57,045 bases of DNA from a virus: IMG/VR virus record IMGVR_UViG_3300020187_000040, positions 1 to 57,045 of that record. One strand, given 5' to 3'. The position numbers and the translations under genes were made by a program. A model generated the notes under the pieces. The model saw nothing but the letters and a program-made list of their open reading frames with translations, was not told the origin of the DNA and searched no databases. Below are positions 1 to 57,045 of the stretch, piece after piece; within the stretch, counting starts at the first letter, position 1; each line of letters begins with the position of its first letter.

Positions 1-360
1 CCATCACCATCTGTATCGGTTCCACTTGCACGGTTCTCATTGTCTGGAAAGTTGTCGTCCTGATTTGCGACTCCATCACCATCACTGTCTGCAAGCGGTC
101 CATCTGTGTTGTCGGTATCGAACTCGTTGTCTATACCATCACCATCTGTATCGGTTCCACTTGCACGGTTCTCATTGTCTGGAAAGTTGTCGTCCTGATT
201 TGCGACTCCATCACCATCACTGTCTGCAAGCGGTCCATCTGTGTTGTCGGTATCGAACTCGTCGTCTATACCATCACCATCTGTATCGGTTCCACTTGCA
301 CGGTTCTCATTGTCTGGAAAGTTGTCGTTCTGATTAATCACTCCATCACCATCACTGTCT
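1..360 (-). repeat. 135-bp tandem repeats coding 45-residue calcium-binding units
   Basis: The block TCGGTTCCAC starts at 16, 151 and 286, giving an exact 135-base period. The first two copies are almost identical at the DNA level. Each unit codes one DSDGDGV plus one DTDGDGID loop. The array continues past the window edge. Near-identity points to recent expansion. Confidence 0.85.
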
Positions 361-770
361 CCAAGTGGACCGCTTGCATCTATAGAGTAGTTTGCGGTAA
401 TCGACACACTGCCCTCAGGCATTGTAAATGAGTTATTAATTATTGTCACTCCCCCAGAAACCACTGTCCATCCATCAAACAAATATCCAGAGTTTGGAGT
501 TGCAGATAATGCCACAACATTTCCGGCGGCGGCATATTGACCCCCTCCAATTACGGAGCCTTCATTACTGTTTATATTTACTTTATAAACCTGTATATTA
601 GACTCATTATTTTCTAACTCTTCCGGGGATGTTGTAAACCCAAGCGAATAAACACTCCAACCAATTGGTCCATATACTATGATAGATCCAGTATCAGTCT
701 CTAGCCACGTGTCCCCAATTAATGGTTCAAGTGGTCTAGTTTCGGATGTACACGCCAGAAGCCTACTCAT
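1..770 (-). CDS. Modular tail-fibre protein with calcium-binding repeats (3' end cut by window edge)
   Basis: Open reading frame read by hand on the minus strand from ATG at 770; it runs off the left edge. Three parts are visible. Residues about 1-45 hold the short motif GDTW...TGSIIVYGPIGW, which recurs in other fibre genes of this window. Residues about 60-130 form an InlB-type B-repeat (GSVIGGGQY..., then GYLFDGW, then FTMPEGSVSITANY). From about residue 133 come 45-residue repeats rich in DSDGDGV and DTDGDGID, which are thrombospondin type 3-like calcium-binding loops. It lies 10 bases after the stop of the beta-helix gene 781-3825 and ends the fibre operon. A virion-surface adhesin or spacer is inferred; no enzyme domain is seen. 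Confidence 0.75.
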   Translation of the reverse strand, partial: MSRLLACTSETRPLEPLIGDTWLETDTGSIIVYGPIGWSVYSLGFTTSPEELENNESNIQVYKVNINSNEGSVIGGGQYAAAGNVVALSATPNSGYLFDGWTVVSGGVTIINNSFTMPEGSVSITANYSIDASGPLGDSDGDGVINQNDNFPDNENRASGTDTDGDGIDDEFDTDNTDGPLADSDGDGVANQDDNFPDNENRASGTDTDGDGIDNEFDTDNTDGPLADSDGDGVANQDDNFPDNENRASGTDTDGD

Positions 771-780
771 GACCAATATA

Positions 781-3700
781 TCACTTCCCTCTGCTTATCA
801 ATACAGAACTAGGTCTTAACTTATAGTTTTTATTGTCTATATCTAAGAAGCCTAGGTTTTCGTTAAATACCACACCGTCTTCAGGGTTAGTAATATTTTC
901 TGACGCACAGTTTTCTAAAACCGCACTGCTAGTTGATATGCAGTTGGTTCTAGGATATTTACTATAAAAAATGCAATTCTTGAACACACCATTAATACCT
1001 TGAGTTAAGTAATTATGAGCTGATTGGCGATCATTGTGGTCAGCGAATATGGAGTTTTTTATATCAGTATAAGCAGTTTCACCGACATTGAATGAATAAG
1101 TTGCTACTCCTGCTGGAATTTCAAATATAGAACCTTTGGCTGTAACCGAAAGAGATCCAATATACTTATGGGATAAGACATGGCAAGAATCAAAAACATA
1201 GTGGCACTCTCCACCTAAAGTAAAATGGTCTACTGCTATAAGTTGTATCCCTTTAAGGCGAAGAGTTGGATTTTTCCCAGCAGAATTGATTCTCCACCCG
1301 TTATCTGTAAAAATAGCTTGATGGGTGTTTTCTGCTATCATGGTAATATTATTGCCCACATTATCATCTTGCAAAATGGCACTAGTCCATACATATTGGC
1401 CATCTTTAAAGACTATTTGATTGCTAGAGCTTTGTGCCGCAGCAAGAAAAGCTTCAGAGTATTCGTTCCAGTAAAATGGATTACCTTCAGTTCCCGCGCC
1501 AGCGCCAGTTCCTGATTGCACCCAAATTGTATCGGCTGGGTATTTACTTTTGAAAATTCCACCAATACATGGCGAGTCTGGCCGCAACCTAAAATCTTCA
1601 TTTTCTGTAGTTAAGTCAACAAATAATGGATCTGCTACGATACAACTGCCACTATCAACATTTGGTGTATGAATAAAATCTGCGGCACTATTGTAATATA
1701 TATTATCAGTCCAATTTGTGGCCCAAATTCCTGTTTGAGTCTGACCACCAGAGGCAATAACTTGATTTAATGCTGCTATATCTGTGTATACAATACTGTT
1801 TTTAAAATAAGAATTGGCATCCATGGTTTGACCAAAGAATGTATTATTCTCATATGTTGGCCTGCGATATCCAGATAAATTAAAAAATGCACAGCTTTCT
1901 ATTCTATACCTGATGATACCATAACTATGGCCAATCCACTGCATGTCACCACCTGGACTTTTTTGAAGAGGAATGTTGAAAATACAACCCTTTGCATCAA
2001 ACCATTCGGATGGGGATATAATCAATGCCCCACCAATATTAGCAGTTGATGTAGCAGAAAATATGCATCCCCTCAAAGTAAGGTTTCGAAAACCACCTAA
2101 AATACCCCTATTAACATAACTAGTTGTATTGTTAATATGTATGCCAATATTTATGAAATAAAAATCAGAGCCACTAATTGTTGCGTTTGTATCTGTGTTG
2201 GCAGGATTATTATAAAGCATTGGCCATGCATTAATGTTATCTAGACTTACAAGCCTTGTGGATTTTGCACTAGACCCTACAAATCGAATACCATTTGGAT
2301 AGCTGGACTCAAAAGCCATTCCATTCGGACCTTGTCCGCCATTCATTGGGTGGTCACCTGCTTTGAATAAAATATCACAAGAACCAGTATATGCCCTAGC
2401 ATCAATAGCGCTCTGGTAATTCGAAAATGGATTAGATTCTGTACCAAGTGTACCCATTGAAACAGTTATATTGCCCCTCATATTTTCGTGGCCAGGTACA
2501 GTGCATTGATAATAGTATGTATCTGGATATTTGGGCGAAAAAGTAGTTGTCCCGCTCGCTTCAGAGGCTACCTGAATCCCTTGGCTGTTGTAAATTGCAA
2601 GAGCGTGCCCACCAGTAGTGTTAGTGAATACCAAGGTGTCCCTGATGTTTGCATTGATTGACGGGTCTGTTCCTGTAGCGTCTCCGCTAAAAGTATAATT
2701 GCTACCATCCCCAGCATCAAGAGAGAAAGAATAAGATGCATTGATTTCTGTGTGCGCAGAATCTACCCATAAACCATCTGGGTATTTTTCGTTTAATGGA
2801 TTGACGGTTGTAATCCCTCCGATCAATGAGGAGGAAGGGCGAAGTTGGAAATCTCTAAATGAAGAACCTAATGGGTTAACGAAAGAAGGTTCAATATTTA
2901 TAAGATTACCTGTGTTATTGACAACCTGACCAGAGGCATCAAAAAATACATTATTTTCCCATGTTCCTTTGTAAAAGCCACTGCTCGAAGCAAGTGATGT
3001 CGAGCCTGCATGGCTTTTAATATAAAATATATTATTTTTAAAAACAGGATTCATTAAACCCTGATTAATTAAACTGCTAAGCAATGGTTGAGCTGTAGTT
3101 GATGTTAAAATAACCGTGTTGTTTAGCATTTGAATAGCTTTGTCTGTACTCGCTGAATTGGTAGCTTGCCCAAAAGCTGCATAAAACATACCGTAAGTAG
3201 GTAGGGTTTGTTTAATTAAACAATTACTAACTACAGAATTAGCGGGCGGCCACCAATAACCACCACCGATAGATAAAATACATCGATTATAATTAAAACC
3301 AACTCTACCTCCATCAGGGTAATTGCTATAACCACTAATCCCAGGACTTCTTACATCTAATCCAACGCATAAAATATTTGCTGGCTTAAAGGCCGATTGA
3401 CCAATTATTGCTTCATAATCATTCAGGGCCCTTAATGTAGGTCTTCCGTTTTGTGGATAAACCGTCGAACTAAAAGGAAGATAATCATATAAACCATCAG
3501 TAAGAATGACCTCATCACCATCCGTTAAACTATCCAGCAAAAAATTACTTTGAATTAAATCAGTCGCCTTATATGGGTCGTCTAAGGTTCCTGAAACCTC
3601 CCTCCAGTCAGTAGTATTTGTGTTTGGTGGAGAATTTACATCCCCATCATGATTTGTTAAAGCTTCGTATATTTTACCATTATACGAAACCCTCATGCCA

Positions 3701-3825
3701 GTTAGCCAGTCAGGGTTTCTTCCGCCCACATCAGAGCCATCCCACTCTCCACCAAAAGATGGAATGGAAGGAAGGCCTCCGTATGTATCGGTATTACTAG
3801 ATTGCTTTAAATATACTGTCGCCAT
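781..3825 (-). CDS. Tail fibre/adhesin: three beta-helix segments with an inserted cupredoxin-like module
   Basis: 1014 residues. Residues about 38-78 look like a small chitin-binding-type module (W..G..V.YNGK.YEA.....W). Three right-handed parallel beta-helix segments follow. Each ends in the characteristic closing motif: IEPSFVNP...FQLRPSS near 310-337, ADPLFVDL...FRLRPDSP near 729-757, and FLDIDNKNYKLRPSS at the C-terminus. Between the first two, near 370-455, sits a cupredoxin-like domain with candidate copper ligands His (GGHAL), Cys (YYYQC), His (VPGH) and Met (ENM). GGAGG lies about 11 bases before the ATG, inside the end of the upstream gene 2 bases away. Virion-surface function is inferred from position and architecture. 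Confidence 0.75.
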   Translation of the reverse strand: MATVYLKQSSNTDTYGGLPSIPSFGGEWDGSDVGGRNPDWLTGMRVSYNGKIYEALTNHDGDVNSPPNTNTTDWREVSGTLDDPYKATDLIQSNFLLDSLTDGDEVILTDGLYDYLPFSSTVYPQNGRPTLRALNDYEAIIGQSAFKPANILCVGLDVRSPGISGYSNYPDGGRVGFNYNRCILSIGGGYWWPPANSVVSNCLIKQTLPTYGMFYAAFGQATNSASTDKAIQMLNNTVILTSTTAQPLLSSLINQGLMNPVFKNNIFYIKSHAGSTSLASSSGFYKGTWENNVFFDASGQVVNNTGNLINIEPSFVNPLGSSFRDFQLRPSSSLIGGITTVNPLNEKYPDGLWVDSAHTEINASYSFSLDAGDGSNYTFSGDATGTDPSINANIRDTLVFTNTTGGHALAIYNSQGIQVASEASGTTTFSPKYPDTYYYQCTVPGHENMRGNITVSMGTLGTESNPFSNYQSAIDARAYTGSCDILFKAGDHPMNGGQGPNGMAFESSYPNGIRFVGSSAKSTRLVSLDNINAWPMLYNNPANTDTNATISGSDFYFINIGIHINNTTSYVNRGILGGFRNLTLRGCIFSATSTANIGGALIISPSEWFDAKGCIFNIPLQKSPGGDMQWIGHSYGIIRYRIESCAFFNLSGYRRPTYENNTFFGQTMDANSYFKNSIVYTDIAALNQVIASGGQTQTGIWATNWTDNIYYNSAADFIHTPNVDSGSCIVADPLFVDLTTENEDFRLRPDSPCIGGIFKSKYPADTIWVQSGTGAGAGTEGNPFYWNEYSEAFLAAAQSSSNQIVFKDGQYVWTSAILQDDNVGNNITMIAENTHQAIFTDNGWRINSAGKNPTLRLKGIQLIAVDHFTLGGECHYVFDSCHVLSHKYIGSLSVTAKGSIFEIPAGVATYSFNVGETAYTDIKNSIFADHNDRQSAHNYLTQGINGVFKNCIFYSKYPRTNCISTSSAVLENCASENITNPEDGVVFNENLGFLDIDNKNYKLRPSSVLISRGK

Positions 3826-3827
3826 AA

Positions 3828-5054
3828 TTAGAAATAACCTCCGTCAATTAATAAAGGACTGGGGTTTGATCCTATTGATGGGTTTTGAAATCCCTGCCTA
3901 ATTGGAAGACCATTCGTTCCAAGCGAATCACTGTCACCATTAATAACAGAGTAAGATTCTCCATCTGTATGTACGAACTCGATATCTGAAGGGCTGTCGC
4001 CGTCATCAACTTTAACAGCAATACCTAAAGCAATAGCATTGTTAGCATTAACTTCTTCTTCTCCCCCTACAAGGTGAGCCACCCTATTGCCAGCTGTATC
4101 AGTTGTAAATAAAATAAAAGAACTTTCATCAGAATAAATCCTAGTATCAACTGGATTAATTGGGTGCGCGCCAATATCAGTAGCGCCTTTAACTTTAAAA
4201 TCATTAAATCTATACCAACCAGATGGCAAATCACCCTGACCTGTCGTACCAACAACAAACCTTTCTTGATCCGTTAATAACTTAAATTTTATATCTTGGT
4301 CTATACCTGTTAGCACCGAAGCTGTCCCCAGGCCTAATTTATCTGCGGTTAAAATTGTAACTACATTTCCTTCGTCATCTTGGGCTTGAGGTATAGATTC
4401 AAAATATAAAGATTCCGGGTTATTTGGGTCTGGTTTAACCGCAGCTTGACCAACCAAGAACCCAGCTTCAGAAACTACAAGTCTACCCTGGTTATCTGAA
4501 TCCACGCTGGATTGACCAATTTTGATACCACTTGGTAAATTTAATACATCTCCTTCTGCCGATATACTTATGTTTTCTCCAATTTTTAATGAATTATCAC
4601 TAAGAAATAGGTGTCGAATTTTCTTATCTGCTGAACCGATGTCAAAGTCTGCATTTGTAGCTGGTAACATGTGTCCCGAAAAATTTATACCCCCCTCTAC
4701 AATAATGGATCCATCTTGCTCTATTGGTTGGTAGTTGTGGCTACTATTAAAATCAGAAATCTGAGAGGTGGTTATACTTAATGCAGCTTGATGTCCAGTC
4801 ACATCGGATTCAGTAACTGTATAGTCTGTGATATAAGATCCAAGGTCTGATATCTGGCTTTCGCTAATCGTAAGGGCTGCCTCATGTCCAGTCACATCAG
4901 ATTGTGTTACCACATATCCAGTTAACACCTGATTTCCATCAACATTAACTTCTTCAAAGTTCCCCGTTTTAAAGCCGGCATACCCCCAATGCAAACCAGG
5001 CTTACCTATTCCCCCTTCTCCGTCTCCTCTTGGTACTAAATTTCTTGTTGTCAT
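3828..5054 (-). CDS. Tail fibre protein with repeated SDVTGH/SQISD stalk
   Basis: 408 residues. Residues about 50-110 carry two copies of a stalk repeat (SDVTGHEAAL...SQISDL and SDVTGHQAAL...SQISDF). Residues about 130-155 contain NADFDIGSADKKIRHLFLSD, a segment I associate with tail fibres of marine phages, where it precedes a trimeric beta region. The C-terminus has no recognised domain. The ribosome binding site AGAGGACA lies 3 bases upstream of ATG. The same 8-mer precedes the capsid and decoration genes. A GTGTA promoter candidate at 5088-5092 suggests it heads its own transcript. Confidence 0.7.
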   Translation of the reverse strand: MTTRNLVPRGDGEGGIGKPGLHWGYAGFKTGNFEEVNVDGNQVLTGYVVTQSDVTGHEAALTISESQISDLGSYITDYTVTESDVTGHQAALSITTSQISDFNSSHNYQPIEQDGSIIVEGGINFSGHMLPATNADFDIGSADKKIRHLFLSDNSLKIGENISISAEGDVLNLPSGIKIGQSSVDSDNQGRLVVSEAGFLVGQAAVKPDPNNPESLYFESIPQAQDDEGNVVTILTADKLGLGTASVLTGIDQDIKFKLLTDQERFVVGTTGQGDLPSGWYRFNDFKVKGATDIGAHPINPVDTRIYSDESSFILFTTDTAGNRVAHLVGGEEEVNANNAIALGIAVKVDDGDSPSDIEFVHTDGESYSVINGDSDSLGTNGLPIRQGFQNPSIGSNPSPLLIDGGYF

Positions 5055-5081
5055 ATTTGTCCTCTAATATATTTCATTAAT

Positions 5082-5092
5082 TATAACTACAC
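5082..5092 (-). promoter_or_regulatory. Candidate phage late promoter (GTGTA core)
   Basis: Reads GTGTA GTTATA on the minus strand, 33 bases before the fibre gene start at 5054. One of twelve GTGTA sites placed at unit starts. Confidence 0.5.
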
Positions 5093-5104
5093 ATTTAAAT
5101 CAAA

Positions 5105-5482
5105 TTATATCGGATTATCTCTAGGAGAAATATCTCCATTAATATCTTCAAAGTATTGTATGCCAGACTCCTCTGTTTCGTAATCTGATTCTCTTGGTGA
5201 ATAATCCGTAGAATTAACAGCTTCCCACAACTCTATTGCTGGGCCTTGAGAGTCTATCGAGGCGGTTCTTAATACCAGGTCACCGTCTTGTTCTTTTTCA
5301 AACCATTGAACGGAAAGGCTATTTTCAGCTATATTATGAGTTAAATCGTATTGAGCTACCCTCCATCCAGTTTCCTCTTTAATCAGTAAGCTTTTCGTCT
5401 CTGTATCAAAAAAAATATCCCCGACACTTGCATTGGTCGGCATATTAGAAGATGCACATGTTTTTATTGTTGTATAGCTCAT
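5105..5482 (-). CDS. Small structural protein with GD-F...GW module
   Basis: 125 residues; no full-length family recognised. Residues 12-45 hold SVGDIFFDTETKSLLIKEETGW, split here only for description, a variant of the short module found in many phage fibre proteins and in at least two other genes of this window (near 770 and 55800). The acidic C-terminus (YETEESGIQYFEDINGD) has no assigned role. It stands alone between two fibre genes, with a GTGTA promoter candidate 11 bases before its ATG. Probably a minor fibre or fibre-attachment protein; that is inference from context. Confidence 0.6.
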   Translation of the reverse strand: MSYTTIKTCASSNMPTNASVGDIFFDTETKSLLIKEETGWRVAQYDLTHNIAENSLSVQWFEKEQDGDLVLRTASIDSQGPAIELWEAVNSTDYSPRESDYETEESGIQYFEDINGDISPRDNPI

Positions 5483-5487
5483 TATCT

Positions 5488-5498
5488 TAATGATACAC
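5488..5498 (-). promoter_or_regulatory. Candidate phage late promoter (GTGTA core)
   Basis: Reads GTGTA TCATTA on the minus strand, preceded by TTTAA and lying 11 bases before the ATG at 5482, in the short gap after the stop of 5509-8100. Confidence 0.55.
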
Positions 5499-5508
5499 TT
5501 AAAGAATA

Positions 5509-8100
5509 TTAGTTACTATCAACAATATACCAAGTTCCATCATAGTATATATATAAATTAGCCGTATCAGTTCCGTATGCCACGGTAGCCTCCCCCGAAG
5601 GGTTAGTTGGTTCTGTTGCTAATATTTCTGCCTCAGTTGCTTGAAAGTTAATATTAAAAGGGCCCTGATCTATGTTTTCATAAATATACCATATACCTTC
5701 ATAATATACATATAGGTTCGAAGTATCTGATCCATATGCTATCACAACCTCACCCGAAGGATTGGTTGGTTCTGTTGATAGTATTTCTTGCTCTGTTGCA
5801 ACAAAAGATATATTAAAAACACAATCCATCCATTTAGCTGCTATTCGCGACCTATTAATACCGGCATCTATATCCCACAAACCATTACCGCTAACCCATG
5901 GAGCATGAACGTTTAATGACATATTGCTATGACCCCATAGGGATGCTCTTCCGCACGGACTAAAACCATCTAAATCTGGTAAATACTTAAAAGCTACAAA
6001 ACAAGATAATCCACTTAATTGCCTCTGTGTATTACCTCCGGCTAAAAATGGAGATCCCCCACTAACTGTCTGCATATAATCACTCTCTGGGGTCTCTGCA
6101 CCATCAAACCTAATTGCCGGCAGTCCGTGAAGCTCTGAATAAATTGGGCTATCTACTCCAGCTGGCACATAAAAGCTCGCGCCAGATGATGTTTTATCGG
6201 TCCATTCAATTACTTCTCCATTAGATTCAACTATTGAAGTTTCATTATACCACCCAACTAGGGGGCTACCTATATCCGATGGCCTCCAACCGATAACACC
6301 TGAAGATTTATACGGATGAGACTCGGGCAGGAATTGTTGCATGGACCATTTATGGGCCAGGTATCCTTCTATTTTTTGCCTGTTTGCATTGCTTACATTT
6401 TCATCAATTACAACAATCTCCCCGATCACAGACGACTGATTAAAAGCAACCTCAGCTATCTTCATTCTTGCATTAGTTCCAATAACTATATTTTTATCTC
6501 TATCCGTTTCCTCAACTAAAAGGTTTCCATTCTGCCACATTTGCTGTGTCGTGGTTGATTGATCGTAAGTCCAACCACCTATAAAATTAATAAGCCTATC
6601 ACTAACCTCATCATATATCGCTGTCACAATTACATTGCTAGCAGGCATGATAATTTTATTATCAACAATCTCTACTGGGTTACCTTGCAAGTCAACTGCA
6701 GTTATAGAGCTTAAGAAGAAATTGTTTTGCGGATACAATAAGAGTATTACCTCTTGCCCTTCTTTATATAGAGGCTCTGGATATGATGCTTCGGACCCAC
6801 CAGGACTGTCTACGAAAGTAATACTATATTCATAACCTGCATTTCTATTACTTCCCTCGATCTTATTATATTCAACATCGTATGCATACGATGATCTTGG
6901 CGATAACCCAACAACTCTACTAATTTGTTGCTGCTTTTTTACTGCCGGCAAATATGCCAATTCCGTTGACAGAGCTCTGTGCTCACTTGAGTATCTACTT
7001 TTTGAGCCCAATCCTATATGCCAGTTTATAACAGTATCTAATAATGTTGTAGAGAAATCTTTATAAGAAAATAATCCTAAATTTTTAACATCATCTGATG
7101 CACCAAAATAATAAAAACAATATAATATATTATCTTTTAATATTTTAGGATCCCTTGTTGTTAGTTCTACTGATTCATCCTCTATTGCATCTCCCCATAG
7201 ATTTCTTTTTAATTTGCCATACCAATTTTTATTTATATATTCTTCTAGGTGCTGATAAAAAACTTCGTCCCTATTTGATCCGTCTCTGAATATTGAGTCA
7301 GCATTTGCAGATCCATTAACATCAAATATGGAGTTCCACTCAGTTAGTGTGGTGTTTTTATCCACCAGCCCCCCATAAATTAGCCCGGGTTTTTCATCTA
7401 ACCTTATACTGCCGACTCCCAGTAAATCTTCCTCGAGATAGTTTCTTTTCAAGTTAAACTTAAATAAAGACCCCTCAAGCTTTGGGGAGAATATCTCGAG
7501 AGCCATTAATTCTTTTGAAAAAAGCAATAGAACATTAGCGTGTGTTTCTGACAGCGAAAACCTTTCTTTTAAATACCTGACAGCATAACTCCTTCTCCCT
7601 AATGACCCTTGCTGGTTTGTTTTAATCTCTAAGTGGGGGGAGCTCTTATTAGAATCTTCTATGCTTGTTAATTCTACAGGAAACCAATCTCCCTCTGCCG
7701 GCCAAGATATATTATAATAGTCGTCAAGTATCAAGAACTCTCCTTTATGATATTCATCTTCGCTTAGAAGGGTAACATCTTGAGTGATTGGCAGCTTATT
7801 TGTTACAGTACTTTCTTGAGACAACATTGATACATGCTCGCCAGGCACCCATGCAAGCCCATCAGGATATCCGACCATATCTAACTCTGTTGTACTTAAC
7901 GGCTTCGACTCGTTAGTAAAAGACCTATGCCTACTTAGCTCAAAAATATAATCAGACTTTGTTGTATACTGCAGTATGCCAGTACCTCCAATATTAAATA
8001 AATTAATTTCAGAGTTAGTCGCAGCATCCATAGCTATACTAAAAGATAAATAATCGTTTTGATTATTGCTTGAAGAAATATTTATTTCATTAAATTCCAT
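5509..8100 (-). CDS. Large modular tail-fibre protein (B-repeat plus LamG-like domains)
   Basis: 863 residues. The N-terminal 400 residues are unassigned. An InlB-type B-repeat lies near 428-500 (ITFVDSPGGSEASYPEP... ending IIMPASNVIVTAIYD). A LamG/concanavalin-like signature follows near 579-605 (GYLAHKW...LPESHPYK), then the start of a second LamG-like region (GWYNETSIVES...VIEWTDKTS). The C-terminus carries two tandem copies of a roughly 50-residue unit (ATE.EIL.TEPTNPSGE...YGTDT.NLY.YY.GTWY). The same LamG signature occurs in 16476-18398 and the same B-repeat in three other genes. A carbohydrate- or receptor-binding fibre is inferred. It starts 8 bases after the upstream stop. Confidence 0.7.
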   Translation of the reverse strand: MEFNEINISSSNNQNDYLSFSIAMDAATNSEINLFNIGGTGILQYTTKSDYIFELSRHRSFTNESKPLSTTELDMVGYPDGLAWVPGEHVSMLSQESTVTNKLPITQDVTLLSEDEYHKGEFLILDDYYNISWPAEGDWFPVELTSIEDSNKSSPHLEIKTNQQGSLGRRSYAVRYLKERFSLSETHANVLLLFSKELMALEIFSPKLEGSLFKFNLKRNYLEEDLLGVGSIRLDEKPGLIYGGLVDKNTTLTEWNSIFDVNGSANADSIFRDGSNRDEVFYQHLEEYINKNWYGKLKRNLWGDAIEDESVELTTRDPKILKDNILYCFYYFGASDDVKNLGLFSYKDFSTTLLDTVINWHIGLGSKSRYSSEHRALSTELAYLPAVKKQQQISRVVGLSPRSSYAYDVEYNKIEGSNRNAGYEYSITFVDSPGGSEASYPEPLYKEGQEVILLLYPQNNFFLSSITAVDLQGNPVEIVDNKIIMPASNVIVTAIYDEVSDRLINFIGGWTYDQSTTTQQMWQNGNLLVEETDRDKNIVIGTNARMKIAEVAFNQSSVIGEIVVIDENVSNANRQKIEGYLAHKWSMQQFLPESHPYKSSGVIGWRPSDIGSPLVGWYNETSIVESNGEVIEWTDKTSSGASFYVPAGVDSPIYSELHGLPAIRFDGAETPESDYMQTVSGGSPFLAGGNTQRQLSGLSCFVAFKYLPDLDGFSPCGRASLWGHSNMSLNVHAPWVSGNGLWDIDAGINRSRIAAKWMDCVFNISFVATEQEILSTEPTNPSGEVVIAYGSDTSNLYVYYEGIWYIYENIDQGPFNINFQATEAEILATEPTNPSGEATVAYGTDTANLYIYYDGTWYIVDSN

Positions 8101-8108
8101 CTTGTTTA

Positions 8109-9683
8109 TTATAATATCAGATTAGCTCCACCGCCAAAATCGTTAGTCATAGAAAGTATAAACGGATCTATGTGCATACCATGTATTGCAGGGCCGTGAA
8201 TCATAGCTATAGCTATACCCTGTTTCCAGAATCCTTCAAAAGTTGACGGGCTTCCACCAAAATGAGCAATAAGGGTTGCGTTATATAAAGTCCTCCAAGC
8301 TGCCAACTGTCCATCTAGCCAGGTTAATGTTTGGGTACCATCATTATTAAAATCACCATTATTTATTTTTATAAATAACTGAGAATATATAGCCTTATAT
8401 CCGCTCCCTATGGCATTAATATCAGGCTCTGGTTCAGGCTCTGGTTCAGGCTCCGGTTCAGGCTCTGGTTCAGGCTCCGGTTCTGGTTCAGGCTCTGGTT
8501 CAGGCTCTGGATTTGCGGGCTCTATGTCAATTGAATCACAAAAATCTGTAGTATCATAGTCCCCCTCGTCAGCAGCAAATATTGATATAATTGTTTCCTG
8601 GCTACTATTTATAAATACGGTTTGGTTTCTTGCATCCAAACTACCCTCTACATTATAAAATAACCCAGTAAAATCATTTCCATCTATAGTTAAAGTTGTA
8701 TTTTTCGAGCTGTCATATTCTACTATCATAGAATAACCTTGATCATCATAAGTATATATAAATTCCTCGTCCGACAGGGATCCGTTTATTAATTCGTTTA
8801 CATTATTTTTGCCCTGTATCATCTTGCGCATACCCCCAAGAGCACCAGACATTCCAATATGCCCATATAATTCAGCAATATTCTTCCCCCCGTTAGTTAT
8901 CACGTCAGAGTATGACAATATAGAAACATCTAGTTTTTGCATAAACTCCAAATCATCACCCCATCCATCTGTATTAAATTGGGCTGGTGGAGTTTTATTT
9001 ATACAAACATCATTCTCAATGTCTGGGTTAAAGTCACTCAAGTCTGCTGGTATGAAATTATCCCGATTCTCCATCCACTCCCTATCTCCAGGATCTTCGC
9101 AAAGAAAGCTTCCTGTCAGTGTAAAGTATGCATCGCAGTCATTTTCATCAGTAGAGCAATTTGATATGGGAAACCCCGGATATATGCTTACTCTTGCCCC
9201 GAATACATCTACTGGTAATTCTTGATTGTGTACATCTTGAATTATTCCAGCATTCCCGCTCTCTAATTCTTTTATTAATGGATGAAAAAATGTTGGAATC
9301 TTAAAGGAATCGGTCGGATTTAGAGTGATCGGCAACTCTTCTGTATTATCTGCAGTATACATAGAGCCTTGATTCCTGTATTTAGGGTACTCAAACAAGG
9401 AAAACCTAACAGGATCACTATTAACAAAACCGGTTATCTCTATTGGAAGAGTGCATGTATTTGTAATCCTTACAAATCTGCCAGAATCCACTATTGTTCT
9501 TTTAAAATTACAATCAAATTTAGTTGTAGTGTCAGAGCAACTATTGTCTGTGTATATCTTTAATTCGCTCTCCGTAAAAACAAAGGCGTCGTCTTTTTCT
9601 CTTATTATTGGTCCGCATGCAGAAAAATTACTAGTACCTTCTTCGGACAGGCAAATTCCAGAATCTTGAGTTATAAATGCCAT
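8109..9683 (-). CDS. Virion structural protein with Pro-Glu linker
   Basis: 524 residues from the ATG at 9683 (MAFITQDSGICLS). A longer reading frame opens at 9752, but its first 23 residues fall inside the end of the upstream gene and look like that gene read in another frame. The start chosen is 1 base after the upstream TAA. Residues about 1-390 are rich in cysteine and aspartate without a recognised fold. Residues about 392-422 are a run of about 15 PE dipeptides, a stiff extended linker. The last 100 residues include a WLDGQLAAWRTLYNATL helix and a Gly/His-rich tail. Tail-tip location is inferred from its place between the tip protein and fibres. Confidence 0.65.
   Translation of the reverse strand: MAFITQDSGICLSEEGTSNFSACGPIIREKDDAFVFTESELKIYTDNSCSDTTTKFDCNFKRTIVDSGRFVRITNTCTLPIEITGFVNSDPVRFSLFEYPKYRNQGSMYTADNTEELPITLNPTDSFKIPTFFHPLIKELESGNAGIIQDVHNQELPVDVFGARVSIYPGFPISNCSTDENDCDAYFTLTGSFLCEDPGDREWMENRDNFIPADLSDFNPDIENDVCINKTPPAQFNTDGWGDDLEFMQKLDVSILSYSDVITNGGKNIAELYGHIGMSGALGGMRKMIQGKNNVNELINGSLSDEEFIYTYDDQGYSMIVEYDSSKNTTLTIDGNDFTGLFYNVEGSLDARNQTVFINSSQETIISIFAADEGDYDTTDFCDSIDIEPANPEPEPEPEPEPEPEPEPEPEPEPEPEPEPDINAIGSGYKAIYSQLFIKINNGDFNNDGTQTLTWLDGQLAAWRTLYNATLIAHFGGSPSTFEGFWKQGIAIAMIHGPAIHGMHIDPFILSMTNDFGGGANLIL
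8422..8511 (-). repeat. Pro-Glu hexanucleotide repeat
   Basis: About fifteen six-base units coding Pro-Glu inside gene 8109-9683, with only synonymous variation (GGCTCT, GGTTCA, GGCTCC on the plus strand). The product is a rigid spacer. Confidence 0.85.
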
Positions 9684-9684
9684 A

Positions 9685-12600
9685 TTAATTACTAGCGCTT
9701 CGAGATTGAAACCTCTTGGGCCCCCTCTGTGTATAGCTTCCCGATCTATCATCTATGGGTATTTTTGTAAGCTTGAATGAATACCCACCCGCATTTTCTC
9801 TACCGTCTCGCCCATTCGCGTAAGCACCGCCATAATATTGCCACGCATACAAAGAGCCGGTGCTTATTGCATCACTATAACAGTTACTATTCCCTAGGCC
9901 ATAAACCGGTATACTTTTAATATTCGCCATCGCATCCCATATGGGGCAATCCATTTCGCCATATAGTTGTTTTATGCTACTAGGCACAGCGCCAGGGCTC
10001 GGAGAGAGATTGGCCCTAGGATTATAAAATATAAAGGGACCCTTAATTCCAGAAAACTGATTGACGCATCCATAGTTTGTGTGATTATAAACATCAACCC
10101 GCCATCCGGGAGGAACAATCATTGTGCCAAAATCAACTCCGGACCCGACTCTATGAACCAACCCAAAACCTCCAAGTCCATCCATAAACGATGTAACTGA
10201 AGGTATTCCTATGGTATTGTTTCCTAATTTTTGAGAATATGGAGATGGCACTTCATGGACATCATCATCTTTTAAAATTACATAAGAAGACTTCACGGAT
10301 ACATTTCCGTAACCTGGATATTTATAATTAATTCCGGGCGGGTGAGCTGATTGATCGCCGCGCGCATCATCTATCCCAAACGGTATTCCAGCCCCAAACG
10401 TCCCCCTGCTATCAGGTATTTGCTCTAAGCTGCACCCAGAGCCATCAGGGCCTCCTACCCAGTTTTTTCCCTGAGGAAAGCTTCCGCTACTCCAGCCTAC
10501 CGTGAATACTTGAACCGCATGAATCCTTCCGTCTTCATCAATTGGTAAATATTCACTAATTCCATCGCAGTATAACTTAGGCGGCTCCGGCTCAAGCTCT
10601 ACAGGCTCCGGCTCGGTTACATCATCTAATTTTATAGGGAATTGTATTTCGCCATAACAATCAGATTTCTTTATACTTCCATCGTCTGTGTTAAATACTA
10701 ATTGTATTTTTTCATTTATGTTGGCTAACCTGTTTACTCTTATCCCAAAAAATAAATCTAAGGACTGCCCCGTTTTCAATTTAGGCAGGTGCGAATAGTC
10801 TCCTTGAAAGTTATTTTCTTCGGTTACATTCCCTATGTTATAATCAACTACCTGAAGATCTGTGCTGCCAGTAAATACCCTAACTGGCATTCCCTTTGAT
10901 GCCACACCTACATTATTTACCCCGCTAGATGGTTTATTTTTCCAGCCTCCGTCAATTAAAACCAATCCGCAGTCTCTATATATTTCATATTTTGTATTAA
11001 ATGATTTCCACAGAATATTAGAATCTGCTGTTGTTTCATCTGTTAATGCTCTTTTATTATTCGGGTCTCCATAATATTGGCCCCCATTTCCATTCGATGA
11101 GTTACCCTCTATTTCTTCGGAATTTAAATATTCTAATTTCTGAAAGCTCCCACTTTTCGGTATTCCACCCTTTAGTCTTTCGGTCGTCCATTTCAGTGGT
11201 TCAGCTTCTGACTCAATATTAATTAATGTATTTTTTATTTCAACATCTCTTGGCCCACAATTATGCACAGTAACTGAGAAATAATTTTCATAACCCGACC
11301 CTTCACTAATTACCTCTACAGCTTTTATTAAATTTAACAGCCTCTTTAATTCACCTCCCTGGTTACCCGCACTGCTTATTTCAAAATAAAACTCCTTACC
11401 CTTGGTTTCCTCCTCGTAATCGTAAACATATTGCGGTAATTTGTTTGACATTTTTCCTGGGACACCTATTCCGACTGACATAAAAATAGTATTCAACCTT
11501 TCTTCATACCAATCTGGATTATCTACTCCATTGTCTGGGTTATGGTATAAAGATTTTCCTTCGTCGGATTCCGTCCATTTAAATTCATCCAAGAATCCCT
11601 TGATAGTCCCACCGTATCGGCTAATGTGTCCATATTTATCTAGCACCTCATCTCTTGGTCTACGCTTAGCTAGTTCTCTATCGGCCCTCATCGCTCTGCA
11701 CATCTCTAGTGCCTTGGGACTCCAAGTGTGAGGTATTTTCCCTGAAGTATCATTATCAAAACTTGCATCACCAGCTATGACTCCATCGCTCAGCATAATC
11801 ATTATTCTGTCGGTCACATACTCGGCCCTTGGGCTATTATACATTTGAGCTAACCCCTTAGCTATGTATTTCGCAAAATACTCGCCTTCATAAAACTGTC
11901 CGAAAGATATGGGTATGTTGCCTGCTTTTTTATACGCATTAACTTTATCAAAACCATCCTTGCTTGATGAATCTATAATAGTTCTGTTTTTGGGTCCAAC
12001 ACCCATTACCATTAACCCTATATTCACTCGCTGTTTATCTATCTTTATTTTAAATCTTTCAAAATTATCAACATTAAAACCTTTTGATTTTAAATCTTTA
12101 TTGATATCGTCTACTGCTGCATCAATCAATGAGTTTCCATCTTCATTAACAGCCCATGGCGGCAAATTATCATCTCCACTTATATCTGTAAACTTGATAC
12201 TTGGGGCATTTATTTGACCTCCGTAACTATTTGTACCCGGCATTACATAATCATCATGAGCAACAATCATTTTTCGTATTGCATCTATTGACGCATTAAA
12301 TTTTGATATATTAAAGTTTCCAGAAGGCCCAGACCCACTAATGTTGTAGTAGGTCATGCTGCCCGTAGTATCAACTATAAATATAATATCAACAGCTTTT
12401 CTTTTAAGCTGTACCCCAACTTCTCCCCCTTGTAATCTCTTAAATCCGCCACAGGTTGCAGTCTGCAAGACAGAAGAAAATGTACATAATTGATGGGGGG
12501 TAATTGGGTCTTCTAAATATGCCGAATAGCATGGGCGGCTCTCATTTTGCCCGATACCAAATACTGAAAATAAATCTTCTTCTTTGGATGTTGCAGACTC

Positions 12601-15273
12601 TATGAAGGTGGCAGTTATTTTGTGGTTATTCTTATAAGATACCTCATGGTCCCAACTAGGACAAAAGAATATTGACATTCTTGGTTTCGATAATGTGGTT
12701 TCATGAGATTCGTCGGTTAGATAGGGCCTAGGCATAGAAAACCTAAACTTCTTGCAACCTAAATGACTCTCTAAAAATTGCAATATTTCTAACGCCTCTT
12801 CATCATCTCTTTGATCGAATACAACAGTAAACTTTGATAAATTTTGATTGATTTGTTTTTTATATTTTTTGTTATAGTATTTTACAAAACTAGACTGAAC
12901 AGTATCAGGGGAATTATTGAGTTCAAATGATAAGCTTGGCTTTTGCTCAAACGATCTAACCTCTAACCATGGAAACTTTGGTATCCTGTCTGGATTTTCC
13001 AAGTATATACTGTGCCTGCCTCTTACCGCTGGAACTAGTATATAAAAATCATCTGTAGCATTTAAAGTAAAATCAGAAAGCGGAGTAACAATAATTTCCT
13101 TAGAATCTTTTGTGATCTCGGAGTCAATCTGAATCTTTCGATAATTTTTTAACATTACCACTCTTTTCTTGGGCACTCCAGTAACAGGGTCAAGAGTTTC
13201 TGGCGGTATAATATCTAACCCAGGAGGAAACAAAACCTTGCTAGTCAAGCAATCTTCTGGGCACCTCTCTAGGTGTTTAATATTAATTGTTTGCGGAGAT
13301 GCATCAGAGCCTGATTCTAATATCGGACCGAATATATAATTTCTGTCATCTATTTTATGAACTATTTTAGTTAACCCAACAGAAAAGATTGAGTCTTCTT
13401 CTGGGATTTCTATATAAACACAGTCCCCTAACTCAATAGATTGATCTTGATTAAAAATTATCTGCGCCTCTGTATCCGAGACTTTAATTATATCTGAAGC
13501 CCCATCTAGTGTCTCTGTTGGGTCTTCTTCATCTCCAGACTCCAGTGAGAATGTATTTAACTTTAATTGCTCTCCTTTTGTAAATTTTGTTTCTGCATCA
13601 ATAAATACAGGTACCAGCACATCAAGTCTGTAATTGTAACCAGCATGACTATCAACACTCTTTAAACTACTTTCAGTATTACATACAAACTTAGCACTAA
13701 CAACATTATTGTTTCTATATAAAATTGAGTGTGAAAAATCAGTACAAGTAAAATGTAAATCTTTTCTATATGGGTGGGTATAAACAAACCTAAAAGAAGA
13801 TACATCTCCAGACAATAATCGGTCTCCCCTGTAATCTATTCCAAATATAGACTCGTAAGCAAAATGCTTTTCCTGCAAGAAGTGCATGATCGCCTTAGCC
13901 TCTTTATCTGTTCTATTGTTGAAACTTACATCTATTTCTAGGGGCAAAGAATTTATAGCTAAATTATTTACATAATCAGAACCTTCTCCAAGATCAAGAT
14001 TTTCATTGGTTGCTACAAAATTACTTTTCGATCCATAAGAGGGCCTCCATTCAAAGTCTTGAGTCCAGTATCCAGTATCGTGCCACAGCTCCGACCCAGG
14101 ATGGTTCTGTATTGATGAATCATGATCTTGGGCGCAATAAAAAAACGGGCTTGTACTTGTCGCGCTAATTCTATCAAACTCAAATCCGCCAGATTTTAAT
14201 CCATATATAAATACGAACACTTGGCCGAGCCTCGCACCTTCAGGTATATCCTTTGATCTAATGTCTAAATATGCAGTATAATATTCATCGTGGCTTAATT
14301 CGGCCTGGGCTAAAAGCCTATAAGTATTCCTTCTGTCACTAGGATTTAATTTATTAAAATTTTCATCATAAAACTGTATCGCCACCCCAACACCTATAGA
14401 GTTTATTGGGTCGACAGCGCCATTAGTTTCTGTTAAAAATGTTTTATAATTATCTATTAATTCAGAATCTTTTGTGGCTTTTTTTATCATCGCCTTGGTT
14501 GAGTAGTCCCACCTTGGATTAACTGGGAAGTAGCCCCCGTAAGACAGCTCTCTTTCCTCTGATTCAGTATCTATAGACATATCGGGTACAGTACCCCCTT
14601 TTGCTGAAATAGAAGTGATTATTCCTCGACCAAAAACATCATCATCTTCTGAGTAAACAACAAGCCTTGTCGACGTTATTGTTTGGCCTGAGCTAATTTG
14701 TGTTATCCTAGCCCTTATATCGTCATAAGGTTGATCAAATTGAGTTGACACATATGGATTAAAAGGCTGACTCGCCTTAACCCCAAGTCTTTGCGGGTCA
14801 GGATAAAACCCTCCGTCTGGCTCAAAATATTGATGTGTTAAATCTGTCCCAGTATATGACAACAATTGATTAGATGCATCTACTAATACCTCTCCATCAG
14901 AATTAATATATTCCAATAATAAATTATTATAATTACTTGAATTGATTTCTTGTTTTAGCCATTCATATTCATTATCTATTTCTAATATTGATGTATATTT
15001 AGATGATTCCGTACTATGATAGAAGAGCATGTAGTCTTCTGGATTGCTAGTCTTCTGAGATAGATTTGTATACTTTAATTCGTTTGGTTGCCATGCCCCC
15101 CAGCCTTCTCCTGGCGCTTCATTCATTACGGATTTCCATGTACTACCATCGGTTTTTATTGGGTCTTGAGGCGGTACATAAAAGTCATCTATATTAGTCA
15201 AGTTGTCTATTTTGACGATATCATTTTTTGAGTAACTAACCCCACGCTTCCAGCTTTGTGCAGAAATATCCAT
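9685..15273 (-). CDS. Giant tail-tip protein with two minor-tail modules and a von Willebrand A domain
   Basis: 1862 residues. Residues 94-220 are a module shared with gene 50418-51626 (EIN..NY.NL...S.G.V, later ITQISS.QT.TS...VYS). Residues about 405-531 and 775-898 are two copies of a module resembling phage minor tail proteins that bind the tape measure end (F.C..W.H...Y.NNH.ITA.F). Residues about 958-1320 form a von Willebrand A domain: DTTGSM supplies the metal-site DxTxS-type motif, MLSDG the later Asp, and SVGIGV a central strand. A proline-glutamate linker lies near 1555-1570. Position directly after the tube-like genes and before fibres supports a tail-tip or central-fibre role; adhesion through the metal site is inferred. 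Confidence 0.75.
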   Translation of the reverse strand: MDISAQSWKRGVSYSKNDIVKIDNLTNIDDFYVPPQDPIKTDGSTWKSVMNEAPGEGWGAWQPNELKYTNLSQKTSNPEDYMLFYHSTESSKYTSILEIDNEYEWLKQEINSSNYNNLLLEYINSDGEVLVDASNQLLSYTGTDLTHQYFEPDGGFYPDPQRLGVKASQPFNPYVSTQFDQPYDDIRARITQISSGQTITSTRLVVYSEDDDVFGRGIITSISAKGGTVPDMSIDTESEERELSYGGYFPVNPRWDYSTKAMIKKATKDSELIDNYKTFLTETNGAVDPINSIGVGVAIQFYDENFNKLNPSDRRNTYRLLAQAELSHDEYYTAYLDIRSKDIPEGARLGQVFVFIYGLKSGGFEFDRISATSTSPFFYCAQDHDSSIQNHPGSELWHDTGYWTQDFEWRPSYGSKSNFVATNENLDLGEGSDYVNNLAINSLPLEIDVSFNNRTDKEAKAIMHFLQEKHFAYESIFGIDYRGDRLLSGDVSSFRFVYTHPYRKDLHFTCTDFSHSILYRNNNVVSAKFVCNTESSLKSVDSHAGYNYRLDVLVPVFIDAETKFTKGEQLKLNTFSLESGDEEDPTETLDGASDIIKVSDTEAQIIFNQDQSIELGDCVYIEIPEEDSIFSVGLTKIVHKIDDRNYIFGPILESGSDASPQTINIKHLERCPEDCLTSKVLFPPGLDIIPPETLDPVTGVPKKRVVMLKNYRKIQIDSEITKDSKEIIVTPLSDFTLNATDDFYILVPAVRGRHSIYLENPDRIPKFPWLEVRSFEQKPSLSFELNNSPDTVQSSFVKYYNKKYKKQINQNLSKFTVVFDQRDDEEALEILQFLESHLGCKKFRFSMPRPYLTDESHETTLSKPRMSIFFCPSWDHEVSYKNNHKITATFIESATSKEEDLFSVFGIGQNESRPCYSAYLEDPITPHQLCTFSSVLQTATCGGFKRLQGGEVGVQLKRKAVDIIFIVDTTGSMTYYNISGSGPSGNFNISKFNASIDAIRKMIVAHDDYVMPGTNSYGGQINAPSIKFTDISGDDNLPPWAVNEDGNSLIDAAVDDINKDLKSKGFNVDNFERFKIKIDKQRVNIGLMVMGVGPKNRTIIDSSSKDGFDKVNAYKKAGNIPISFGQFYEGEYFAKYIAKGLAQMYNSPRAEYVTDRIMIMLSDGVIAGDASFDNDTSGKIPHTWSPKALEMCRAMRADRELAKRRPRDEVLDKYGHISRYGGTIKGFLDEFKWTESDEGKSLYHNPDNGVDNPDWYEERLNTIFMSVGIGVPGKMSNKLPQYVYDYEEETKGKEFYFEISSAGNQGGELKRLLNLIKAVEVISEGSGYENYFSVTVHNCGPRDVEIKNTLINIESEAEPLKWTTERLKGGIPKSGSFQKLEYLNSEEIEGNSSNGNGGQYYGDPNNKRALTDETTADSNILWKSFNTKYEIYRDCGLVLIDGGWKNKPSSGVNNVGVASKGMPVRVFTGSTDLQVVDYNIGNVTEENNFQGDYSHLPKLKTGQSLDLFFGIRVNRLANINEKIQLVFNTDDGSIKKSDCYGEIQFPIKLDDVTEPEPVELEPEPPKLYCDGISEYLPIDEDGRIHAVQVFTVGWSSGSFPQGKNWVGGPDGSGCSLEQIPDSRGTFGAGIPFGIDDARGDQSAHPPGINYKYPGYGNVSVKSSYVILKDDDVHEVPSPYSQKLGNNTIGIPSVTSFMDGLGGFGLVHRVGSGVDFGTMIVPPGWRVDVYNHTNYGCVNQFSGIKGPFIFYNPRANLSPSPGAVPSSIKQLYGEMDCPIWDAMANIKSIPVYGLGNSNCYSDAISTGSLYAWQYYGGAYANGRDGRENAGGYSFKLTKIPIDDRSGSYTQRGPKRFQSRSASN

Positions 15274-16473
15274 TTATCTATAAGATTGTCTCACCGTGGC
15301 TCTTCCTCGAAGGAATCCTCCCTCTGAAACAGATAGTGCATCTTCATCTTTTACACCGTACTGCTCTAATTCTGCCGGAACGACATCTGGTAGTACTAGG
15401 TTTCCTGCTAATTTAAATTCATTTAGCTTACCATAATTATTGTCTGTAAATTCTTCCTCAAAGCCAATATCTGAAAGTAGAATAGTAATGTCAGCTCGCT
15501 GACCAGTAATTTTGAGAAATGGGTCCAATTTTTCTCCCTCTATGGATATCGTTATGTCTATTTCGTTTTTAGTCACACGGGTTGGTAGCTCTCCGTCATC
15601 ATCCATGAACCCGCTAATGGGTACATTGAGTTCTGGGTATCTATTTGCGCTAATATTATAACTGAAACTCAAGGGGTATTCGATGCCAATACCGTTGGCG
15701 CCATAAACTTTTGTATTCATGGCATGGGGTACGGTATACTGCCTTTTTCTCACACAGGGCATATCTTCTAATACATATTCAGACCACCCTTCATTATACT
15801 CCATTTTACCATAAACGTCTAAATCAATATTAGCTTCAATTACATTAAATGGTTCAGCATTAAATGATAGTTCTTTTAAGTATGCATGATTGAATTTATA
15901 ATCTCCTATTGACCCAGTTATTCTTTTCTCGTTTATCTGTGGATATATGTTTGGGTCTGCGAGGCCTGTTAGATCAGCAAAAGAATGAAGGTTACCGGTG
16001 TTCATGTAATAACTAATACTCAACCTACCTCTAATCTCTCCGTTGGCTGAATAATTCCTAATTATATCGACTTCTCCATACGGAACATCCCTATGCAAAT
16101 CAAGTATCGTATCTCCTGTGGACTTAACATTGATATGATAATCTCCCGGGTAAAGATCCTTGGATAAGTATAGCGACTGGCCTCCTGGATAAGATATTTT
16201 CTGCCCGCTTTTTATAATCTCTATTGATTCAGGCACCTTTATGCCCGGGCCAGAAGTTGGGCCTAATAAAAACTCAGCCTCCTCTTCTCCCTGAAATGTG
16301 ACATCTTGATTTTGAAGGGCAAAGGATATATTGTAATCCTCTAGAAATTTCTTTGCTTCCAACGGTTGGTTTGCTGATATCGAAGCATCTGTAGCTAGCA
16401 CCATAATAGGCTCTTGGCCTTCTTCGGCCAATAACACGGGTACATCTTCATATCTGTAAAAAGGTTTTCCCAT
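15274..16473 (-). CDS. Tail-tube-like protein (fourth paralogue)
   Basis: 399 residues from ATG at 16473 (MGKPFYRYEDVP), 2 bases after the upstream stop. The longer frame from 16539 only reads through the upstream gene. Residues about 195-225 (HAYLKELSFNAEPFNVIEANIDLDVYG) align in pattern with the GYI-T/S-x-Y-S motif of the three other tube-like proteins, and the flanking beta-rich sequence is similar in spacing. It probably forms a ring of the distal tail tube or tip. The similarity was judged by eye and is weaker than among the other three. Confidence 0.55.
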   Translation of the reverse strand: MGKPFYRYEDVPVLLAEEGQEPIMVLATDASISANQPLEAKKFLEDYNISFALQNQDVTFQGEEEAEFLLGPTSGPGIKVPESIEIIKSGQKISYPGGQSLYLSKDLYPGDYHINVKSTGDTILDLHRDVPYGEVDIIRNYSANGEIRGRLSISYYMNTGNLHSFADLTGLADPNIYPQINEKRITGSIGDYKFNHAYLKELSFNAEPFNVIEANIDLDVYGKMEYNEGWSEYVLEDMPCVRKRQYTVPHAMNTKVYGANGIGIEYPLSFSYNISANRYPELNVPISGFMDDDGELPTRVTKNEIDITISIEGEKLDPFLKITGQRADITILLSDIGFEEEFTDNNYGKLNEFKLAGNLVLPDVVPAELEQYGVKDEDALSVSEGGFLRGRATVRQSYR

Positions 16474-16475
16474 GA

Positions 16476-18398
16476 TTATACTACTGGACGTTTTTCTTTG
16501 TAGGTGTGATCTTCTGGCAATAAATCTACAAAACCCCACTTGTGAGCTAAATACCCTTGAGTTCTGAATATTTCACTATCAGGAATAAAGCCACGAATAA
16601 CCACATTCTCCGCTATGAATCCATTGATAGTAGCTTCCATTTCATTCATAACTGAACCAATGGAAAAAGCTTCTACTTGATTGAGTCCTAAAGAACCTTC
16701 AATCATTACAGATCTTCCATTTATATCTAAATATGAATTATCTCCATCAATTAAAACTGTTATTATAAATTCTTCTACTCTAATAGTGTCTGGGCTAGAC
16801 GAAGCACTCTGATAGCTTTCTTTTATTCCTCCGTCAACAATATCATCTCCTTTGCTTTTTATTGACCCAGTTTCTTCTAGTATTCCATCCGGCCTTCTGG
16901 TTTGAGTCGATACTTTTATATTGTTTGTATCTAATCTCTCTATCAGAAGCCTATCAAATTCTTGCTGGAAATCAACACCCAGTGTATCCACCAACACAGC
17001 CCGCTTATCCATATCCTTAAACTGACCAGCTATAAAGACATAATAAGGTTCTCCCCTGTTTATATTAATATCTGTAGTAGTTAAAATACTTTTACCATAA
17101 AAATTAATAGCAGGTTTTTTATTAAATATATATTGAGTGAACCTTGGATCAAAACCCCCGCTTGAAGATTCTAATACGGCATCATTGGGACCCTTGCTCC
17201 TCCATCCCTTTACAGCATACCCATCTAGATTTAGATAGTTTTTATCTAAAGCATCATTCCATAAGGTTGGTCTCAAAAACGAAGGGCTCCACATTGCTTC
17301 GGTAAAATTGCTATTTGTAAAATCTTTAGAGTGAGGTAGTTTTCCCCTTTTATTATAATAAGATTTATACTGAAGATTTACAGTCAATCTTCCATCTACA
17401 GAAGATGAAACAGATTCTCCAATAAGCCTAGCTTGCTCTATAGTATAATATTGAATTGGATCCCCAAAGCAGTCATTAATCTTTATAGCAATATCTTCTA
17501 CAGTGGGTGTGAACATATACTTTCTAAGGCTTTGATATTTGTATTCATCTACTTCAAGGGTAAACGAAGTGTCTGTAATGATTGGCCAATTAACATCGAC
17601 CTGAGCAGCATATGCTGACCCAACAACATATATTGGCTCTATGCCTACATTAATTGAATGGTTAAATGCCACAACTCTATCTGTCTCTGAGCCTGCACAT
17701 TTTATGCTTATCGACCCTTGGTCGGGAACTCTTATTTCTGGGAAAGGATTGTCGCCCTTAGCATTATACTCTGGTTTGTTATAATATGAATCTTCCAGTA
17801 TATAAGCAAATCCATTTTCATCGAGTACGGAAAATTGATCGTTTTCTTTGTCAACGAAATTCGGGGAACCACCTATGTCCCCAAACACCCTTATACTTGT
17901 CGATGTTGACGGAACCTGGCCTATTGCACATGACACCGTATGGCTAGTAATGTAACCACTATGGAACCCAAAATACTCATGGCCATGGTGCAAGCTTCCA
18001 GTAAAGGGAGTGTCGCCCAAAAATTGTATAAAAAAATCTTCACTTACTAGTGTTGAATTTATTGAGAAATTGCCTTCTAGTGGGGCATTTAATACCGCCA
18101 TTGATTTGGGATTAGGACACCTCCTAGGTTTGTCTTCAGGGCAACTAAGAACATCTTCTTGCAATAAATCAAAAAAACCATGCTCTTGAATCACGAAGCC
18201 GTAGCAACTATCTTCTGGTTTATTTTCAATTTCTATTTTAGGTTCTGGTGGATAATAATCTTCTCCAACTAACCCCCAGCCTAATACATTAATTGGCTTT
18301 TCTTGTATAGAGTATGAGCCCTCAACACTCTGGATGCCAGACATTTGAGTTCCATTAATAAAAAATTTCTGCTCGTGAGCTAAGAATGCTTGCTTCAT
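16476..18398 (-). CDS. Tail-tube-like protein with C-terminal LamG-like domain
   Basis: 640 residues. The N-terminal half resembles the tail tube proteins of this phage; near 145-177 it has HSGYITSHTVSCAIGQVPST, matching GNGYITDYSVDVSVGSIPTA in 29791-31302. The C-terminal half, about 355-640, is a LamG/concanavalin-like domain ending GYLAHKW...LPEDHTYK, the same ending as in 5509-8100. Its ATG overlaps the tape measure stop in an ATGA. A distal tube ring that displays a carbohydrate-binding domain would fit; this is inference. Confidence 0.65.
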   Translation of the reverse strand: MKQAFLAHEQKFFINGTQMSGIQSVEGSYSIQEKPINVLGWGLVGEDYYPPEPKIEIENKPEDSCYGFVIQEHGFFDLLQEDVLSCPEDKPRRCPNPKSMAVLNAPLEGNFSINSTLVSEDFFIQFLGDTPFTGSLHHGHEYFGFHSGYITSHTVSCAIGQVPSTSTSIRVFGDIGGSPNFVDKENDQFSVLDENGFAYILEDSYYNKPEYNAKGDNPFPEIRVPDQGSISIKCAGSETDRVVAFNHSINVGIEPIYVVGSAYAAQVDVNWPIITDTSFTLEVDEYKYQSLRKYMFTPTVEDIAIKINDCFGDPIQYYTIEQARLIGESVSSSVDGRLTVNLQYKSYYNKRGKLPHSKDFTNSNFTEAMWSPSFLRPTLWNDALDKNYLNLDGYAVKGWRSKGPNDAVLESSSGGFDPRFTQYIFNKKPAINFYGKSILTTTDININRGEPYYVFIAGQFKDMDKRAVLVDTLGVDFQQEFDRLLIERLDTNNIKVSTQTRRPDGILEETGSIKSKGDDIVDGGIKESYQSASSSPDTIRVEEFIITVLIDGDNSYLDINGRSVMIEGSLGLNQVEAFSIGSVMNEMEATINGFIAENVVIRGFIPDSEIFRTQGYLAHKWGFVDLLPEDHTYKEKRPVV

Positions 18399-21300
18399 CC
18401 GCTAAGCTCTCCACCTATTCGCTTCTCCTCTCGAATAACTTCGAGTACCTTTGTCTTGATCTTCATGGCAAGTTGTTGTTCTTGCTCGTATGTTCCTTGT
18501 GTCCCTTCGGTGGAAACCTTTTCATTTCCGGATTTGTCAATTGTTACATTGACATTTATATTGTTTGTTACTTCTGTATTTTGATTTGTCGCAGCAGTTT
18601 CTGTTTGGTTCGCTTGCGTTCCTTCTAGTAGAGAGCTGATCCTGTTCTCTACTACAGGGGCAGGTTTTGCTCCTGATGTTGTCTGTGGGGTAGAAATGGA
18701 AGAGCTAGGAGAGCTTGCTGTACCCACTATGCCTCCCTTATAGTACCCTTTCTCTGCCTTACGGAATCCGTCTGGATTTTGCATTGCAAACCTCATCATG
18801 TTTGGATTGTCGCGAAGCAACTTATCTGTAGAGCTTCTTCTTATGATAAAATCCCCTTCGCTTAGTCCAACTGGGCCCACATTGTCCACACCTCCCGGTC
18901 CGTCAATGATAGGAATTGATCCAGTGCGATTCATTTTATTTAAATTGTCATAGCCTATACGCCTTGCAATTGGTGCTGGTATAAAAGATTCTCCTGCAGT
19001 CAACATGGCTGGAATTTCTCCACCGGAAAATACTTCTAATGGTTTGCCCCTGTCTATCCCTGTGCCGGGCCTGGTGGGATCTGACCACATTTCCATTTTA
19101 CCCATTTGAGTGCTATTTATCTTGTTTTGCAAATCTTGAGCGGTAGCGCCTCTAAAATTAGGATTATTTGCTGCTGTCTTTTTCTGAGCAATATGCCAGC
19201 TTCCATACTTCTTTCCACCCCTGAGTCTAAACTCGAAATTACTCATTTCATTGCCTTTTGCATTGGATGCAAAATCGCTAGAATACATTTTGCCATTATA
19301 CTCTAGTGGATTCCCAGACTCTATACTTTTTGCTACATCTTTATAATTAACATCGTGCAATCCAGCTTTTCTTGCGGCTTTAAATGCTTCAGAGTGTTTC
19401 CCTAATCCACTGTGGCCAAGAGCTACATTTTTTCCTTTTTCTATAAGCGAATTGATCGGTCCTTTGGCTACTTCAAGGGCCTGCGAGACCGCAAAAGATG
19501 CCACGGTTCCTACAATCGATCCAATCCTAGACATTCTTTCACTAACTTTTCTATTTTTCTGAGCCACACGATATGAAGCTACATCCAATAAATGCCCTCG
19601 ATACTCTTCCATAACTGGATCTTTAGCTAGAAGCTTCCCGCTTGATCTAGGGTCTCCTCTTGAAATTGAAAGTGTGGAATCCAAGTTCAAATTCTTAAAC
19701 TTGTTCATGTCAAATTCGGGCGGCTTTTCTTTATCTAAATCCTTGTTTTGCATTTTCTTGGCGACATACCTCGAAGCTTCCTGCATCGCAAGTGCCTGAA
19801 CTAGTCCACTCGCTCCAGCTTTAACTCTTTGTGCAGTCCCGCCCTCTTCAAAGTGTTGCAACATGCCGCCATCTTTTAATGCTTTTGCAGCCTTTTTAGG
19901 TACTACAAATTCGCCCGCAGTAAGCATGGCCGGAACTTTATCGACCCCGGGTTCGCCCTCAACAAATCCACCCTTTGCAAATTTTTGTATTTTACCGCCG
20001 AAGAAATGTTCAGGCATGTAACCATGCCTTGGTCCGTTTGGCACCGGTATAGCCTCAAGGGCATATGTTAATTTTTGTCCAAATTGTTCGACAGTGCCAA
20101 CTACAGAATTAAGACTCCGAGACATTCCGGTTGCAGCCTTGTCTATATTTTCATATCCAAAATCTCGCACATTAGACTCGTACTGAGGAGTGTTATTCAT
20201 TTTTGCTTGAATCTGAGCAATCGCAGGTTCCTGTGTATTCTGATATCCATGGTATGTGGTTGGGACATCAGGCACTTCTTGGTTTTGTCTGTTAACTTGA
20301 TTATTAGCATCCTCTGCAGCTTGCCTATCTTTGGCGGCTTTCACCATGGCTGCAGTTCTTTCTGCGGCTTCTTTTCCTAGTTTCACAGCTTGTTCTTCGG
20401 TTGCTGCTGATTGAATTTCAGCGGCTCTTTTTGTGTTTGGATCTGAGAGCGAGACATTATTAGGGTTCGCTCCTGTTTTTGTCACACCAATATCTGCCCT
20501 GCTCGCAGCTTGCTCTCCAACTATTCTTTGCTGATCCTCTACAGACATTCTTAGTGCATCAAGCGAGCCAATCAGCTGAGTATTTGCATCAATTAAATGA
20601 TTATTGGATCCAGCTATTTTCTCGGCCTCAGAAAGTGCATTCTCCCCAGTAAATGCAAATGTTAAATTTTTAATAATCTGATCGATGTTGTGTTCCATCA
20701 TACGGTCAAGCAAAACATCCGCCAATCCTAAACCAAAGTCAGACCATGCCTCTTTGGCACTCTTTGCTCCACTTCCGATATCTTTAAAGAGTTGCTTCAT
20801 GCCGCTTCGGGTTTGATCTAGTCCTATGTCAACTAAATCAGCCCCAAGATTTTTGGCGGCCACATCCATCTCTGCAATTTTCGTACGCATTCTATCAAAT
20901 GCACGCGATCCTTTTTGTAATTGTTTGTTTGTTTCTTCTAGCGACTGAGAGAAGGCCAGGGCATCTTCTGGGCTGCCAGTTATCGTTGCCCTCATGGCGG
21001 CTTCTCTTGTTCCTCTAATTCCAGTGGCCCTTTCTGTTGCAATATCCGAACCAACACTCAATCTTAATTCTTGCTCGCTTACCGCCGCTTTTCTTATCGC
21101 ATTCTCTAACCCGATTAATTTATTAGAAGATTCTTGCAATTCATTAGCTTGCTGTAGTAATCTTCCTTGTTCACCCATTGCACTTAATACTAATGCTTTT
21201 TCGGCATTAATTAAAGCAGACGACTGAGCAGAAGTAATTTCTTCTTGAATTTGTAAATCTGCTTGTTTTTTTAGCTCTTCAGATCCTGCTAACAATTTTA

Positions 21301-24300
21301 ATTTAGTAAGATTATTTCTGGCGGTTGTTTCTAGGGTAGTGGTCTCTTCTTTTATTTGTGACCCAATTAATGCTTCACGAGTTATATTGTAGCTTAAATA
21401 TTCATTTCGGAAAGCTGCATCTTTGGCGGCTGCACCGGCAGAAATAACTTCGGTTTGCATTTTAGCTCGTTGAATAATCTTAAACTCTTCAGTATCCCGA
21501 AGTATATTTTCTTGAACTTGTAATTGCTTGAGAGATAATAGTGCAGCTTCTGCATCTGTACGGTTTTTATTTATTTGTGTTTCGTAGGCTTTGTCATCAA
21601 GGACGCCGCTCTCCATGATCTTTTTAAGGCTATCTTTTCTAAAATGATTAATGACAGCCAGAGTGTCAACTTCGCCCTGTAAGTTTTTAACCATGGATTC
21701 TGCGGGGCTCTTTTGCTCAGCAAAAATCATAGCCAGTTCCCTAGCTCCCTTAACTGTTTTTTGTTTTATTAAATTTAAAGCCTTTTCGCTTTCTAATCCA
21801 GCCCTTGCTACTTTAGCAGTTGTTTCAGCTGTTTGCTTAGATCTTCTAAGACTATCACTAGTTTTCTTGGCTACCTCTATGTCTTCTGCCTTCATAGTAG
21901 TAAGCTCCATATGATGTTTTGCCAAAAGCACAGACATTGCTAAAATTGAATTTTGATTATCTCCATATTTTGCGGTAAGCTTATTTATAATTTCTTGATT
22001 ATCTGTATGATCTTTAACCTCTTTCCCTAATTCCTTAAAGAATGTATTTAGATCTTGAATTTGGCCTTTATCTAATCCGCCCAATGAATCGCTAACTTCG
22101 GCAATCATCTGAGGATTTAATCCTTTTTGAATTGCATTTTTGAGTTCAGCAACGCCAGCTTGAGCATCTTTAGCATCGCTATTAAATCGAGAGCTTAAAG
22201 CGGTAATGTTTACATATTTTTTACGAATAGCCTCAAGGCTACTTAATGCATCTTGATTAGCTTTTAATTTATCTGATTCAAGTTTTTCAGTTATTGCTGC
22301 ACCATCTAGGGCTGCTTTATTCTGTATAGCGGCAGAGCGACTAATCATTTCATATTCACTCTGTAAATCAATCAAGCTACTATTAATCTTTCTTTTAGAC
22401 TGAGTAATAATATTATCTAATTTATTTTGATGAATTATTTCTTCTCTTTGTTTTTTATAGTTAGCTACTATTTTAGTATATTCAGACAGTAGTCCAGCCT
22501 TAGCTTGTTGGGCTTTTTTGGTATCCTCGCGCTCTCTTTCTGATACTTTTATTTGTTCATTTAATGCATTAATGAAAAACTTTTTCTTTTCTGCAGTTTC
22601 TAAATCTAAAGACTCTAGTCCGGAAATTCCTTGAATATTTCCTGCTGCTAGGTTTTTCTTGATCTGTCCTTTTTTCTCAGGACCAAGGTCTACCGCTATT
22701 TCTGCAATTTTATTCGCTAAAAAGTTGAGTTCTTCTTTTAAGTCATCGCTAGGAGCGCGTCCTTCAAACATTCCGAATTCGTCTCCTGTTTTCTTACCGA
22801 AATCTTTAATGGCTGTAGCGAAAGCCATTTGAACCGCTTCTTGTTTTGCTATTTTCTCGAGCACACGGACCAATGCTTCTGTGCCTTTAACTTCTCCAGA
22901 CTTGGCCTTGTTAACTTCATTTATTAAATCCTTATTCTTGAGATTGGCCGTGTCGACTTGTGCAAGTTTAGACTGTAAACTAGTCTGCTGCTTGATTTCT
23001 TTTATTCTTAGACTAATTAGTTCCTTTTCTTGCTTTAATGTTCTGCCCGCCCCAATAATTTCGAGTTTAGACATTTTGTCCCTAGTCGAGAAAAGACCGT
23101 TTGCCGCATCTAGAGCAGACTGTGTTTTCTCTGCAGATTCAGCAAGTTTCTCTAATTTTTCCGCAGCTCTATCGGAATTAGATTTGAAGTGTTCAAATAT
23201 ATCTACATCAAAGTATTTTAAAGTTTCATTTAATATAGTGAATCCGGTAATAAGTTGGCCTACTACAGGAGCAAACCTCATCAAGCCTTTACCGAATTTC
23301 ATTACAGAGTTGATCGCCTTGCCTATTCCAGCGCCTTTTCCTCGACCCGCCCCACCAGCACCCGCTCCACCAGTAATCTTTCCTAACATGCCACCTATTC
23401 CCACTTGATCCTTTGGCGCTATATCTGCCATGTCTGTGAGTTGATCAGCAAATTCTTTAGTGGCAATCATGGTAGACATTACAGTACTAACGCCCATACC
23501 AAGTTCAGCTATCTTTTTTGTTGTCTCTCCCCCCGTTTCTGCAAACTCCTGCAAAAATCCATTTGCCATACTAATACTTGATTGAAGGTAAAACAGTTTT
23601 TGCAGCCCCTCCATATTTGAATGGGTATGCTTATCTACCTCTTCCTTATTATCCTTTAAGGAATTAGTGCTCGATTCTACTTGATTTTCAAAATCTTTAA
23701 ACTTCTGACCCGCCGGGCCTCCAGCCACACCACCGACTACAAAGTTAGGCATAAACCCTCCAGCTGCACCATGACTCTTAGGATCTAGCCCCATGCTTTT
23801 TGCCCGCCTGATTCCTTGCCCAACCCCAGCAGGCTCATCTCTCGTATTAGTAACAGCAAGACCCATTGGATTTCCGGGGCCTTTTAATTGATTACTTTGT
23901 TCAATTTTTATATTGCTTGCTGGAATTCCGGCGGCCTTTTCTCTCTCTACCGCTTCTGCTAATGGGTCTGCAAAGTTAGGAACAAAACCACCAGATAATA
24001 TTCTATAATCTTCTGGATATTTTTTTAAATCCTGAAGAGTTTTTCTGTCGTAAAATTTAGACAAAAATTGAAGCATAGTCTGTCCGGGCTTGAACTGAGT
24101 CTCACCTCCTGCAAACTCCTTTAAATATTCTTGGTGCATCAAGTTTTTTGACTTGATTGTTTTCTTCTTAAAAGGAGTGGTATTATCAAAAGGAATTATA
24201 TCTGCAAAGTTTGGAATGAGGCCGCTTGATGCATCACTAAAGTAACCTAAACTTCTGCCGCTGTTATACTTTTCAACCTTGTCTTTAAGGTTTTTAATAA

Positions 24301-27300
24301 AAATACCATTTAAATCAATCGTGCCCTTTCTGTCTTGAATCGCAGATCTTGACGCATAATGTTTAGCACCCTCCCTCCCCATAGATGGGCCGCCAAGACC
24401 CTTTAGGTCTTTACTTGCCTTTGCTTTAAACCCTTGAGTTTGTTTATTTATTTTTGCAATCTCTTGTGGGTTGGTGTCCGTATGGTTTTGTAAATAATTA
24501 GCAAAATCTGTTAAAGTAAAATCATCTCCCCTAAGACCCCAGCCATTTGGACCTTTAGACCATTTGATAAATTTTTGCCAGTAATGAAAGTTTGGGACGA
24601 AACCATCGTGGGATAATCCATCGCTAAGTTCCTCTGAGGAAGGAATTGCAGACCCTCGCCCTAGACCATACAAAATTTGTTTTTGCTTGTCTGGAACCTT
24701 AAGGTAATCCCTCATATATGAAAAGTTTATATTAGTATACGGATCAATTTCTCTCAGTACCCCTGGCAATCTTCCGCGAATATCTACAGGCCTTATAGAT
24801 TCACTAACAAATTTAATGCCACGCCTTGAAGAATTACCTATCATATCCGCAAAAGGAAATGCCCCAAAATCTATCGTGGAAGGCCTTCTTCCTGGCCGAC
24901 TTGTAATGTCCATTATTTTATTATCAACTTGCTTTTTAGTTTCTATGGAATTGGCTAATTTTTTAAATATACTTTCTGCCCCATGACCTTTGGGATTACT
25001 CGTGAATATAGGATCCCCATGATCGTATACCCCATCAATATCAAATAACTCTTTGTTTCTTTTATTAAAGTATGATGGGTCAATATTTTCAATATCAATC
25101 GCTTGAGGGCCTTTCATGAAAGGCCTATCAAAGGCTTGTTCTGAAATTAGTTTCTCAAAGGCATCTCCTCTGATATATTGAGCGGGTCTACCTTTTCCTT
25201 CACGTTTGTTTACGCCACCAGGAAGTCCCTTAACTAAATTAACATACTCATTATATTTTTTATCGCCTAAAATTGTTTTTGCACTTTTCCCCATACTTTG
25301 ATTTGGGTTTGCGGAGGCATTCAGGATTTGGTTATTTTCATCAAACTCATTGATTAAACTTGCCCTACTGTCATATGATCCATTTTTTAAATTATTTAAT
25401 ATTTCATGATAATCATATTTTGCTGACTTACCGCTTTTACTTTCCAAGCTGCGAAAAAAGCTCCACATTTCATCAAATTTTTCTTTTAATTGATTTTTTG
25501 CCTCCTTATTGTAGGGATTGGTATGGTTAATAGGAGGGAAGATATTGTCTGGCCTTTTTACTCCTATCTTTTCAAAGTCTGCACGCTCTTTTATCGAGGC
25601 TTTTTTTCTAACAAATTCCCGATAAATCGACTTCCAATCTTTTTTAGAAAAACTAGGCACAAATCCCCCACTCATGCCCCACATATCCACATCAGCTTCA
25701 GAAAATTCTCCACCCTTGCCTGAACCCTTGATCCCCAGCTTACCTGCTAATTTTTGTGCTTCTTTTAAATTCTTTCCTTGTAATCCTTTTCCTCCGCTTA
25801 TTTTATTTGCAGACATCCAATCGCTTAATTCGCGATCAGAAGCCATCCTTAAACTTTTTGATATTATATTTGCCGCACTTAATTTTCCGCTCTTTACCTC
25901 ATGAGCCCCACCAGGACCAATGATATCTACAGGATAACTCTGTACTCCTTTTTTGGTTTTTGGGTCGTATGTTAATTGATTCCCGCCAACTTCTTTATTT
26001 AATAAATTAAGAGCCTTTCTTTCTGCAAATTGATCCTGACTAAGCTTGCCTTGCCCTCTTCGGCCCGGAACTGGAGGTCTTACATTGAACATTCTTTCAA
26101 TTGAATGAACACCGGCCCCAGATAATGCACTGAATGCTTCAAATAATGTTTCTTTGCCTGATATCTTTTGCTTTCCGCTATCTGAAGACATAATAATATC
26201 TTTTAGACTTGCGGACATTTTCAAGGGCTGGCCGCTAGCAAACAGCTTTTCAATCTCTTTATAATTCACTCCAGTTGCGCGGGCTATATCCATTGAGCCC
26301 CCAAACAGTCCAAGCCTGGACTTATCCATGACCAACTTGTTGCCCATAACTGAAGCAAAATTAGGAACAAATCCTCCGCTCGCATATGGGTTAAAGCCGT
26401 GTTTTTCTTGAAATGCTTTTTGATATACCCCACCCGCCCTACTACTCTCTGGTGGCATAATCGCAGGTTGCTTCATACCCGGAAATTGCTTAACTGTTTC
26501 AGCCTTATTGTAAACTATATCTCCCATCCCCTGTACATGCATCGAATCAACAGGTCCCGCACTGTATCCACCCATTGCAGCCCCTCTTCTTTCTTTCCTC
26601 CTTGATGCTTCTGGAACCAGCCCTCCTGATGCCCCAAGGTCTGGGGATATTCCTTTTGCGACCAAAGGCCCAGCTAGAGACTGAGCAATTCTTCTTTGTT
26701 GCTCCATAGCACTTGTCTGAGCTTCTATGATACCCAGCATGAATTTTTCTTGAGCTAATCGATCTCCCTCTAAATTGTTTAAAGATTGCTGAATATTATG
26801 GTTCCTAGATAATGCATCCACAATAGAATCTTCCATCTGTTTTATTCTATCTTTTTGGCTAACTACTCCAAGTACATCTTTCATTGAGTTTGAAGCAAAC
26901 TTGGCGATATTCATAAATAATTTTATAAATATAGCACCAAATGCGATTGCCGCAGGACCCGATACGACATTTCCAATGCCCCTAACTAACCCTTTACCAA
27001 AAGTACTACCCTCTTCTTCTCCTCCTCCTAGGGCTCCTCGTATCTCTTGGATTCTTTCGTTTACAAACTCAAGAGCGTCTGCCATTTGCGGGCCGATAGC
27101 TAGTTGCCCTATAGTTGCTGCTAATTCTTGAAGGTTTGTGCCGGCTTGACTCGCTAATGCAGAAACCGTCTTGTTTAATAATTCATTTTTCCTGGCAGCT
27201 TCTCCGGATGCATCTGCAGATATTTTAGTGGCTTGAGCATGTAAACTATTTTCTTTTGAGAGATCTTTTAATGTCGCCCTAAACACATTGGCTTGAAATA

Positions 27301-28264
27301 TTCCTGCGGAAAATTGCACAACATTAGATTGTTGCGATTGAGTTAATTTATCAAAGGTTTTCGCCATATTAAGCAAAACTTTATCTGCAGGCAAAATTGC
27401 CCCGCTCAAGTCTCTTACAACTATTCCCATTTGCTCTAATTGATTTAAGGCTTCTGGTCGTTGTATTCTGGTGAAAATAGTTTTCAAACTGTTACCAATA
27501 ACCGCGCCACCTCTAGCTGTAGTTTGTTGAAGAGCCGCAACAATACCAACAAGGCTATCAAACTCGACACCAGCATCAATTGCAACAGCACCGGCGCGCT
27601 GTAAGGCATTAATTAAATCCTCAGAACTAACTGCAAAGTTAACATCTACCGCTGATAATTTATCAATAATATCAGTCGTAGTCAATCCGGCATCCCCGAA
27701 TGCATTAACCGCCGCTGTTAATCCAGCTACAGCATCTGCAGCCTTCAGGCTCGTTAACCTGGTGAGTATCAAAGCATCATTGGTTCGCTTTATGACTTCT
27801 TCTGTGGATAAACCTTGCCTGGAAAACTCTAGTGCAGCTTCCGCCGCAACATTAAAACCCTGAGCAGTATTCCTCGCTGCATCAAACAGTCCCTCCCCGA
27901 AGGATCTTATCTGGGAGTTTGATAAGCTTAATACCACATTAATATCAGCAAGGGTTTTCTCGAATGCTACAGCCTCTGTAACCAAACTTTTGAAAGCACT
28001 GCTTATCCCGTCAAGGATCGCAACCGATGCACCAAAAGCTATAACACGAGCATTTGAAGCTTCTAAAGATTTCGTAAACTCATTCGCAGATGCGTTGATT
28101 CTACCAAGTGGCTGTGTAAAGCTTTTTTCATTAACACTAAACCCTACATTCTTGCCGCTAATTTTATTAACAACCTTGTTGATTTCATTGGTGGCACGAT
28201 CCAGGCTACGCTTAACACCCTGGGTGTTAACGCTTAGATCAATATCTGCTCTTATTCCTGCCAT
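18395..28264 (-). CDS. Tail tape measure protein
   Basis: 3289 residues. Residues 1-470 match the phage tail tape measure family (RAFEKTLADINVVL-type helix, FGxxxxxTAFNVAAEAALEFSRQG, RGGAVIGNSLKTIFTRIQ). A hydrophobic helix follows near 450-480. Residues 629-1510 are punctuated by six SGGFVPNF-type motifs (near 629, 864, 1219, 1346, 1424, 1501) that bracket globular-looking inserts. Two of these resemble PD-(D/E)XK nuclease cores (see findings). Residues about 1700-2560 are long charged helices. The C-terminus has glycine-rich GGFVEGEPGVDKVPAMLTAGEF and a second PAMLTAGESF copy, common at tape measure ends. If fully helical the protein would span roughly 490 nm, but the inserts reduce that. 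AAGGAAAAATG is a good ribosome site. Confidence 0.92.
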   Translation of the reverse strand: MAGIRADIDLSVNTQGVKRSLDRATNEINKVVNKISGKNVGFSVNEKSFTQPLGRINASANEFTKSLEASNARVIAFGASVAILDGISSAFKSLVTEAVAFEKTLADINVVLSLSNSQIRSFGEGLFDAARNTAQGFNVAAEAALEFSRQGLSTEEVIKRTNDALILTRLTSLKAADAVAGLTAAVNAFGDAGLTTTDIIDKLSAVDVNFAVSSEDLINALQRAGAVAIDAGVEFDSLVGIVAALQQTTARGGAVIGNSLKTIFTRIQRPEALNQLEQMGIVVRDLSGAILPADKVLLNMAKTFDKLTQSQQSNVVQFSAGIFQANVFRATLKDLSKENSLHAQATKISADASGEAARKNELLNKTVSALASQAGTNLQELAATIGQLAIGPQMADALEFVNERIQEIRGALGGGEEEGSTFGKGLVRGIGNVVSGPAAIAFGAIFIKLFMNIAKFASNSMKDVLGVVSQKDRIKQMEDSIVDALSRNHNIQQSLNNLEGDRLAQEKFMLGIIEAQTSAMEQQRRIAQSLAGPLVAKGISPDLGASGGLVPEASRRKERRGAAMGGYSAGPVDSMHVQGMGDIVYNKAETVKQFPGMKQPAIMPPESSRAGGVYQKAFQEKHGFNPYASGGFVPNFASVMGNKLVMDKSRLGLFGGSMDIARATGVNYKEIEKLFASGQPLKMSASLKDIIMSSDSGKQKISGKETLFEAFSALSGAGVHSIERMFNVRPPVPGRRGQGKLSQDQFAERKALNLLNKEVGGNQLTYDPKTKKGVQSYPVDIIGPGGAHEVKSGKLSAANIISKSLRMASDRELSDWMSANKISGGKGLQGKNLKEAQKLAGKLGIKGSGKGGEFSEADVDMWGMSGGFVPSFSKKDWKSIYREFVRKKASIKERADFEKIGVKRPDNIFPPINHTNPYNKEAKNQLKEKFDEMWSFFRSLESKSGKSAKYDYHEILNNLKNGSYDSRASLINEFDENNQILNASANPNQSMGKSAKTILGDKKYNEYVNLVKGLPGGVNKREGKGRPAQYIRGDAFEKLISEQAFDRPFMKGPQAIDIENIDPSYFNKRNKELFDIDGVYDHGDPIFTSNPKGHGAESIFKKLANSIETKKQVDNKIMDITSRPGRRPSTIDFGAFPFADMIGNSSRRGIKFVSESIRPVDIRGRLPGVLREIDPYTNINFSYMRDYLKVPDKQKQILYGLGRGSAIPSSEELSDGLSHDGFVPNFHYWQKFIKWSKGPNGWGLRGDDFTLTDFANYLQNHTDTNPQEIAKINKQTQGFKAKASKDLKGLGGPSMGREGAKHYASRSAIQDRKGTIDLNGIFIKNLKDKVEKYNSGRSLGYFSDASSGLIPNFADIIPFDNTTPFKKKTIKSKNLMHQEYLKEFAGGETQFKPGQTMLQFLSKFYDRKTLQDLKKYPEDYRILSGGFVPNFADPLAEAVEREKAAGIPASNIKIEQSNQLKGPGNPMGLAVTNTRDEPAGVGQGIRRAKSMGLDPKSHGAAGGFMPNFVVGGVAGGPAGQKFKDFENQVESSTNSLKDNKEEVDKHTHSNMEGLQKLFYLQSSISMANGFLQEFAETGGETTKKIAELGMGVSTVMSTMIATKEFADQLTDMADIAPKDQVGIGGMLGKITGGAGAGGAGRGKGAGIGKAINSVMKFGKGLMRFAPVVGQLITGFTILNETLKYFDVDIFEHFKSNSDRAAEKLEKLAESAEKTQSALDAANGLFSTRDKMSKLEIIGAGRTLKQEKELISLRIKEIKQQTSLQSKLAQVDTANLKNKDLINEVNKAKSGEVKGTEALVRVLEKIAKQEAVQMAFATAIKDFGKKTGDEFGMFEGRAPSDDLKEELNFLANKIAEIAVDLGPEKKGQIKKNLAAGNIQGISGLESLDLETAEKKKFFINALNEQIKVSEREREDTKKAQQAKAGLLSEYTKIVANYKKQREEIIHQNKLDNIITQSKRKINSSLIDLQSEYEMISRSAAIQNKAALDGAAITEKLESDKLKANQDALSSLEAIRKKYVNITALSSRFNSDAKDAQAGVAELKNAIQKGLNPQMIAEVSDSLGGLDKGQIQDLNTFFKELGKEVKDHTDNQEIINKLTAKYGDNQNSILAMSVLLAKHHMELTTMKAEDIEVAKKTSDSLRRSKQTAETTAKVARAGLESEKALNLIKQKTVKGARELAMIFAEQKSPAESMVKNLQGEVDTLAVINHFRKDSLKKIMESGVLDDKAYETQINKNRTDAEAALLSLKQLQVQENILRDTEEFKIIQRAKMQTEVISAGAAAKDAAFRNEYLSYNITREALIGSQIKEETTTLETTARNNLTKLKLLAGSEELKKQADLQIQEEITSAQSSALINAEKALVLSAMGEQGRLLQQANELQESSNKLIGLENAIRKAAVSEQELRLSVGSDIATERATGIRGTREAAMRATITGSPEDALAFSQSLEETNKQLQKGSRAFDRMRTKIAEMDVAAKNLGADLVDIGLDQTRSGMKQLFKDIGSGAKSAKEAWSDFGLGLADVLLDRMMEHNIDQIIKNLTFAFTGENALSEAEKIAGSNNHLIDANTQLIGSLDALRMSVEDQQRIVGEQAASRADIGVTKTGANPNNVSLSDPNTKRAAEIQSAATEEQAVKLGKEAAERTAAMVKAAKDRQAAEDANNQVNRQNQEVPDVPTTYHGYQNTQEPAIAQIQAKMNNTPQYESNVRDFGYENIDKAATGMSRSLNSVVGTVEQFGQKLTYALEAIPVPNGPRHGYMPEHFFGGKIQKFAKGGFVEGEPGVDKVPAMLTAGEFVVPKKAAKALKDGGMLQHFEEGGTAQRVKAGASGLVQALAMQEASRYVAKKMQNKDLDKEKPPEFDMNKFKNLNLDSTLSISRGDPRSSGKLLAKDPVMEEYRGHLLDVASYRVAQKNRKVSERMSRIGSIVGTVASFAVSQALEVAKGPINSLIEKGKNVALGHSGLGKHSEAFKAARKAGLHDVNYKDVAKSIESGNPLEYNGKMYSSDFASNAKGNEMSNFEFRLRGGKKYGSWHIAQKKTAANNPNFRGATAQDLQNKINSTQMGKMEMWSDPTRPGTGIDRGKPLEVFSGGEIPAMLTAGESFIPAPIARRIGYDNLNKMNRTGSIPIIDGPGGVDNVGPVGLSEGDFIIRRSSTDKLLRDNPNMMRFAMQNPDGFRKAEKGYYKGGIVGTASSPSSSISTPQTTSGAKPAPVVENRISSLLEGTQANQTETAATNQNTEVTNNINVNVTIDKSGNEKVSTEGTQGTYEQEQQLAMKIKTKVLEVIREEKRIGGELSG

Positions 28265-28296
28265 TTTTCCTTATACCTTATAATAAAACCTTAAAA

Positions 28297-28307
28297 GGTT
28301 ATTACAC
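28297..28307 (-). promoter_or_regulatory. Candidate phage late promoter (GTGTA core)
   Basis: Reads GTGTA ATAACC on the minus strand, preceded by TTTTAA, 38 bases before the tape measure start. It lies in the 68-base gap after the tube-like gene. Confidence 0.5.
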
Positions 28308-28332
28308 TTAAAATTTTTACATTTAAACTACA

Positions 28333-29727
28333 TTAATCCATGTTTATTATTTCCCTGTCATCGTCTGGGCCTCCGTGGCAAGTTGCTGGTTTATTATTGC
28401 CATATGTACCGCTAGCAAAAAGACCTTCCCTTGCACTCATTTCAAAAGAAAAATTACAATCAACCGTTCCGTAGTCCCCGATTCCTTGACTCAAAGAATA
28501 TCCATCCAGTCTAGCATTATCTATTCTGAATTTCATCGCTTTTTGTCTTTCATATTCTGGAAAGCAGTGAAACGAGCATTCATTGGTCAATTCGATCTCA
28601 ATTTCATACTCAGTGTCCCCGCAAAATATATCAATAAACCTACCACTTTCAAATGTGCTAGACAATAAAGACATGGACAATGTACCGAGCTGTGGGTACT
28701 TTAATTTACTAGCATACATATGCATAGACTCGAAGCCTTCAAGGTCTTCCCTCTCGAAAGGTATATTAACATTAAAAGATTGAATATTAGCAGAGCTTTC
28801 AAAACAAGAATCTCCATCAGATTCAGTATTTAGTGTTGGACCCCCTATATTTAAATTTTTTATTTTTAAATTTATTCCATGCGGGGGTATGGCAGTAGCT
28901 GCTGACTTGTATAGTTTTGGCCTAAAGGTAAGGGCGGGAAATCCTATTTTATCTAACGGTGTTCCTTTATTTATTAAATCTAGGGACGGGTTCCTAATTG
29001 CACCTATTTTTTGGTATTCTAAATCTTTATCTAACTGTATCTCACTTCCGTCTTGGAATAAAATAAAATCTACATCATCTTGATCTCCTTGCAATAATAA
29101 GTTGCCTAATATTTCTGTTATTTTTTCCCAGTAGAATCCTCCGCCCGCATCCATGCAGTCATAATTAAAATCGGAAGCCGTAAATGAAACCGAGGCTTTT
29201 GCTATATCTCCAACTGATGCCGAGAATGAATAGCTTGATATATAGCCATTACCTATACCTAGCACATTAGTGCCTTCTAAACCCAACTCTCTTTTATCGT
29301 ATGCAGTCAAATCATGCCCTTCGTCACCTAGAACAAAAAACATGGATTTATTTTCTTTTAAATTATTGTATATAGTTCCACTATCCTGTACATTTAAATT
29401 GTATGCAGCGCCCTCTTCGTCGTACTTTACACTGGGCCCTAATATATTCAAGCCCAATAGGCTTTCTTCGTAACCGTCTGTCAGCAAGTAATCAAAACTA
29501 ACATTTATTGAGCCATGTTTAACCATGGTTCTTGCGACATAATGATCGCTCCCAATTTGCTTGATATTTTCTCTATTAGTTTCTACTGAAAACTGAAAAG
29601 ATTGAAGCTTGTTAAAAAAACTGACTTCGGTTTTTGCGACATCATCCTCCCTGCTGCTATCAGAAACTGAATCCGCAAGGAAAAGCCCTACCGAATTGTA
29701 CCTGATAACATTTCTGGTTTTTGCCAT
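28333..29727 (-). CDS. Tail-tube protein paralogue
   Basis: 464 residues. The N-terminus (NVIRYNSVGLFLAD) parallels that of the adjacent tube protein (NRVIYQSEALFISP). Residues about 156-186 contain GNGYISSYSFSASVGDIAKA, and FGxxRDNIxQxG-type sequence (ETNRENIKQIGSDHYVAR) also matches the neighbour. The pair probably arose by duplication; one may be the main tube and the other a terminal or variant ring. Its ATG lies 7 bases after a 12-bp hairpin (29735-29766) and has no Shine-Dalgarno sequence, so its expression may be lower than that of the neighbour. Confidence 0.7.
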   Translation of the reverse strand: MAKTRNVIRYNSVGLFLADSVSDSSREDDVAKTEVSFFNKLQSFQFSVETNRENIKQIGSDHYVARTMVKHGSINVSFDYLLTDGYEESLLGLNILGPSVKYDEEGAAYNLNVQDSGTIYNNLKENKSMFFVLGDEGHDLTAYDKRELGLEGTNVLGIGNGYISSYSFSASVGDIAKASVSFTASDFNYDCMDAGGGFYWEKITEILGNLLLQGDQDDVDFILFQDGSEIQLDKDLEYQKIGAIRNPSLDLINKGTPLDKIGFPALTFRPKLYKSAATAIPPHGINLKIKNLNIGGPTLNTESDGDSCFESSANIQSFNVNIPFEREDLEGFESMHMYASKLKYPQLGTLSMSLLSSTFESGRFIDIFCGDTEYEIEIELTNECSFHCFPEYERQKAMKFRIDNARLDGYSLSQGIGDYGTVDCNFSFEMSAREGLFASGTYGNNKPATCHGGPDDDREIINMD

Positions 29728-29734
29728 ATATATA

Positions 29735-29766
29735 AATACACCACAGCCCGAAAACTGTGGTGTATT
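29735..29766 (-). other. 12-bp perfect hairpin between the two tail-tube genes
   Basis: Arms AATACACCACAG (29735-29746) and CTGTGGTGTATT (29755-29766) with loop CCCGAAAA. On the transcript it ends 7 bases before the AUG of 28333-29727 and is not followed by a clear U-run. It could act as an mRNA 3'-end stabiliser, processing site or translation attenuator; a terminator is less likely. Confidence 0.7.
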
Positions 29767-29790
29767 ATTGTTAAATAATTTTTAGTTTAA

Positions 29791-31302
29791 TTATGCTCGA
29801 TATCCAAACAGGTATCCACTTATAGCATCTTCGGTGCTACCATTAAGCCCTGTCCATGCTGGGGGGAGTCCGTTGTTACCCTCGGTTGATTCTTTGCCGT
29901 ATAGAAACAATCCATTATGTAGGTCATCTGCTCCACCAATTTGAGTGGTAAATGTAAGGTCGACGGTTTTATTGTCACCAAGGCTGCTGCTGTAGTTTTC
30001 AGATTCTAAGCGAGCACCCTTAAGAGTAAATCCCATGGCTTTAGTTCCTTGCTTTACTGTGCAGTCGTCGCACTGAGGATCGTAGATGTCAAGTGAAACA
30101 TTATACTCTTCACAGGAGCATAGAAAGTCGATCAAGTTATCTTCTTTCATGTCCGCGACTAATGCAGAAACACTCATGGTTACGGTCAACGGAAGATCCA
30201 TCGCCTTAGAGAATCCAAATGTTGAGCCAAGTCTTTGAAGAGTAGTTCTTCCCATTGGAACAGAAATACTTGCGGACTGTACATGGGCACTTCCTACTAA
30301 AGGTTGGTTTTGAGCTCCAGATACTGCTTTGTGCATAAGGGATGCATTTTGTAAATTAACAACTACATCTCCTGGACGTAACGCTGCAACATCTTGTCCA
30401 CAACCTTCGTAACCACTTGTAGTTGCAGGAAGCGAATAAAGTCCAGTACATCCATTTGCGCCTTTAGCAACTCTGTTGCCTTGCGCATCTTTATCCCATG
30501 CATTACTTGTTTTTGAACCATCCTTCATGTCCATGGCGGGGACATCATTACCGGTAGTTCCCAGGTCGCTCTTGATGTTCATTCCTTCAACAGTTACACT
30601 GGCAGTCGGAATTGATCCTACAGATACATCTACGCTGTAGTCGGTTATATATCCATTACCAAGAGAGATTACGGACTTTCTGTCTTCTTTACCTTCTTCG
30701 TGTATATTAGTGTCTCCATTTACAGCATCTCTTGCTTCTGGAGTTGTTAGTATAAAGAAGTTATTTCCAGCTTGGTATAGTTCTGGAGATAATGCTCCAC
30801 TCAATGTATTAGTCTCACCATCTGTGACAAACTCGAGCAAGCGCTCGTTCCTACCATCCACTAAATAATAAGAAAAATCTAAATTAACAGTTGGTGACTC
30901 AACTACGATTGAGTCAAGACGAGCTGCATGACCAAATTGGTTAATGTCCTGACGATTAACGGTGAAACCATAATTCGCACTTTGAACACGTTCTAATTGC
31001 TGTATAATACTTCCATGGGCTTTTGCAAATGCAGGGTTATCTCCCTTAGCATTCCACTCTGGCCAGGCATCTCCTTCGGCCCATCCAGCCAATTGTCCAT
31101 TATTGGTCTTGGTTGGTGAATCTACTGTTCCACCAAATACTTGAGATGAGTCAACCGGAGGGGTTGCAAGTCCAAATGGACCGCTTCCTATTCCCTCAAT
31201 TGGGCTATCAGCTTTTGCTCCTGTAAAATGATACCCAGTGGAGTCGGGGCTAATAAATAACGCTTCTGATTGATAAATTACTCGATTTCTATGTACGGCC
31301 AT
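29791..31302 (-). CDS. Major tail tube protein (probable)
   Basis: 503 residues. It has the tube-family pattern: N-terminal NRVIYQSEALFISP, QSANYGFTVNRQDINQFG near 110-127, FSYYLVDGRNERLLEF near 148-163, and GNGYITDYSVDVSVGSIPTA near 213-232. The strongest ribosome site of the tail cluster, AAAAGGAG, precedes its ATG, and composition is less AT-rich than in neighbours, as expected for a highly expressed structural gene. Position just before the tape measure block supports the tube role. Which of the two adjacent paralogues is the main tube is inferred from expression signals only. Confidence 0.7.
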   Translation of the reverse strand: MAVHRNRVIYQSEALFISPDSTGYHFTGAKADSPIEGIGSGPFGLATPPVDSSQVFGGTVDSPTKTNNGQLAGWAEGDAWPEWNAKGDNPAFAKAHGSIIQQLERVQSANYGFTVNRQDINQFGHAARLDSIVVESPTVNLDFSYYLVDGRNERLLEFVTDGETNTLSGALSPELYQAGNNFFILTTPEARDAVNGDTNIHEEGKEDRKSVISLGNGYITDYSVDVSVGSIPTASVTVEGMNIKSDLGTTGNDVPAMDMKDGSKTSNAWDKDAQGNRVAKGANGCTGLYSLPATTSGYEGCGQDVAALRPGDVVVNLQNASLMHKAVSGAQNQPLVGSAHVQSASISVPMGRTTLQRLGSTFGFSKAMDLPLTVTMSVSALVADMKEDNLIDFLCSCEEYNVSLDIYDPQCDDCTVKQGTKAMGFTLKGARLESENYSSSLGDNKTVDLTFTTQIGGADDLHNGLFLYGKESTEGNNGLPPAWTGLNGSTEDAISGYLFGYRA

Positions 31303-31380
31303 GGTTTTTTTCTCCTTTTTATTTAAAAATAAGTGTTTGGTTATTATTACATCTTTATAATGTATATGGGAAATATTTTT

Positions 31381-32292
31381 TTAGGCCCTAGGGAACCTTG
31401 ATTGACTGATATCAAAATCCACAAAGCCTAAATATAATCCTGGATTTATTTTTTTTGATAATTTGTCGTTAATTTTAGAGGATCTCGTATCTTCTATGAA
31501 CATTAACGGTTCGCATTTCGTGTTATTTCTAACTTGCTCTCCATAACTGTAAGATCCTGTCTTGAGATCCCCATATTCATTAAAAGGATGACTATTGTAG
31601 CCTATGTTTTTTATTGCTAAATTATATGCATCTGTGCACAAAGACATTATTCCATCCAATTGATATAGGTCTTCAGCAAAAAATATCACCCTATAGTTTA
31701 ATGTGGTTAAGTCTTCCCCGCCAAAGGCAAAGGGTTCGTTATGAGACCTCTCCATAGAAACAAACGCTGCCGGAGAAACTTTCTCATAAGGAAGAATCCC
31801 GGTGTTTTCAAGAAACTCCGGGGTGGTCCTACTGTTTACATTGTATTTATTTTCAATAACAATGTTTTCTTCTGTGTCATCTGCGAGATATATGTTTATA
31901 TCCTTAACGGAAAATTCTGCCTCTACATTTAATTTATTGTAATTTTCTCCAAAATGTCTTCCCTCAAACAATACTCTGCCGTTATCAAAATCAATAATTA
32001 ATCCGCTTTGGCCTCTACCGCAAAAATTATACACTCCATCGCCTGTGTCAACATAAACTCCTGTTGGAATAACTGCCCCCTCTATATCACTATTGTAAAC
32101 CCATTGCTTGTAAGGACTATTGTAAGATATGTATCCGTTTTGGTCATCTTCGGGATAGGAAGGTAACCTTTCATCCTCATGGTAGTAGAGGCTGTCAAAA
32201 TGGTTTGAAAAAGCCTCTCCCTTACAGGTTAAATACTGGTCTAACCATAATGCAAAACTAGTATTGGCTTCATGTTGAAATTGAGGCTTCAT
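31381..32292 (-). CDS. Tail terminator or tail completion protein (probable)
   Basis: 303 residues, no motif that I can name. The sequence is mixed alpha/beta, without signal peptide or membrane segments. It lies between a gp10-like tail completion protein and the major tail tube gene, the usual slot for the tail terminator. It starts 4 bases after the upstream stop without a Shine-Dalgarno sequence, suggesting translational coupling. Function is inferred from synteny only. Confidence 0.45.
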   Translation of the reverse strand: MKPQFQHEANTSFALWLDQYLTCKGEAFSNHFDSLYYHEDERLPSYPEDDQNGYISYNSPYKQWVYNSDIEGAVIPTGVYVDTGDGVYNFCGRGQSGLIIDFDNGRVLFEGRHFGENYNKLNVEAEFSVKDINIYLADDTEENIVIENKYNVNSRTTPEFLENTGILPYEKVSPAAFVSMERSHNEPFAFGGEDLTTLNYRVIFFAEDLYQLDGIMSLCTDAYNLAIKNIGYNSHPFNEYGDLKTGSYSYGEQVRNNTKCEPLMFIEDTRSSKINDKLSKKINPGLYLGFVDFDISQSRFPRA

Positions 32293-32296
32293 GGTA

Positions 32297-32920
32297 TTAT
32301 TTGGATAATTTAATAAATTCTTTTTGCCACTTATTGATAAATCTCGATATGTATGGAGTATTAGAGAATCTACCTGGCCTTAGTCTACTACTTGATTGTA
32401 TTCCTGCTCCGGACCTACTAAATGTAGAATTTGTCTTCATGTACTGGCCCAATCCAGATAATCCAGTCTCAATTCCTTTCGCCCAACTGATGCCATTCGC
32501 CCATGGCAGGGGCGTTACAGCAAAAATATCTTTTGAGCTTGGCATTTCTATCCTTATTCTGGTTGTACCCCTCGAGCTCAAGCCTGTAAACTTAATGTCT
32601 GTTTTTTGTAGCAAATCAATGATTGGCGATACGGGGCTCGATCCACTCTCAAACCCTATAAAACTAAATAGGTTTCCGTACCCTCCTAATGTACCACTAG
32701 TATTGCTTGCTCGTGGCCCTGCTAATAGCTCCCTGGTTATAGGTAGGTTTAAAAACTCTTGAATCATTATTTTTTTTTGTTCTTCAAACTTCTTGTATAT
32801 AAGTTTCCCGGATTTGTCTTTTAAATTATTTTTTAATTTAGCTGCATTTGCTCTTTTGGACATGGATGACTTTACTTCTTTGTCCAGCTCTCTTTGGTTA
32901 ACTTTGAATCTTACTTTCAT
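32297..32920 (-). CDS. Tail completion / head-tail joining protein, gp10-like (probable)
   Basis: 207 residues. A basic helical N-terminus (residues 1-55) is followed by a Gly/Ser-rich segment and a C-terminal beta region with a WANGISWAKGIETGLSG loop. This layout resembles HK97 gp10-type proteins that join head and tail. Its ATG overlaps the stop of 32920-33369 by one base (TAATG), so the two are coupled. Assignment rests mainly on gene order. Confidence 0.5.
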   Translation of the reverse strand: MKVRFKVNQRELDKEVKSSMSKRANAAKLKNNLKDKSGKLIYKKFEEQKKIMIQEFLNLPITRELLAGPRASNTSGTLGGYGNLFSFIGFESGSSPVSPIIDLLQKTDIKFTGLSSRGTTRIRIEMPSSKDIFAVTPLPWANGISWAKGIETGLSGLGQYMKTNSTFSRSGAGIQSSSRLRPGRFSNTPYISRFINKWQKEFIKLSK

Positions 32921-33369
32921 TAATCTGTTGGTCTTAAGTAGTAAGTAAAGAATTTGGGACTAAACAATCCATGCTTTTTTACATCCGTAACCTTAAACAT
33001 AAGGCGGCCATCAATCTCTATACGTTTAGCATCCTTAAGGTAATCGTGGCCTTCTGCATCTAGTTTTATTCTCACTTCTCCTATGTCGTGACTAACTTTT
33101 ATTTGAGCCCCAACATCGGCGTCGTATGAAACTTCGCTCTGTTTGTCCATGTACATTATCCTTGCTTTTATGGCTTTAAACTGAGTTTTATTAAGTACTT
33201 GCTTTACCCCCCTTACATTATTATATAAATAATTAAAATTAGGATCTGTGCTTATTATTATTTTTTTTGATTCCTTATAGGCAAATATTGATCTAGCAAA
33301 AGTATCATGCATGTTTTGCATAACTGATTCAAGTATCTCTTTTTCTTCTGAATTAAAATAAGATGGCAT
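32920..33369 (-). CDS. Head closure/neck protein (probable)
   Basis: 149 residues. An N-terminal helix precedes a beta-rich region (YNYLYNNVRGVKQ, VSHDIGEVRIKLD, RIEIDGRLMFKVTDV) that fits small head-closure or adaptor proteins. It is first in the neck operon that continues through the tail completion and terminator genes. A GTGTA promoter candidate lies 13 bases before the ATG. No ribosome site is evident. Function is inferred from size and position. Confidence 0.45.
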   Translation of the reverse strand: MPSYFNSEEKEILESVMQNMHDTFARSIFAYKESKKIIISTDPNFNYLYNNVRGVKQVLNKTQFKAIKARIMYMDKQSEVSYDADVGAQIKVSHDIGEVRIKLDAEGHDYLKDAKRIEIDGRLMFKVTDVKKHGLFSPKFFTYYLRPTD

Positions 33370-33376
33370 ATTAAAT

Positions 33377-33387
33377 ATCTATTACAC
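33377..33387 (-). promoter_or_regulatory. Candidate phage late promoter (GTGTA core)
   Basis: Reads GTGTA ATAGAT on the minus strand, 13 bases before the neck gene ATG at 33369, within the divergent gap 33370-33438. Confidence 0.5.
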
Positions 33388-33438
33388 ATATCCAGTTAAT
33401 TCATTGGAAAAAATATTCATATATATTACTATAGTTAA

Positions 33439-33723
33439 ATGACACCAGACGAACTTGTTAATTCTGCTTACTCGAAAAATACAAAAATTTTGTTTAAATC
33501 TTTTTTGGTTTTAATTGAAGACTTGCATAAAGACCATTCGATCAATTTCGAGAAGCTTAAAAAAGTCTTACCCCCAGAGTATCACCCATTAATAAATCAG
33601 GCCGATTACTTTGATAATCAAAAGTTACAGTACTTGAGGAAAAAGATACTAGACATGGGTAATGAAACAATAAGAGAAACAGAAAGCAGTTTTGAAAATT
33701 TTACTATAAGTTTTAAGTTTTAA
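33439..33723 (+). CDS. Small hypothetical protein
   Basis: 94 residues, charged and mostly helical (SFLVLIEDLHKDHSINFEKLKK, KLQYLRKKILDMG). No family recognised. First gene of a rightward group of three that interrupts the leftward late genes. No Shine-Dalgarno sequence is visible before the ATG. A frame on the opposite strand overlaps most of it, but that frame is hydrophobic and Phe-rich as expected for a shadow. Confidence 0.6.
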   Translation: MTPDELVNSAYSKNTKILFKSFLVLIEDLHKDHSINFEKLKKVLPPEYHPLINQADYFDNQKLQYLRKKILDMGNETIRETESSFENFTISFKF

Positions 33724-33759
33724 TTTTATTATAAATAAACAAAGGTATAAGGAATATAT

Positions 33760-34524
33760 ATGAATAAAAAAGTGATCTATCAATTTAAAATCGCCAAAAG
33801 CGAAGAGGTTGAAAAAGAAGAAGTTTCTGAAGTAAAAAACAAAGAAACTGGCGAGGTGGAAAAAATCACCAAAACTAAAAAAGTTAAGCAAGATACTCCG
33901 TATGATATTATCATACATGAGCCATCTCGCAGGCAAGTGGAAGATGCTGATATGGAATTCAGTATTGAAATGAGTAGGTGCATCAAAAAAGGCATACTCA
34001 CGAAGGCTATGCTTGCTAAGAAATATAGCGATAGTGGAGGTCTCTTAAGCGAAGAAGACTCCAGCCGACTAATTCGCCTTTATCAAGAATTAAATGAAAT
34101 TAATAATTCCCTTGGTCGTCTTTTAGATAAAAAGCAAAAAAACGAAAAAGAAAAATCTAGAGAGGCCGAGCTGTCTAAATCTTTTGCTTCTACCAGGAAA
34201 GAGATTGTAGATCTTGAGACCGCATACCAGAATGTTTTTAATCATACGGCGGATACTAAAGCTCAAAACAAAGTTATTTTATGGTATCTGTTAAATCTTT
34301 CTCATTACCAGGCAGAGGGCGGAGAGGTTTTACCCTTATTTCCAGGACAGAACGCGGAAGAAAAAGAAGAGTCATACTACGAAATGGACGAAGGTGGCAA
34401 TGATATTTTTGATCTATCGAGAGATAAGTTAATGACATTCATTAGTTTTTGGTATTTCAGTCAAAATCCAACTGAGAAAGAGTTCCAAGATCTAGAGTCA
34501 GATATTGATTCAGGTAATTTGTGA
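33760..34524 (+). CDS. Putative tail assembly chaperone or virion assembly protein, upstream part
   Basis: 254 residues. A lysine/glutamate-rich N-terminus with KETGEVEKITKTKK is followed by a helical region (ADMEFSIEMSRCIKKGILTKAML) and a coiled-coil stretch near 105-160. AAGGA lies 8 bases before ATG. The frame ends at UGA (34522-34524), and the next gene continues in exactly the same frame after UGG. A two-part arrangement with an optional extension is typical of tail assembly chaperones, but those usually use frameshifting. The assignment is therefore tentative; the sequence itself is clearly coding. Confidence 0.55.
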   Translation: MNKKVIYQFKIAKSEEVEKEEVSEVKNKETGEVEKITKTKKVKQDTPYDIIIHEPSRRQVEDADMEFSIEMSRCIKKGILTKAMLAKKYSDSGGLLSEEDSSRLIRLYQELNEINNSLGRLLDKKQKNEKEKSREAELSKSFASTRKEIVDLETAYQNVFNHTADTKAQNKVILWYLLNLSHYQAEGGEVLPLFPGQNAEEKEESYYEMDEGGNDIFDLSRDKLMTFISFWYFSQNPTEKEFQDLESDIDSGNL

Positions 34525-34527
34525 TGG

Positions 34528-35514
34528 GTGGATTCCCGCAATTACAGAAAAATATTTAAAGAAATCTCTGAGGGTTTTTCTTCCTATTTTATAGGGGAAG
34601 AAAGAAGATACATAAAGCATCAGTCATTTCATGATGTTGTAGATTTTGACGACATCTATGACATGCACCTAGAGAGAGCTCAAAAAAAAGGCCTACCTAC
34701 TGAGGCGGAGATCTTTGAAGAGCTTAAAAAAGATGAAGTGTGGACCGAAAAAGATGATGCTGAAATCGAAAAGCAATCTTTTTATGTTGATAGCTTGATT
34801 AAGAATAAAAAGAATATATATCTTAAAAGTGCCCTTAATCAAATAAATAAACAGATCGCTGAAGCTGAAGAGAAATTATCCCGCATTCAGTCGAAAAAAC
34901 AAGATCTCGTATCTAATAGTGCCGACAAGTATGCATTGAGTCGAGCGAATGACTTCTATATAGTCAATAGCTTTTACAAGGATAAGGGATTACAAGAAAA
35001 ACTATACTCAGAAAAGGAATTTGAATATGCCTCCACGACGGAAGTCTCTAACCTTGTAGTGACATATAATGAGTTTCATAAGACTTTCTCTGATAACAAT
35101 ATAAAGCATTTAGCAATCCAAGATTTTTATAAATCCTATTACAGTTTCATAGAAAACTTGACTGATTTTTTTGGGAAGCCCGTGATCGAATTAACTAACT
35201 TCCAGTTAAATTTAACACTTTATACAAAGATATTTAAAAATATATTTGAGCAGTATAGCGAAGACATGCCTGAAAGGATTAAAAATGACCCAGACGGCTT
35301 ATTGGATTTTGCAAACTCATCGGAAAGTAGAGAGAAAATTAAGCAGGAAATATCTAAAGATTCTGGCGCATCTACTATTGTTGGGGCAACAAAAGAAGAC
35401 ATGGATGAATTAGGGCTATCTCAACCGAAGCAGGGGAGAACCCTAGAGGATTTAGCTAAAGAAAAAGGAGGTTCTCTGTCAATGAAAGATTTAATGAACC
35501 TTAGTGGGGCTTAG
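34528..35514 (+). CDS. Conserved phage assembly protein, same frame as upstream gene
   Basis: 328 residues from GTG at 34528, 3 bases after the UGA of the preceding gene and in the same frame; there is no good ribosome site. Sequence patterns such as GLPTEAEIFEELKK.EVWTEKDD, NDFYIVNSFYKD and DFFGKPVIELTNFQLNL resemble a family I associate with large marine tailed phages, whose function is unclear; an assembly role is likely. Its TAG stop shares three bases with the TAA of the convergent gene 35511-36611. It is either a coupled separate protein or the product of UGA readthrough. Confidence 0.6.
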   Translation: MDSRNYRKIFKEISEGFSSYFIGEERRYIKHQSFHDVVDFDDIYDMHLERAQKKGLPTEAEIFEELKKDEVWTEKDDAEIEKQSFYVDSLIKNKKNIYLKSALNQINKQIAEAEEKLSRIQSKKQDLVSNSADKYALSRANDFYIVNSFYKDKGLQEKLYSEKEFEYASTTEVSNLVVTYNEFHKTFSDNNIKHLAIQDFYKSYYSFIENLTDFFGKPVIELTNFQLNLTLYTKIFKNIFEQYSEDMPERIKNDPDGLLDFANSSESREKIKQEISKDSGASTIVGATKEDMDELGLSQPKQGRTLEDLAKEKGGSLSMKDLMNLSGA

Positions 35515-36611
35515 TTATATTTCCCTGAAATAATAACGTCTCTTTCTGGCATAATGAATATGCCCTCGCTAGTTATGCTCAGGTTATTAGGCTCAATTCC
35601 CGACCAGTACTCAAATCCATAATCAGGCTTTGGGCCGACTTGTATTTCTTCTCCTGGTATGAATGGTGGATATGGATAGATTACTTCTCCTTTGTCTTCA
35701 GTAAAATCAATATTAAATGCGACCCTGTAGTCATTTACCAAATCTATACCGGTAAACCCGGAAGGATCGATGCCGGAAGGATCAATACCGGAAGGATCGA
35801 TGCCGGAAGGATCAATACCGGAAGGATCAATACCGGAAGGATCAATACCGGAAGGATCAATACCGGAAGGATCGATACCGGAAGGATCGATACCGGAAGG
35901 ATCGATACCGGAAGGATCGATGCCGGAAGGATCGATACCGGAAGGATCAATACCGGAAGGATCGATACCGGAAGGATCGATGCCGGAAGGATCAATACCG
36001 GAAGGATCAATACCCGTAGGACTAACTCCAGTCCCTGTTGGAGAATATCCTGAATAGGGTGTGTGAGTGGCTGGGTTGCATAATAAATAATCTATATCCG
36101 GAGCATCTTTTCCAGCCACCTGTCTTGGTACAGCTCCATACATATTATATGTATATGCTAAGTCTTTAATTTTTTGTTCAGACTCTGCAGCCAAAGCTTT
36201 AAAGTTTTTGCTTAAATCTAATTTGTTGGTAAATAATCCGGGGATTGCCGACACCGGTCTTTTTATAGTCGTGTCGCCTTCTCTAAGTTCTGTCCAACTT
36301 GATGCTGCTGATGCATCCATTCCGGAAAGGGTGCTATTATAACTACCTCTTAATATTTTCCTGGCTTGTTTTGTGTTGTAGTCTCTTAGGTATATTTCCT
36401 CAAGTATGGTTTTTTCTTCACACCCTAGATTTATGTCTCCTGTGCAACAAAAATTTTGATTTAATAATATATTAAGCTCTCCAATCTTAGAGACTAAAGA
36501 GCCTGATATATTTAGCAGTTCAGCTTGCTGTTCGGCATGGTCCTCTATGAAGTCAAATTCATATTTTAATATACCACTAGCTAGCTCACCAATTTGATTA
36601 AATGAATACAT
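35511..36611 (-). CDS. Head/neck-associated protein with 17 GIDPS repeats and a C-terminal B-repeat
   Basis: 366 residues. Residues 1-195 are helical, with several cysteines (FCCTGDINLGC, LLCNP), and could be the virion-anchoring part. Residues 200-284 are 17 tandem GIDPS pentapeptides. Residues about 295-366 are an InlB-type B-repeat (GEVIYPYPPFIPGEE... YGFEYWSG... FIMPERDVIISGKY). The plan anchor-stalk-head is that of a surface fibre. Placed between the neck genes and the capsid genes, it may be a head or neck whisker; this is inference. A GTGTA promoter candidate lies 9 bases before the ATG. Confidence 0.65.
   Translation of the reverse strand: MYSFNQIGELASGILKYEFDFIEDHAEQQAELLNISGSLVSKIGELNILLNQNFCCTGDINLGCEEKTILEEIYLRDYNTKQARKILRGSYNSTLSGMDASAASSWTELREGDTTIKRPVSAIPGLFTNKLDLSKNFKALAAESEQKIKDLAYTYNMYGAVPRQVAGKDAPDIDYLLCNPATHTPYSGYSPTGTGVSPTGIDPSGIDPSGIDPSGIDPSGIDPSGIDPSGIDPSGIDPSGIDPSGIDPSGIDPSGIDPSGIDPSGIDPSGIDPSGIDPSGIDPSGFTGIDLVNDYRVAFNIDFTEDKGEVIYPYPPFIPGEEIQVGPKPDYGFEYWSGIEPNNLSITSEGIFIMPERDVIISGKYN
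35761..36015 (-). repeat. 17 x 15-bp tandem repeat coding GIDPS
   Basis: Seventeen uninterrupted 15-base units. Differences are confined to synonymous positions: the Gly codon (GGC or GGT) and the Ile codon (ATC or ATT). Variants are interspersed, as expected from slippage or unequal exchange followed by selection on the peptide. Confidence 0.95.
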
Positions 36612-36614
36612 GTA

Positions 36615-36625
36615 ATTAAGTACAC
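36615..36625 (-). promoter_or_regulatory. Candidate phage late promoter (GTGTA core)
   Basis: Reads GTGTA CTTAAT on the minus strand, 9 bases before the ATG at 36611. Confidence 0.5.
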
Positions 36626-36635
36626 GTGAAACAAA

Positions 36636-37034
36636 TTATTGATTTAAAATCTTTAGAATATCTTTTTCTTTTTGAGAGCCGGGCTCTACCATTGGCTTCG
36701 TAACTTGAATTGATTTTAACGCTCCTTGTCCTTGTTGCTTATATGCTTTAATTAATTTAGACTTGAGTGTAACTTTTGTTCCTGATGGAAAGACCCCTGC
36801 GCTTACTGCTAATTCTTGCATTTGAGCTAATTGCATATTAGCTAAACTTGCCTCGAATTCTTCAATTGTGTTGGTCGCGAAAGCATTTTTTTGCTTTCTA
36901 CCAATCATATGCTCTAGGCTTCTTGCATAACTAGCTTCTTCCTGTATGTGGTTTTTTCCATCACTGAATTCTTGTATTTTCTTAGATGTCTTCTTTACGG
37001 GCTTTTTCGCATTTACATTTTTTTTATTTTTCAT
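36636..37034 (-). CDS. Small basic protein with SAP-like motif
   Basis: 132 residues. The N-terminus is very lysine-rich (KKNVNAKKPVKKTSKK). Residues about 60-105 (LAQMQELAVSAGVFPSGTK...LIKAYKQ) resemble the SAP/Rho-N helix-turn-helix that binds nucleic acid. A strong ribosome site, AAAGGAGAAAGG, precedes its ATG. It follows the capsid gene after a terminator. A capsid-internal DNA-binding protein or a head completion factor would fit; neither is shown. Confidence 0.6.
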   Translation of the reverse strand: MKNKKNVNAKKPVKKTSKKIQEFSDGKNHIQEEASYARSLEHMIGRKQKNAFATNTIEEFEASLANMQLAQMQELAVSAGVFPSGTKVTLKSKLIKAYKQQGQGALKSIQVTKPMVEPGSQKEKDILKILNQ

Positions 37035-37083
37035 AATTTACCTTTCTCCTTTAGTCTATATATATATGATAATGTTTATAAAC

Positions 37084-37109
37084 AAAAAATCCACCGCTAT
37101 GGGTGGATT
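37084..37109 (-). terminator. Rho-independent terminator after the major capsid gene
   Basis: Stem AATCCACC/GGTGGATT (37088-37095 with 37102-37109), loop of six, followed on the minus strand by a T-run. It lies 28 bases beyond the capsid stop and closes the protease-decoration-capsid unit. Confidence 0.85.
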
Positions 37110-37137
37110 CTTTGAAGTCCTCTTAGAGGCGCTCTTA

Positions 37138-38220
37138 TTATAGAGTGATTCCTGTAAGAACTCTGTTGTCGAGAATCATGCGACCCTCTTCCATGGAACC
37201 GTAGTATCCAATTTTTTGTTGACGAACGCTGTATTGGTCGTCAGCAAGAAGGCTAAGCTCGGATCCGCTTTCTGCATCAAGAGCAATAGCGCGGAACAAA
37301 GATTCACGGCCACGGTCAAGACCGATAACCAAATCGCTGTCAGTACGAGTGCTAAGTGCATTCCAGGTAGCAAGGAATTTTTGAGCAGTACCATTAGTAG
37401 TTCCAAGCTCATTGATTTCCATGATGCTAATTCCGTAGAATTCAGGAATTCCTCCGTTACTGTAAATAGAATTGCGCATTTCGTCGGTTGCTGGAATAGC
37501 ATTACCAGCTCCAGGTCCCGCTACAGTATTGATTGGGTTGTAAGCCATAGCACGAAGACCTTCTACTGCCTCAGGAGACATAATCAAGTCGGTAACACCT
37601 TTAGTGCGTCCACCTTCTGGGGCTCCGCCGGTCCATGCTGTGTTAATGCGCTTTGCAAGAGTCAATAACTTATTGAAATCGTCAAGGATTAAGTTAGCTC
37701 CGTTTGCATCAATCAAGTGGTCTTGTCCGTTAGTTTGAGCATCGGCCAAAGATCCAAGGATCAAGTTAGCAGATGTATCTTCTTGGCGAAGCAAGATTTC
37801 TTGAGCAATACGTGTAAAAGTCTTTCCGATTACATCCATGCGAGATTTAGCAGCATAACGTTTGTCAAAGTCAACAGCACTATCAAGGCGATAGGTGTTA
37901 AACTTCATTTCAGAAACGGTAGGTGTTACGGTGTTGGTGGGCAATCCGCCAGGAACTGTGGTGCTGTAAACCTTAACATAGTCTGGAGCAGTTACATCAT
38001 AGTAAAGGTCCAAGGGAATGCTAGGGCTATCCATCTCGTTGAATTGAAAGCTTGTGAAAAGATTGCTTAAAGTAGGAGCTTGATTGATAACTTCGGACAA
38101 TACTGGTCCGATGAATTCAGCCAATGCTTGCTGAGCTTCGTAAGCGACATCTCTGTTACGAGAGGCCATGGCTTTTACAAGTTCTACTTGTTCTTCTGTT
38201 CTCTTAAGTGTGATTTTCAT
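37138..38220 (-). CDS. Major capsid protein (HK97-fold)
   Basis: 360 residues. An N-terminal helical segment (EEQVELVKAMASRNRDVAYEAQQALAEFIGPVL) precedes a central region with the pattern of phage major head proteins (LDLYYDVTAPDYVKVY, RIAQEILLRQEDTSANLILGSL, VTDLIMSPEAVEGLRAMAYNP) and a C-terminal QQKIGYYGSMEEGRMILDNR strand. Composition is clearly more GC-rich and codon-biased than in neighbours, as in highly expressed genes. AGAGGACA precedes the ATG by 9 bases. Gene order protease-decoration-capsid and the terminator behind it support the call. Confidence 0.9.
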   Translation of the reverse strand: MKITLKRTEEQVELVKAMASRNRDVAYEAQQALAEFIGPVLSEVINQAPTLSNLFTSFQFNEMDSPSIPLDLYYDVTAPDYVKVYSTTVPGGLPTNTVTPTVSEMKFNTYRLDSAVDFDKRYAAKSRMDVIGKTFTRIAQEILLRQEDTSANLILGSLADAQTNGQDHLIDANGANLILDDFNKLLTLAKRINTAWTGGAPEGGRTKGVTDLIMSPEAVEGLRAMAYNPINTVAGPGAGNAIPATDEMRNSIYSNGGIPEFYGISIMEINELGTTNGTAQKFLATWNALSTRTDSDLVIGLDRGRESLFRAIALDAESGSELSLLADDQYSVRQQKIGYYGSMEEGRMILDNRVLTGITL

Positions 38221-38250
38221 GTTTTTTTGTGTCCTCTCTTGACTTACAGA

Positions 38251-38925
38251 TTAAAGATCAATTTTGATGATATAGTATGCTCCAGTGGAACCATCTCCAG
38301 CAAATTGGTCAGCTGATTGAGGATCGTAGACATCTCCACGGTTTCCTACTCCAAGACATTTTCCAACAACTGTGTTTCCACTGCCGCCTTCTGCTCGGAA
38401 CTTTCCTCCGGCCCCCAATGAGACTAAATCTCCCACTGAAGGCTCGTTGCCTGCAATGACTGCGCTTGCTGCGACTGTTATAATACCTTTAGTAAGTACT
38501 GGTACAACTTCGCCTGGAAGTACAGCTTGAAGCTCGAGTGCTTTTTGACGATAGTAAAGAAGTTTTTCTCCATTTTCGTCGAATGCTAAAGTTTGATTCA
38601 AGGTAACACCAAGAACAATGTCGGTTCCGCTTGCTACTTCAAATTTTGGAGCGGCTTCAGGGTTAACGTTACGTCCTACATGAGGGTAACCGGTTTCGCC
38701 AAGATAAGCATTAAGCTCTGTGGATCCCTGCCCGTCACTTCCGTAACCTGCTGGTTCTCCAGCTGCCCAACTGCCATCAGTAACCTTTACTAAGGTACCT
38801 GCATCGTGAGCTCCTGAAGCTGCGTGAGTAAAGCCACTTAAAGTAGCACCACTTACATCTAGTGAAAACAAATTCACTACGAAGTGTTCGTTGTATTGTC
38901 TGAATGGTAGTAGTCTATTAGCCAT
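38251..38925 (-). CDS. Head decoration protein (probable)
   Basis: 224 residues, Gly/Ala-rich and beta-rich with no membrane or signal segments. It shares the biased codon use and the AGAGGACA ribosome site of the capsid gene, so high expression is expected. Position between the protease/scaffold and the major capsid gene is the classical place for a capsid decoration or stabilising protein. No family was identified with certainty. Confidence 0.65.
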   Translation of the reverse strand: MANRLLPFRQYNEHFVVNLFSLDVSGATLSGFTHAASGAHDAGTLVKVTDGSWAAGEPAGYGSDGQGSTELNAYLGETGYPHVGRNVNPEAAPKFEVASGTDIVLGVTLNQTLAFDENGEKLLYYRQKALELQAVLPGEVVPVLTKGIITVAASAVIAGNEPSVGDLVSLGAGGKFRAEGGSGNTVVGKCLGVGNRGDVYDPQSADQFAGDGSTGAYYIIKIDL

Positions 38926-38941
38926 TTTTTATGTCCTCTTT

Positions 38942-40534
38942 TTAGTATTGAATTTGTACACTGTCTTTAGAGAAAGATTTTTTAAACTTTTCCCTTAAAG
39001 AAATTTCTTCTTCGATTGATTCGCTATTATTATTTGCAACCGCTTCTTCTTCAGTTTCTGCGGATTCAATAACTTCTTCTGCGGCTGCCTCTGTTTCTTC
39101 AGGGGTTTCTACCTCAGTTTCGGTTTCGTTAGCGAGAGATGCAAGACGTTTTTGAACCTCTTCTTCAATCTTTTCATTAAAAATCTTTTCTTGCTCTTCT
39201 TTAAAAGCTTTTGTCTTATGTTTCCATACTACATTTAACTTTTCTTTGTATTGAGCGTAAGCCTCTTCGGATGAATCAAGGTCTTTAAGCTCTGAAGCCA
39301 AAAGAACTCTGTCTTCATCTTCTAACAAGAATTCACTATCAATTTCGGTCATTCTTTCGGTGAACCGCTCAGATTCTTGTTGGGCGGCCACTTCAGCTTT
39401 GATAGTAGCAAGCTCTTCACTAACTTCGGAAAGCTTTACTTTCATATCTTCAAGATCTTGATCGGAAACTTCTTGAGCTTTAGCAAGCTCTTCTTTTTCC
39501 TTTTGAAGGTCTTCTTTTTCTTGCTGCCATTTTTCGCTCTTGTCGATAATAGCATCATGAAATACTTTAGTAATATTAGCAATAGCTTCTTCAGACAATT
39601 TCTTGGAAGAAGCTTGAGCTTCGAGGGTTTCGGTTACTTGATTTAGAATTTCTTTGTCCATAATGTGCTTTAGTTTATGATTCTTGTTAATGATTACATT
39701 GCCTTTATGTAAATGGGAACTTTTTTCTTGTAAAAAATTATTTTTTATTTTCAATACTTCTATCGATGCCTCAGTTTCTTTATCGTCTTCATTTTCTGGT
39801 TCATCTTCTGTTAATAAAACCACACCCTTGACATCAGCCGCAGGGTTAGATGTAAAGCCTATACCTATCGGGTAAATATCTCCAACTATTAATCTATGAA
39901 CTTCTTCGCCTTTGTCGGTTCTGCCATTACCCCCATATGCTTTAAGAAATTTTGAATATTCGTCTCTTTGCTCTCTTGGGATAATTGTTGCCTCTTCTAA
40001 ATTTTCACTACCTACCGCAATAACATAATCGTTAAATCCAATTTCCCAGCTTGCAGATACGGTCTGGTAAAGCTCGCTTTCCTTGTCTGTTGATTTCTCG
40101 ACCAGTTCCGCAAACTCTGGGTTAACTGTTTTATATACTACGGCAGAGAGAGCTATATTAAATGGCTTTTCAGTTAATGAAGCATCTTCAGTCGCCAAAA
40201 CTTCGTTGCTTCCATAAGCTGACAATGATGCACCTACAATATGGCCCACTACCTTTTGTTTTTGATGTTCAATATTCGTGGGTTTATGAATAAAATAATC
40301 CTTGATAGCCAATGCCGTGGCGGTATCTATACCGTCGCCGTTTTTATTAAACCTGTTAGCTACAGCCGCATTAAAAGCAACCCCCACCAAGTCTATATTC
40401 TTTTCAAAGTCAATATTTTCTGGAGCCAGCTCTTTCAGTGAATCAAGTGATGCAGAACTTATTAGTTGATCACCATCGTTATGTTGTATAGCTATACTCT
40501 CTTCAAAACTAGTTATATATTTATATGGAAGCAT
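38942..40534 (-). CDS. Capsid maturation protease fused to scaffold
   Basis: 530 residues. The N-terminal half resembles phage prohead proteases: NIEHQKQKVVGHIVG near 87-101 supplies a candidate catalytic His, and TVSASWEIGF near 155-164 a candidate Ser. Residues from about 292 are a long acidic coiled coil (EKWQQEKEDLQKEKEEL..., then ETEVETPEETEAAAEE), a typical scaffold. An in-frame ATG at 39661 (MDKEILNQVTE), exactly at the domain junction, could start a separate 239-residue scaffold, as with lambda C/Nu3; its ribosome site is weak. A GTGTA promoter candidate lies 38 bases upstream of the main ATG. Confidence 0.8.
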   Translation of the reverse strand: MLPYKYITSFEESIAIQHNDGDQLISSASLDSLKELAPENIDFEKNIDLVGVAFNAAVANRFNKNGDGIDTATALAIKDYFIHKPTNIEHQKQKVVGHIVGASLSAYGSNEVLATEDASLTEKPFNIALSAVVYKTVNPEFAELVEKSTDKESELYQTVSASWEIGFNDYVIAVGSENLEEATIIPREQRDEYSKFLKAYGGNGRTDKGEEVHRLIVGDIYPIGIGFTSNPAADVKGVVLLTEDEPENEDDKETEASIEVLKIKNNFLQEKSSHLHKGNVIINKNHKLKHIMDKEILNQVTETLEAQASSKKLSEEAIANITKVFHDAIIDKSEKWQQEKEDLQKEKEELAKAQEVSDQDLEDMKVKLSEVSEELATIKAEVAAQQESERFTERMTEIDSEFLLEDEDRVLLASELKDLDSSEEAYAQYKEKLNVVWKHKTKAFKEEQEKIFNEKIEEEVQKRLASLANETETEVETPEETEAAAEEVIESAETEEEAVANNNSESIEEEISLREKFKKSFSKDSVQIQY

Positions 40535-40566
40535 GATATTTTTTTTTAATTAAAAATGATACTTTA

Positions 40567-40577
40567 TATAGATACAC
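40567..40577 (-). promoter_or_regulatory. Candidate phage late promoter for the capsid unit (GTGTA core)
   Basis: Reads GTGTA TCTATA on the minus strand, preceded by AATAA, in the 43-base gap directly after the portal stop. With the terminator at 37084-37109 it would define a protease-decoration-capsid transcript. Confidence 0.6.
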
Positions 40578-42587
40578 TTATTTTTTATTTTTTTTACTAT
40601 GATATAATATAGCCGCAGGATAAGATACTATTTTATGCTCTTCTCCAACTTCTAATACTTCAGGCATAATATTTAAATGTTCTATATTATTAAAATCTTT
40701 AATGCATTCGCTTGCCTTGCTTTTCCAGCAGTCCATATTGGAAGACATGACGATACTTTCAGAAAGACTCTCTATCATTGTTTTATGGTTTTTAGACAAA
40801 CGCTTCTTGTCGTATGCTTTCTTGAGTTCAGATTCCATATGTTTACCCAAATCTTCAATGGCATATATAACGGACTGTATGTCGGCTCTACTGTATGAAT
40901 CTTCTTTTGCGAGCAAATTGTTTGTTTTTGTTTTTGTACCAGCGGGTCTTCCTGTTTCTTGTTGGGTGGATTGCTGTGGCTGGCTTTGATCGAGCTCCTG
41001 ACCCTCTGGCAAAATAGGCTGAGCGACACTTAGAGGAGTGTAAAAACCTTTTTCTCTTTGTTCTACGAATTTTTCTTGAGCAGTCTTCAAGTCAGAAGGG
41101 TTGGGGTAAATGCCTTGCTTGAGAGCAGTCATTCCTTGCTCTGGGGTTATGATGCCCATTTCGATAAGCCTAGAAGTTACTCTATTCATTTGCACTTCAT
41201 CTTTGATATCTATCTCCACAAACTTTGCCTTAGGGTAGTTCTTGAATCCCATGGCTTTGCAAACCTCTTTTATTTGCGGCTGTAAAATGTCATTGAGGAA
41301 TGTATTCCTTGCCTCCTTTAGTCTCTCAAGAAATATTTGAGCTTTAACTTGGGTGCTGGAGTAGTTTTCTTTGCCTACGATAATATTCTGCAAGCCTTCC
41401 TTGATATCTTCATTGACTATATCATATTTATCGGACCCAAGAACTTTGTTTAGATCAGGAATTACAAATTCCGCCTTTGTGGTATAGTCTGCTATTAATG
41501 CTCTGCCTATGCTTTCATTTTGAAATAAATTTTGCATGGCTTTCAAGTTGTTTGGGTTTATTCCTCCTTTGTCAGGAGTGTTGCCCATTGTCACTAGTAA
41601 TATAACATTCTCGATAGTTCGAGTAATTGCTTGGTCTACTTTCTTAAGTTCCATCTTCCAATTTATATCGTCAAGAACCGGAAATCCAAAGGGAGTAGCA
41701 AACGGCTCGTAGTCTTGTTTTTTGTAAAAAGAGAATATAAGCTTGGATGGATCTAGACTAATTAAAACTCCTTCTTGGTTAAACTGGCTTCCATTAATTG
41801 CTTTTTTGGCATCTTCAGGAAGGGCATCAAATACTTCCTGGTCGTACTCTGTTTGGGGGTGCTTAAGCTTTTGAATATCGTATTCACTTAATATTTTCTT
41901 ATATACTCCATCTTGAGCATCAAAAGATAATACCCTATCAGCTACAAAATCATAAGGATTCAAGAATACATACTTAACTGGAATTTTCCTATTAGGTAAT
42001 ACTTCTTTTTCAGCAGCATATACTTTGTTTAATTTTACTAAGTCTTCTGGAGTGAACTTAGCATTTAACTTATACATAAATACATTGCCGGACCTATAAT
42101 ATTCTCTAAAATACTGATCTTTAAGTTTCCATATTTCTATTCTATCCATCCATTTCTCTATAAAGTTTCTTGCTTTCTCGGATCCCCCTTCTAGGTATAC
42201 GTCAGAATTTGAGAACTCAGACATTACATCGATGGCATTTCTAAAGATCGCTATATTTGCATAAGCTTTTTGGCATAGCAATATTGAGGATCGAGGACTA
42301 ATATAATTCTTTTCATTGCTGTAAGAAAGTGGACAGTCTTCTATATTCTTATATTTATTTTGTTTTTGATTTGTCGAAATATAGTTTCGTCTTGTTCTTG
42401 TTCCGTCTTCACATCCAGGTTGGTTTACATTCCTACTGCAGGATGCCTCTGCATAATATGCTTCCCCAGCACTTGAAGGTTTTACTTCCTCATTGTTTAA
42501 TGGCAGGGGGTTCTGGCTTTCTCCGGCCCCATTTGCAGTATTAAAATTGTTCCAATAATCCGACTTTTTTACATATTTTCTTGGCAT
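40578..42587 (-). CDS. Portal protein
   Basis: 669 residues. The core (SEFSNSDVYLEGG, KLKDQYFREYYRSGNVFMYKL, PIKYVFLNPYDFVADR-type segment, TTKAEFVIPDLNKVLG, NIIVGKENYSSTQVKAQIFLERLKEARNTF) matches phage portal proteins that form the dodecameric DNA channel at the capsid vertex. It has an extended Cys-containing N-terminus and a roughly 130-residue C-terminal extension after QSQPQQSTQQETG. It lies between the large terminase and the protease, as expected. No ribosome site is evident; a GTGTA promoter candidate lies 9 bases before the ATG. Confidence 0.88.
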   Translation of the reverse strand: MPRKYVKKSDYWNNFNTANGAGESQNPLPLNNEEVKPSSAGEAYYAEASCSRNVNQPGCEDGTRTRRNYISTNQKQNKYKNIEDCPLSYSNEKNYISPRSSILLCQKAYANIAIFRNAIDVMSEFSNSDVYLEGGSEKARNFIEKWMDRIEIWKLKDQYFREYYRSGNVFMYKLNAKFTPEDLVKLNKVYAAEKEVLPNRKIPVKYVFLNPYDFVADRVLSFDAQDGVYKKILSEYDIQKLKHPQTEYDQEVFDALPEDAKKAINGSQFNQEGVLISLDPSKLIFSFYKKQDYEPFATPFGFPVLDDINWKMELKKVDQAITRTIENVILLVTMGNTPDKGGINPNNLKAMQNLFQNESIGRALIADYTTKAEFVIPDLNKVLGSDKYDIVNEDIKEGLQNIIVGKENYSSTQVKAQIFLERLKEARNTFLNDILQPQIKEVCKAMGFKNYPKAKFVEIDIKDEVQMNRVTSRLIEMGIITPEQGMTALKQGIYPNPSDLKTAQEKFVEQREKGFYTPLSVAQPILPEGQELDQSQPQQSTQQETGRPAGTKTKTNNLLAKEDSYSRADIQSVIYAIEDLGKHMESELKKAYDKKRLSKNHKTMIESLSESIVMSSNMDCWKSKASECIKDFNNIEHLNIMPEVLEVGEEHKIVSYPAAILYHSKKNKK

Positions 42588-42590
42588 ATT

Positions 42591-42601
42591 TAATAGTACA
42601 C
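42591..42601 (-). promoter_or_regulatory. Candidate phage late promoter (GTGTA core)
   Basis: Reads GTGTA CTATTA on the minus strand, preceded by CTTTG, 9 bases before the portal ATG and just downstream of an imperfect hairpin. Confidence 0.55.
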
Positions 42602-42611
42602 CAAAGTTATT

Positions 42612-42644
42612 GAAAGTCTACTTTAAAGTTAAAAGTTGACTTTC
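42612..42644 (-). other. Hairpin between terminase and portal genes
   Basis: Arms GAAAGTCTACTTT (42612-42624) and AAAGTTGACTTTC (42632-42644) pair over 12 of 13 positions, with one T-T mismatch and a 7-base loop. There is no U-run after it on the minus strand. It may separate the terminase transcript from the portal promoter candidate directly downstream. Confidence 0.55.
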
Positions 42645-42648
42645 TATT

Positions 42649-44523
42649 TTAAATCATCATCGGAGCAAATGTCGCAGCGGTTGGGTCTGCTTTTGCCATC
42701 GTAAAGTCATAGTAAGTCTTAATCATCCAGTTGCCTAATACTAGTGCAGAATAAGAATCTTTTCTTGTCTTTCCTGGGCCTGTTTGACGTCTCAAGTTAC
42801 TGGGCAGTCCAAATGTTTGAGTTCCCTGTGTAGAAGAAGATACCTGTATTAATGCACATTGGTTTTTTGTATAATTAACCATATCATACTGGTGGTCAAG
42901 GAAATCTATAATCTTAGAGGCGCCAGCATTTTTTAAAACTTCTTTTTGGTTTGGCAGGAATGTTAAGTTGTCAATAGGTACCTTTGCTTTTACTTGTTGA
43001 TGGTAACTCTCATCCAATGCCCGGCAGCCAAATGATATTCTCTTATGGTCAAAATTAGCCTGTAACAATTCGTTTGCTCTTCGAATCCAGTCGGATGTGG
43101 CTTTCCTTAATACACATATTCTTTTGTCCTTGATATTGTATTGATTTTTGGCCTGCAATAAAACATCTTGATATTTCTCTAAGTCATCAAAGTTAGCTGT
43201 AATCTCGCTAATATTAATACCGCTTTTATTAAACTGCTCGCTAGCATTTGCGGCCTGCATAAACTGAACACCCCCACCATAGTCACCAACAATTGCTACT
43301 ATATTAAAGTGTGTTAATAAATAATGAAAATAATTAATATGATCTTGCATTTTTAAACCAGGCATCGCATAGCTATGAACCAATGTTCCAGTCTGGGTAT
43401 TATCATTTAGTTTAAACACATGTATAGCAAAGTCATCAGAGCTTTCTGATTCTGCCCAACTAGGGTCAAAAGCAAGCAAGTATTTAGAGTCTCTATCTCC
43501 AGATATTTCTAGGTGAGGGCCTTCTCCATCCTTCACGGTACATTCAGCCATCGTAGAGGTCTTAAAATACCCAGAACTATCGTCAGTAAATACAGCATTA
43601 AATTCCCTATCAAATTGAGACTGACTCATGGTTTGCTTTGATTGATTAATCAAGTTTTGATCATAAAGAGCTTTTGGAGCTACATCATAGCTAAAATGCA
43701 TAATAACCCTCTTAGAAGTATCTAAGCTTTTGTCAGGCATGCCATTTAATATTAAATCTTCAAAAGTTTCATATACTTTATATAAGTATTCGAATTTATA
43801 ACTAGCAGAAGATAAAGCTATTAATTTATTGTTTGGCCATTGATATCTGTCTTCCTCTTTCATTTTGCCTTGAGCTATAAGGTCATCTTCAAGCTTTCTA
43901 ACCTTTTCACGCTCGGTAGGGTTTTGAACAACACTTAAGAACGGCAAGATAACTTCGTTATATATATGCTCAGGCATTAAAAGAAACTCGTCAATAATAA
44001 TCCTATGAAACCTAAAACCTCGAAGCTTTGATCCGTCACCCAATGGTAATGCAATAATTCTGGACTCCCCAATCTCTAATGTCCATTGATCATTCTTTTT
44101 AGATTTTTTTGTTATGCATTGTGCTAAAAACTGGGCCTCTGGTTTATTGGCAATGTCTTCGATTTTTTCAAATATCATTTTTGACTGCCTGAAAGTAGCC
44201 GCCATAATACCTATTTGGACTCCTTGATTAAATATAGCATCGAGAAATGCATATATGGCAGTACTGAAAGACTTAGACATACCCCGACTCCATATGCCCA
44301 GGAAATAATCCGTTTCAAGCATTGATTTAATTGCAAGGTGCTGAAATGGAAATAAATCCACCCCAGCGATAAGGTTGGTAGTAAAGGTTATATTTTCTCG
44401 CAAGAAATTATGTAAATGATACTTGGCATCTTTCTCTTCAAGATGCCCTGTTATTTTAAGTAGCTCCTCATTTACATTCGGAGTATTTTTCTTAATTAAG
44501 TATTTACCTTCTTCCCAGGACAT
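42649..44523 (-). CDS. terL: Terminase large subunit
   Basis: 624 residues. The ATPase half has a variant Walker A (GIWSRGMSKSFST, near 75-87) and Walker B (RIIIDE, near 172-177). The nuclease half has FDPSWAESESSDDFAI near 352-367, IVAIVGDYGGG later, and IIDFLDHQYDM near the end, giving the acidic cluster of RNase H-like terminase nucleases. The enzyme pumps DNA into the prohead through the portal and cuts the concatemer. Its start overlaps the ERCC4-type nuclease gene by 20 bases, so the two are translated together. The packaging mode (cos, pac or ends) cannot be read from this window. Confidence 0.93.
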   Translation of the reverse strand: MSWEEGKYLIKKNTPNVNEELLKITGHLEEKDAKYHLHNFLRENITFTTNLIAGVDLFPFQHLAIKSMLETDYFLGIWSRGMSKSFSTAIYAFLDAIFNQGVQIGIMAATFRQSKMIFEKIEDIANKPEAQFLAQCITKKSKKNDQWTLEIGESRIIALPLGDGSKLRGFRFHRIIIDEFLLMPEHIYNEVILPFLSVVQNPTEREKVRKLEDDLIAQGKMKEEDRYQWPNNKLIALSSASYKFEYLYKVYETFEDLILNGMPDKSLDTSKRVIMHFSYDVAPKALYDQNLINQSKQTMSQSQFDREFNAVFTDDSSGYFKTSTMAECTVKDGEGPHLEISGDRDSKYLLAFDPSWAESESSDDFAIHVFKLNDNTQTGTLVHSYAMPGLKMQDHINYFHYLLTHFNIVAIVGDYGGGVQFMQAANASEQFNKSGINISEITANFDDLEKYQDVLLQAKNQYNIKDKRICVLRKATSDWIRRANELLQANFDHKRISFGCRALDESYHQQVKAKVPIDNLTFLPNQKEVLKNAGASKIIDFLDHQYDMVNYTKNQCALIQVSSSTQGTQTFGLPSNLRRQTGPGKTRKDSYSALVLGNWMIKTYYDFTMAKADPTAATFAPMMI

Positions 44524-45625
44524 GATTATCGATAAAGTATTGGAGGTCTGTTTCCCATAGTTTCTTTCCGTAGACTAATAACTTAGGTATGATGTTTTGA
44601 GATTCGATTCGGGCATCTGCGACATACTTTTCGTATGCCGGCTCAAATATCTTTTTTCTCATTACCCACATTTTTTTACTAATTTTACTGGCACGGTCTT
44701 CGTTTTTGACTTTTTTTAAATTAATTAATAAATCATTTAATTCATTATATTCATTATAAAAGTCAGAGTCGAGCTGGTCAAATAAATTTTTACCATTTTT
44801 ACCAGTAAATATAAATTGACAACGACCAGCATATTCGTGAGACAATACTCTCATGTTATGCCAAATAAAAGACAAGTTAGATCTAGAACCAAATAATATA
44901 TTATTATTTATAATTGATTCTATAGAGCCTTCTACAACAACAAATAAAAAAGCATCAAAGTGTTTTGCACGGTCAAGTTCTCGTTTGAATCGTTCGAAGC
45001 CCGTGGTTAATGTGCTCTTGAAGTCGCTTTCATCCTTTCGATCAACATAAGTATAGTTATAATAAGGGTCACCCACGGCATAATCACCAAAGTCTAACTT
45101 CAAGCTTGTACTTTTCTTAAACTCTAATGGTTTTCGCTCACGAGTATCAATCATAATCTTTACATCATCCAGTTCTGGATTAGAAACAAAAAAGTCTTTC
45201 ATTAACCCCTTGGGATATAAAGGAGGAACTCCAGCTTCTTCACAGGCCTTAGAATAAGACCCGAAATACTCTCTAAACATATCAATAGAAGGCATCTTAT
45301 TGAGACATAATTCAAGATGCGGAGGGGCAAACTTCAGTTCTTTGCCCGTTACACGGGCTTTGAGCTGTTTCAGCATCAAACCCCGAACTTCTTCAATTTT
45401 AGCATTTTTAGCCCAACTTATAAAATTATTTATATTTTTAAAGTCTCTATTAAAGTAATCAGTAAAGTCTTTAAACTCTAATAGTTCTCCTGTATGCTTA
45501 TCTCTCTTCTGATATACTTGTATATAGTATTCTGGTATTGTAAGCTTATGTACTCTGGACACATGAGAGTGAAGGCCTTGCTTGTTCTTGCAGGCCTTAC
45601 CGCATATCTTACAGGTTAGGGACAT
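44504..45625 (-). CDS. ERCC4/XPF-type nuclease with N-terminal C2H2 zinc finger
   Basis: 373 residues. Residues 5-26 form a C2H2 finger (Cys5, Cys8, His21, His26). Residues about 155-205 carry the ERCC4 nuclease pattern: IMIDTRERKPLEF, then LDFGDYAVG, then YVDRKDESDF, with Asp in place of the usual Glu in ERK. The following 100 residues continue the fold (FERFKRELDRAKHFDAFLFVVVEGS). XPF-type nucleases cut branched or flapped DNA. The 20-base overlap with the large terminase suggests resolving branched concatemers before packaging, or a role at the cleavage site; this is inference. The last 100 residues are helical and unassigned. Confidence 0.82.
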   Translation of the reverse strand: MSLTCKICGKACKNKQGLHSHVSRVHKLTIPEYYIQVYQKRDKHTGELLEFKDFTDYFNRDFKNINNFISWAKNAKIEEVRGLMLKQLKARVTGKELKFAPPHLELCLNKMPSIDMFREYFGSYSKACEEAGVPPLYPKGLMKDFFVSNPELDDVKIMIDTRERKPLEFKKSTSLKLDFGDYAVGDPYYNYTYVDRKDESDFKSTLTTGFERFKRELDRAKHFDAFLFVVVEGSIESIINNNILFGSRSNLSFIWHNMRVLSHEYAGRCQFIFTGKNGKNLFDQLDSDFYNEYNELNDLLINLKKVKNEDRASKISKKMWVMRKKIFEPAYEKYVADARIESQNIIPKLLVYGKKLWETDLQYFIDNHVLGRR

Positions 45626-45674
45626 AGTTTATTCGCTACAAGCCCAAACACTTAATAGGAGTAGGCCCCAGAAA

Positions 45675-45896
45675 TTAGGCCGATTCCTGGGCAGCTTCTG
45701 CTTGAGACTTCTCTTGTGCTTCGAGTTCAGTAAGAATCTTGCCTTTGGTTTCGTCGTCTAATTCCTCAAACTTAGCTTCCGCTTCTTTAATGCAGTAAAA
45801 CTTCGCTGCATGGATAAGTCCATTAAGGTTTAGTGACTGAAAAGTCGCATTAGCAAGAGATTGAATAATTTTTTGGTTTTGGTCTTCTGTGGTCAT
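45675..45896 (-). CDS. Small acidic helical protein
   Basis: 73 residues, no family recognised. Helical with an acidic, alanine-rich C-terminus (LTELEAQEKSQAEAAQESA). Start overlaps the previous stop in an ATGA, so it is coupled to 45893-46150. It lies between the candidate small terminase and the nuclease-terminase pair. No function assigned. Confidence 0.6.
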   Translation of the reverse strand: MTTEDQNQKIIQSLANATFQSLNLNGLIHAAKFYCIKEAEAKFEELDDETKGKILTELEAQEKSQAEAAQESA

Positions 45897-46150
45897 AATT
45901 TAAAATTTACATTACCTGTGTCTAATGATTTATCTTCAGGTTCTTTAACTTTTTTATAGATTACTTGTTCTGTGTCCACTTTTCCGCCGACATCTTTCTC
46001 TATTAAGTTATTGGGGTTAATGATTTGCTTTAAGGCCTTTATGATAACAAAGTCTTTTTCGTTTACGGGTACAAAGTCTTTTTCGTTTTCGAAAATCTCT
46101 TTAATTTGACTATATTCAAAATCACCTATTAATAATTCAATTTTTTTCAT
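45893..46150 (-). CDS. Small hypothetical protein
   Basis: 85 residues, no family recognised. It contains an internal near-duplication, EKDFVPVNEKDFVIIKAL, and a charged C-terminus. ATGA overlaps at both ends tie it tightly into the operon with 46147-47199 and 45675-45896. Confidence 0.6.
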   Translation of the reverse strand: MKKIELLIGDFEYSQIKEIFENEKDFVPVNEKDFVIIKALKQIINPNNLIEKDVGGKVDTEQVIYKKVKEPEDKSLDTGNVNFKL

Positions 46151-47199
46151 ACTGCATCGTTTTTTGATATTCCTAATATTCTTGCTTTCCAGCTTTCCAT
46201 ATTATCAAGTCTAGTTACCTCTTCGTCAACTAATTTTTTTTGCATCTCTGCTATTTCAACCATTCTTCTTCTTTCAGATTCCGCCTGAAAGTTTTTAACG
46301 AGGGATATAATGGTCGCATTGTCTTGTCTGCGGTTCTTTAATCGCTCTGCACGGTCACCGTTGAGTTTTTTAATGAGAGACTCCATTCTCTTCTCGCATT
46401 TATCGTATTCATCGGTTTTTGATTTTAATACTTCAGCTAATCTAACAGTCATGTCCTGTTGGTCTTCGACTTCATTAAACATAGTATTTAACTTTTCGAT
46501 ATGATAAGTAATATTTTTTAAATTAATATAATCAACACAAACATTAATATATAAATTAATCTCATCACTTGTTAAGTCTGGTTTGTCCCATGTAGCCCTT
46601 ATAAACTCTGCTTCAAATAATTCCCTGTCCTTCATGTTTGTATAGTTGCTTATTACTTGAATAAGGCGGGGGGCAGAGAGGCTCCTAAGTAGAGCATTGA
46701 TGCAATCCTCCTCCTCGTGGGTTAGCCTGTCTTCCTGAAGGTCTATCATTGTATACATGTTTATTTTCTTGAGACATGTGATATTTAATTTGGGAGGACT
46801 GTACACCCTATTAACTGCGCTCTCACTGTCATGAACGTAAGAGGGTTCATAATGCCGCAAGAATTCAAGCACGGTTAGATGCTCTTTGCATAACCTTCTA
46901 ACATTAGAGTCAGGAAAAAGTATTTCGGCAATTTGATAAGCGCTTAATCCGTTTTGAGCCTGAGCCTTTATAAATTCCCTTTGCTGGTCATTTAGCTGGA
47001 TATCTGGCACTTTATCTTTTTTTGTAGTTCGATATTCCAAGTTTTCTTCTGCCAAAAACTCTCTTACAGATCTACCTTCTCGACTTCTTCCGTCGATATC
47101 AGGATTATCAAATAACTTGCGAGTTAGCTCCAATAAGTCAGGGGTTTCCTTGAAGTTGTCTCTAATGAATTGTTTTTGCTCGTCAGTTAAGTTCGTCAT
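46147..47199 (-). CDS. DNA-binding protein with duplicated N-terminal domain, candidate small terminase
   Basis: 350 residues. Two similar helical modules are visible: residues about 4-56 (LTDEQKQFIRDNF... LTRKLF... GRSVREFL) and 68-118 (LNDQQREFIKAQA... IAEILF... HLTVLEFL), each looking like a helix-turn-helix unit. A long coiled coil follows from about 225 to 340. This plan, with a position upstream of the large terminase separated only by two small genes and the nuclease, fits a small terminase or another DNA-recognition factor. I cannot confirm the family. It overlaps the sigma factor gene by 17 bases. Confidence 0.5.
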   Translation of the reverse strand: MTNLTDEQKQFIRDNFKETPDLLELTRKLFDNPDIDGRSREGRSVREFLAEENLEYRTTKKDKVPDIQLNDQQREFIKAQAQNGLSAYQIAEILFPDSNVRRLCKEHLTVLEFLRHYEPSYVHDSESAVNRVYSPPKLNITCLKKINMYTMIDLQEDRLTHEEEDCINALLRSLSAPRLIQVISNYTNMKDRELFEAEFIRATWDKPDLTSDEINLYINVCVDYINLKNITYHIEKLNTMFNEVEDQQDMTVRLAEVLKSKTDEYDKCEKRMESLIKKLNGDRAERLKNRRQDNATIISLVKNFQAESERRRMVEIAEMQKKLVDEEVTRLDNMESWKARILGISKNDAV

Positions 47200-47953
47200 C
47201 GCCTAAAAATGCTATTCCTTTCTTGTTTAAAATTGCAGCAGCTTTGTCCTTTAAAGTCTTTTTTAAGTTTTTAATTTGTTTGTATCCGGCCTTTCTTCCT
47301 GTCTCTGTACTCTTAAAACCCATCTCATGAGCGACCTCTTCATCTGTCATGTTTTTAATAAATAATAATTCAAAAGCCTGAAACTGCCTAGAATTTAATT
47401 GTTTCTTTAATTCTTTTATTAATTTTGCTGATGCTACATCTATGTCTGTCCCCAGCACATTATCTGAACCTGCATCTATTTGATTTATGTGATTCTCTAA
47501 AGATAATGTTATTTTAATATTGTATGCATTCTTCTTACTCTTGCTCCACTTTTTGTATAGCGGGCATGTGCAGTCTTGCTCCCCAGAAGCGGTAAAACTG
47601 CAAAGATTATATTCTGAATCTGAATTAAATGGGCAATTTAAACATGGCCTCGCATAATTACTATAATGATTCCTTAGGATATTTTTCATCTGATTGGCGA
47701 TGATTTTGTTTATCCATGGTTTGATGGGGCGAGACTGGTCCCACTGGTCCCATTTATTAAAGATATGGGCCCGAATAATCTGGCAAACATCATCGAAGTC
47801 AACCCAGGCAACTGATGTCAAAAACCAATTCTTCCTTCTTTTGGATAGTTCTTGATCTATTAAGTCTGAGTGATCTTCGTATGTTTGAATTTCTGGGCTG
47901 GACGAGGTATCTTTTTTTGAATTATTTTCCGGGTTTCTGCTCTGGTTCGACAT
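47183..47953 (-). CDS. Phage RNA polymerase sigma factor
   Basis: 256 residues from ATG at 47953 (a TTG two codons earlier is the alternative). Region 2-like sequence lies near 35-95 (FDDVCQIIRAHIFNKWDQWD, then PWINKIIANQMKNILR) and a region 4 helix-turn-helix near 185-235 (LNSRQFQAFELLFI... EEVAHEMGF...GRKAGYKQIKNLKK). Between them is a cysteine cluster (CLNCPF...C...CTCPLYKKW) that may bind zinc, a feature absent from standard bacterial sigma factors. It probably directs host polymerase to phage late promoters; the GTGTA sites are candidates. It overlaps both neighbours, including a zinc ribbon protein. Confidence 0.78.
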   Translation of the reverse strand: MSNQSRNPENNSKKDTSSSPEIQTYEDHSDLIDQELSKRRKNWFLTSVAWVDFDDVCQIIRAHIFNKWDQWDQSRPIKPWINKIIANQMKNILRNHYSNYARPCLNCPFNSDSEYNLCSFTASGEQDCTCPLYKKWSKSKKNAYNIKITLSLENHINQIDAGSDNVLGTDIDVASAKLIKELKKQLNSRQFQAFELLFIKNMTDEEVAHEMGFKSTETGRKAGYKQIKNLKKTLKDKAAAILNKKGIAFLGDDELN

Positions 47954-48236
47954 TGACAATATCTCCGAATTTGTAAGTTTTGTTGCCTGATCCTTCGTGA
48001 GCTAAATCATAACTCAATTTCCCAATACTTGGAACATAGTCAATGTCTGTTTCATCATCTTTTAACGGCACTGAAGCTTTAGATTGCGATGTCTTTTTAT
48101 TGAGGTCCACTTTTGTCTTTGTATTAGACTTGGTTAACACTCCTCCGATAGGTGAGCCGCATGAAGAACAAAATTTCGGCTTAGCCCCAGAGTATGAGAC
48201 TTTGCCTCCGCATTCAGTACAATATATATGTTGCAT
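47922..48236 (-). CDS. Zinc ribbon protein
   Basis: 104 residues from ATG at 48236 (MQHIYCTECGG), preferred to the upstream ATG at 48272 because the extra 12 residues look non-coding. Residues 6-28 are a zinc ribbon with two CxxC knuckles (CTECGGK and CSSCGSP). The rest is hydrophilic, probably disordered. It overlaps the sigma gene by 32 bases, so a role beside the sigma factor in late transcription is possible but not shown. A perfect AT palindrome (48237-48252) abuts the ATG. Confidence 0.65.
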   Translation of the reverse strand: MQHIYCTECGGKVSYSGAKPKFCSSCGSPIGGVLTKSNTKTKVDLNKKTSQSKASVPLKDDETDIDYVPSIGKLSYDLAHEGSGNKTYKFGDIVNVEPEQKPGK

Positions 48237-48252
48237 ATTATTATATAATAAT
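48237..48252 (-). promoter_or_regulatory. AT-rich palindrome abutting a start codon
   Basis: ATTATTATATAATAAT is a perfect 16-bp palindrome ending directly before the ATG of the zinc ribbon gene. Similar palindromes precede 49719 and 52642. Operator, promoter or mRNA hairpin are all possible. Confidence 0.4.
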
Positions 48253-48276
48253 TGACTGCAAAAAAAAATCAATTAT

Positions 48277-48918
48277 TTATATTAAATATCCACCTATCGC
48301 TCTTGCTTGTGCTTTTATAAATTTAAGTAAGTAAAGTTCGAAGTCTTCTTCTCCAAATTTTTCCCGCACCTTCACTAGGTCAATATTTACCTTGACATAG
48401 TCTACTCCGAGAATTCCTATAATGTTGCCACTAAGAGTCTTGATTGGTACGTTCAAGATTGACTTAACCCCCTTGGAGTGTAAAAGAGATGAAAATGCAT
48501 GGTCATCTAATTTGTCGGAGTCAAAACTAAAAAACTTTCCGTCATCAATTAAATGGCTTATATAAGAATGGTAGTTTGATACTTTATATTCTTGCATCTC
48601 GATACATTCTCTACTGGTTCCTTCTGTGACAATCTCATGAGTGCAGCTAAATTTCTGCTGATGCCTGCCTGATAAGTAACTATTTCCATTGTGAAACTCA
48701 ATCACATATGCTCTGTCTCCACCTAACTCGGTTAAAATGAACTCTAATGCTTTGTATACGTTCCTACTTTGAAGAGTGTCTTTAACGACCGGGTCTTTGC
48801 AGTCAGAATCACAGGAGGCTTGATTCCTATTTTTAAATATTCTATGCCCGAATATTACACTGGTTAATGTAGCCAGTGCAGTAATTACAGATGCTATTAT
48901 TGTGGACCAATCGATCAT
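48277..48918 (-). CDS. Membrane-anchored GAF-domain protein
   Basis: 213 residues. Residues about 5-26 (STIIASVITALATLTSVIFGHRIF) form one membrane helix. Residues about 45-205 have the GAF pattern: ALEFILTELGGDRAYVIEFHNG, later FSSLLHSKGVKSILNVPIKT and NIIGILGVDYV. GAF domains bind small ligands or form signalling dimers; no kinase, cyclase or phosphodiesterase domain is attached. A phage product placed in the host membrane could sense or modulate host signalling, or act with lysis; this is inference. A GTGTA promoter candidate lies 12 bases before the ATG. Confidence 0.65.
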   Translation of the reverse strand: MIDWSTIIASVITALATLTSVIFGHRIFKNRNQASCDSDCKDPVVKDTLQSRNVYKALEFILTELGGDRAYVIEFHNGNSYLSGRHQQKFSCTHEIVTEGTSRECIEMQEYKVSNYHSYISHLIDDGKFFSFDSDKLDDHAFSSLLHSKGVKSILNVPIKTLSGNIIGILGVDYVKVNIDLVKVREKFGEEDFELYLLKFIKAQARAIGGYLI

Positions 48919-48924
48919 TCAAAA

Positions 48925-48935
48925 AAATAGTACAC
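48925..48935 (-). promoter_or_regulatory. Candidate phage late promoter (GTGTA core)
   Basis: Reads GTGTA CTATTT on the minus strand, preceded by AATTA, 12 bases before the ATG at 48918. Confidence 0.55.
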
Positions 48936-48939
48936 TAAT

Positions 48940-49659
48940 TTATTTACTTTTTAATTTTTTAACTATATATTTAAGTATTTCACTCCTAAAAATGTCTGAC
49001 TCGTTAAATCGAAAGCAGTGAATTCCTTTTTCTTTGCTTTCATCATCATCAAACACTTTAATCATATCATTAAAACCACTCTTTCCGTTGATGTCGCTTT
49101 GCATTGTGTCGCCACATACAAAAAGTTTTGTGCCTTCACCGATTCGAGTAATTAATGTAACAAGCTCTCTGAACGTAAAGTTTTGTGACTCATCAGCTAT
49201 AACGATTTTATTTAACCAGCTCGCTCCTCGCAAGAAATTAATTGGCATTGCTTGAACTCTTCCGCTTTTAATAAGCTCTTGCTTGATGGTCGTTGTTTTT
49301 GGCAACATCTCGTCGAGCTTGTCTTCTAATGGAGCCATGTATGGATTAAACTTGTCTTCTATAGTGCCAGGAAGGGCTCCAAGGCCTTTTTCCGCGCTCT
49401 CTATAGCTGTCCTCACATAAAGCAGGTCGAGCTCGCCATCCTGCCTTAGTTGTTTAAGAGCAGCAAAGACCGCCATGTATGTTTTAGTGGACCCGGCCGG
49501 TCCAGAAACAAAAATTATCTTGCATTCTGGATCTAATGCTATATCTACAAATTTTTTTTGTTTTTCACTCAGTTTCAATCCTTTAATTCGGATCTTAGGC
49601 TGAAAGGCGTTATCGTTAATGATTTCAATCTCTTCTTGATTAATTTTTTTTCTTCCCAT
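48940..49659 (-). CDS. phoH: PhoH-like ATPase
   Basis: 239 residues. Walker A GPAGSTKT near 52-59, Walker B IVIADESQN near 150-158, and the FVCGDTMQSD and LRGASW segments typical of PhoH-family proteins. Length is that of the single-domain phage forms. PhoH-like genes are common in phages from aquatic habitats; their role (RNA metabolism, possibly with a host RNase) is not settled. It is divergently transcribed from 49719, with GTGTA sites on both strands in the 59-base gap. Confidence 0.9.
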   Translation of the reverse strand: MGRKKINQEEIEIINDNAFQPKIRIKGLKLSEKQKKFVDIALDPECKIIFVSGPAGSTKTYMAVFAALKQLRQDGELDLLYVRTAIESAEKGLGALPGTIEDKFNPYMAPLEDKLDEMLPKTTTIKQELIKSGRVQAMPINFLRGASWLNKIVIADESQNFTFRELVTLITRIGEGTKLFVCGDTMQSDINGKSGFNDMIKVFDDDESKEKGIHCFRFNESDIFRSEILKYIVKKLKSK

Positions 49660-49679
49660 GTGTTTTTGTTAGGATTGTA

Positions 49680-49690
49680 TATAATTACAC
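49680..49690 (-). promoter_or_regulatory. Candidate phage late promoter (GTGTA core), phoH side
   Basis: Reads GTGTA ATTATA on the minus strand, preceded by CTTT, 26 bases before the phoH ATG. A second GTGTA faces the other way only 8 bases further on. Confidence 0.5.
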
Positions 49691-49698
49691 AAAGTTTA

Positions 49699-49709
49699 GT
49701 GTATAATAT
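49699..49709 (+). promoter_or_regulatory. Candidate phage late promoter (GTGTA core), rightward
   Basis: Reads GTGTA TAATAT on the plus strand, preceded by GTTTA, 15 bases before the ATG at 49719. Presence on the plus strand argues that the motif marks transcription units rather than a strand composition bias. Confidence 0.55.
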
Positions 49710-49719
49710 ATATATTATA
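49702..49719 (+). promoter_or_regulatory. Perfect 18-bp AT palindrome at a start codon
   Basis: TATAATATATATATTATA is its own reverse complement and runs into the A of the ATG at 49719. It overlaps the GTGTA element, so it could serve as operator or mRNA hairpin. Confidence 0.45.
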
Positions 49720-49916
49720 TGGGAAATTTATCAAAATACGACGTACTTAATTTATTATCTAAGAAAATGCCTTTTTTTGCGGCCACACAATGGCTCAAAA
49801 ACCCACATGTAGGATTTGATGGTAAAGCTCCGTCTGACTTAATGAAAGATGGGGAAATCGATGCGGTTTATGCTCAATTAGAAGCCGATATCAACGCTAA
49901 AAAGAAAAATGGGTAG
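49719..49916 (+). CDS. Mini-protein resembling the ParS/MbcA/Xre toxin-binding domain
   Basis: 65 residues. The second half (QWLKNPHVGFDGKAPSDLMKDGEIDAVYAQLEADI) resembles the C-terminal toxin-binding domain of Xre/MbcA/ParS-type antitoxins (DUF2384 pattern: W...PN..L.G..P.DLL..G....V...L). There is no helix-turn-helix DNA-binding part and no toxin gene beside it. It is first in a rightward group and overlaps the next gene by 8 bases. It may bind a host toxin, or the domain may have been reused for virion protein contacts. Recognition is by pattern only. Confidence 0.5.
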   Translation: MGNLSKYDVLNLLSKKMPFFAATQWLKNPHVGFDGKAPSDLMKDGEIDAVYAQLEADINAKKKNG

Positions 49917-50418
49917 AGAGTTTGCCAGATTTTCCGCAGAACTTAGCGAGACTTTTGATTTGAGCAGCGGTCTTGATACCGAGTCCCCAGGGGTGTCTTC
50001 CGCTAATTTTCATGGGCCAAAGGGTTCTAGTACGGATATTACCAATTCTTTTGCTAGTTTGAATGCGATTGCATCCAATAATACTAGGTATACTATTATT
50101 GATATCCCAGGGGCAATAGCAACGCCTGTAACTTCTGGCTCTAAAATTATCGCCCATGGAGTAGTAGGACTAGGTCCGTCAGGTGATACCTTAGTAAATG
50201 CTACAGTAAGCAATAGATGGAAGAAGGGCTCCGCTCAAAGCGTAATGTTTGTGGACATTACCGTGCCTTCTTCTGCTAATGCAACTGTATTAGCTACAGC
50301 CGAGAATAGCGTGGGGCTCATATCTACAGTTTCAGTCAGAAATTTAGGAAGCAACAAGTATCGCTTTAACACAGACTCGGGCCAGAAAAAGATTTACTTC
50401 GCATTTATTAAAGGATAA
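49909..50418 (+). CDS. Putative virion structural protein
   Basis: 169 residues, Ser/Thr/Asn-rich and beta-rich, with no cysteine and no membrane segment. The region from about 85 (GVVGLGPSGDTLVNATVSNRW) to 155 alternates beta-strand patterns typical of fibre tips or small decoration proteins. It overlaps the upstream gene by 8 bases and the downstream gene by one (TAATG), so the three form one operon. No family identified. Confidence 0.6.
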   Translation: MGREFARFSAELSETFDLSSGLDTESPGVSSANFHGPKGSSTDITNSFASLNAIASNNTRYTIIDIPGAIATPVTSGSKIIAHGVVGLGPSGDTLVNATVSNRWKKGSAQSVMFVDITVPSSANATVLATAENSVGLISTVSVRNLGSNKYRFNTDSGQKKIYFAFIKG

Positions 50419-51626
50419 TGAAAATCAATATTATATGGGGTAAGTATGTGGTCTACGATTATGGCCGCGAAGATATTTCTGATGCGGTCTTAGAAAAATC
50501 TATAGACATCAAAGATTCAACAGGAACAGTCGTCTCGAAGCTTGTTATCGATACAACAAACAACAAGATTTTAACGTTGCCCACATTATCACGAGATACT
50601 TCTTATAATATCGAAATAGATGACGGTATCCTTGATGTTCAAAGCGATTTACCTTCGGAAGATGAAGAGCCAGAGCCAGACGGCATAAAAATTAGCGAGC
50701 TACCGAATACATCTAGCCTACAGCAAGGTGACTTATTTGCAATATCCAGGGACGACGGAGAGGACGGCAGCTATAATCGAACATTGCATGTGACTTTGAC
50801 TGATTTAATTGCCTCAATTAATCCATCGACCACATATACCCTAACCGTTAACGGTGCGACGGGTGGAGAAGTAATTCCGCTAAATCCAGAAAATTATCAA
50901 GAAGGAGCCGATGTTACCGCAGGTATAACAATGATCACTGGTACAGAGCCAGAATACAATTTCTTGTCCTGGACTTCTGATTGGCCAACTTTAGATGGAT
51001 CAACTGATGCAAGCTTAAACTTTCAAATGCCTGCTCAAGATGTTACCCTGACTCCAAATGTCGAGGTCGCTGATAATAGCACCTGGACCGTTGATCTTTA
51101 TAATTCAGCTGAGGGAGGAGGAGGATGGGATCCAGACCATAATATATCCTCTGACGGCGTGCAAAAAATTACAAGTTCGGCTACCAACCCCAACCAAAAT
51201 GGAAGTATTATTTTCTATTACACACCAGGTCAGCACTCAGGCGGGTCTCCAACATACACATGCCGATTCATAATGGCAAATGAACATGCATGGGTAAAAG
51301 ATGAAATAAATGCCGGAAACTATGACAACTTAAGGCTAGACTTCGTAGACTCTAATGGTTCGGTCATACAAGATTCCCTAGGAACGGACATGAGTTATAA
51401 CGGGGAAGCAGAATTGACGTTTGGATATTTTGGTGCATTCACTGAAACAGAAAGATTAGGAATCTTAGCGGGTGGTGCGGGATCAGCTCAAATAACTATC
51501 GAATTTGATAAGGAGCATTCCAGCGTAAGGGCGGTTTTGACACAAATTAGCAGCTCGCAAACAGTTACATCTATACCGGCAATAGTTTATAGTGACATTG
51601 ACCCTGTATTCGGTTACGGTCAATAA
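50418..51626 (+). CDS. Modular fibre protein sharing a domain with the giant tail-tip protein
   Basis: 402 residues. Residues about 91-112 (KISELPNTSSLQQGDLFAI) match a motif common near the attachment end of phage fibres. Residues about 135-215 are an InlB-type B-repeat (GATGGEVIPLNPENYQEG... YNFLSWTS... FQMPAQDVTLTP). Residues 287-402 align with residues 94-220 of gene 9685-15273 (EIN..NYDNL...DS.GSV; ITQISS.QT.TS...VYS). It is transcribed opposite to almost all other structural genes. A receptor-binding or fibre-attachment role is inferred. Confidence 0.7.
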   Translation: MKINIIWGKYVVYDYGREDISDAVLEKSIDIKDSTGTVVSKLVIDTTNNKILTLPTLSRDTSYNIEIDDGILDVQSDLPSEDEEPEPDGIKISELPNTSSLQQGDLFAISRDDGEDGSYNRTLHVTLTDLIASINPSTTYTLTVNGATGGEVIPLNPENYQEGADVTAGITMITGTEPEYNFLSWTSDWPTLDGSTDASLNFQMPAQDVTLTPNVEVADNSTWTVDLYNSAEGGGGWDPDHNISSDGVQKITSSATNPNQNGSIIFYYTPGQHSGGSPTYTCRFIMANEHAWVKDEINAGNYDNLRLDFVDSNGSVIQDSLGTDMSYNGEAELTFGYFGAFTETERLGILAGGAGSAQITIEFDKEHSSVRAVLTQISSSQTVTSIPAIVYSDIDPVFGYGQ

Positions 51627-51632
51627 CCTCGT

Positions 51633-51872
51633 TTACTTCTTATTCAAAAAAGATCGGTACCAGTATTCCCCGCCTTGTCTTAAACTGTCATTGCTCTCCC
51701 TAATATACTCTAATAAAGATTCAAGCAGTAATAACTTTTCTCCTATAAAGTAATTGTTTGTTTCGTCCCTGACTTCCTTTATAACATCTTTTGCAAAGTC
51801 TATATATGGGCATGTGTTTGTGGGTATGCTAGGAGCATCCGCCTTGTAATCTTCTATTGTTTTGCGCTTCAT
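51633..51872 (-). CDS. Small hypothetical protein
   Basis: 79 residues from ATG at 51872 (MKRKTIEDYKADAPS); the longer frame from 51905 would begin inside the upstream terminator hairpin. Helical and charged (LLLLESLLEYIRESNDSLRQGG). No family recognised. It has its own GTGTA promoter candidate and is insulated by a terminator upstream. Confidence 0.6.
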   Translation of the reverse strand: MKRKTIEDYKADAPSIPTNTCPYIDFAKDVIKEVRDETNNYFIGEKLLLLESLLEYIRESNDSLRQGGEYWYRSFLNKK

Positions 51873-51877
51873 ATAAC

Positions 51878-51888
51878 TTATAATACAC
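51878..51888 (-). promoter_or_regulatory. Candidate phage late promoter (GTGTA core)
   Basis: Reads GTGTA TTATAA on the minus strand, 11 bases before the ATG at 51872 and just behind a terminator. Confidence 0.5.
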
Positions 51889-51890
51889 GC

Positions 51891-51914
51891 AAAAAAAACC
51901 CTCAAGAGAGGGTT
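51891..51914 (-). terminator. Rho-independent terminator of the right-hand fibre operon
   Basis: Stem AACCCTC/GAGGGTT (51897-51903 with 51908-51914), loop AAGA, then eight T on the minus strand. It ends the leftward transcript of the fibre genes 55902-51942. Confidence 0.85.
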
Positions 51915-51941
51915 AGTTATTTATAATGTATAAACTTTTTA

Positions 51942-52526
51942 TTATGGTCTTATAACTTTTTTCCACACAACCCCCTGGTCGCTCAGGCTAATCTGCATAA
52001 TAACATTGTCCGCGTTAACCTGGGCACTTGATCTATCTGACACTCGCCATATCCCCCCCCCCATATCTTCACTAAGCAAATAATACTCTCCGGATACAAT
52101 ACCTTGAGAGTTTGGAAACATGGAGTCAGGTGTTGTTGTGCACTTGATTGTATCCCATGCAATAACAGAAGTATTTGACGAACTTAGTGTGAGTGCATCC
52201 AACTCCTCTTTTGTAATGACCTCAAGGTTATCGTTATACCAGTAATCCAAAGCGTCGTTAACGCCGTCGCCGTCAGTATCTATATTCTCTAGTGGGTTTG
52301 GCTCTGCAACCATATCTGTTAAATTAGCAATCTTGTAGACCTCTGCAGGATCTTGCCCTGTGACTGTTTTAGTGCAAACATAAACGGCGGGGCTTGCTCC
52401 TGTTACCAGAAGCATTTCTCCGGCAACTGCATCGCTTAAGGTGTTTTGTATATCTGAACCCGTCCGAATTTTAACGCGAAACTCTTTATTGTCTAAATAT
52501 TGACCGCTATATCCTATGTCTTGCAT
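51942..52526 (-). CDS. Putative fibre/virion protein with one calcium-loop
   Basis: 194 residues. Residues about 85-100 contain DTDGDGVNDALD, a single calcium-binding loop like those repeated in gene 1-770. The flanks resemble short fibre modules (GEMLLVTGASPAVYVCTKT, VSGEYYLLSEDMGGGIWRVS). No enzyme motif. It overlaps a 42-codon gene by 13 bases and is followed by a strong terminator, so it is last in the right-hand fibre operon. Confidence 0.6.
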   Translation of the reverse strand: MQDIGYSGQYLDNKEFRVKIRTGSDIQNTLSDAVAGEMLLVTGASPAVYVCTKTVTGQDPAEVYKIANLTDMVAEPNPLENIDTDGDGVNDALDYWYNDNLEVITKEELDALTLSSSNTSVIAWDTIKCTTTPDSMFPNSQGIVSGEYYLLSEDMGGGIWRVSDRSSAQVNADNVIMQISLSDQGVVWKKVIRP

Positions 52527-52642
52527 TTAATTACTTGCTTTTTTTCTTCGGCCGCCCAGGATTCCTGAGAGATTTCTTCTGTGTTGCCCTCTTCAGCATC
52601 TAATTGAGCCCGGATTTCTTGTGTGAAGTCTAGTTCTTTCAT
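52514..52642 (-). CDS. 42-residue acidic mini-protein
   Basis: Read by hand: MKELDFTQEIRAQLDAEEG, then NTEEISQESWAAEEKKQV and a short basic tail, ending TAG. Highly charged and helical. It overlaps the next gene start by 13 bases and has the same AT palindrome context before its ATG as the zinc ribbon gene. Coding status is likely but not certain because of its size. Confidence 0.45.
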   Translation of the reverse strand: MKELDFTQEIRAQLDAEEGNTEEISQESWAAEEKKQVIKCKT

Positions 52643-52697
52643 TATATTATATAATAATTGTTAAATTGTAAATTTTCTATTTTAAATTCTACACCTA

Positions 52698-52928
52698 TTA
52701 AGGAGTTACCTGCATACTATCAGAGTGCCCTAAGTATTCGCCGAATTCATCGTAAGCCTTCACTGTAAGTGTCCCGGGCTGAGTAATATTGATGTTAATA
52801 TACGATGAGGTTGCCTCAACGAAAACTTCTTCTCCAAAATTGACTCTAATACCATATGTATGAACATTATCATCTGATATTTTTATTTGATGAGTTGATT
52901 TTGCTGTATGTGGTTCAAAACGTTCCAT
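52698..52928 (-). CDS. Small beta-sandwich-like structural protein
   Basis: 76 residues. Alternating beta-strand pattern (THQIKISDDNVHTYGIRVNFGEEVFVEATSS, then LTVKAYDEFGEYLG), like an isolated Ig-like or carbohydrate-binding fold. No family identified. It starts 5 bases after the stop of the upstream fibre gene, so it is part of that operon. Confidence 0.55.
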   Translation of the reverse strand: MERFEPHTAKSTHQIKISDDNVHTYGIRVNFGEEVFVEATSSYININITQPGTLTVKAYDEFGEYLGHSDSMQVTP

Positions 52929-52933
52929 TATAT

Positions 52934-54247
52934 TTATTTTTTTGTTATTATTACTTGGCCCGCGGCGCCTCCGGTACGTATCCGGCAGTCTTTCTGAAAT
53001 GTTTTATGACCACTATCGGTTGTTGCAACTCCATCACCAATCCAACCCATTGGTGGTTGACTGGCGCTAAGACGATAATACTCAGGCCTCGGTCCAGGCG
53101 GTGTCTCCAGTATCCAGTCATCTGCATTACCGATTAAATTTGCATATTCAAGGGTGAGAGAGACTATATGGTAATTATGCTCTGTACCATCCCATCCTTG
53201 CGCAAAACCCACAAACGTCGAAGTTTTATTATGTTCACCATCTGGAATAATAGTCCAAGCCTTAAACTGACCCATAGCAACCGATGTATGACCATAAAAA
53301 TATCCTGATTCACTAGTGGTGGTGTCTTCTAGGAGATGTGTACCGCTGGCCCAAGAATATTCTCCATCATTATGTACGTATCCAAAGAAGGTTGCCTGCA
53401 ATAGATTATTGGGCCCTTTGAATTCAAGGGCATAAAGTTGTATATATCTTTCTGAAGCATCTGGACAAGAGGGGTACCATACTCTTAAGTCATCAATCGT
53501 TATATTATATAATATTCGACTTGTGGTTGATTTTGCTGAGCATAAAAGCTCATTTTCTGCTGTATAGGCTTTTGCTTCAAGGTTATATGGATTACGTCCA
53601 CTGGATGATACTTCATAAATTGGCAGTGTTACCTGTATTCCTTCTACCACAGTTTCGGCATCGTACTCTGATGGAAAAGTATAATTTTCCATCTCAGCTA
53701 TTGCCTCTGCATATGATAACTCGGGCCCTGTTTCTCCCCAGAGAACAAACTTACCATCAACATCCCAATATAAGTCACTTGAAGCCAAAATTTCATCTAG
53801 ATTTGTTATTTGATAATGTCTCTCATACCTTCTATTGCTGTAACGACTCCATTCATCAGGTATATATGGCACCAAGTCTGTTTCGACGTGCAGGTTTCGC
53901 CACACTCCAACTAGATCATAAAAACGTGAGCGCCATGTGCTAACAAAAGTGGTAGTGTTTATAGTCCAGTAATCTATATGCTGTTTTCCGGATCCCTCTA
54001 GGGTGTATGTAATGGTTTCATCGTTAGAATTAAAAAATGATTTAATTTTCAGATCACAGTAAGCATTATTTGAACCCGCACACTTAACTAACTGCAATAC
54101 CGGTTTTTCTGTTGAACCTATATTTACATAACCTCTATTGTGTTTATCAATTTCTCCTTCTCCTGCGGGTCTATTTTGCTCTGTCGTCTTAAAGATAGGG
54201 TTTGTTGAGTCACCTATATTATTATAAGATCTTCCGTATTTTTTCAT
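52934..54247 (-). CDS. Tail fibre protein with MKK-x-G-x-SYN N-terminal anchor
   Basis: 437 residues from ATG at 54247 (a TTG lies one codon earlier). The N-terminus MKKYGRSYNNIGDSTNPIF matches MKKFGKSYNQRGLGSNPVY of gene 54673-55902, and a second copy of the pattern (GYVNIGSTEKPVLQL) follows near 40-54. This looks like a shared attachment motif. The remainder is beta-rich and unassigned, ending in a Gly-rich GGAAGQVIITKK strand. AGGAT lies 8 bases before the ATG. A fibre role is inferred. Confidence 0.6.
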   Translation of the reverse strand: MKKYGRSYNNIGDSTNPIFKTTEQNRPAGEGEIDKHNRGYVNIGSTEKPVLQLVKCAGSNNAYCDLKIKSFFNSNDETITYTLEGSGKQHIDYWTINTTTFVSTWRSRFYDLVGVWRNLHVETDLVPYIPDEWSRYSNRRYERHYQITNLDEILASSDLYWDVDGKFVLWGETGPELSYAEAIAEMENYTFPSEYDAETVVEGIQVTLPIYEVSSSGRNPYNLEAKAYTAENELLCSAKSTTSRILYNITIDDLRVWYPSCPDASERYIQLYALEFKGPNNLLQATFFGYVHNDGEYSWASGTHLLEDTTTSESGYFYGHTSVAMGQFKAWTIIPDGEHNKTSTFVGFAQGWDGTEHNYHIVSLTLEYANLIGNADDWILETPPGPRPEYYRLSASQPPMGWIGDGVATTDSGHKTFQKDCRIRTGGAAGQVIITKK

Positions 54248-54342
54248 CAATCTATCCTGTTTTATATTCTGATTAGCAGTTATTCTGTGGAATATTACAA
54301 TGGAGCGGTAAAACTCGTGCTAGGCATTTTTTTTTGCAGTTT

Positions 54343-54669
54343 CTATTTTAAATCCCAAGGTAATTCTGCACTAAGAACAGCTTCATTAAGATGGATATCT
54401 ATTTTTTTAATTATCTCATCGTACTCTTTTGAGTTTTTTAAAACACTCCAAGTCCAGGATTCTACTTGCTCTCTGGTTAATTCAAAGTAGGTTATATAAT
54501 TTTCTTTGTTTTGGGGTAGTGGTAGAGTTATTTCTCCGTCACAACTAACTCGTACTTTACGTTCATTATATCCATGCAATGTATATCTGACTAATCTAGC
54601 AATATCTTGAAAGCCTTCATAATCTAGTTCTCTTGAAACTGATCGTATTTCTAATTTGTATGTATTCAT
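54343..54669 (-). CDS. Small conserved phage protein near fibre genes
   Basis: 108 residues (MNTYKLEIRSVSRELDYEGFQDIARLVRYTLHGYNE...). The pattern of an N-terminal strand, an EGFQDIARLVRYTL helix and a LTREQVESWTW helix resembles small proteins found beside fibre genes in other marine phages; function unknown. It sits 3 bases after the stop of 54673-55902 and is thus co-transcribed. Possibly a fibre-folding helper, unproven. Confidence 0.55.
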   Translation of the reverse strand: MNTYKLEIRSVSRELDYEGFQDIARLVRYTLHGYNERKVRVSCDGEITLPLPQNKENYITYFELTREQVESWTWSVLKNSKEYDEIIKKIDIHLNEAVLSAELPWDLK

Positions 54670-54672
54670 CGT

Positions 54673-55902
54673 TTAAGAATCTATTATAAGCACCATGCCG
54701 CCGCCTCCGTTTCCACCTCTGTTTCTTGATCCGGACCATCCAGCATTACTATTATAGCCGCCAGTTCCACCGCTTACATCGCAATTTACTGCTGTATCTA
54801 TAACTAAGTCAGGGCTGACTAGTGAAATTATTCCACCACCACCACCTCCTCCTGGTCCACCCATAAAGTGACCCGAACTACCACGGCCCCCGCCCCTTCC
54901 TCTTGCATAAATTATTCCGTTTGTTCCGAATCTTATTCTAGGAGCTAACAATATTATGTTTCCGCCTCCAAGACCACCATTACCGGCAGTTGAGGGATCG
55001 CCAAGACCACCTGCACCACCATTTCCTCCAAGAAGTATAGGGATATCTAGAGAAGAGGTAAGTCCGGGTTTTTCTACAGCCAAATATTCTTGATAAAATA
55101 AATTGCTTTGCAGGGTATTTGAAAACTTATTCCAAGCATAATGTTCTTTTAAATAATTTGTAAATTCAGCCTGTATTGCCGCCGTCATATTTTCACCTTG
55201 CCCACCACTAGCCCCGCCACTGTTAGCTCCCCCATAACCGCCGCTACCTCCGTTAAGTTTAGATGTACCGTCGGGAAAAAGGCATGAGTCACCATGAGTC
55301 CCACCATCACAACTACCATTTCCACTCCCGCCACCACCACCGCCACCAGCGCTTGCGGAAATCGTGTTGACGTTAAGGTATTGTCTGCCACGGGCAGATC
55401 GGTTACTTCTTCTGCTGGAATATGGGGTAGCTGTAATTGTTGAGCTTAATGAGCTTGTGCCTGTCGAACGCGACATTTCAATACTTCCATTTATGGTTAT
55501 AGTTTCTGACGCAAAAATAATAGCGTAATCGTTGGTTACTGTCAATGTTGAGCCTTCATTAATCTGCAAATTTCTAAAATTTAAAACCCCAAGATTATTA
55601 TCCTGTAAGTTGCCCTCCCATGTTTCATTTGTGGATATTATTTTGTCTTCAGTGCTTACGCCATAGTTGGGCTCTCCGGCTTGTGCTTCTCCACATGGGA
55701 CACCATTAGTTTGAACCCATCCAGTATTATCTATATAAACATAGAGCTCGCCTGTTACTTCGTTAAACCATAAATCTCCATCAGATGGATTAGCCGGTGA
55801 AGCTTCGCTGGTTGTAACATTAGCACCACTTTCACCTGCTAATTGATAAACAGGATTTGAACCCAACCCTCTTTGATTGTAACTTTTTCCAAATTTTTTC
55901 AT
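54673..55902 (-). CDS. Glycine-rich tail fibre tip protein
   Basis: 409 residues. N-terminal anchor MKKFGKSYNQRGLGSNPVY, then the GDLWFNEVTGELYVYI...GW module near 43-66. A beta region (residues 85-160) is followed by several glycine runs: AGGGGGGGSGNG near 180, GGNGGAGGLGD near 295, and GGPGGGGGGGI near 348. Stacked glycine-rich segments like these form receptor-binding tips in some T4-like phage adhesins. An alpha-helical insert (AAIQAEFTNYLKEHYAWNKF) interrupts them. First gene of the right-hand fibre operon, with a GTGTA promoter candidate 17 bases before ATG. Confidence 0.7.
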   Translation of the reverse strand: MKKFGKSYNQRGLGSNPVYQLAGESGANVTTSEASPANPSDGDLWFNEVTGELYVYIDNTGWVQTNGVPCGEAQAGEPNYGVSTEDKIISTNETWEGNLQDNNLGVLNFRNLQINEGSTLTVTNDYAIIFASETITINGSIEMSRSTGTSSLSSTITATPYSSRRSNRSARGRQYLNVNTISASAGGGGGGGSGNGSCDGGTHGDSCLFPDGTSKLNGGSGGYGGANSGGASGGQGENMTAAIQAEFTNYLKEHYAWNKFSNTLQSNLFYQEYLAVEKPGLTSSLDIPILLGGNGGAGGLGDPSTAGNGGLGGGNIILLAPRIRFGTNGIIYARGRGGGRGSSGHFMGGPGGGGGGGIISLVSPDLVIDTAVNCDVSGGTGGYNSNAGWSGSRNRGGNGGGGMVLIIDS

Positions 55903-55913
55903 ACCTTAATACA

Positions 55914-55924
55914 ATTATATACAC
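55914..55924 (-). promoter_or_regulatory. Candidate phage late promoter (GTGTA core)
   Basis: Reads GTGTA TATAAT on the minus strand, preceded by TTCTT, 17 bases before the ATG at 55902, at the head of the leftward fibre operon. Confidence 0.55.
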
Positions 55925-56280
55925 AAGAATCTTATTTTCGGCGGCATATTCTGTCGCCAATCTCAACACGATCCCCTCACCCATGCCAGACATTATTCCA
56001 GTTTTTATTTTTTTTGTTTCAATTCCTATAATTTATTATAAAATATTATAAAATTTGTATTGTTTTATTTTTTACTTTCTTTTTAATCCCTCTTCCATTT
56101 TTTTTAAAAACCCTTTTTTGATTTTTTACCCGCCGATTTTTTTTGATTTAGTAAATTATATAAAGTTATAATATTCAAAATTGAGAATGAAGATACCCAC
56201 CCCCCCCGCTATTTAGAAAGTCATACCTTCGCAAAAATTCAAAAAAGTACCCCCGGGGTCGGATTAATTTTCTTTAAAAT

Positions 56281-56323
56281 AATTGCCAATAAGTTTGACA
56301 TCAGCTCTTTTTTCCCTTACCTT
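56281..56323 (+). promoter_or_regulatory. Early promoter element, copy 1
   Basis: AATTGCCAATAAGTTTGAC (56281-56299), then TACCTT at 56318-56323. The end of TTTGAC lies 32 bases before the ATG at 56332. Compatible with -35 TTGACA or with a Bacteroidota-type TTTG...TAnnTTTG promoter. Confidence 0.6.
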
Positions 56324-56331
56324 GTATATAT

Positions 56332-56661
56332 ATGAATAAGACAATGATAATAGATAACTTAAAAATTGATCAAGTCGATTACGTCGACTCTAATGTAGTG
56401 AATGTGTTCTGCTCATTCGATACAGGCAAGGGTTACTACGAAGGCGGAATTTGCTCTGACGTAGTAGTTAGAGCAGAAGATGATTTCATTCTTGTTGATG
56501 CCGTAAAGATTAACCTTGTCGAAGGTGAAGACGGAAACGAAATTGAGTTTGCTTGCGATGCAAAGAAGTTAGAAAGTAAACTTGAGACCTTGCTTCATGG
56601 CGTGCTTCACAGCAAAATGACAAACGAAAACGAACGCAACTTAGTCGAAGCGATAGGGTAA
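56332..56661 (+). CDS. Hypothetical early protein
   Basis: 109 residues, acidic, with a beta-rich N-terminus (IIDNLKIDQVDYVDSNVVNVF) and a helical C-terminus (KKLESKLETLLHGVLHSKM). No family recognised. First of three short rightward genes, each with its own copy of the same promoter element. Very short leader: the -10-like hexamer ends 8 bases before the ATG, so the transcript would be leaderless or nearly so. Confidence 0.65.
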   Translation: MNKTMIIDNLKIDQVDYVDSNVVNVFCSFDTGKGYYEGGICSDVVVRAEDDFILVDAVKINLVEGEDGNEIEFACDAKKLESKLETLLHGVLHSKMTNENERNLVEAIG

Positions 56662-56664
56662 AAT

Positions 56665-56707
56665 AATTGCAATAAAGTTTGACGCACACCGGTTTTGCCC
56701 TTAGTTT
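56665..56707 (+). promoter_or_regulatory. Early promoter element, copy 2
   Basis: AATTGCAATAAAGTTTGAC (56665-56683), then TAGTTT at 56702-56707. Spacing to the ATG at 56716 is again 32 bases. Confidence 0.6.
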
Positions 56708-56715
56708 ATAAGTAT

Positions 56716-56919
56716 ATGAAATACAACGACCCAATCGAAAGAATTCGCAAAGTTAAAGCCGAGATACTTGATCTCAGAGAGATGATCCGTAACACGGACA
56801 ACATTTATGTGATGCAGAATTGCCAACTACAAATCAATGAGTATGAAAAGTGGCTCAAGGAATGCCGGATGCAAAACGAGTTCACTTCATCCCGGAATGG
56901 TTTGCTAATTGCGGAATGA
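56716..56919 (+). CDS. Small helical early protein
   Basis: 67 residues from ATG at 56716 (MKYNDPIERIRKVKAEI); a TTG further upstream would start inside the promoter element. Charged coiled-coil-like helices (EILDLREMIRNTDNIYVM, QLQINEYEKWLKECRM). No family recognised. Own promoter copy upstream. Confidence 0.6.
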   Translation: MKYNDPIERIRKVKAEILDLREMIRNTDNIYVMQNCQLQINEYEKWLKECRMQNEFTSSRNGLLIAE

Positions 56920-56960
56920 TTCGCAATTAGTTTGACTTTAATCAAAAAATAAAGGATATT
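56919..56960 (+). promoter_or_regulatory. Early promoter element, copy 3
   Basis: ATTCGCAATTAGTTTGAC (56919-56936), then GATATT at 56955-56960. The -10-like box is the least conserved of the three. TTTGAC ends 30 bases before the ATG at 56967. Confidence 0.5.
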
Positions 56961-56966
56961 AGTAAT

Positions 56967-57045
56967 ATGACAGAACAACTAGAAACATTCATGACAGAAG
57001 AGCTAGGCATCATCGAACGCCTAGGCTCAGAACCACTCGAAGGAC
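56967..57045 (+). CDS. Early protein, 5' end only
   Basis: Reads MTEQLETFMTEELGIIERLG and continues past the right edge. AAAGGA lies about 11 bases before the ATG. Acidic and helical; too little is present to assign. Third gene under the repeated promoter element. Confidence 0.5.
   Translation, partial: MTEQLETFMTEELGIIERLGSEPLEG

Follow-up and report, generated by a model that had tools for sequence, protein, structure and literature searches.

The von Willebrand A (vWA) fold serves for metal-assisted gripping elsewhere in biology and is adhesive in integrins, complement and bacterial pili, and the ring protein of the phage tail tip is usually considered purely structural. The locus analyzed here, part of a 57,045-nucleotide stretch of viral DNA (hereafter, the window), raises the question of what a domain of the former kind would do in a protein of the latter kind. 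An earlier note made from the sequence alone had placed a vWA domain at 11700-12400, inside a tail-tip protein, and had proposed metal-dependent binding to a protein or polymer of the host surface, noting that such domains undergo shape changes.

Architecture of the tail-tip protein

The gene in question (9685..15273, minus strand), an open reading frame with a match to PF05939, encodes a protein of 1,862 amino acids that comprises, in this order, an N-terminal region, two gpM-like modules, the vWA domain, a segment that we denote C-beta, a proline-rich linker and a C-terminal region. The second gpM-like module (residues 765-905; 12559..12981, minus strand) is recognized directly: Pfam detects PF05939 at residues 775-892 (E 6.9e-11; 42.9 bits against a cut-off of 39), PHROG 14 (minor tail protein) is also matched, and the profile of the module matches that of the lambda tail tip protein M (PDB 8iyk; E 1.8e-4). 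The first module (residues ~396-535; 13669..14088, minus strand), which yields no Pfam detection, is a diverged second copy identified by its profile-profile match to module 2 (97.6%, E 4.5e-12). Thus, the minor-tail modules next to the vWA domain are as the earlier note described them. The interval that it gave for the domain lies within a wider one (residues ~957-1330; 11284..12405, minus strand), and the proline linker that it placed after the domain (EPEPVELEPEPP, residues 1554-1565; 10579..10614, minus strand) exists but is separated from it by C-beta (residues 1331-1550; 10624..11283, minus strand), a conserved segment of ~220 amino acids with a fold without assignment.

To place this protein in an evolutionary context, relatives were gathered from viral contigs. 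The gpM part is 92-98% identical to that of the relative L001, and C-beta accompanies the vWA domain in all fused orthologues as well as in the separate vWA genes of L085 and L086. Indeed, in L085, L086 and L087, the vWA domain and C-beta form a gene of their own that adjoins the gpM gene, so that the gpM-vWA fusion appears to be one state of a two-part system; the gpM-tandem protein of these three relatives has a different domain of ~250 amino acids at its C-terminal end. No report of a gpM-vWA fusion was found in the literature searched (the bioRxiv collection and most subscription papers being outside its scope), and no cultured or isolated phage relative of the tail-tip protein was found. 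A close relative of the tail locus, L051 (CAJQLD010000089.1), comes from a short contig that had been assigned to a Flavobacteriaceae MAG; this is a weak hint of the host and could be a binning error.

In the relatives (L002 and L027), the tape measure gene comes first and is followed by two tube-like genes, the vWA tail-tip protein, two further genes, and homologues of L, K and J, which were named by reading the sequences of the relatives and lie outside the window record. The gpM ring of lambda, a hexamer, connects the tail tube with the tip (PMC10721106). The modules described here are homologous to lambda gpM (PF05939) by profile and are likewise encoded after the tape measure and, in the relatives, before the L/K/J homologues; lambda gpM, however, is a single domain of 109 amino acids, whereas here two tandem copies carry a vWA domain of 370 amino acids and more. 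The two genes that follow in the window are the next tail gene (8109..9752, minus strand; 85% identical to L001), a homologue of which is swapped together with the vWA domain in L027/L015, and a second gene (5509..8100, minus strand; 83% identical to L001) that occupies the position of the third gene of the exchanged cassette.

Several other features of the tail locus and its surroundings were observed. Residues 30-217 of the tail-tip protein (14623-15186) share 36% identity over 207 amino acids with the product of a gene at 50418-51626 (plus strand) and are mostly missing from L001, and accordingly look like a mobile module. Linkers rich in Glu and Pro are present in two adjoining tail genes, at 10579-10614 and in the gene at 8109-9752 (minus strand), where the linker is very long (EPEPEP...). 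The proteins encoded at 5509-8100 and 16476-18398 (both minus strand) have a short segment in common (45% identity over 40 amino acids), and both match PHROG 10356, a virion structural protein. The gene at 18395-28264 (minus strand) encodes a tape-measure-like protein of 3,289 amino acids with a repeated motif like SGGFVPNF, and that at 35511-36611 (minus strand) contains a long in-frame run of PSGID repeats.

Identification of the vWA domain and its metal site

The window copy of the domain does not match any Pfam family, even at an E-value of 10, being too divergent, and searches of Pfam, NCBIfam and PDB sequences with this domain directly gave nothing usable, so that the identification required orthologues. 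Among these, 11 of 13 domains match PF00092 (best E 1.4e-5), with L005 scoring above the cut-off (25.8 vs 23.8 bits), and the more distant orthologue L088 exceeds the cut-off for VWA_2 (36.6 vs 27 bits). Furthermore, in an hhalign comparison, the profile of 21 phage domains matches vWA proteins from Flavobacteriaceae genomes that, from reading their sequences, we take to be of the BatA/BatB type (94.7% probability, E 5.6e-8), in an alignment that brings motifs 1 and 3 into register; these bacterial proteins differ from the phage domain in being stand-alone proteins of ~340 amino acids with canonical DxSxS...GGT...TDG motifs, without tail modules.

The AF2 model built from 17 sequences has a pTM of 0.73 and a mean pLDDT of 65, that is, moderate confidence, which drops furthest within some of the inserts and loops; an earlier model from only 3 sequences (pLDDT 40) was set aside. 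The significant PDB matches of this model in Foldseek are exclusively vWA-containing entries (best E 2.8e-4). The best of these solved structures, namely complement factors B and C2, the pilus adhesin SpaC and Toxoplasma MIC2, are only ~10% identical to the phage domain and superpose with part of the chain (TM 0.25-0.38 by query); a fold search against BFVD gave weak matches only. The Rossmann-like fold of the vWA type that the earlier note expected from structure prediction was thus obtained, at moderate confidence. Taken together, the Pfam matches of the orthologues, the hhalign alignment and the AF2/Foldseek comparison settle the overall fold: judged by combined sequence and model evidence, residues ~957-1330 are a vWA domain. 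That the motifs are a coincidence is hardly credible given this evidence, and the silence of Pfam on the window protein itself is all that speaks for it.

The three motifs on which the original identification was based, DTTGSM (residues 968-973; 12355..12372), MLSDG (residues 1160-1164; 11782-11796) and SVGIGV (residues 1266-1271; 11461-11478; all minus strand), are indeed present in this order. Motif 1 contributes D968, T970 and S972, and motif 3, LSDG (11782..11793, minus strand), contributes D1163, an Asp present in 29 of 29 copies; all four of these metal-site residues are retained in the window copy. The canonical Thr of motif 2, in contrast, is missing: the usual G-x-T is replaced by EGEYF (E1129-F1133; 11875..11889, minus strand), which hhalign places opposite GGTAI of the BatA/B-type domain, give or take about 2 residues, and GGGT is found only in L088. 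E1131 probably stands in for the usual threonine, as far as can be judged from this alignment. Across the relatives, the motif 2 position is occupied by E, D, K, N or T, with the residue matching uncertain by 1-2 positions, and the notion that E1131 is conserved in all copies with an intact metal site was rejected once more distant relatives were added.

The D-x-[ST]-x-S signature of motif 1 is kept in 14 of the 21 representatives (defined at 90% identity) and is broken in the other 7, namely L027 (KKGAS), L054 (DGDPI), L065 (DANPS), L072 and L079 (both DGSAA), L081 (DSNGS) and L084 (EAGEG); metal binding is therefore not essential to the family. In the phage represented by the window, a divalent metal is probably held by D968, T970, S972 and D1163 together with an acidic residue. 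The proposed metal dependence of binding therefore stays a hypothesis: motif 1 is preserved together with the Asp that partners it, but motif 2 has no Thr and a third of the representatives (7/21) have a broken motif 1.

Cassette exchange and loop variation

Over 751 aligned residues, the identity between the gpM parts of L027 and L015 is 100% (to two decimals), whereas their vWA domains are only 37% identical. The contigs G009 (L015) and G007 (L027) share 99.5% identity over 5.8 kb that ends 27 nucleotides before the vWA domain, then differ across a single cassette of 4.8 kb that includes the vWA domain and the next two genes (56% and 48% identity), and downstream are again 99.3% identical for 8.2 kb, with L, K and the 1,805-residue J being 99.3-100% identical proteins, J over its full length. 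The same breakpoint is seen in L054, L072 and L081, in which identity also resumes at nearly the same place, and this recurrence argues against a single assembly chimera. Sharp-boundary exchange of modules, as in phage receptor-binding proteins, is thus present at the vWA edge. Given that motif 1 is intact in L015 and broken in L027 and that the two tails are almost identical, this natural swap suggests that the tail can be assembled without bound metal, a parallel to PilB (PMC8179133), although the neighboring genes changed as well. Between the window and L001, the identity is 69% in the vWA domain and 85% and 83% in the next two genes, compared to 97% in the upstream tail genes. Variation is not confined to the cassette: J of L002 and L017 is 81% identical across its N-terminal 834 amino acids, so that J may also set specificity.

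Within the protein, variation is concentrated around the metal site. An unbiased scan covered residues 240-1550 of six close pairs in windows of 16 residues. Variability peaks in window 1168-1183, followed by 1112-1127 and 1120-1135, and all three adjoin motifs 2 and 3. They fall within or overlap two hypervariable segments, the stretch before motif 2 (residues 1112-1130; 11884..11940, minus strand) and the loop after motif 3 (residues 1165-1190; 11704..11781, minus strand); between the window and L001, the identity is 0.23 in residues 1096-1130 and 0.31 in the 1165-1190 loop. Across the six pairs, the three loop segments beside the metal-site motifs, namely those that follow motifs 1 and 3 and the one that precedes motif 2, contain 30% differences compared to 9% in the remainder of the vWA domain. 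The Fisher p values lie between 5.7e-10 and 0.022 for five of the pairs, and the remaining pair gives 0.063; these segments were picked after viewing the alignment, and the unbiased scan therefore counts more.

Of the four upstream regions, three have a synonymous divergence of 0.43-0.48 between the window and L001, and gpM module 2 reaches 0.71; the value for the vWA domain, 0.74, is also elevated, which points to recombination of diverged alleles. With dN/dS below 1 overall, recombination and relaxed constraint on the loops look like a better account of the variation than strong positive selection. A diversity-generating retroelement was considered as the source of the loop variation and rejected, with no reverse transcriptase (PF00078) found in 8 records, some of them incomplete.

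Possible functions of the vWA domain

The interpretation that we favor, and consider reasonably probable, is that the vWA domain serves as a ligand-binding head that sits on the tail-tip ring and can be exchanged; metal would assist it in this phage, though not in every relative. The carrier would be a ring-forming tail-tip protein in a group of large uncultured lambda-type phages, anchored within the ring by its two tandem gpM folds; because the lambda ring consists of six gpM subunits, three copies of the two-module protein could form a lambda-like ring. The vWA domain and C-beta would be displayed outward, and the loops around the metal site would grip a ligand on the host surface, probably with bound metal in this phage and in a metal-independent manner in the relatives with broken sites. 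Related phages swap the vWA domain and vary it fastest around the metal site, which makes it a good candidate for the host-gripping part, and an exchange that leaves the remainder of the tail untouched, the focused loop variation and the location at the tail tip fit such a recognition head. Host-surface binding as originally proposed is therefore compatible with location, exchange and hypervariability; counting against it are the missing Thr of motif 2, the broken motif 1 of some relatives, the moderate model confidence, the dN/dS value, the variation in J, and the two further genes of the swapped cassette, which might carry the binding function.

Two known systems are similar in arrangement. 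In Streptococcus sanguinis PilB, a vWA domain grafted on a pilin, the metal site is needed for adhesion and not for assembly (PMC8179133). PilB likewise presents a vWA head on a small structural unit at the end of a filament and provides a model of adhesion through the metal site; PilB is a type IV pilin, a different scaffold, with a canonical metal site, whereas the phage copy is devoid of the motif 2 Thr. In extracellular contractile injection systems, which are phage-tail-derived machines, vWA domains co-occur with tail-fibre domains in the eBAP4 network, with a proposed role in target binding (PMC12923769); there, the vWA domains are associated with the tail fibres of a contractile system, whereas here the domain is on the ring protein of a siphovirus-type tail tip.

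The presence of two additional genes in the cassette is the starting point of the principal alternative, which we regard as possible but on balance improbable: the vWA domain would be an internal docking platform, with an upper face that binds the proteins encoded by the two following genes, one of them meeting the host. The exchange of the three genes as a single block, their common divergence in excess of the upstream tail genes (window vs L001) and the frequent involvement of vWA domains in protein-protein contacts all fit this possibility; however, the metal-site loops differ even where C-beta is 97-99% identical (L002/L017 and L012/L015), which would be odd for a co-adapted internal interface.

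A stronger version of the recognition-head interpretation appears unlikely to us, namely that the vWA domain is the main host-recognition head and acts like an integrin I domain, with ligand binding at the metal site triggering a shape change that is signaled through the gpM ring, so that metal-gated attachment would be coupled to tail opening. A shape change, which the earlier note mentioned as a property of such domains, is suggested by analogy only.

Still more doubtful is a structural or decorative vWA domain that has no specific ligand and in which the metal site stabilizes the fold and decays neutrally. Such decay could account for the broken motif 1 in a third of the representatives and for the four changes of the intact/broken label that are required on the tree of the gpM part, but not readily for the universal retention of D1163, the concentration of the loop variability next to the metal site, or the repeated exchange with its start exactly at the boundary of the vWA domain.

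Finally, the vWA proteins described in phages in the literature consulted are CobT-, MoxR- or Ter-like (PMC7824862, PMC8651126, PMC7911831) or an undefined N4 core gene, and a vWA domain of a MoxR-type AAA co-chaperone or of the cobaltochelatase/Ter type was accordingly considered. This is very improbable: the present domain is fused to gpM modules, the window contains no MoxR AAA domain (PF07726), three larger relatives have only sub-cut-off AAA matches far from the tail locus, and the co-chaperone identity was rejected for lack of a linked AAA gene.

Among the contigs analyzed here are natural pairs that differ in the vWA cassette while their tails are nearly identical, and one of them combines an intact metal-site motif with a broken one, so that the roles of the vWA domain and of the metal are directly testable. 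If the ligand-binding head interpretation is right, an adhesive vWA fold would join the receptor-binding parts of siphovirus-type tails, and would do so on the ring protein.
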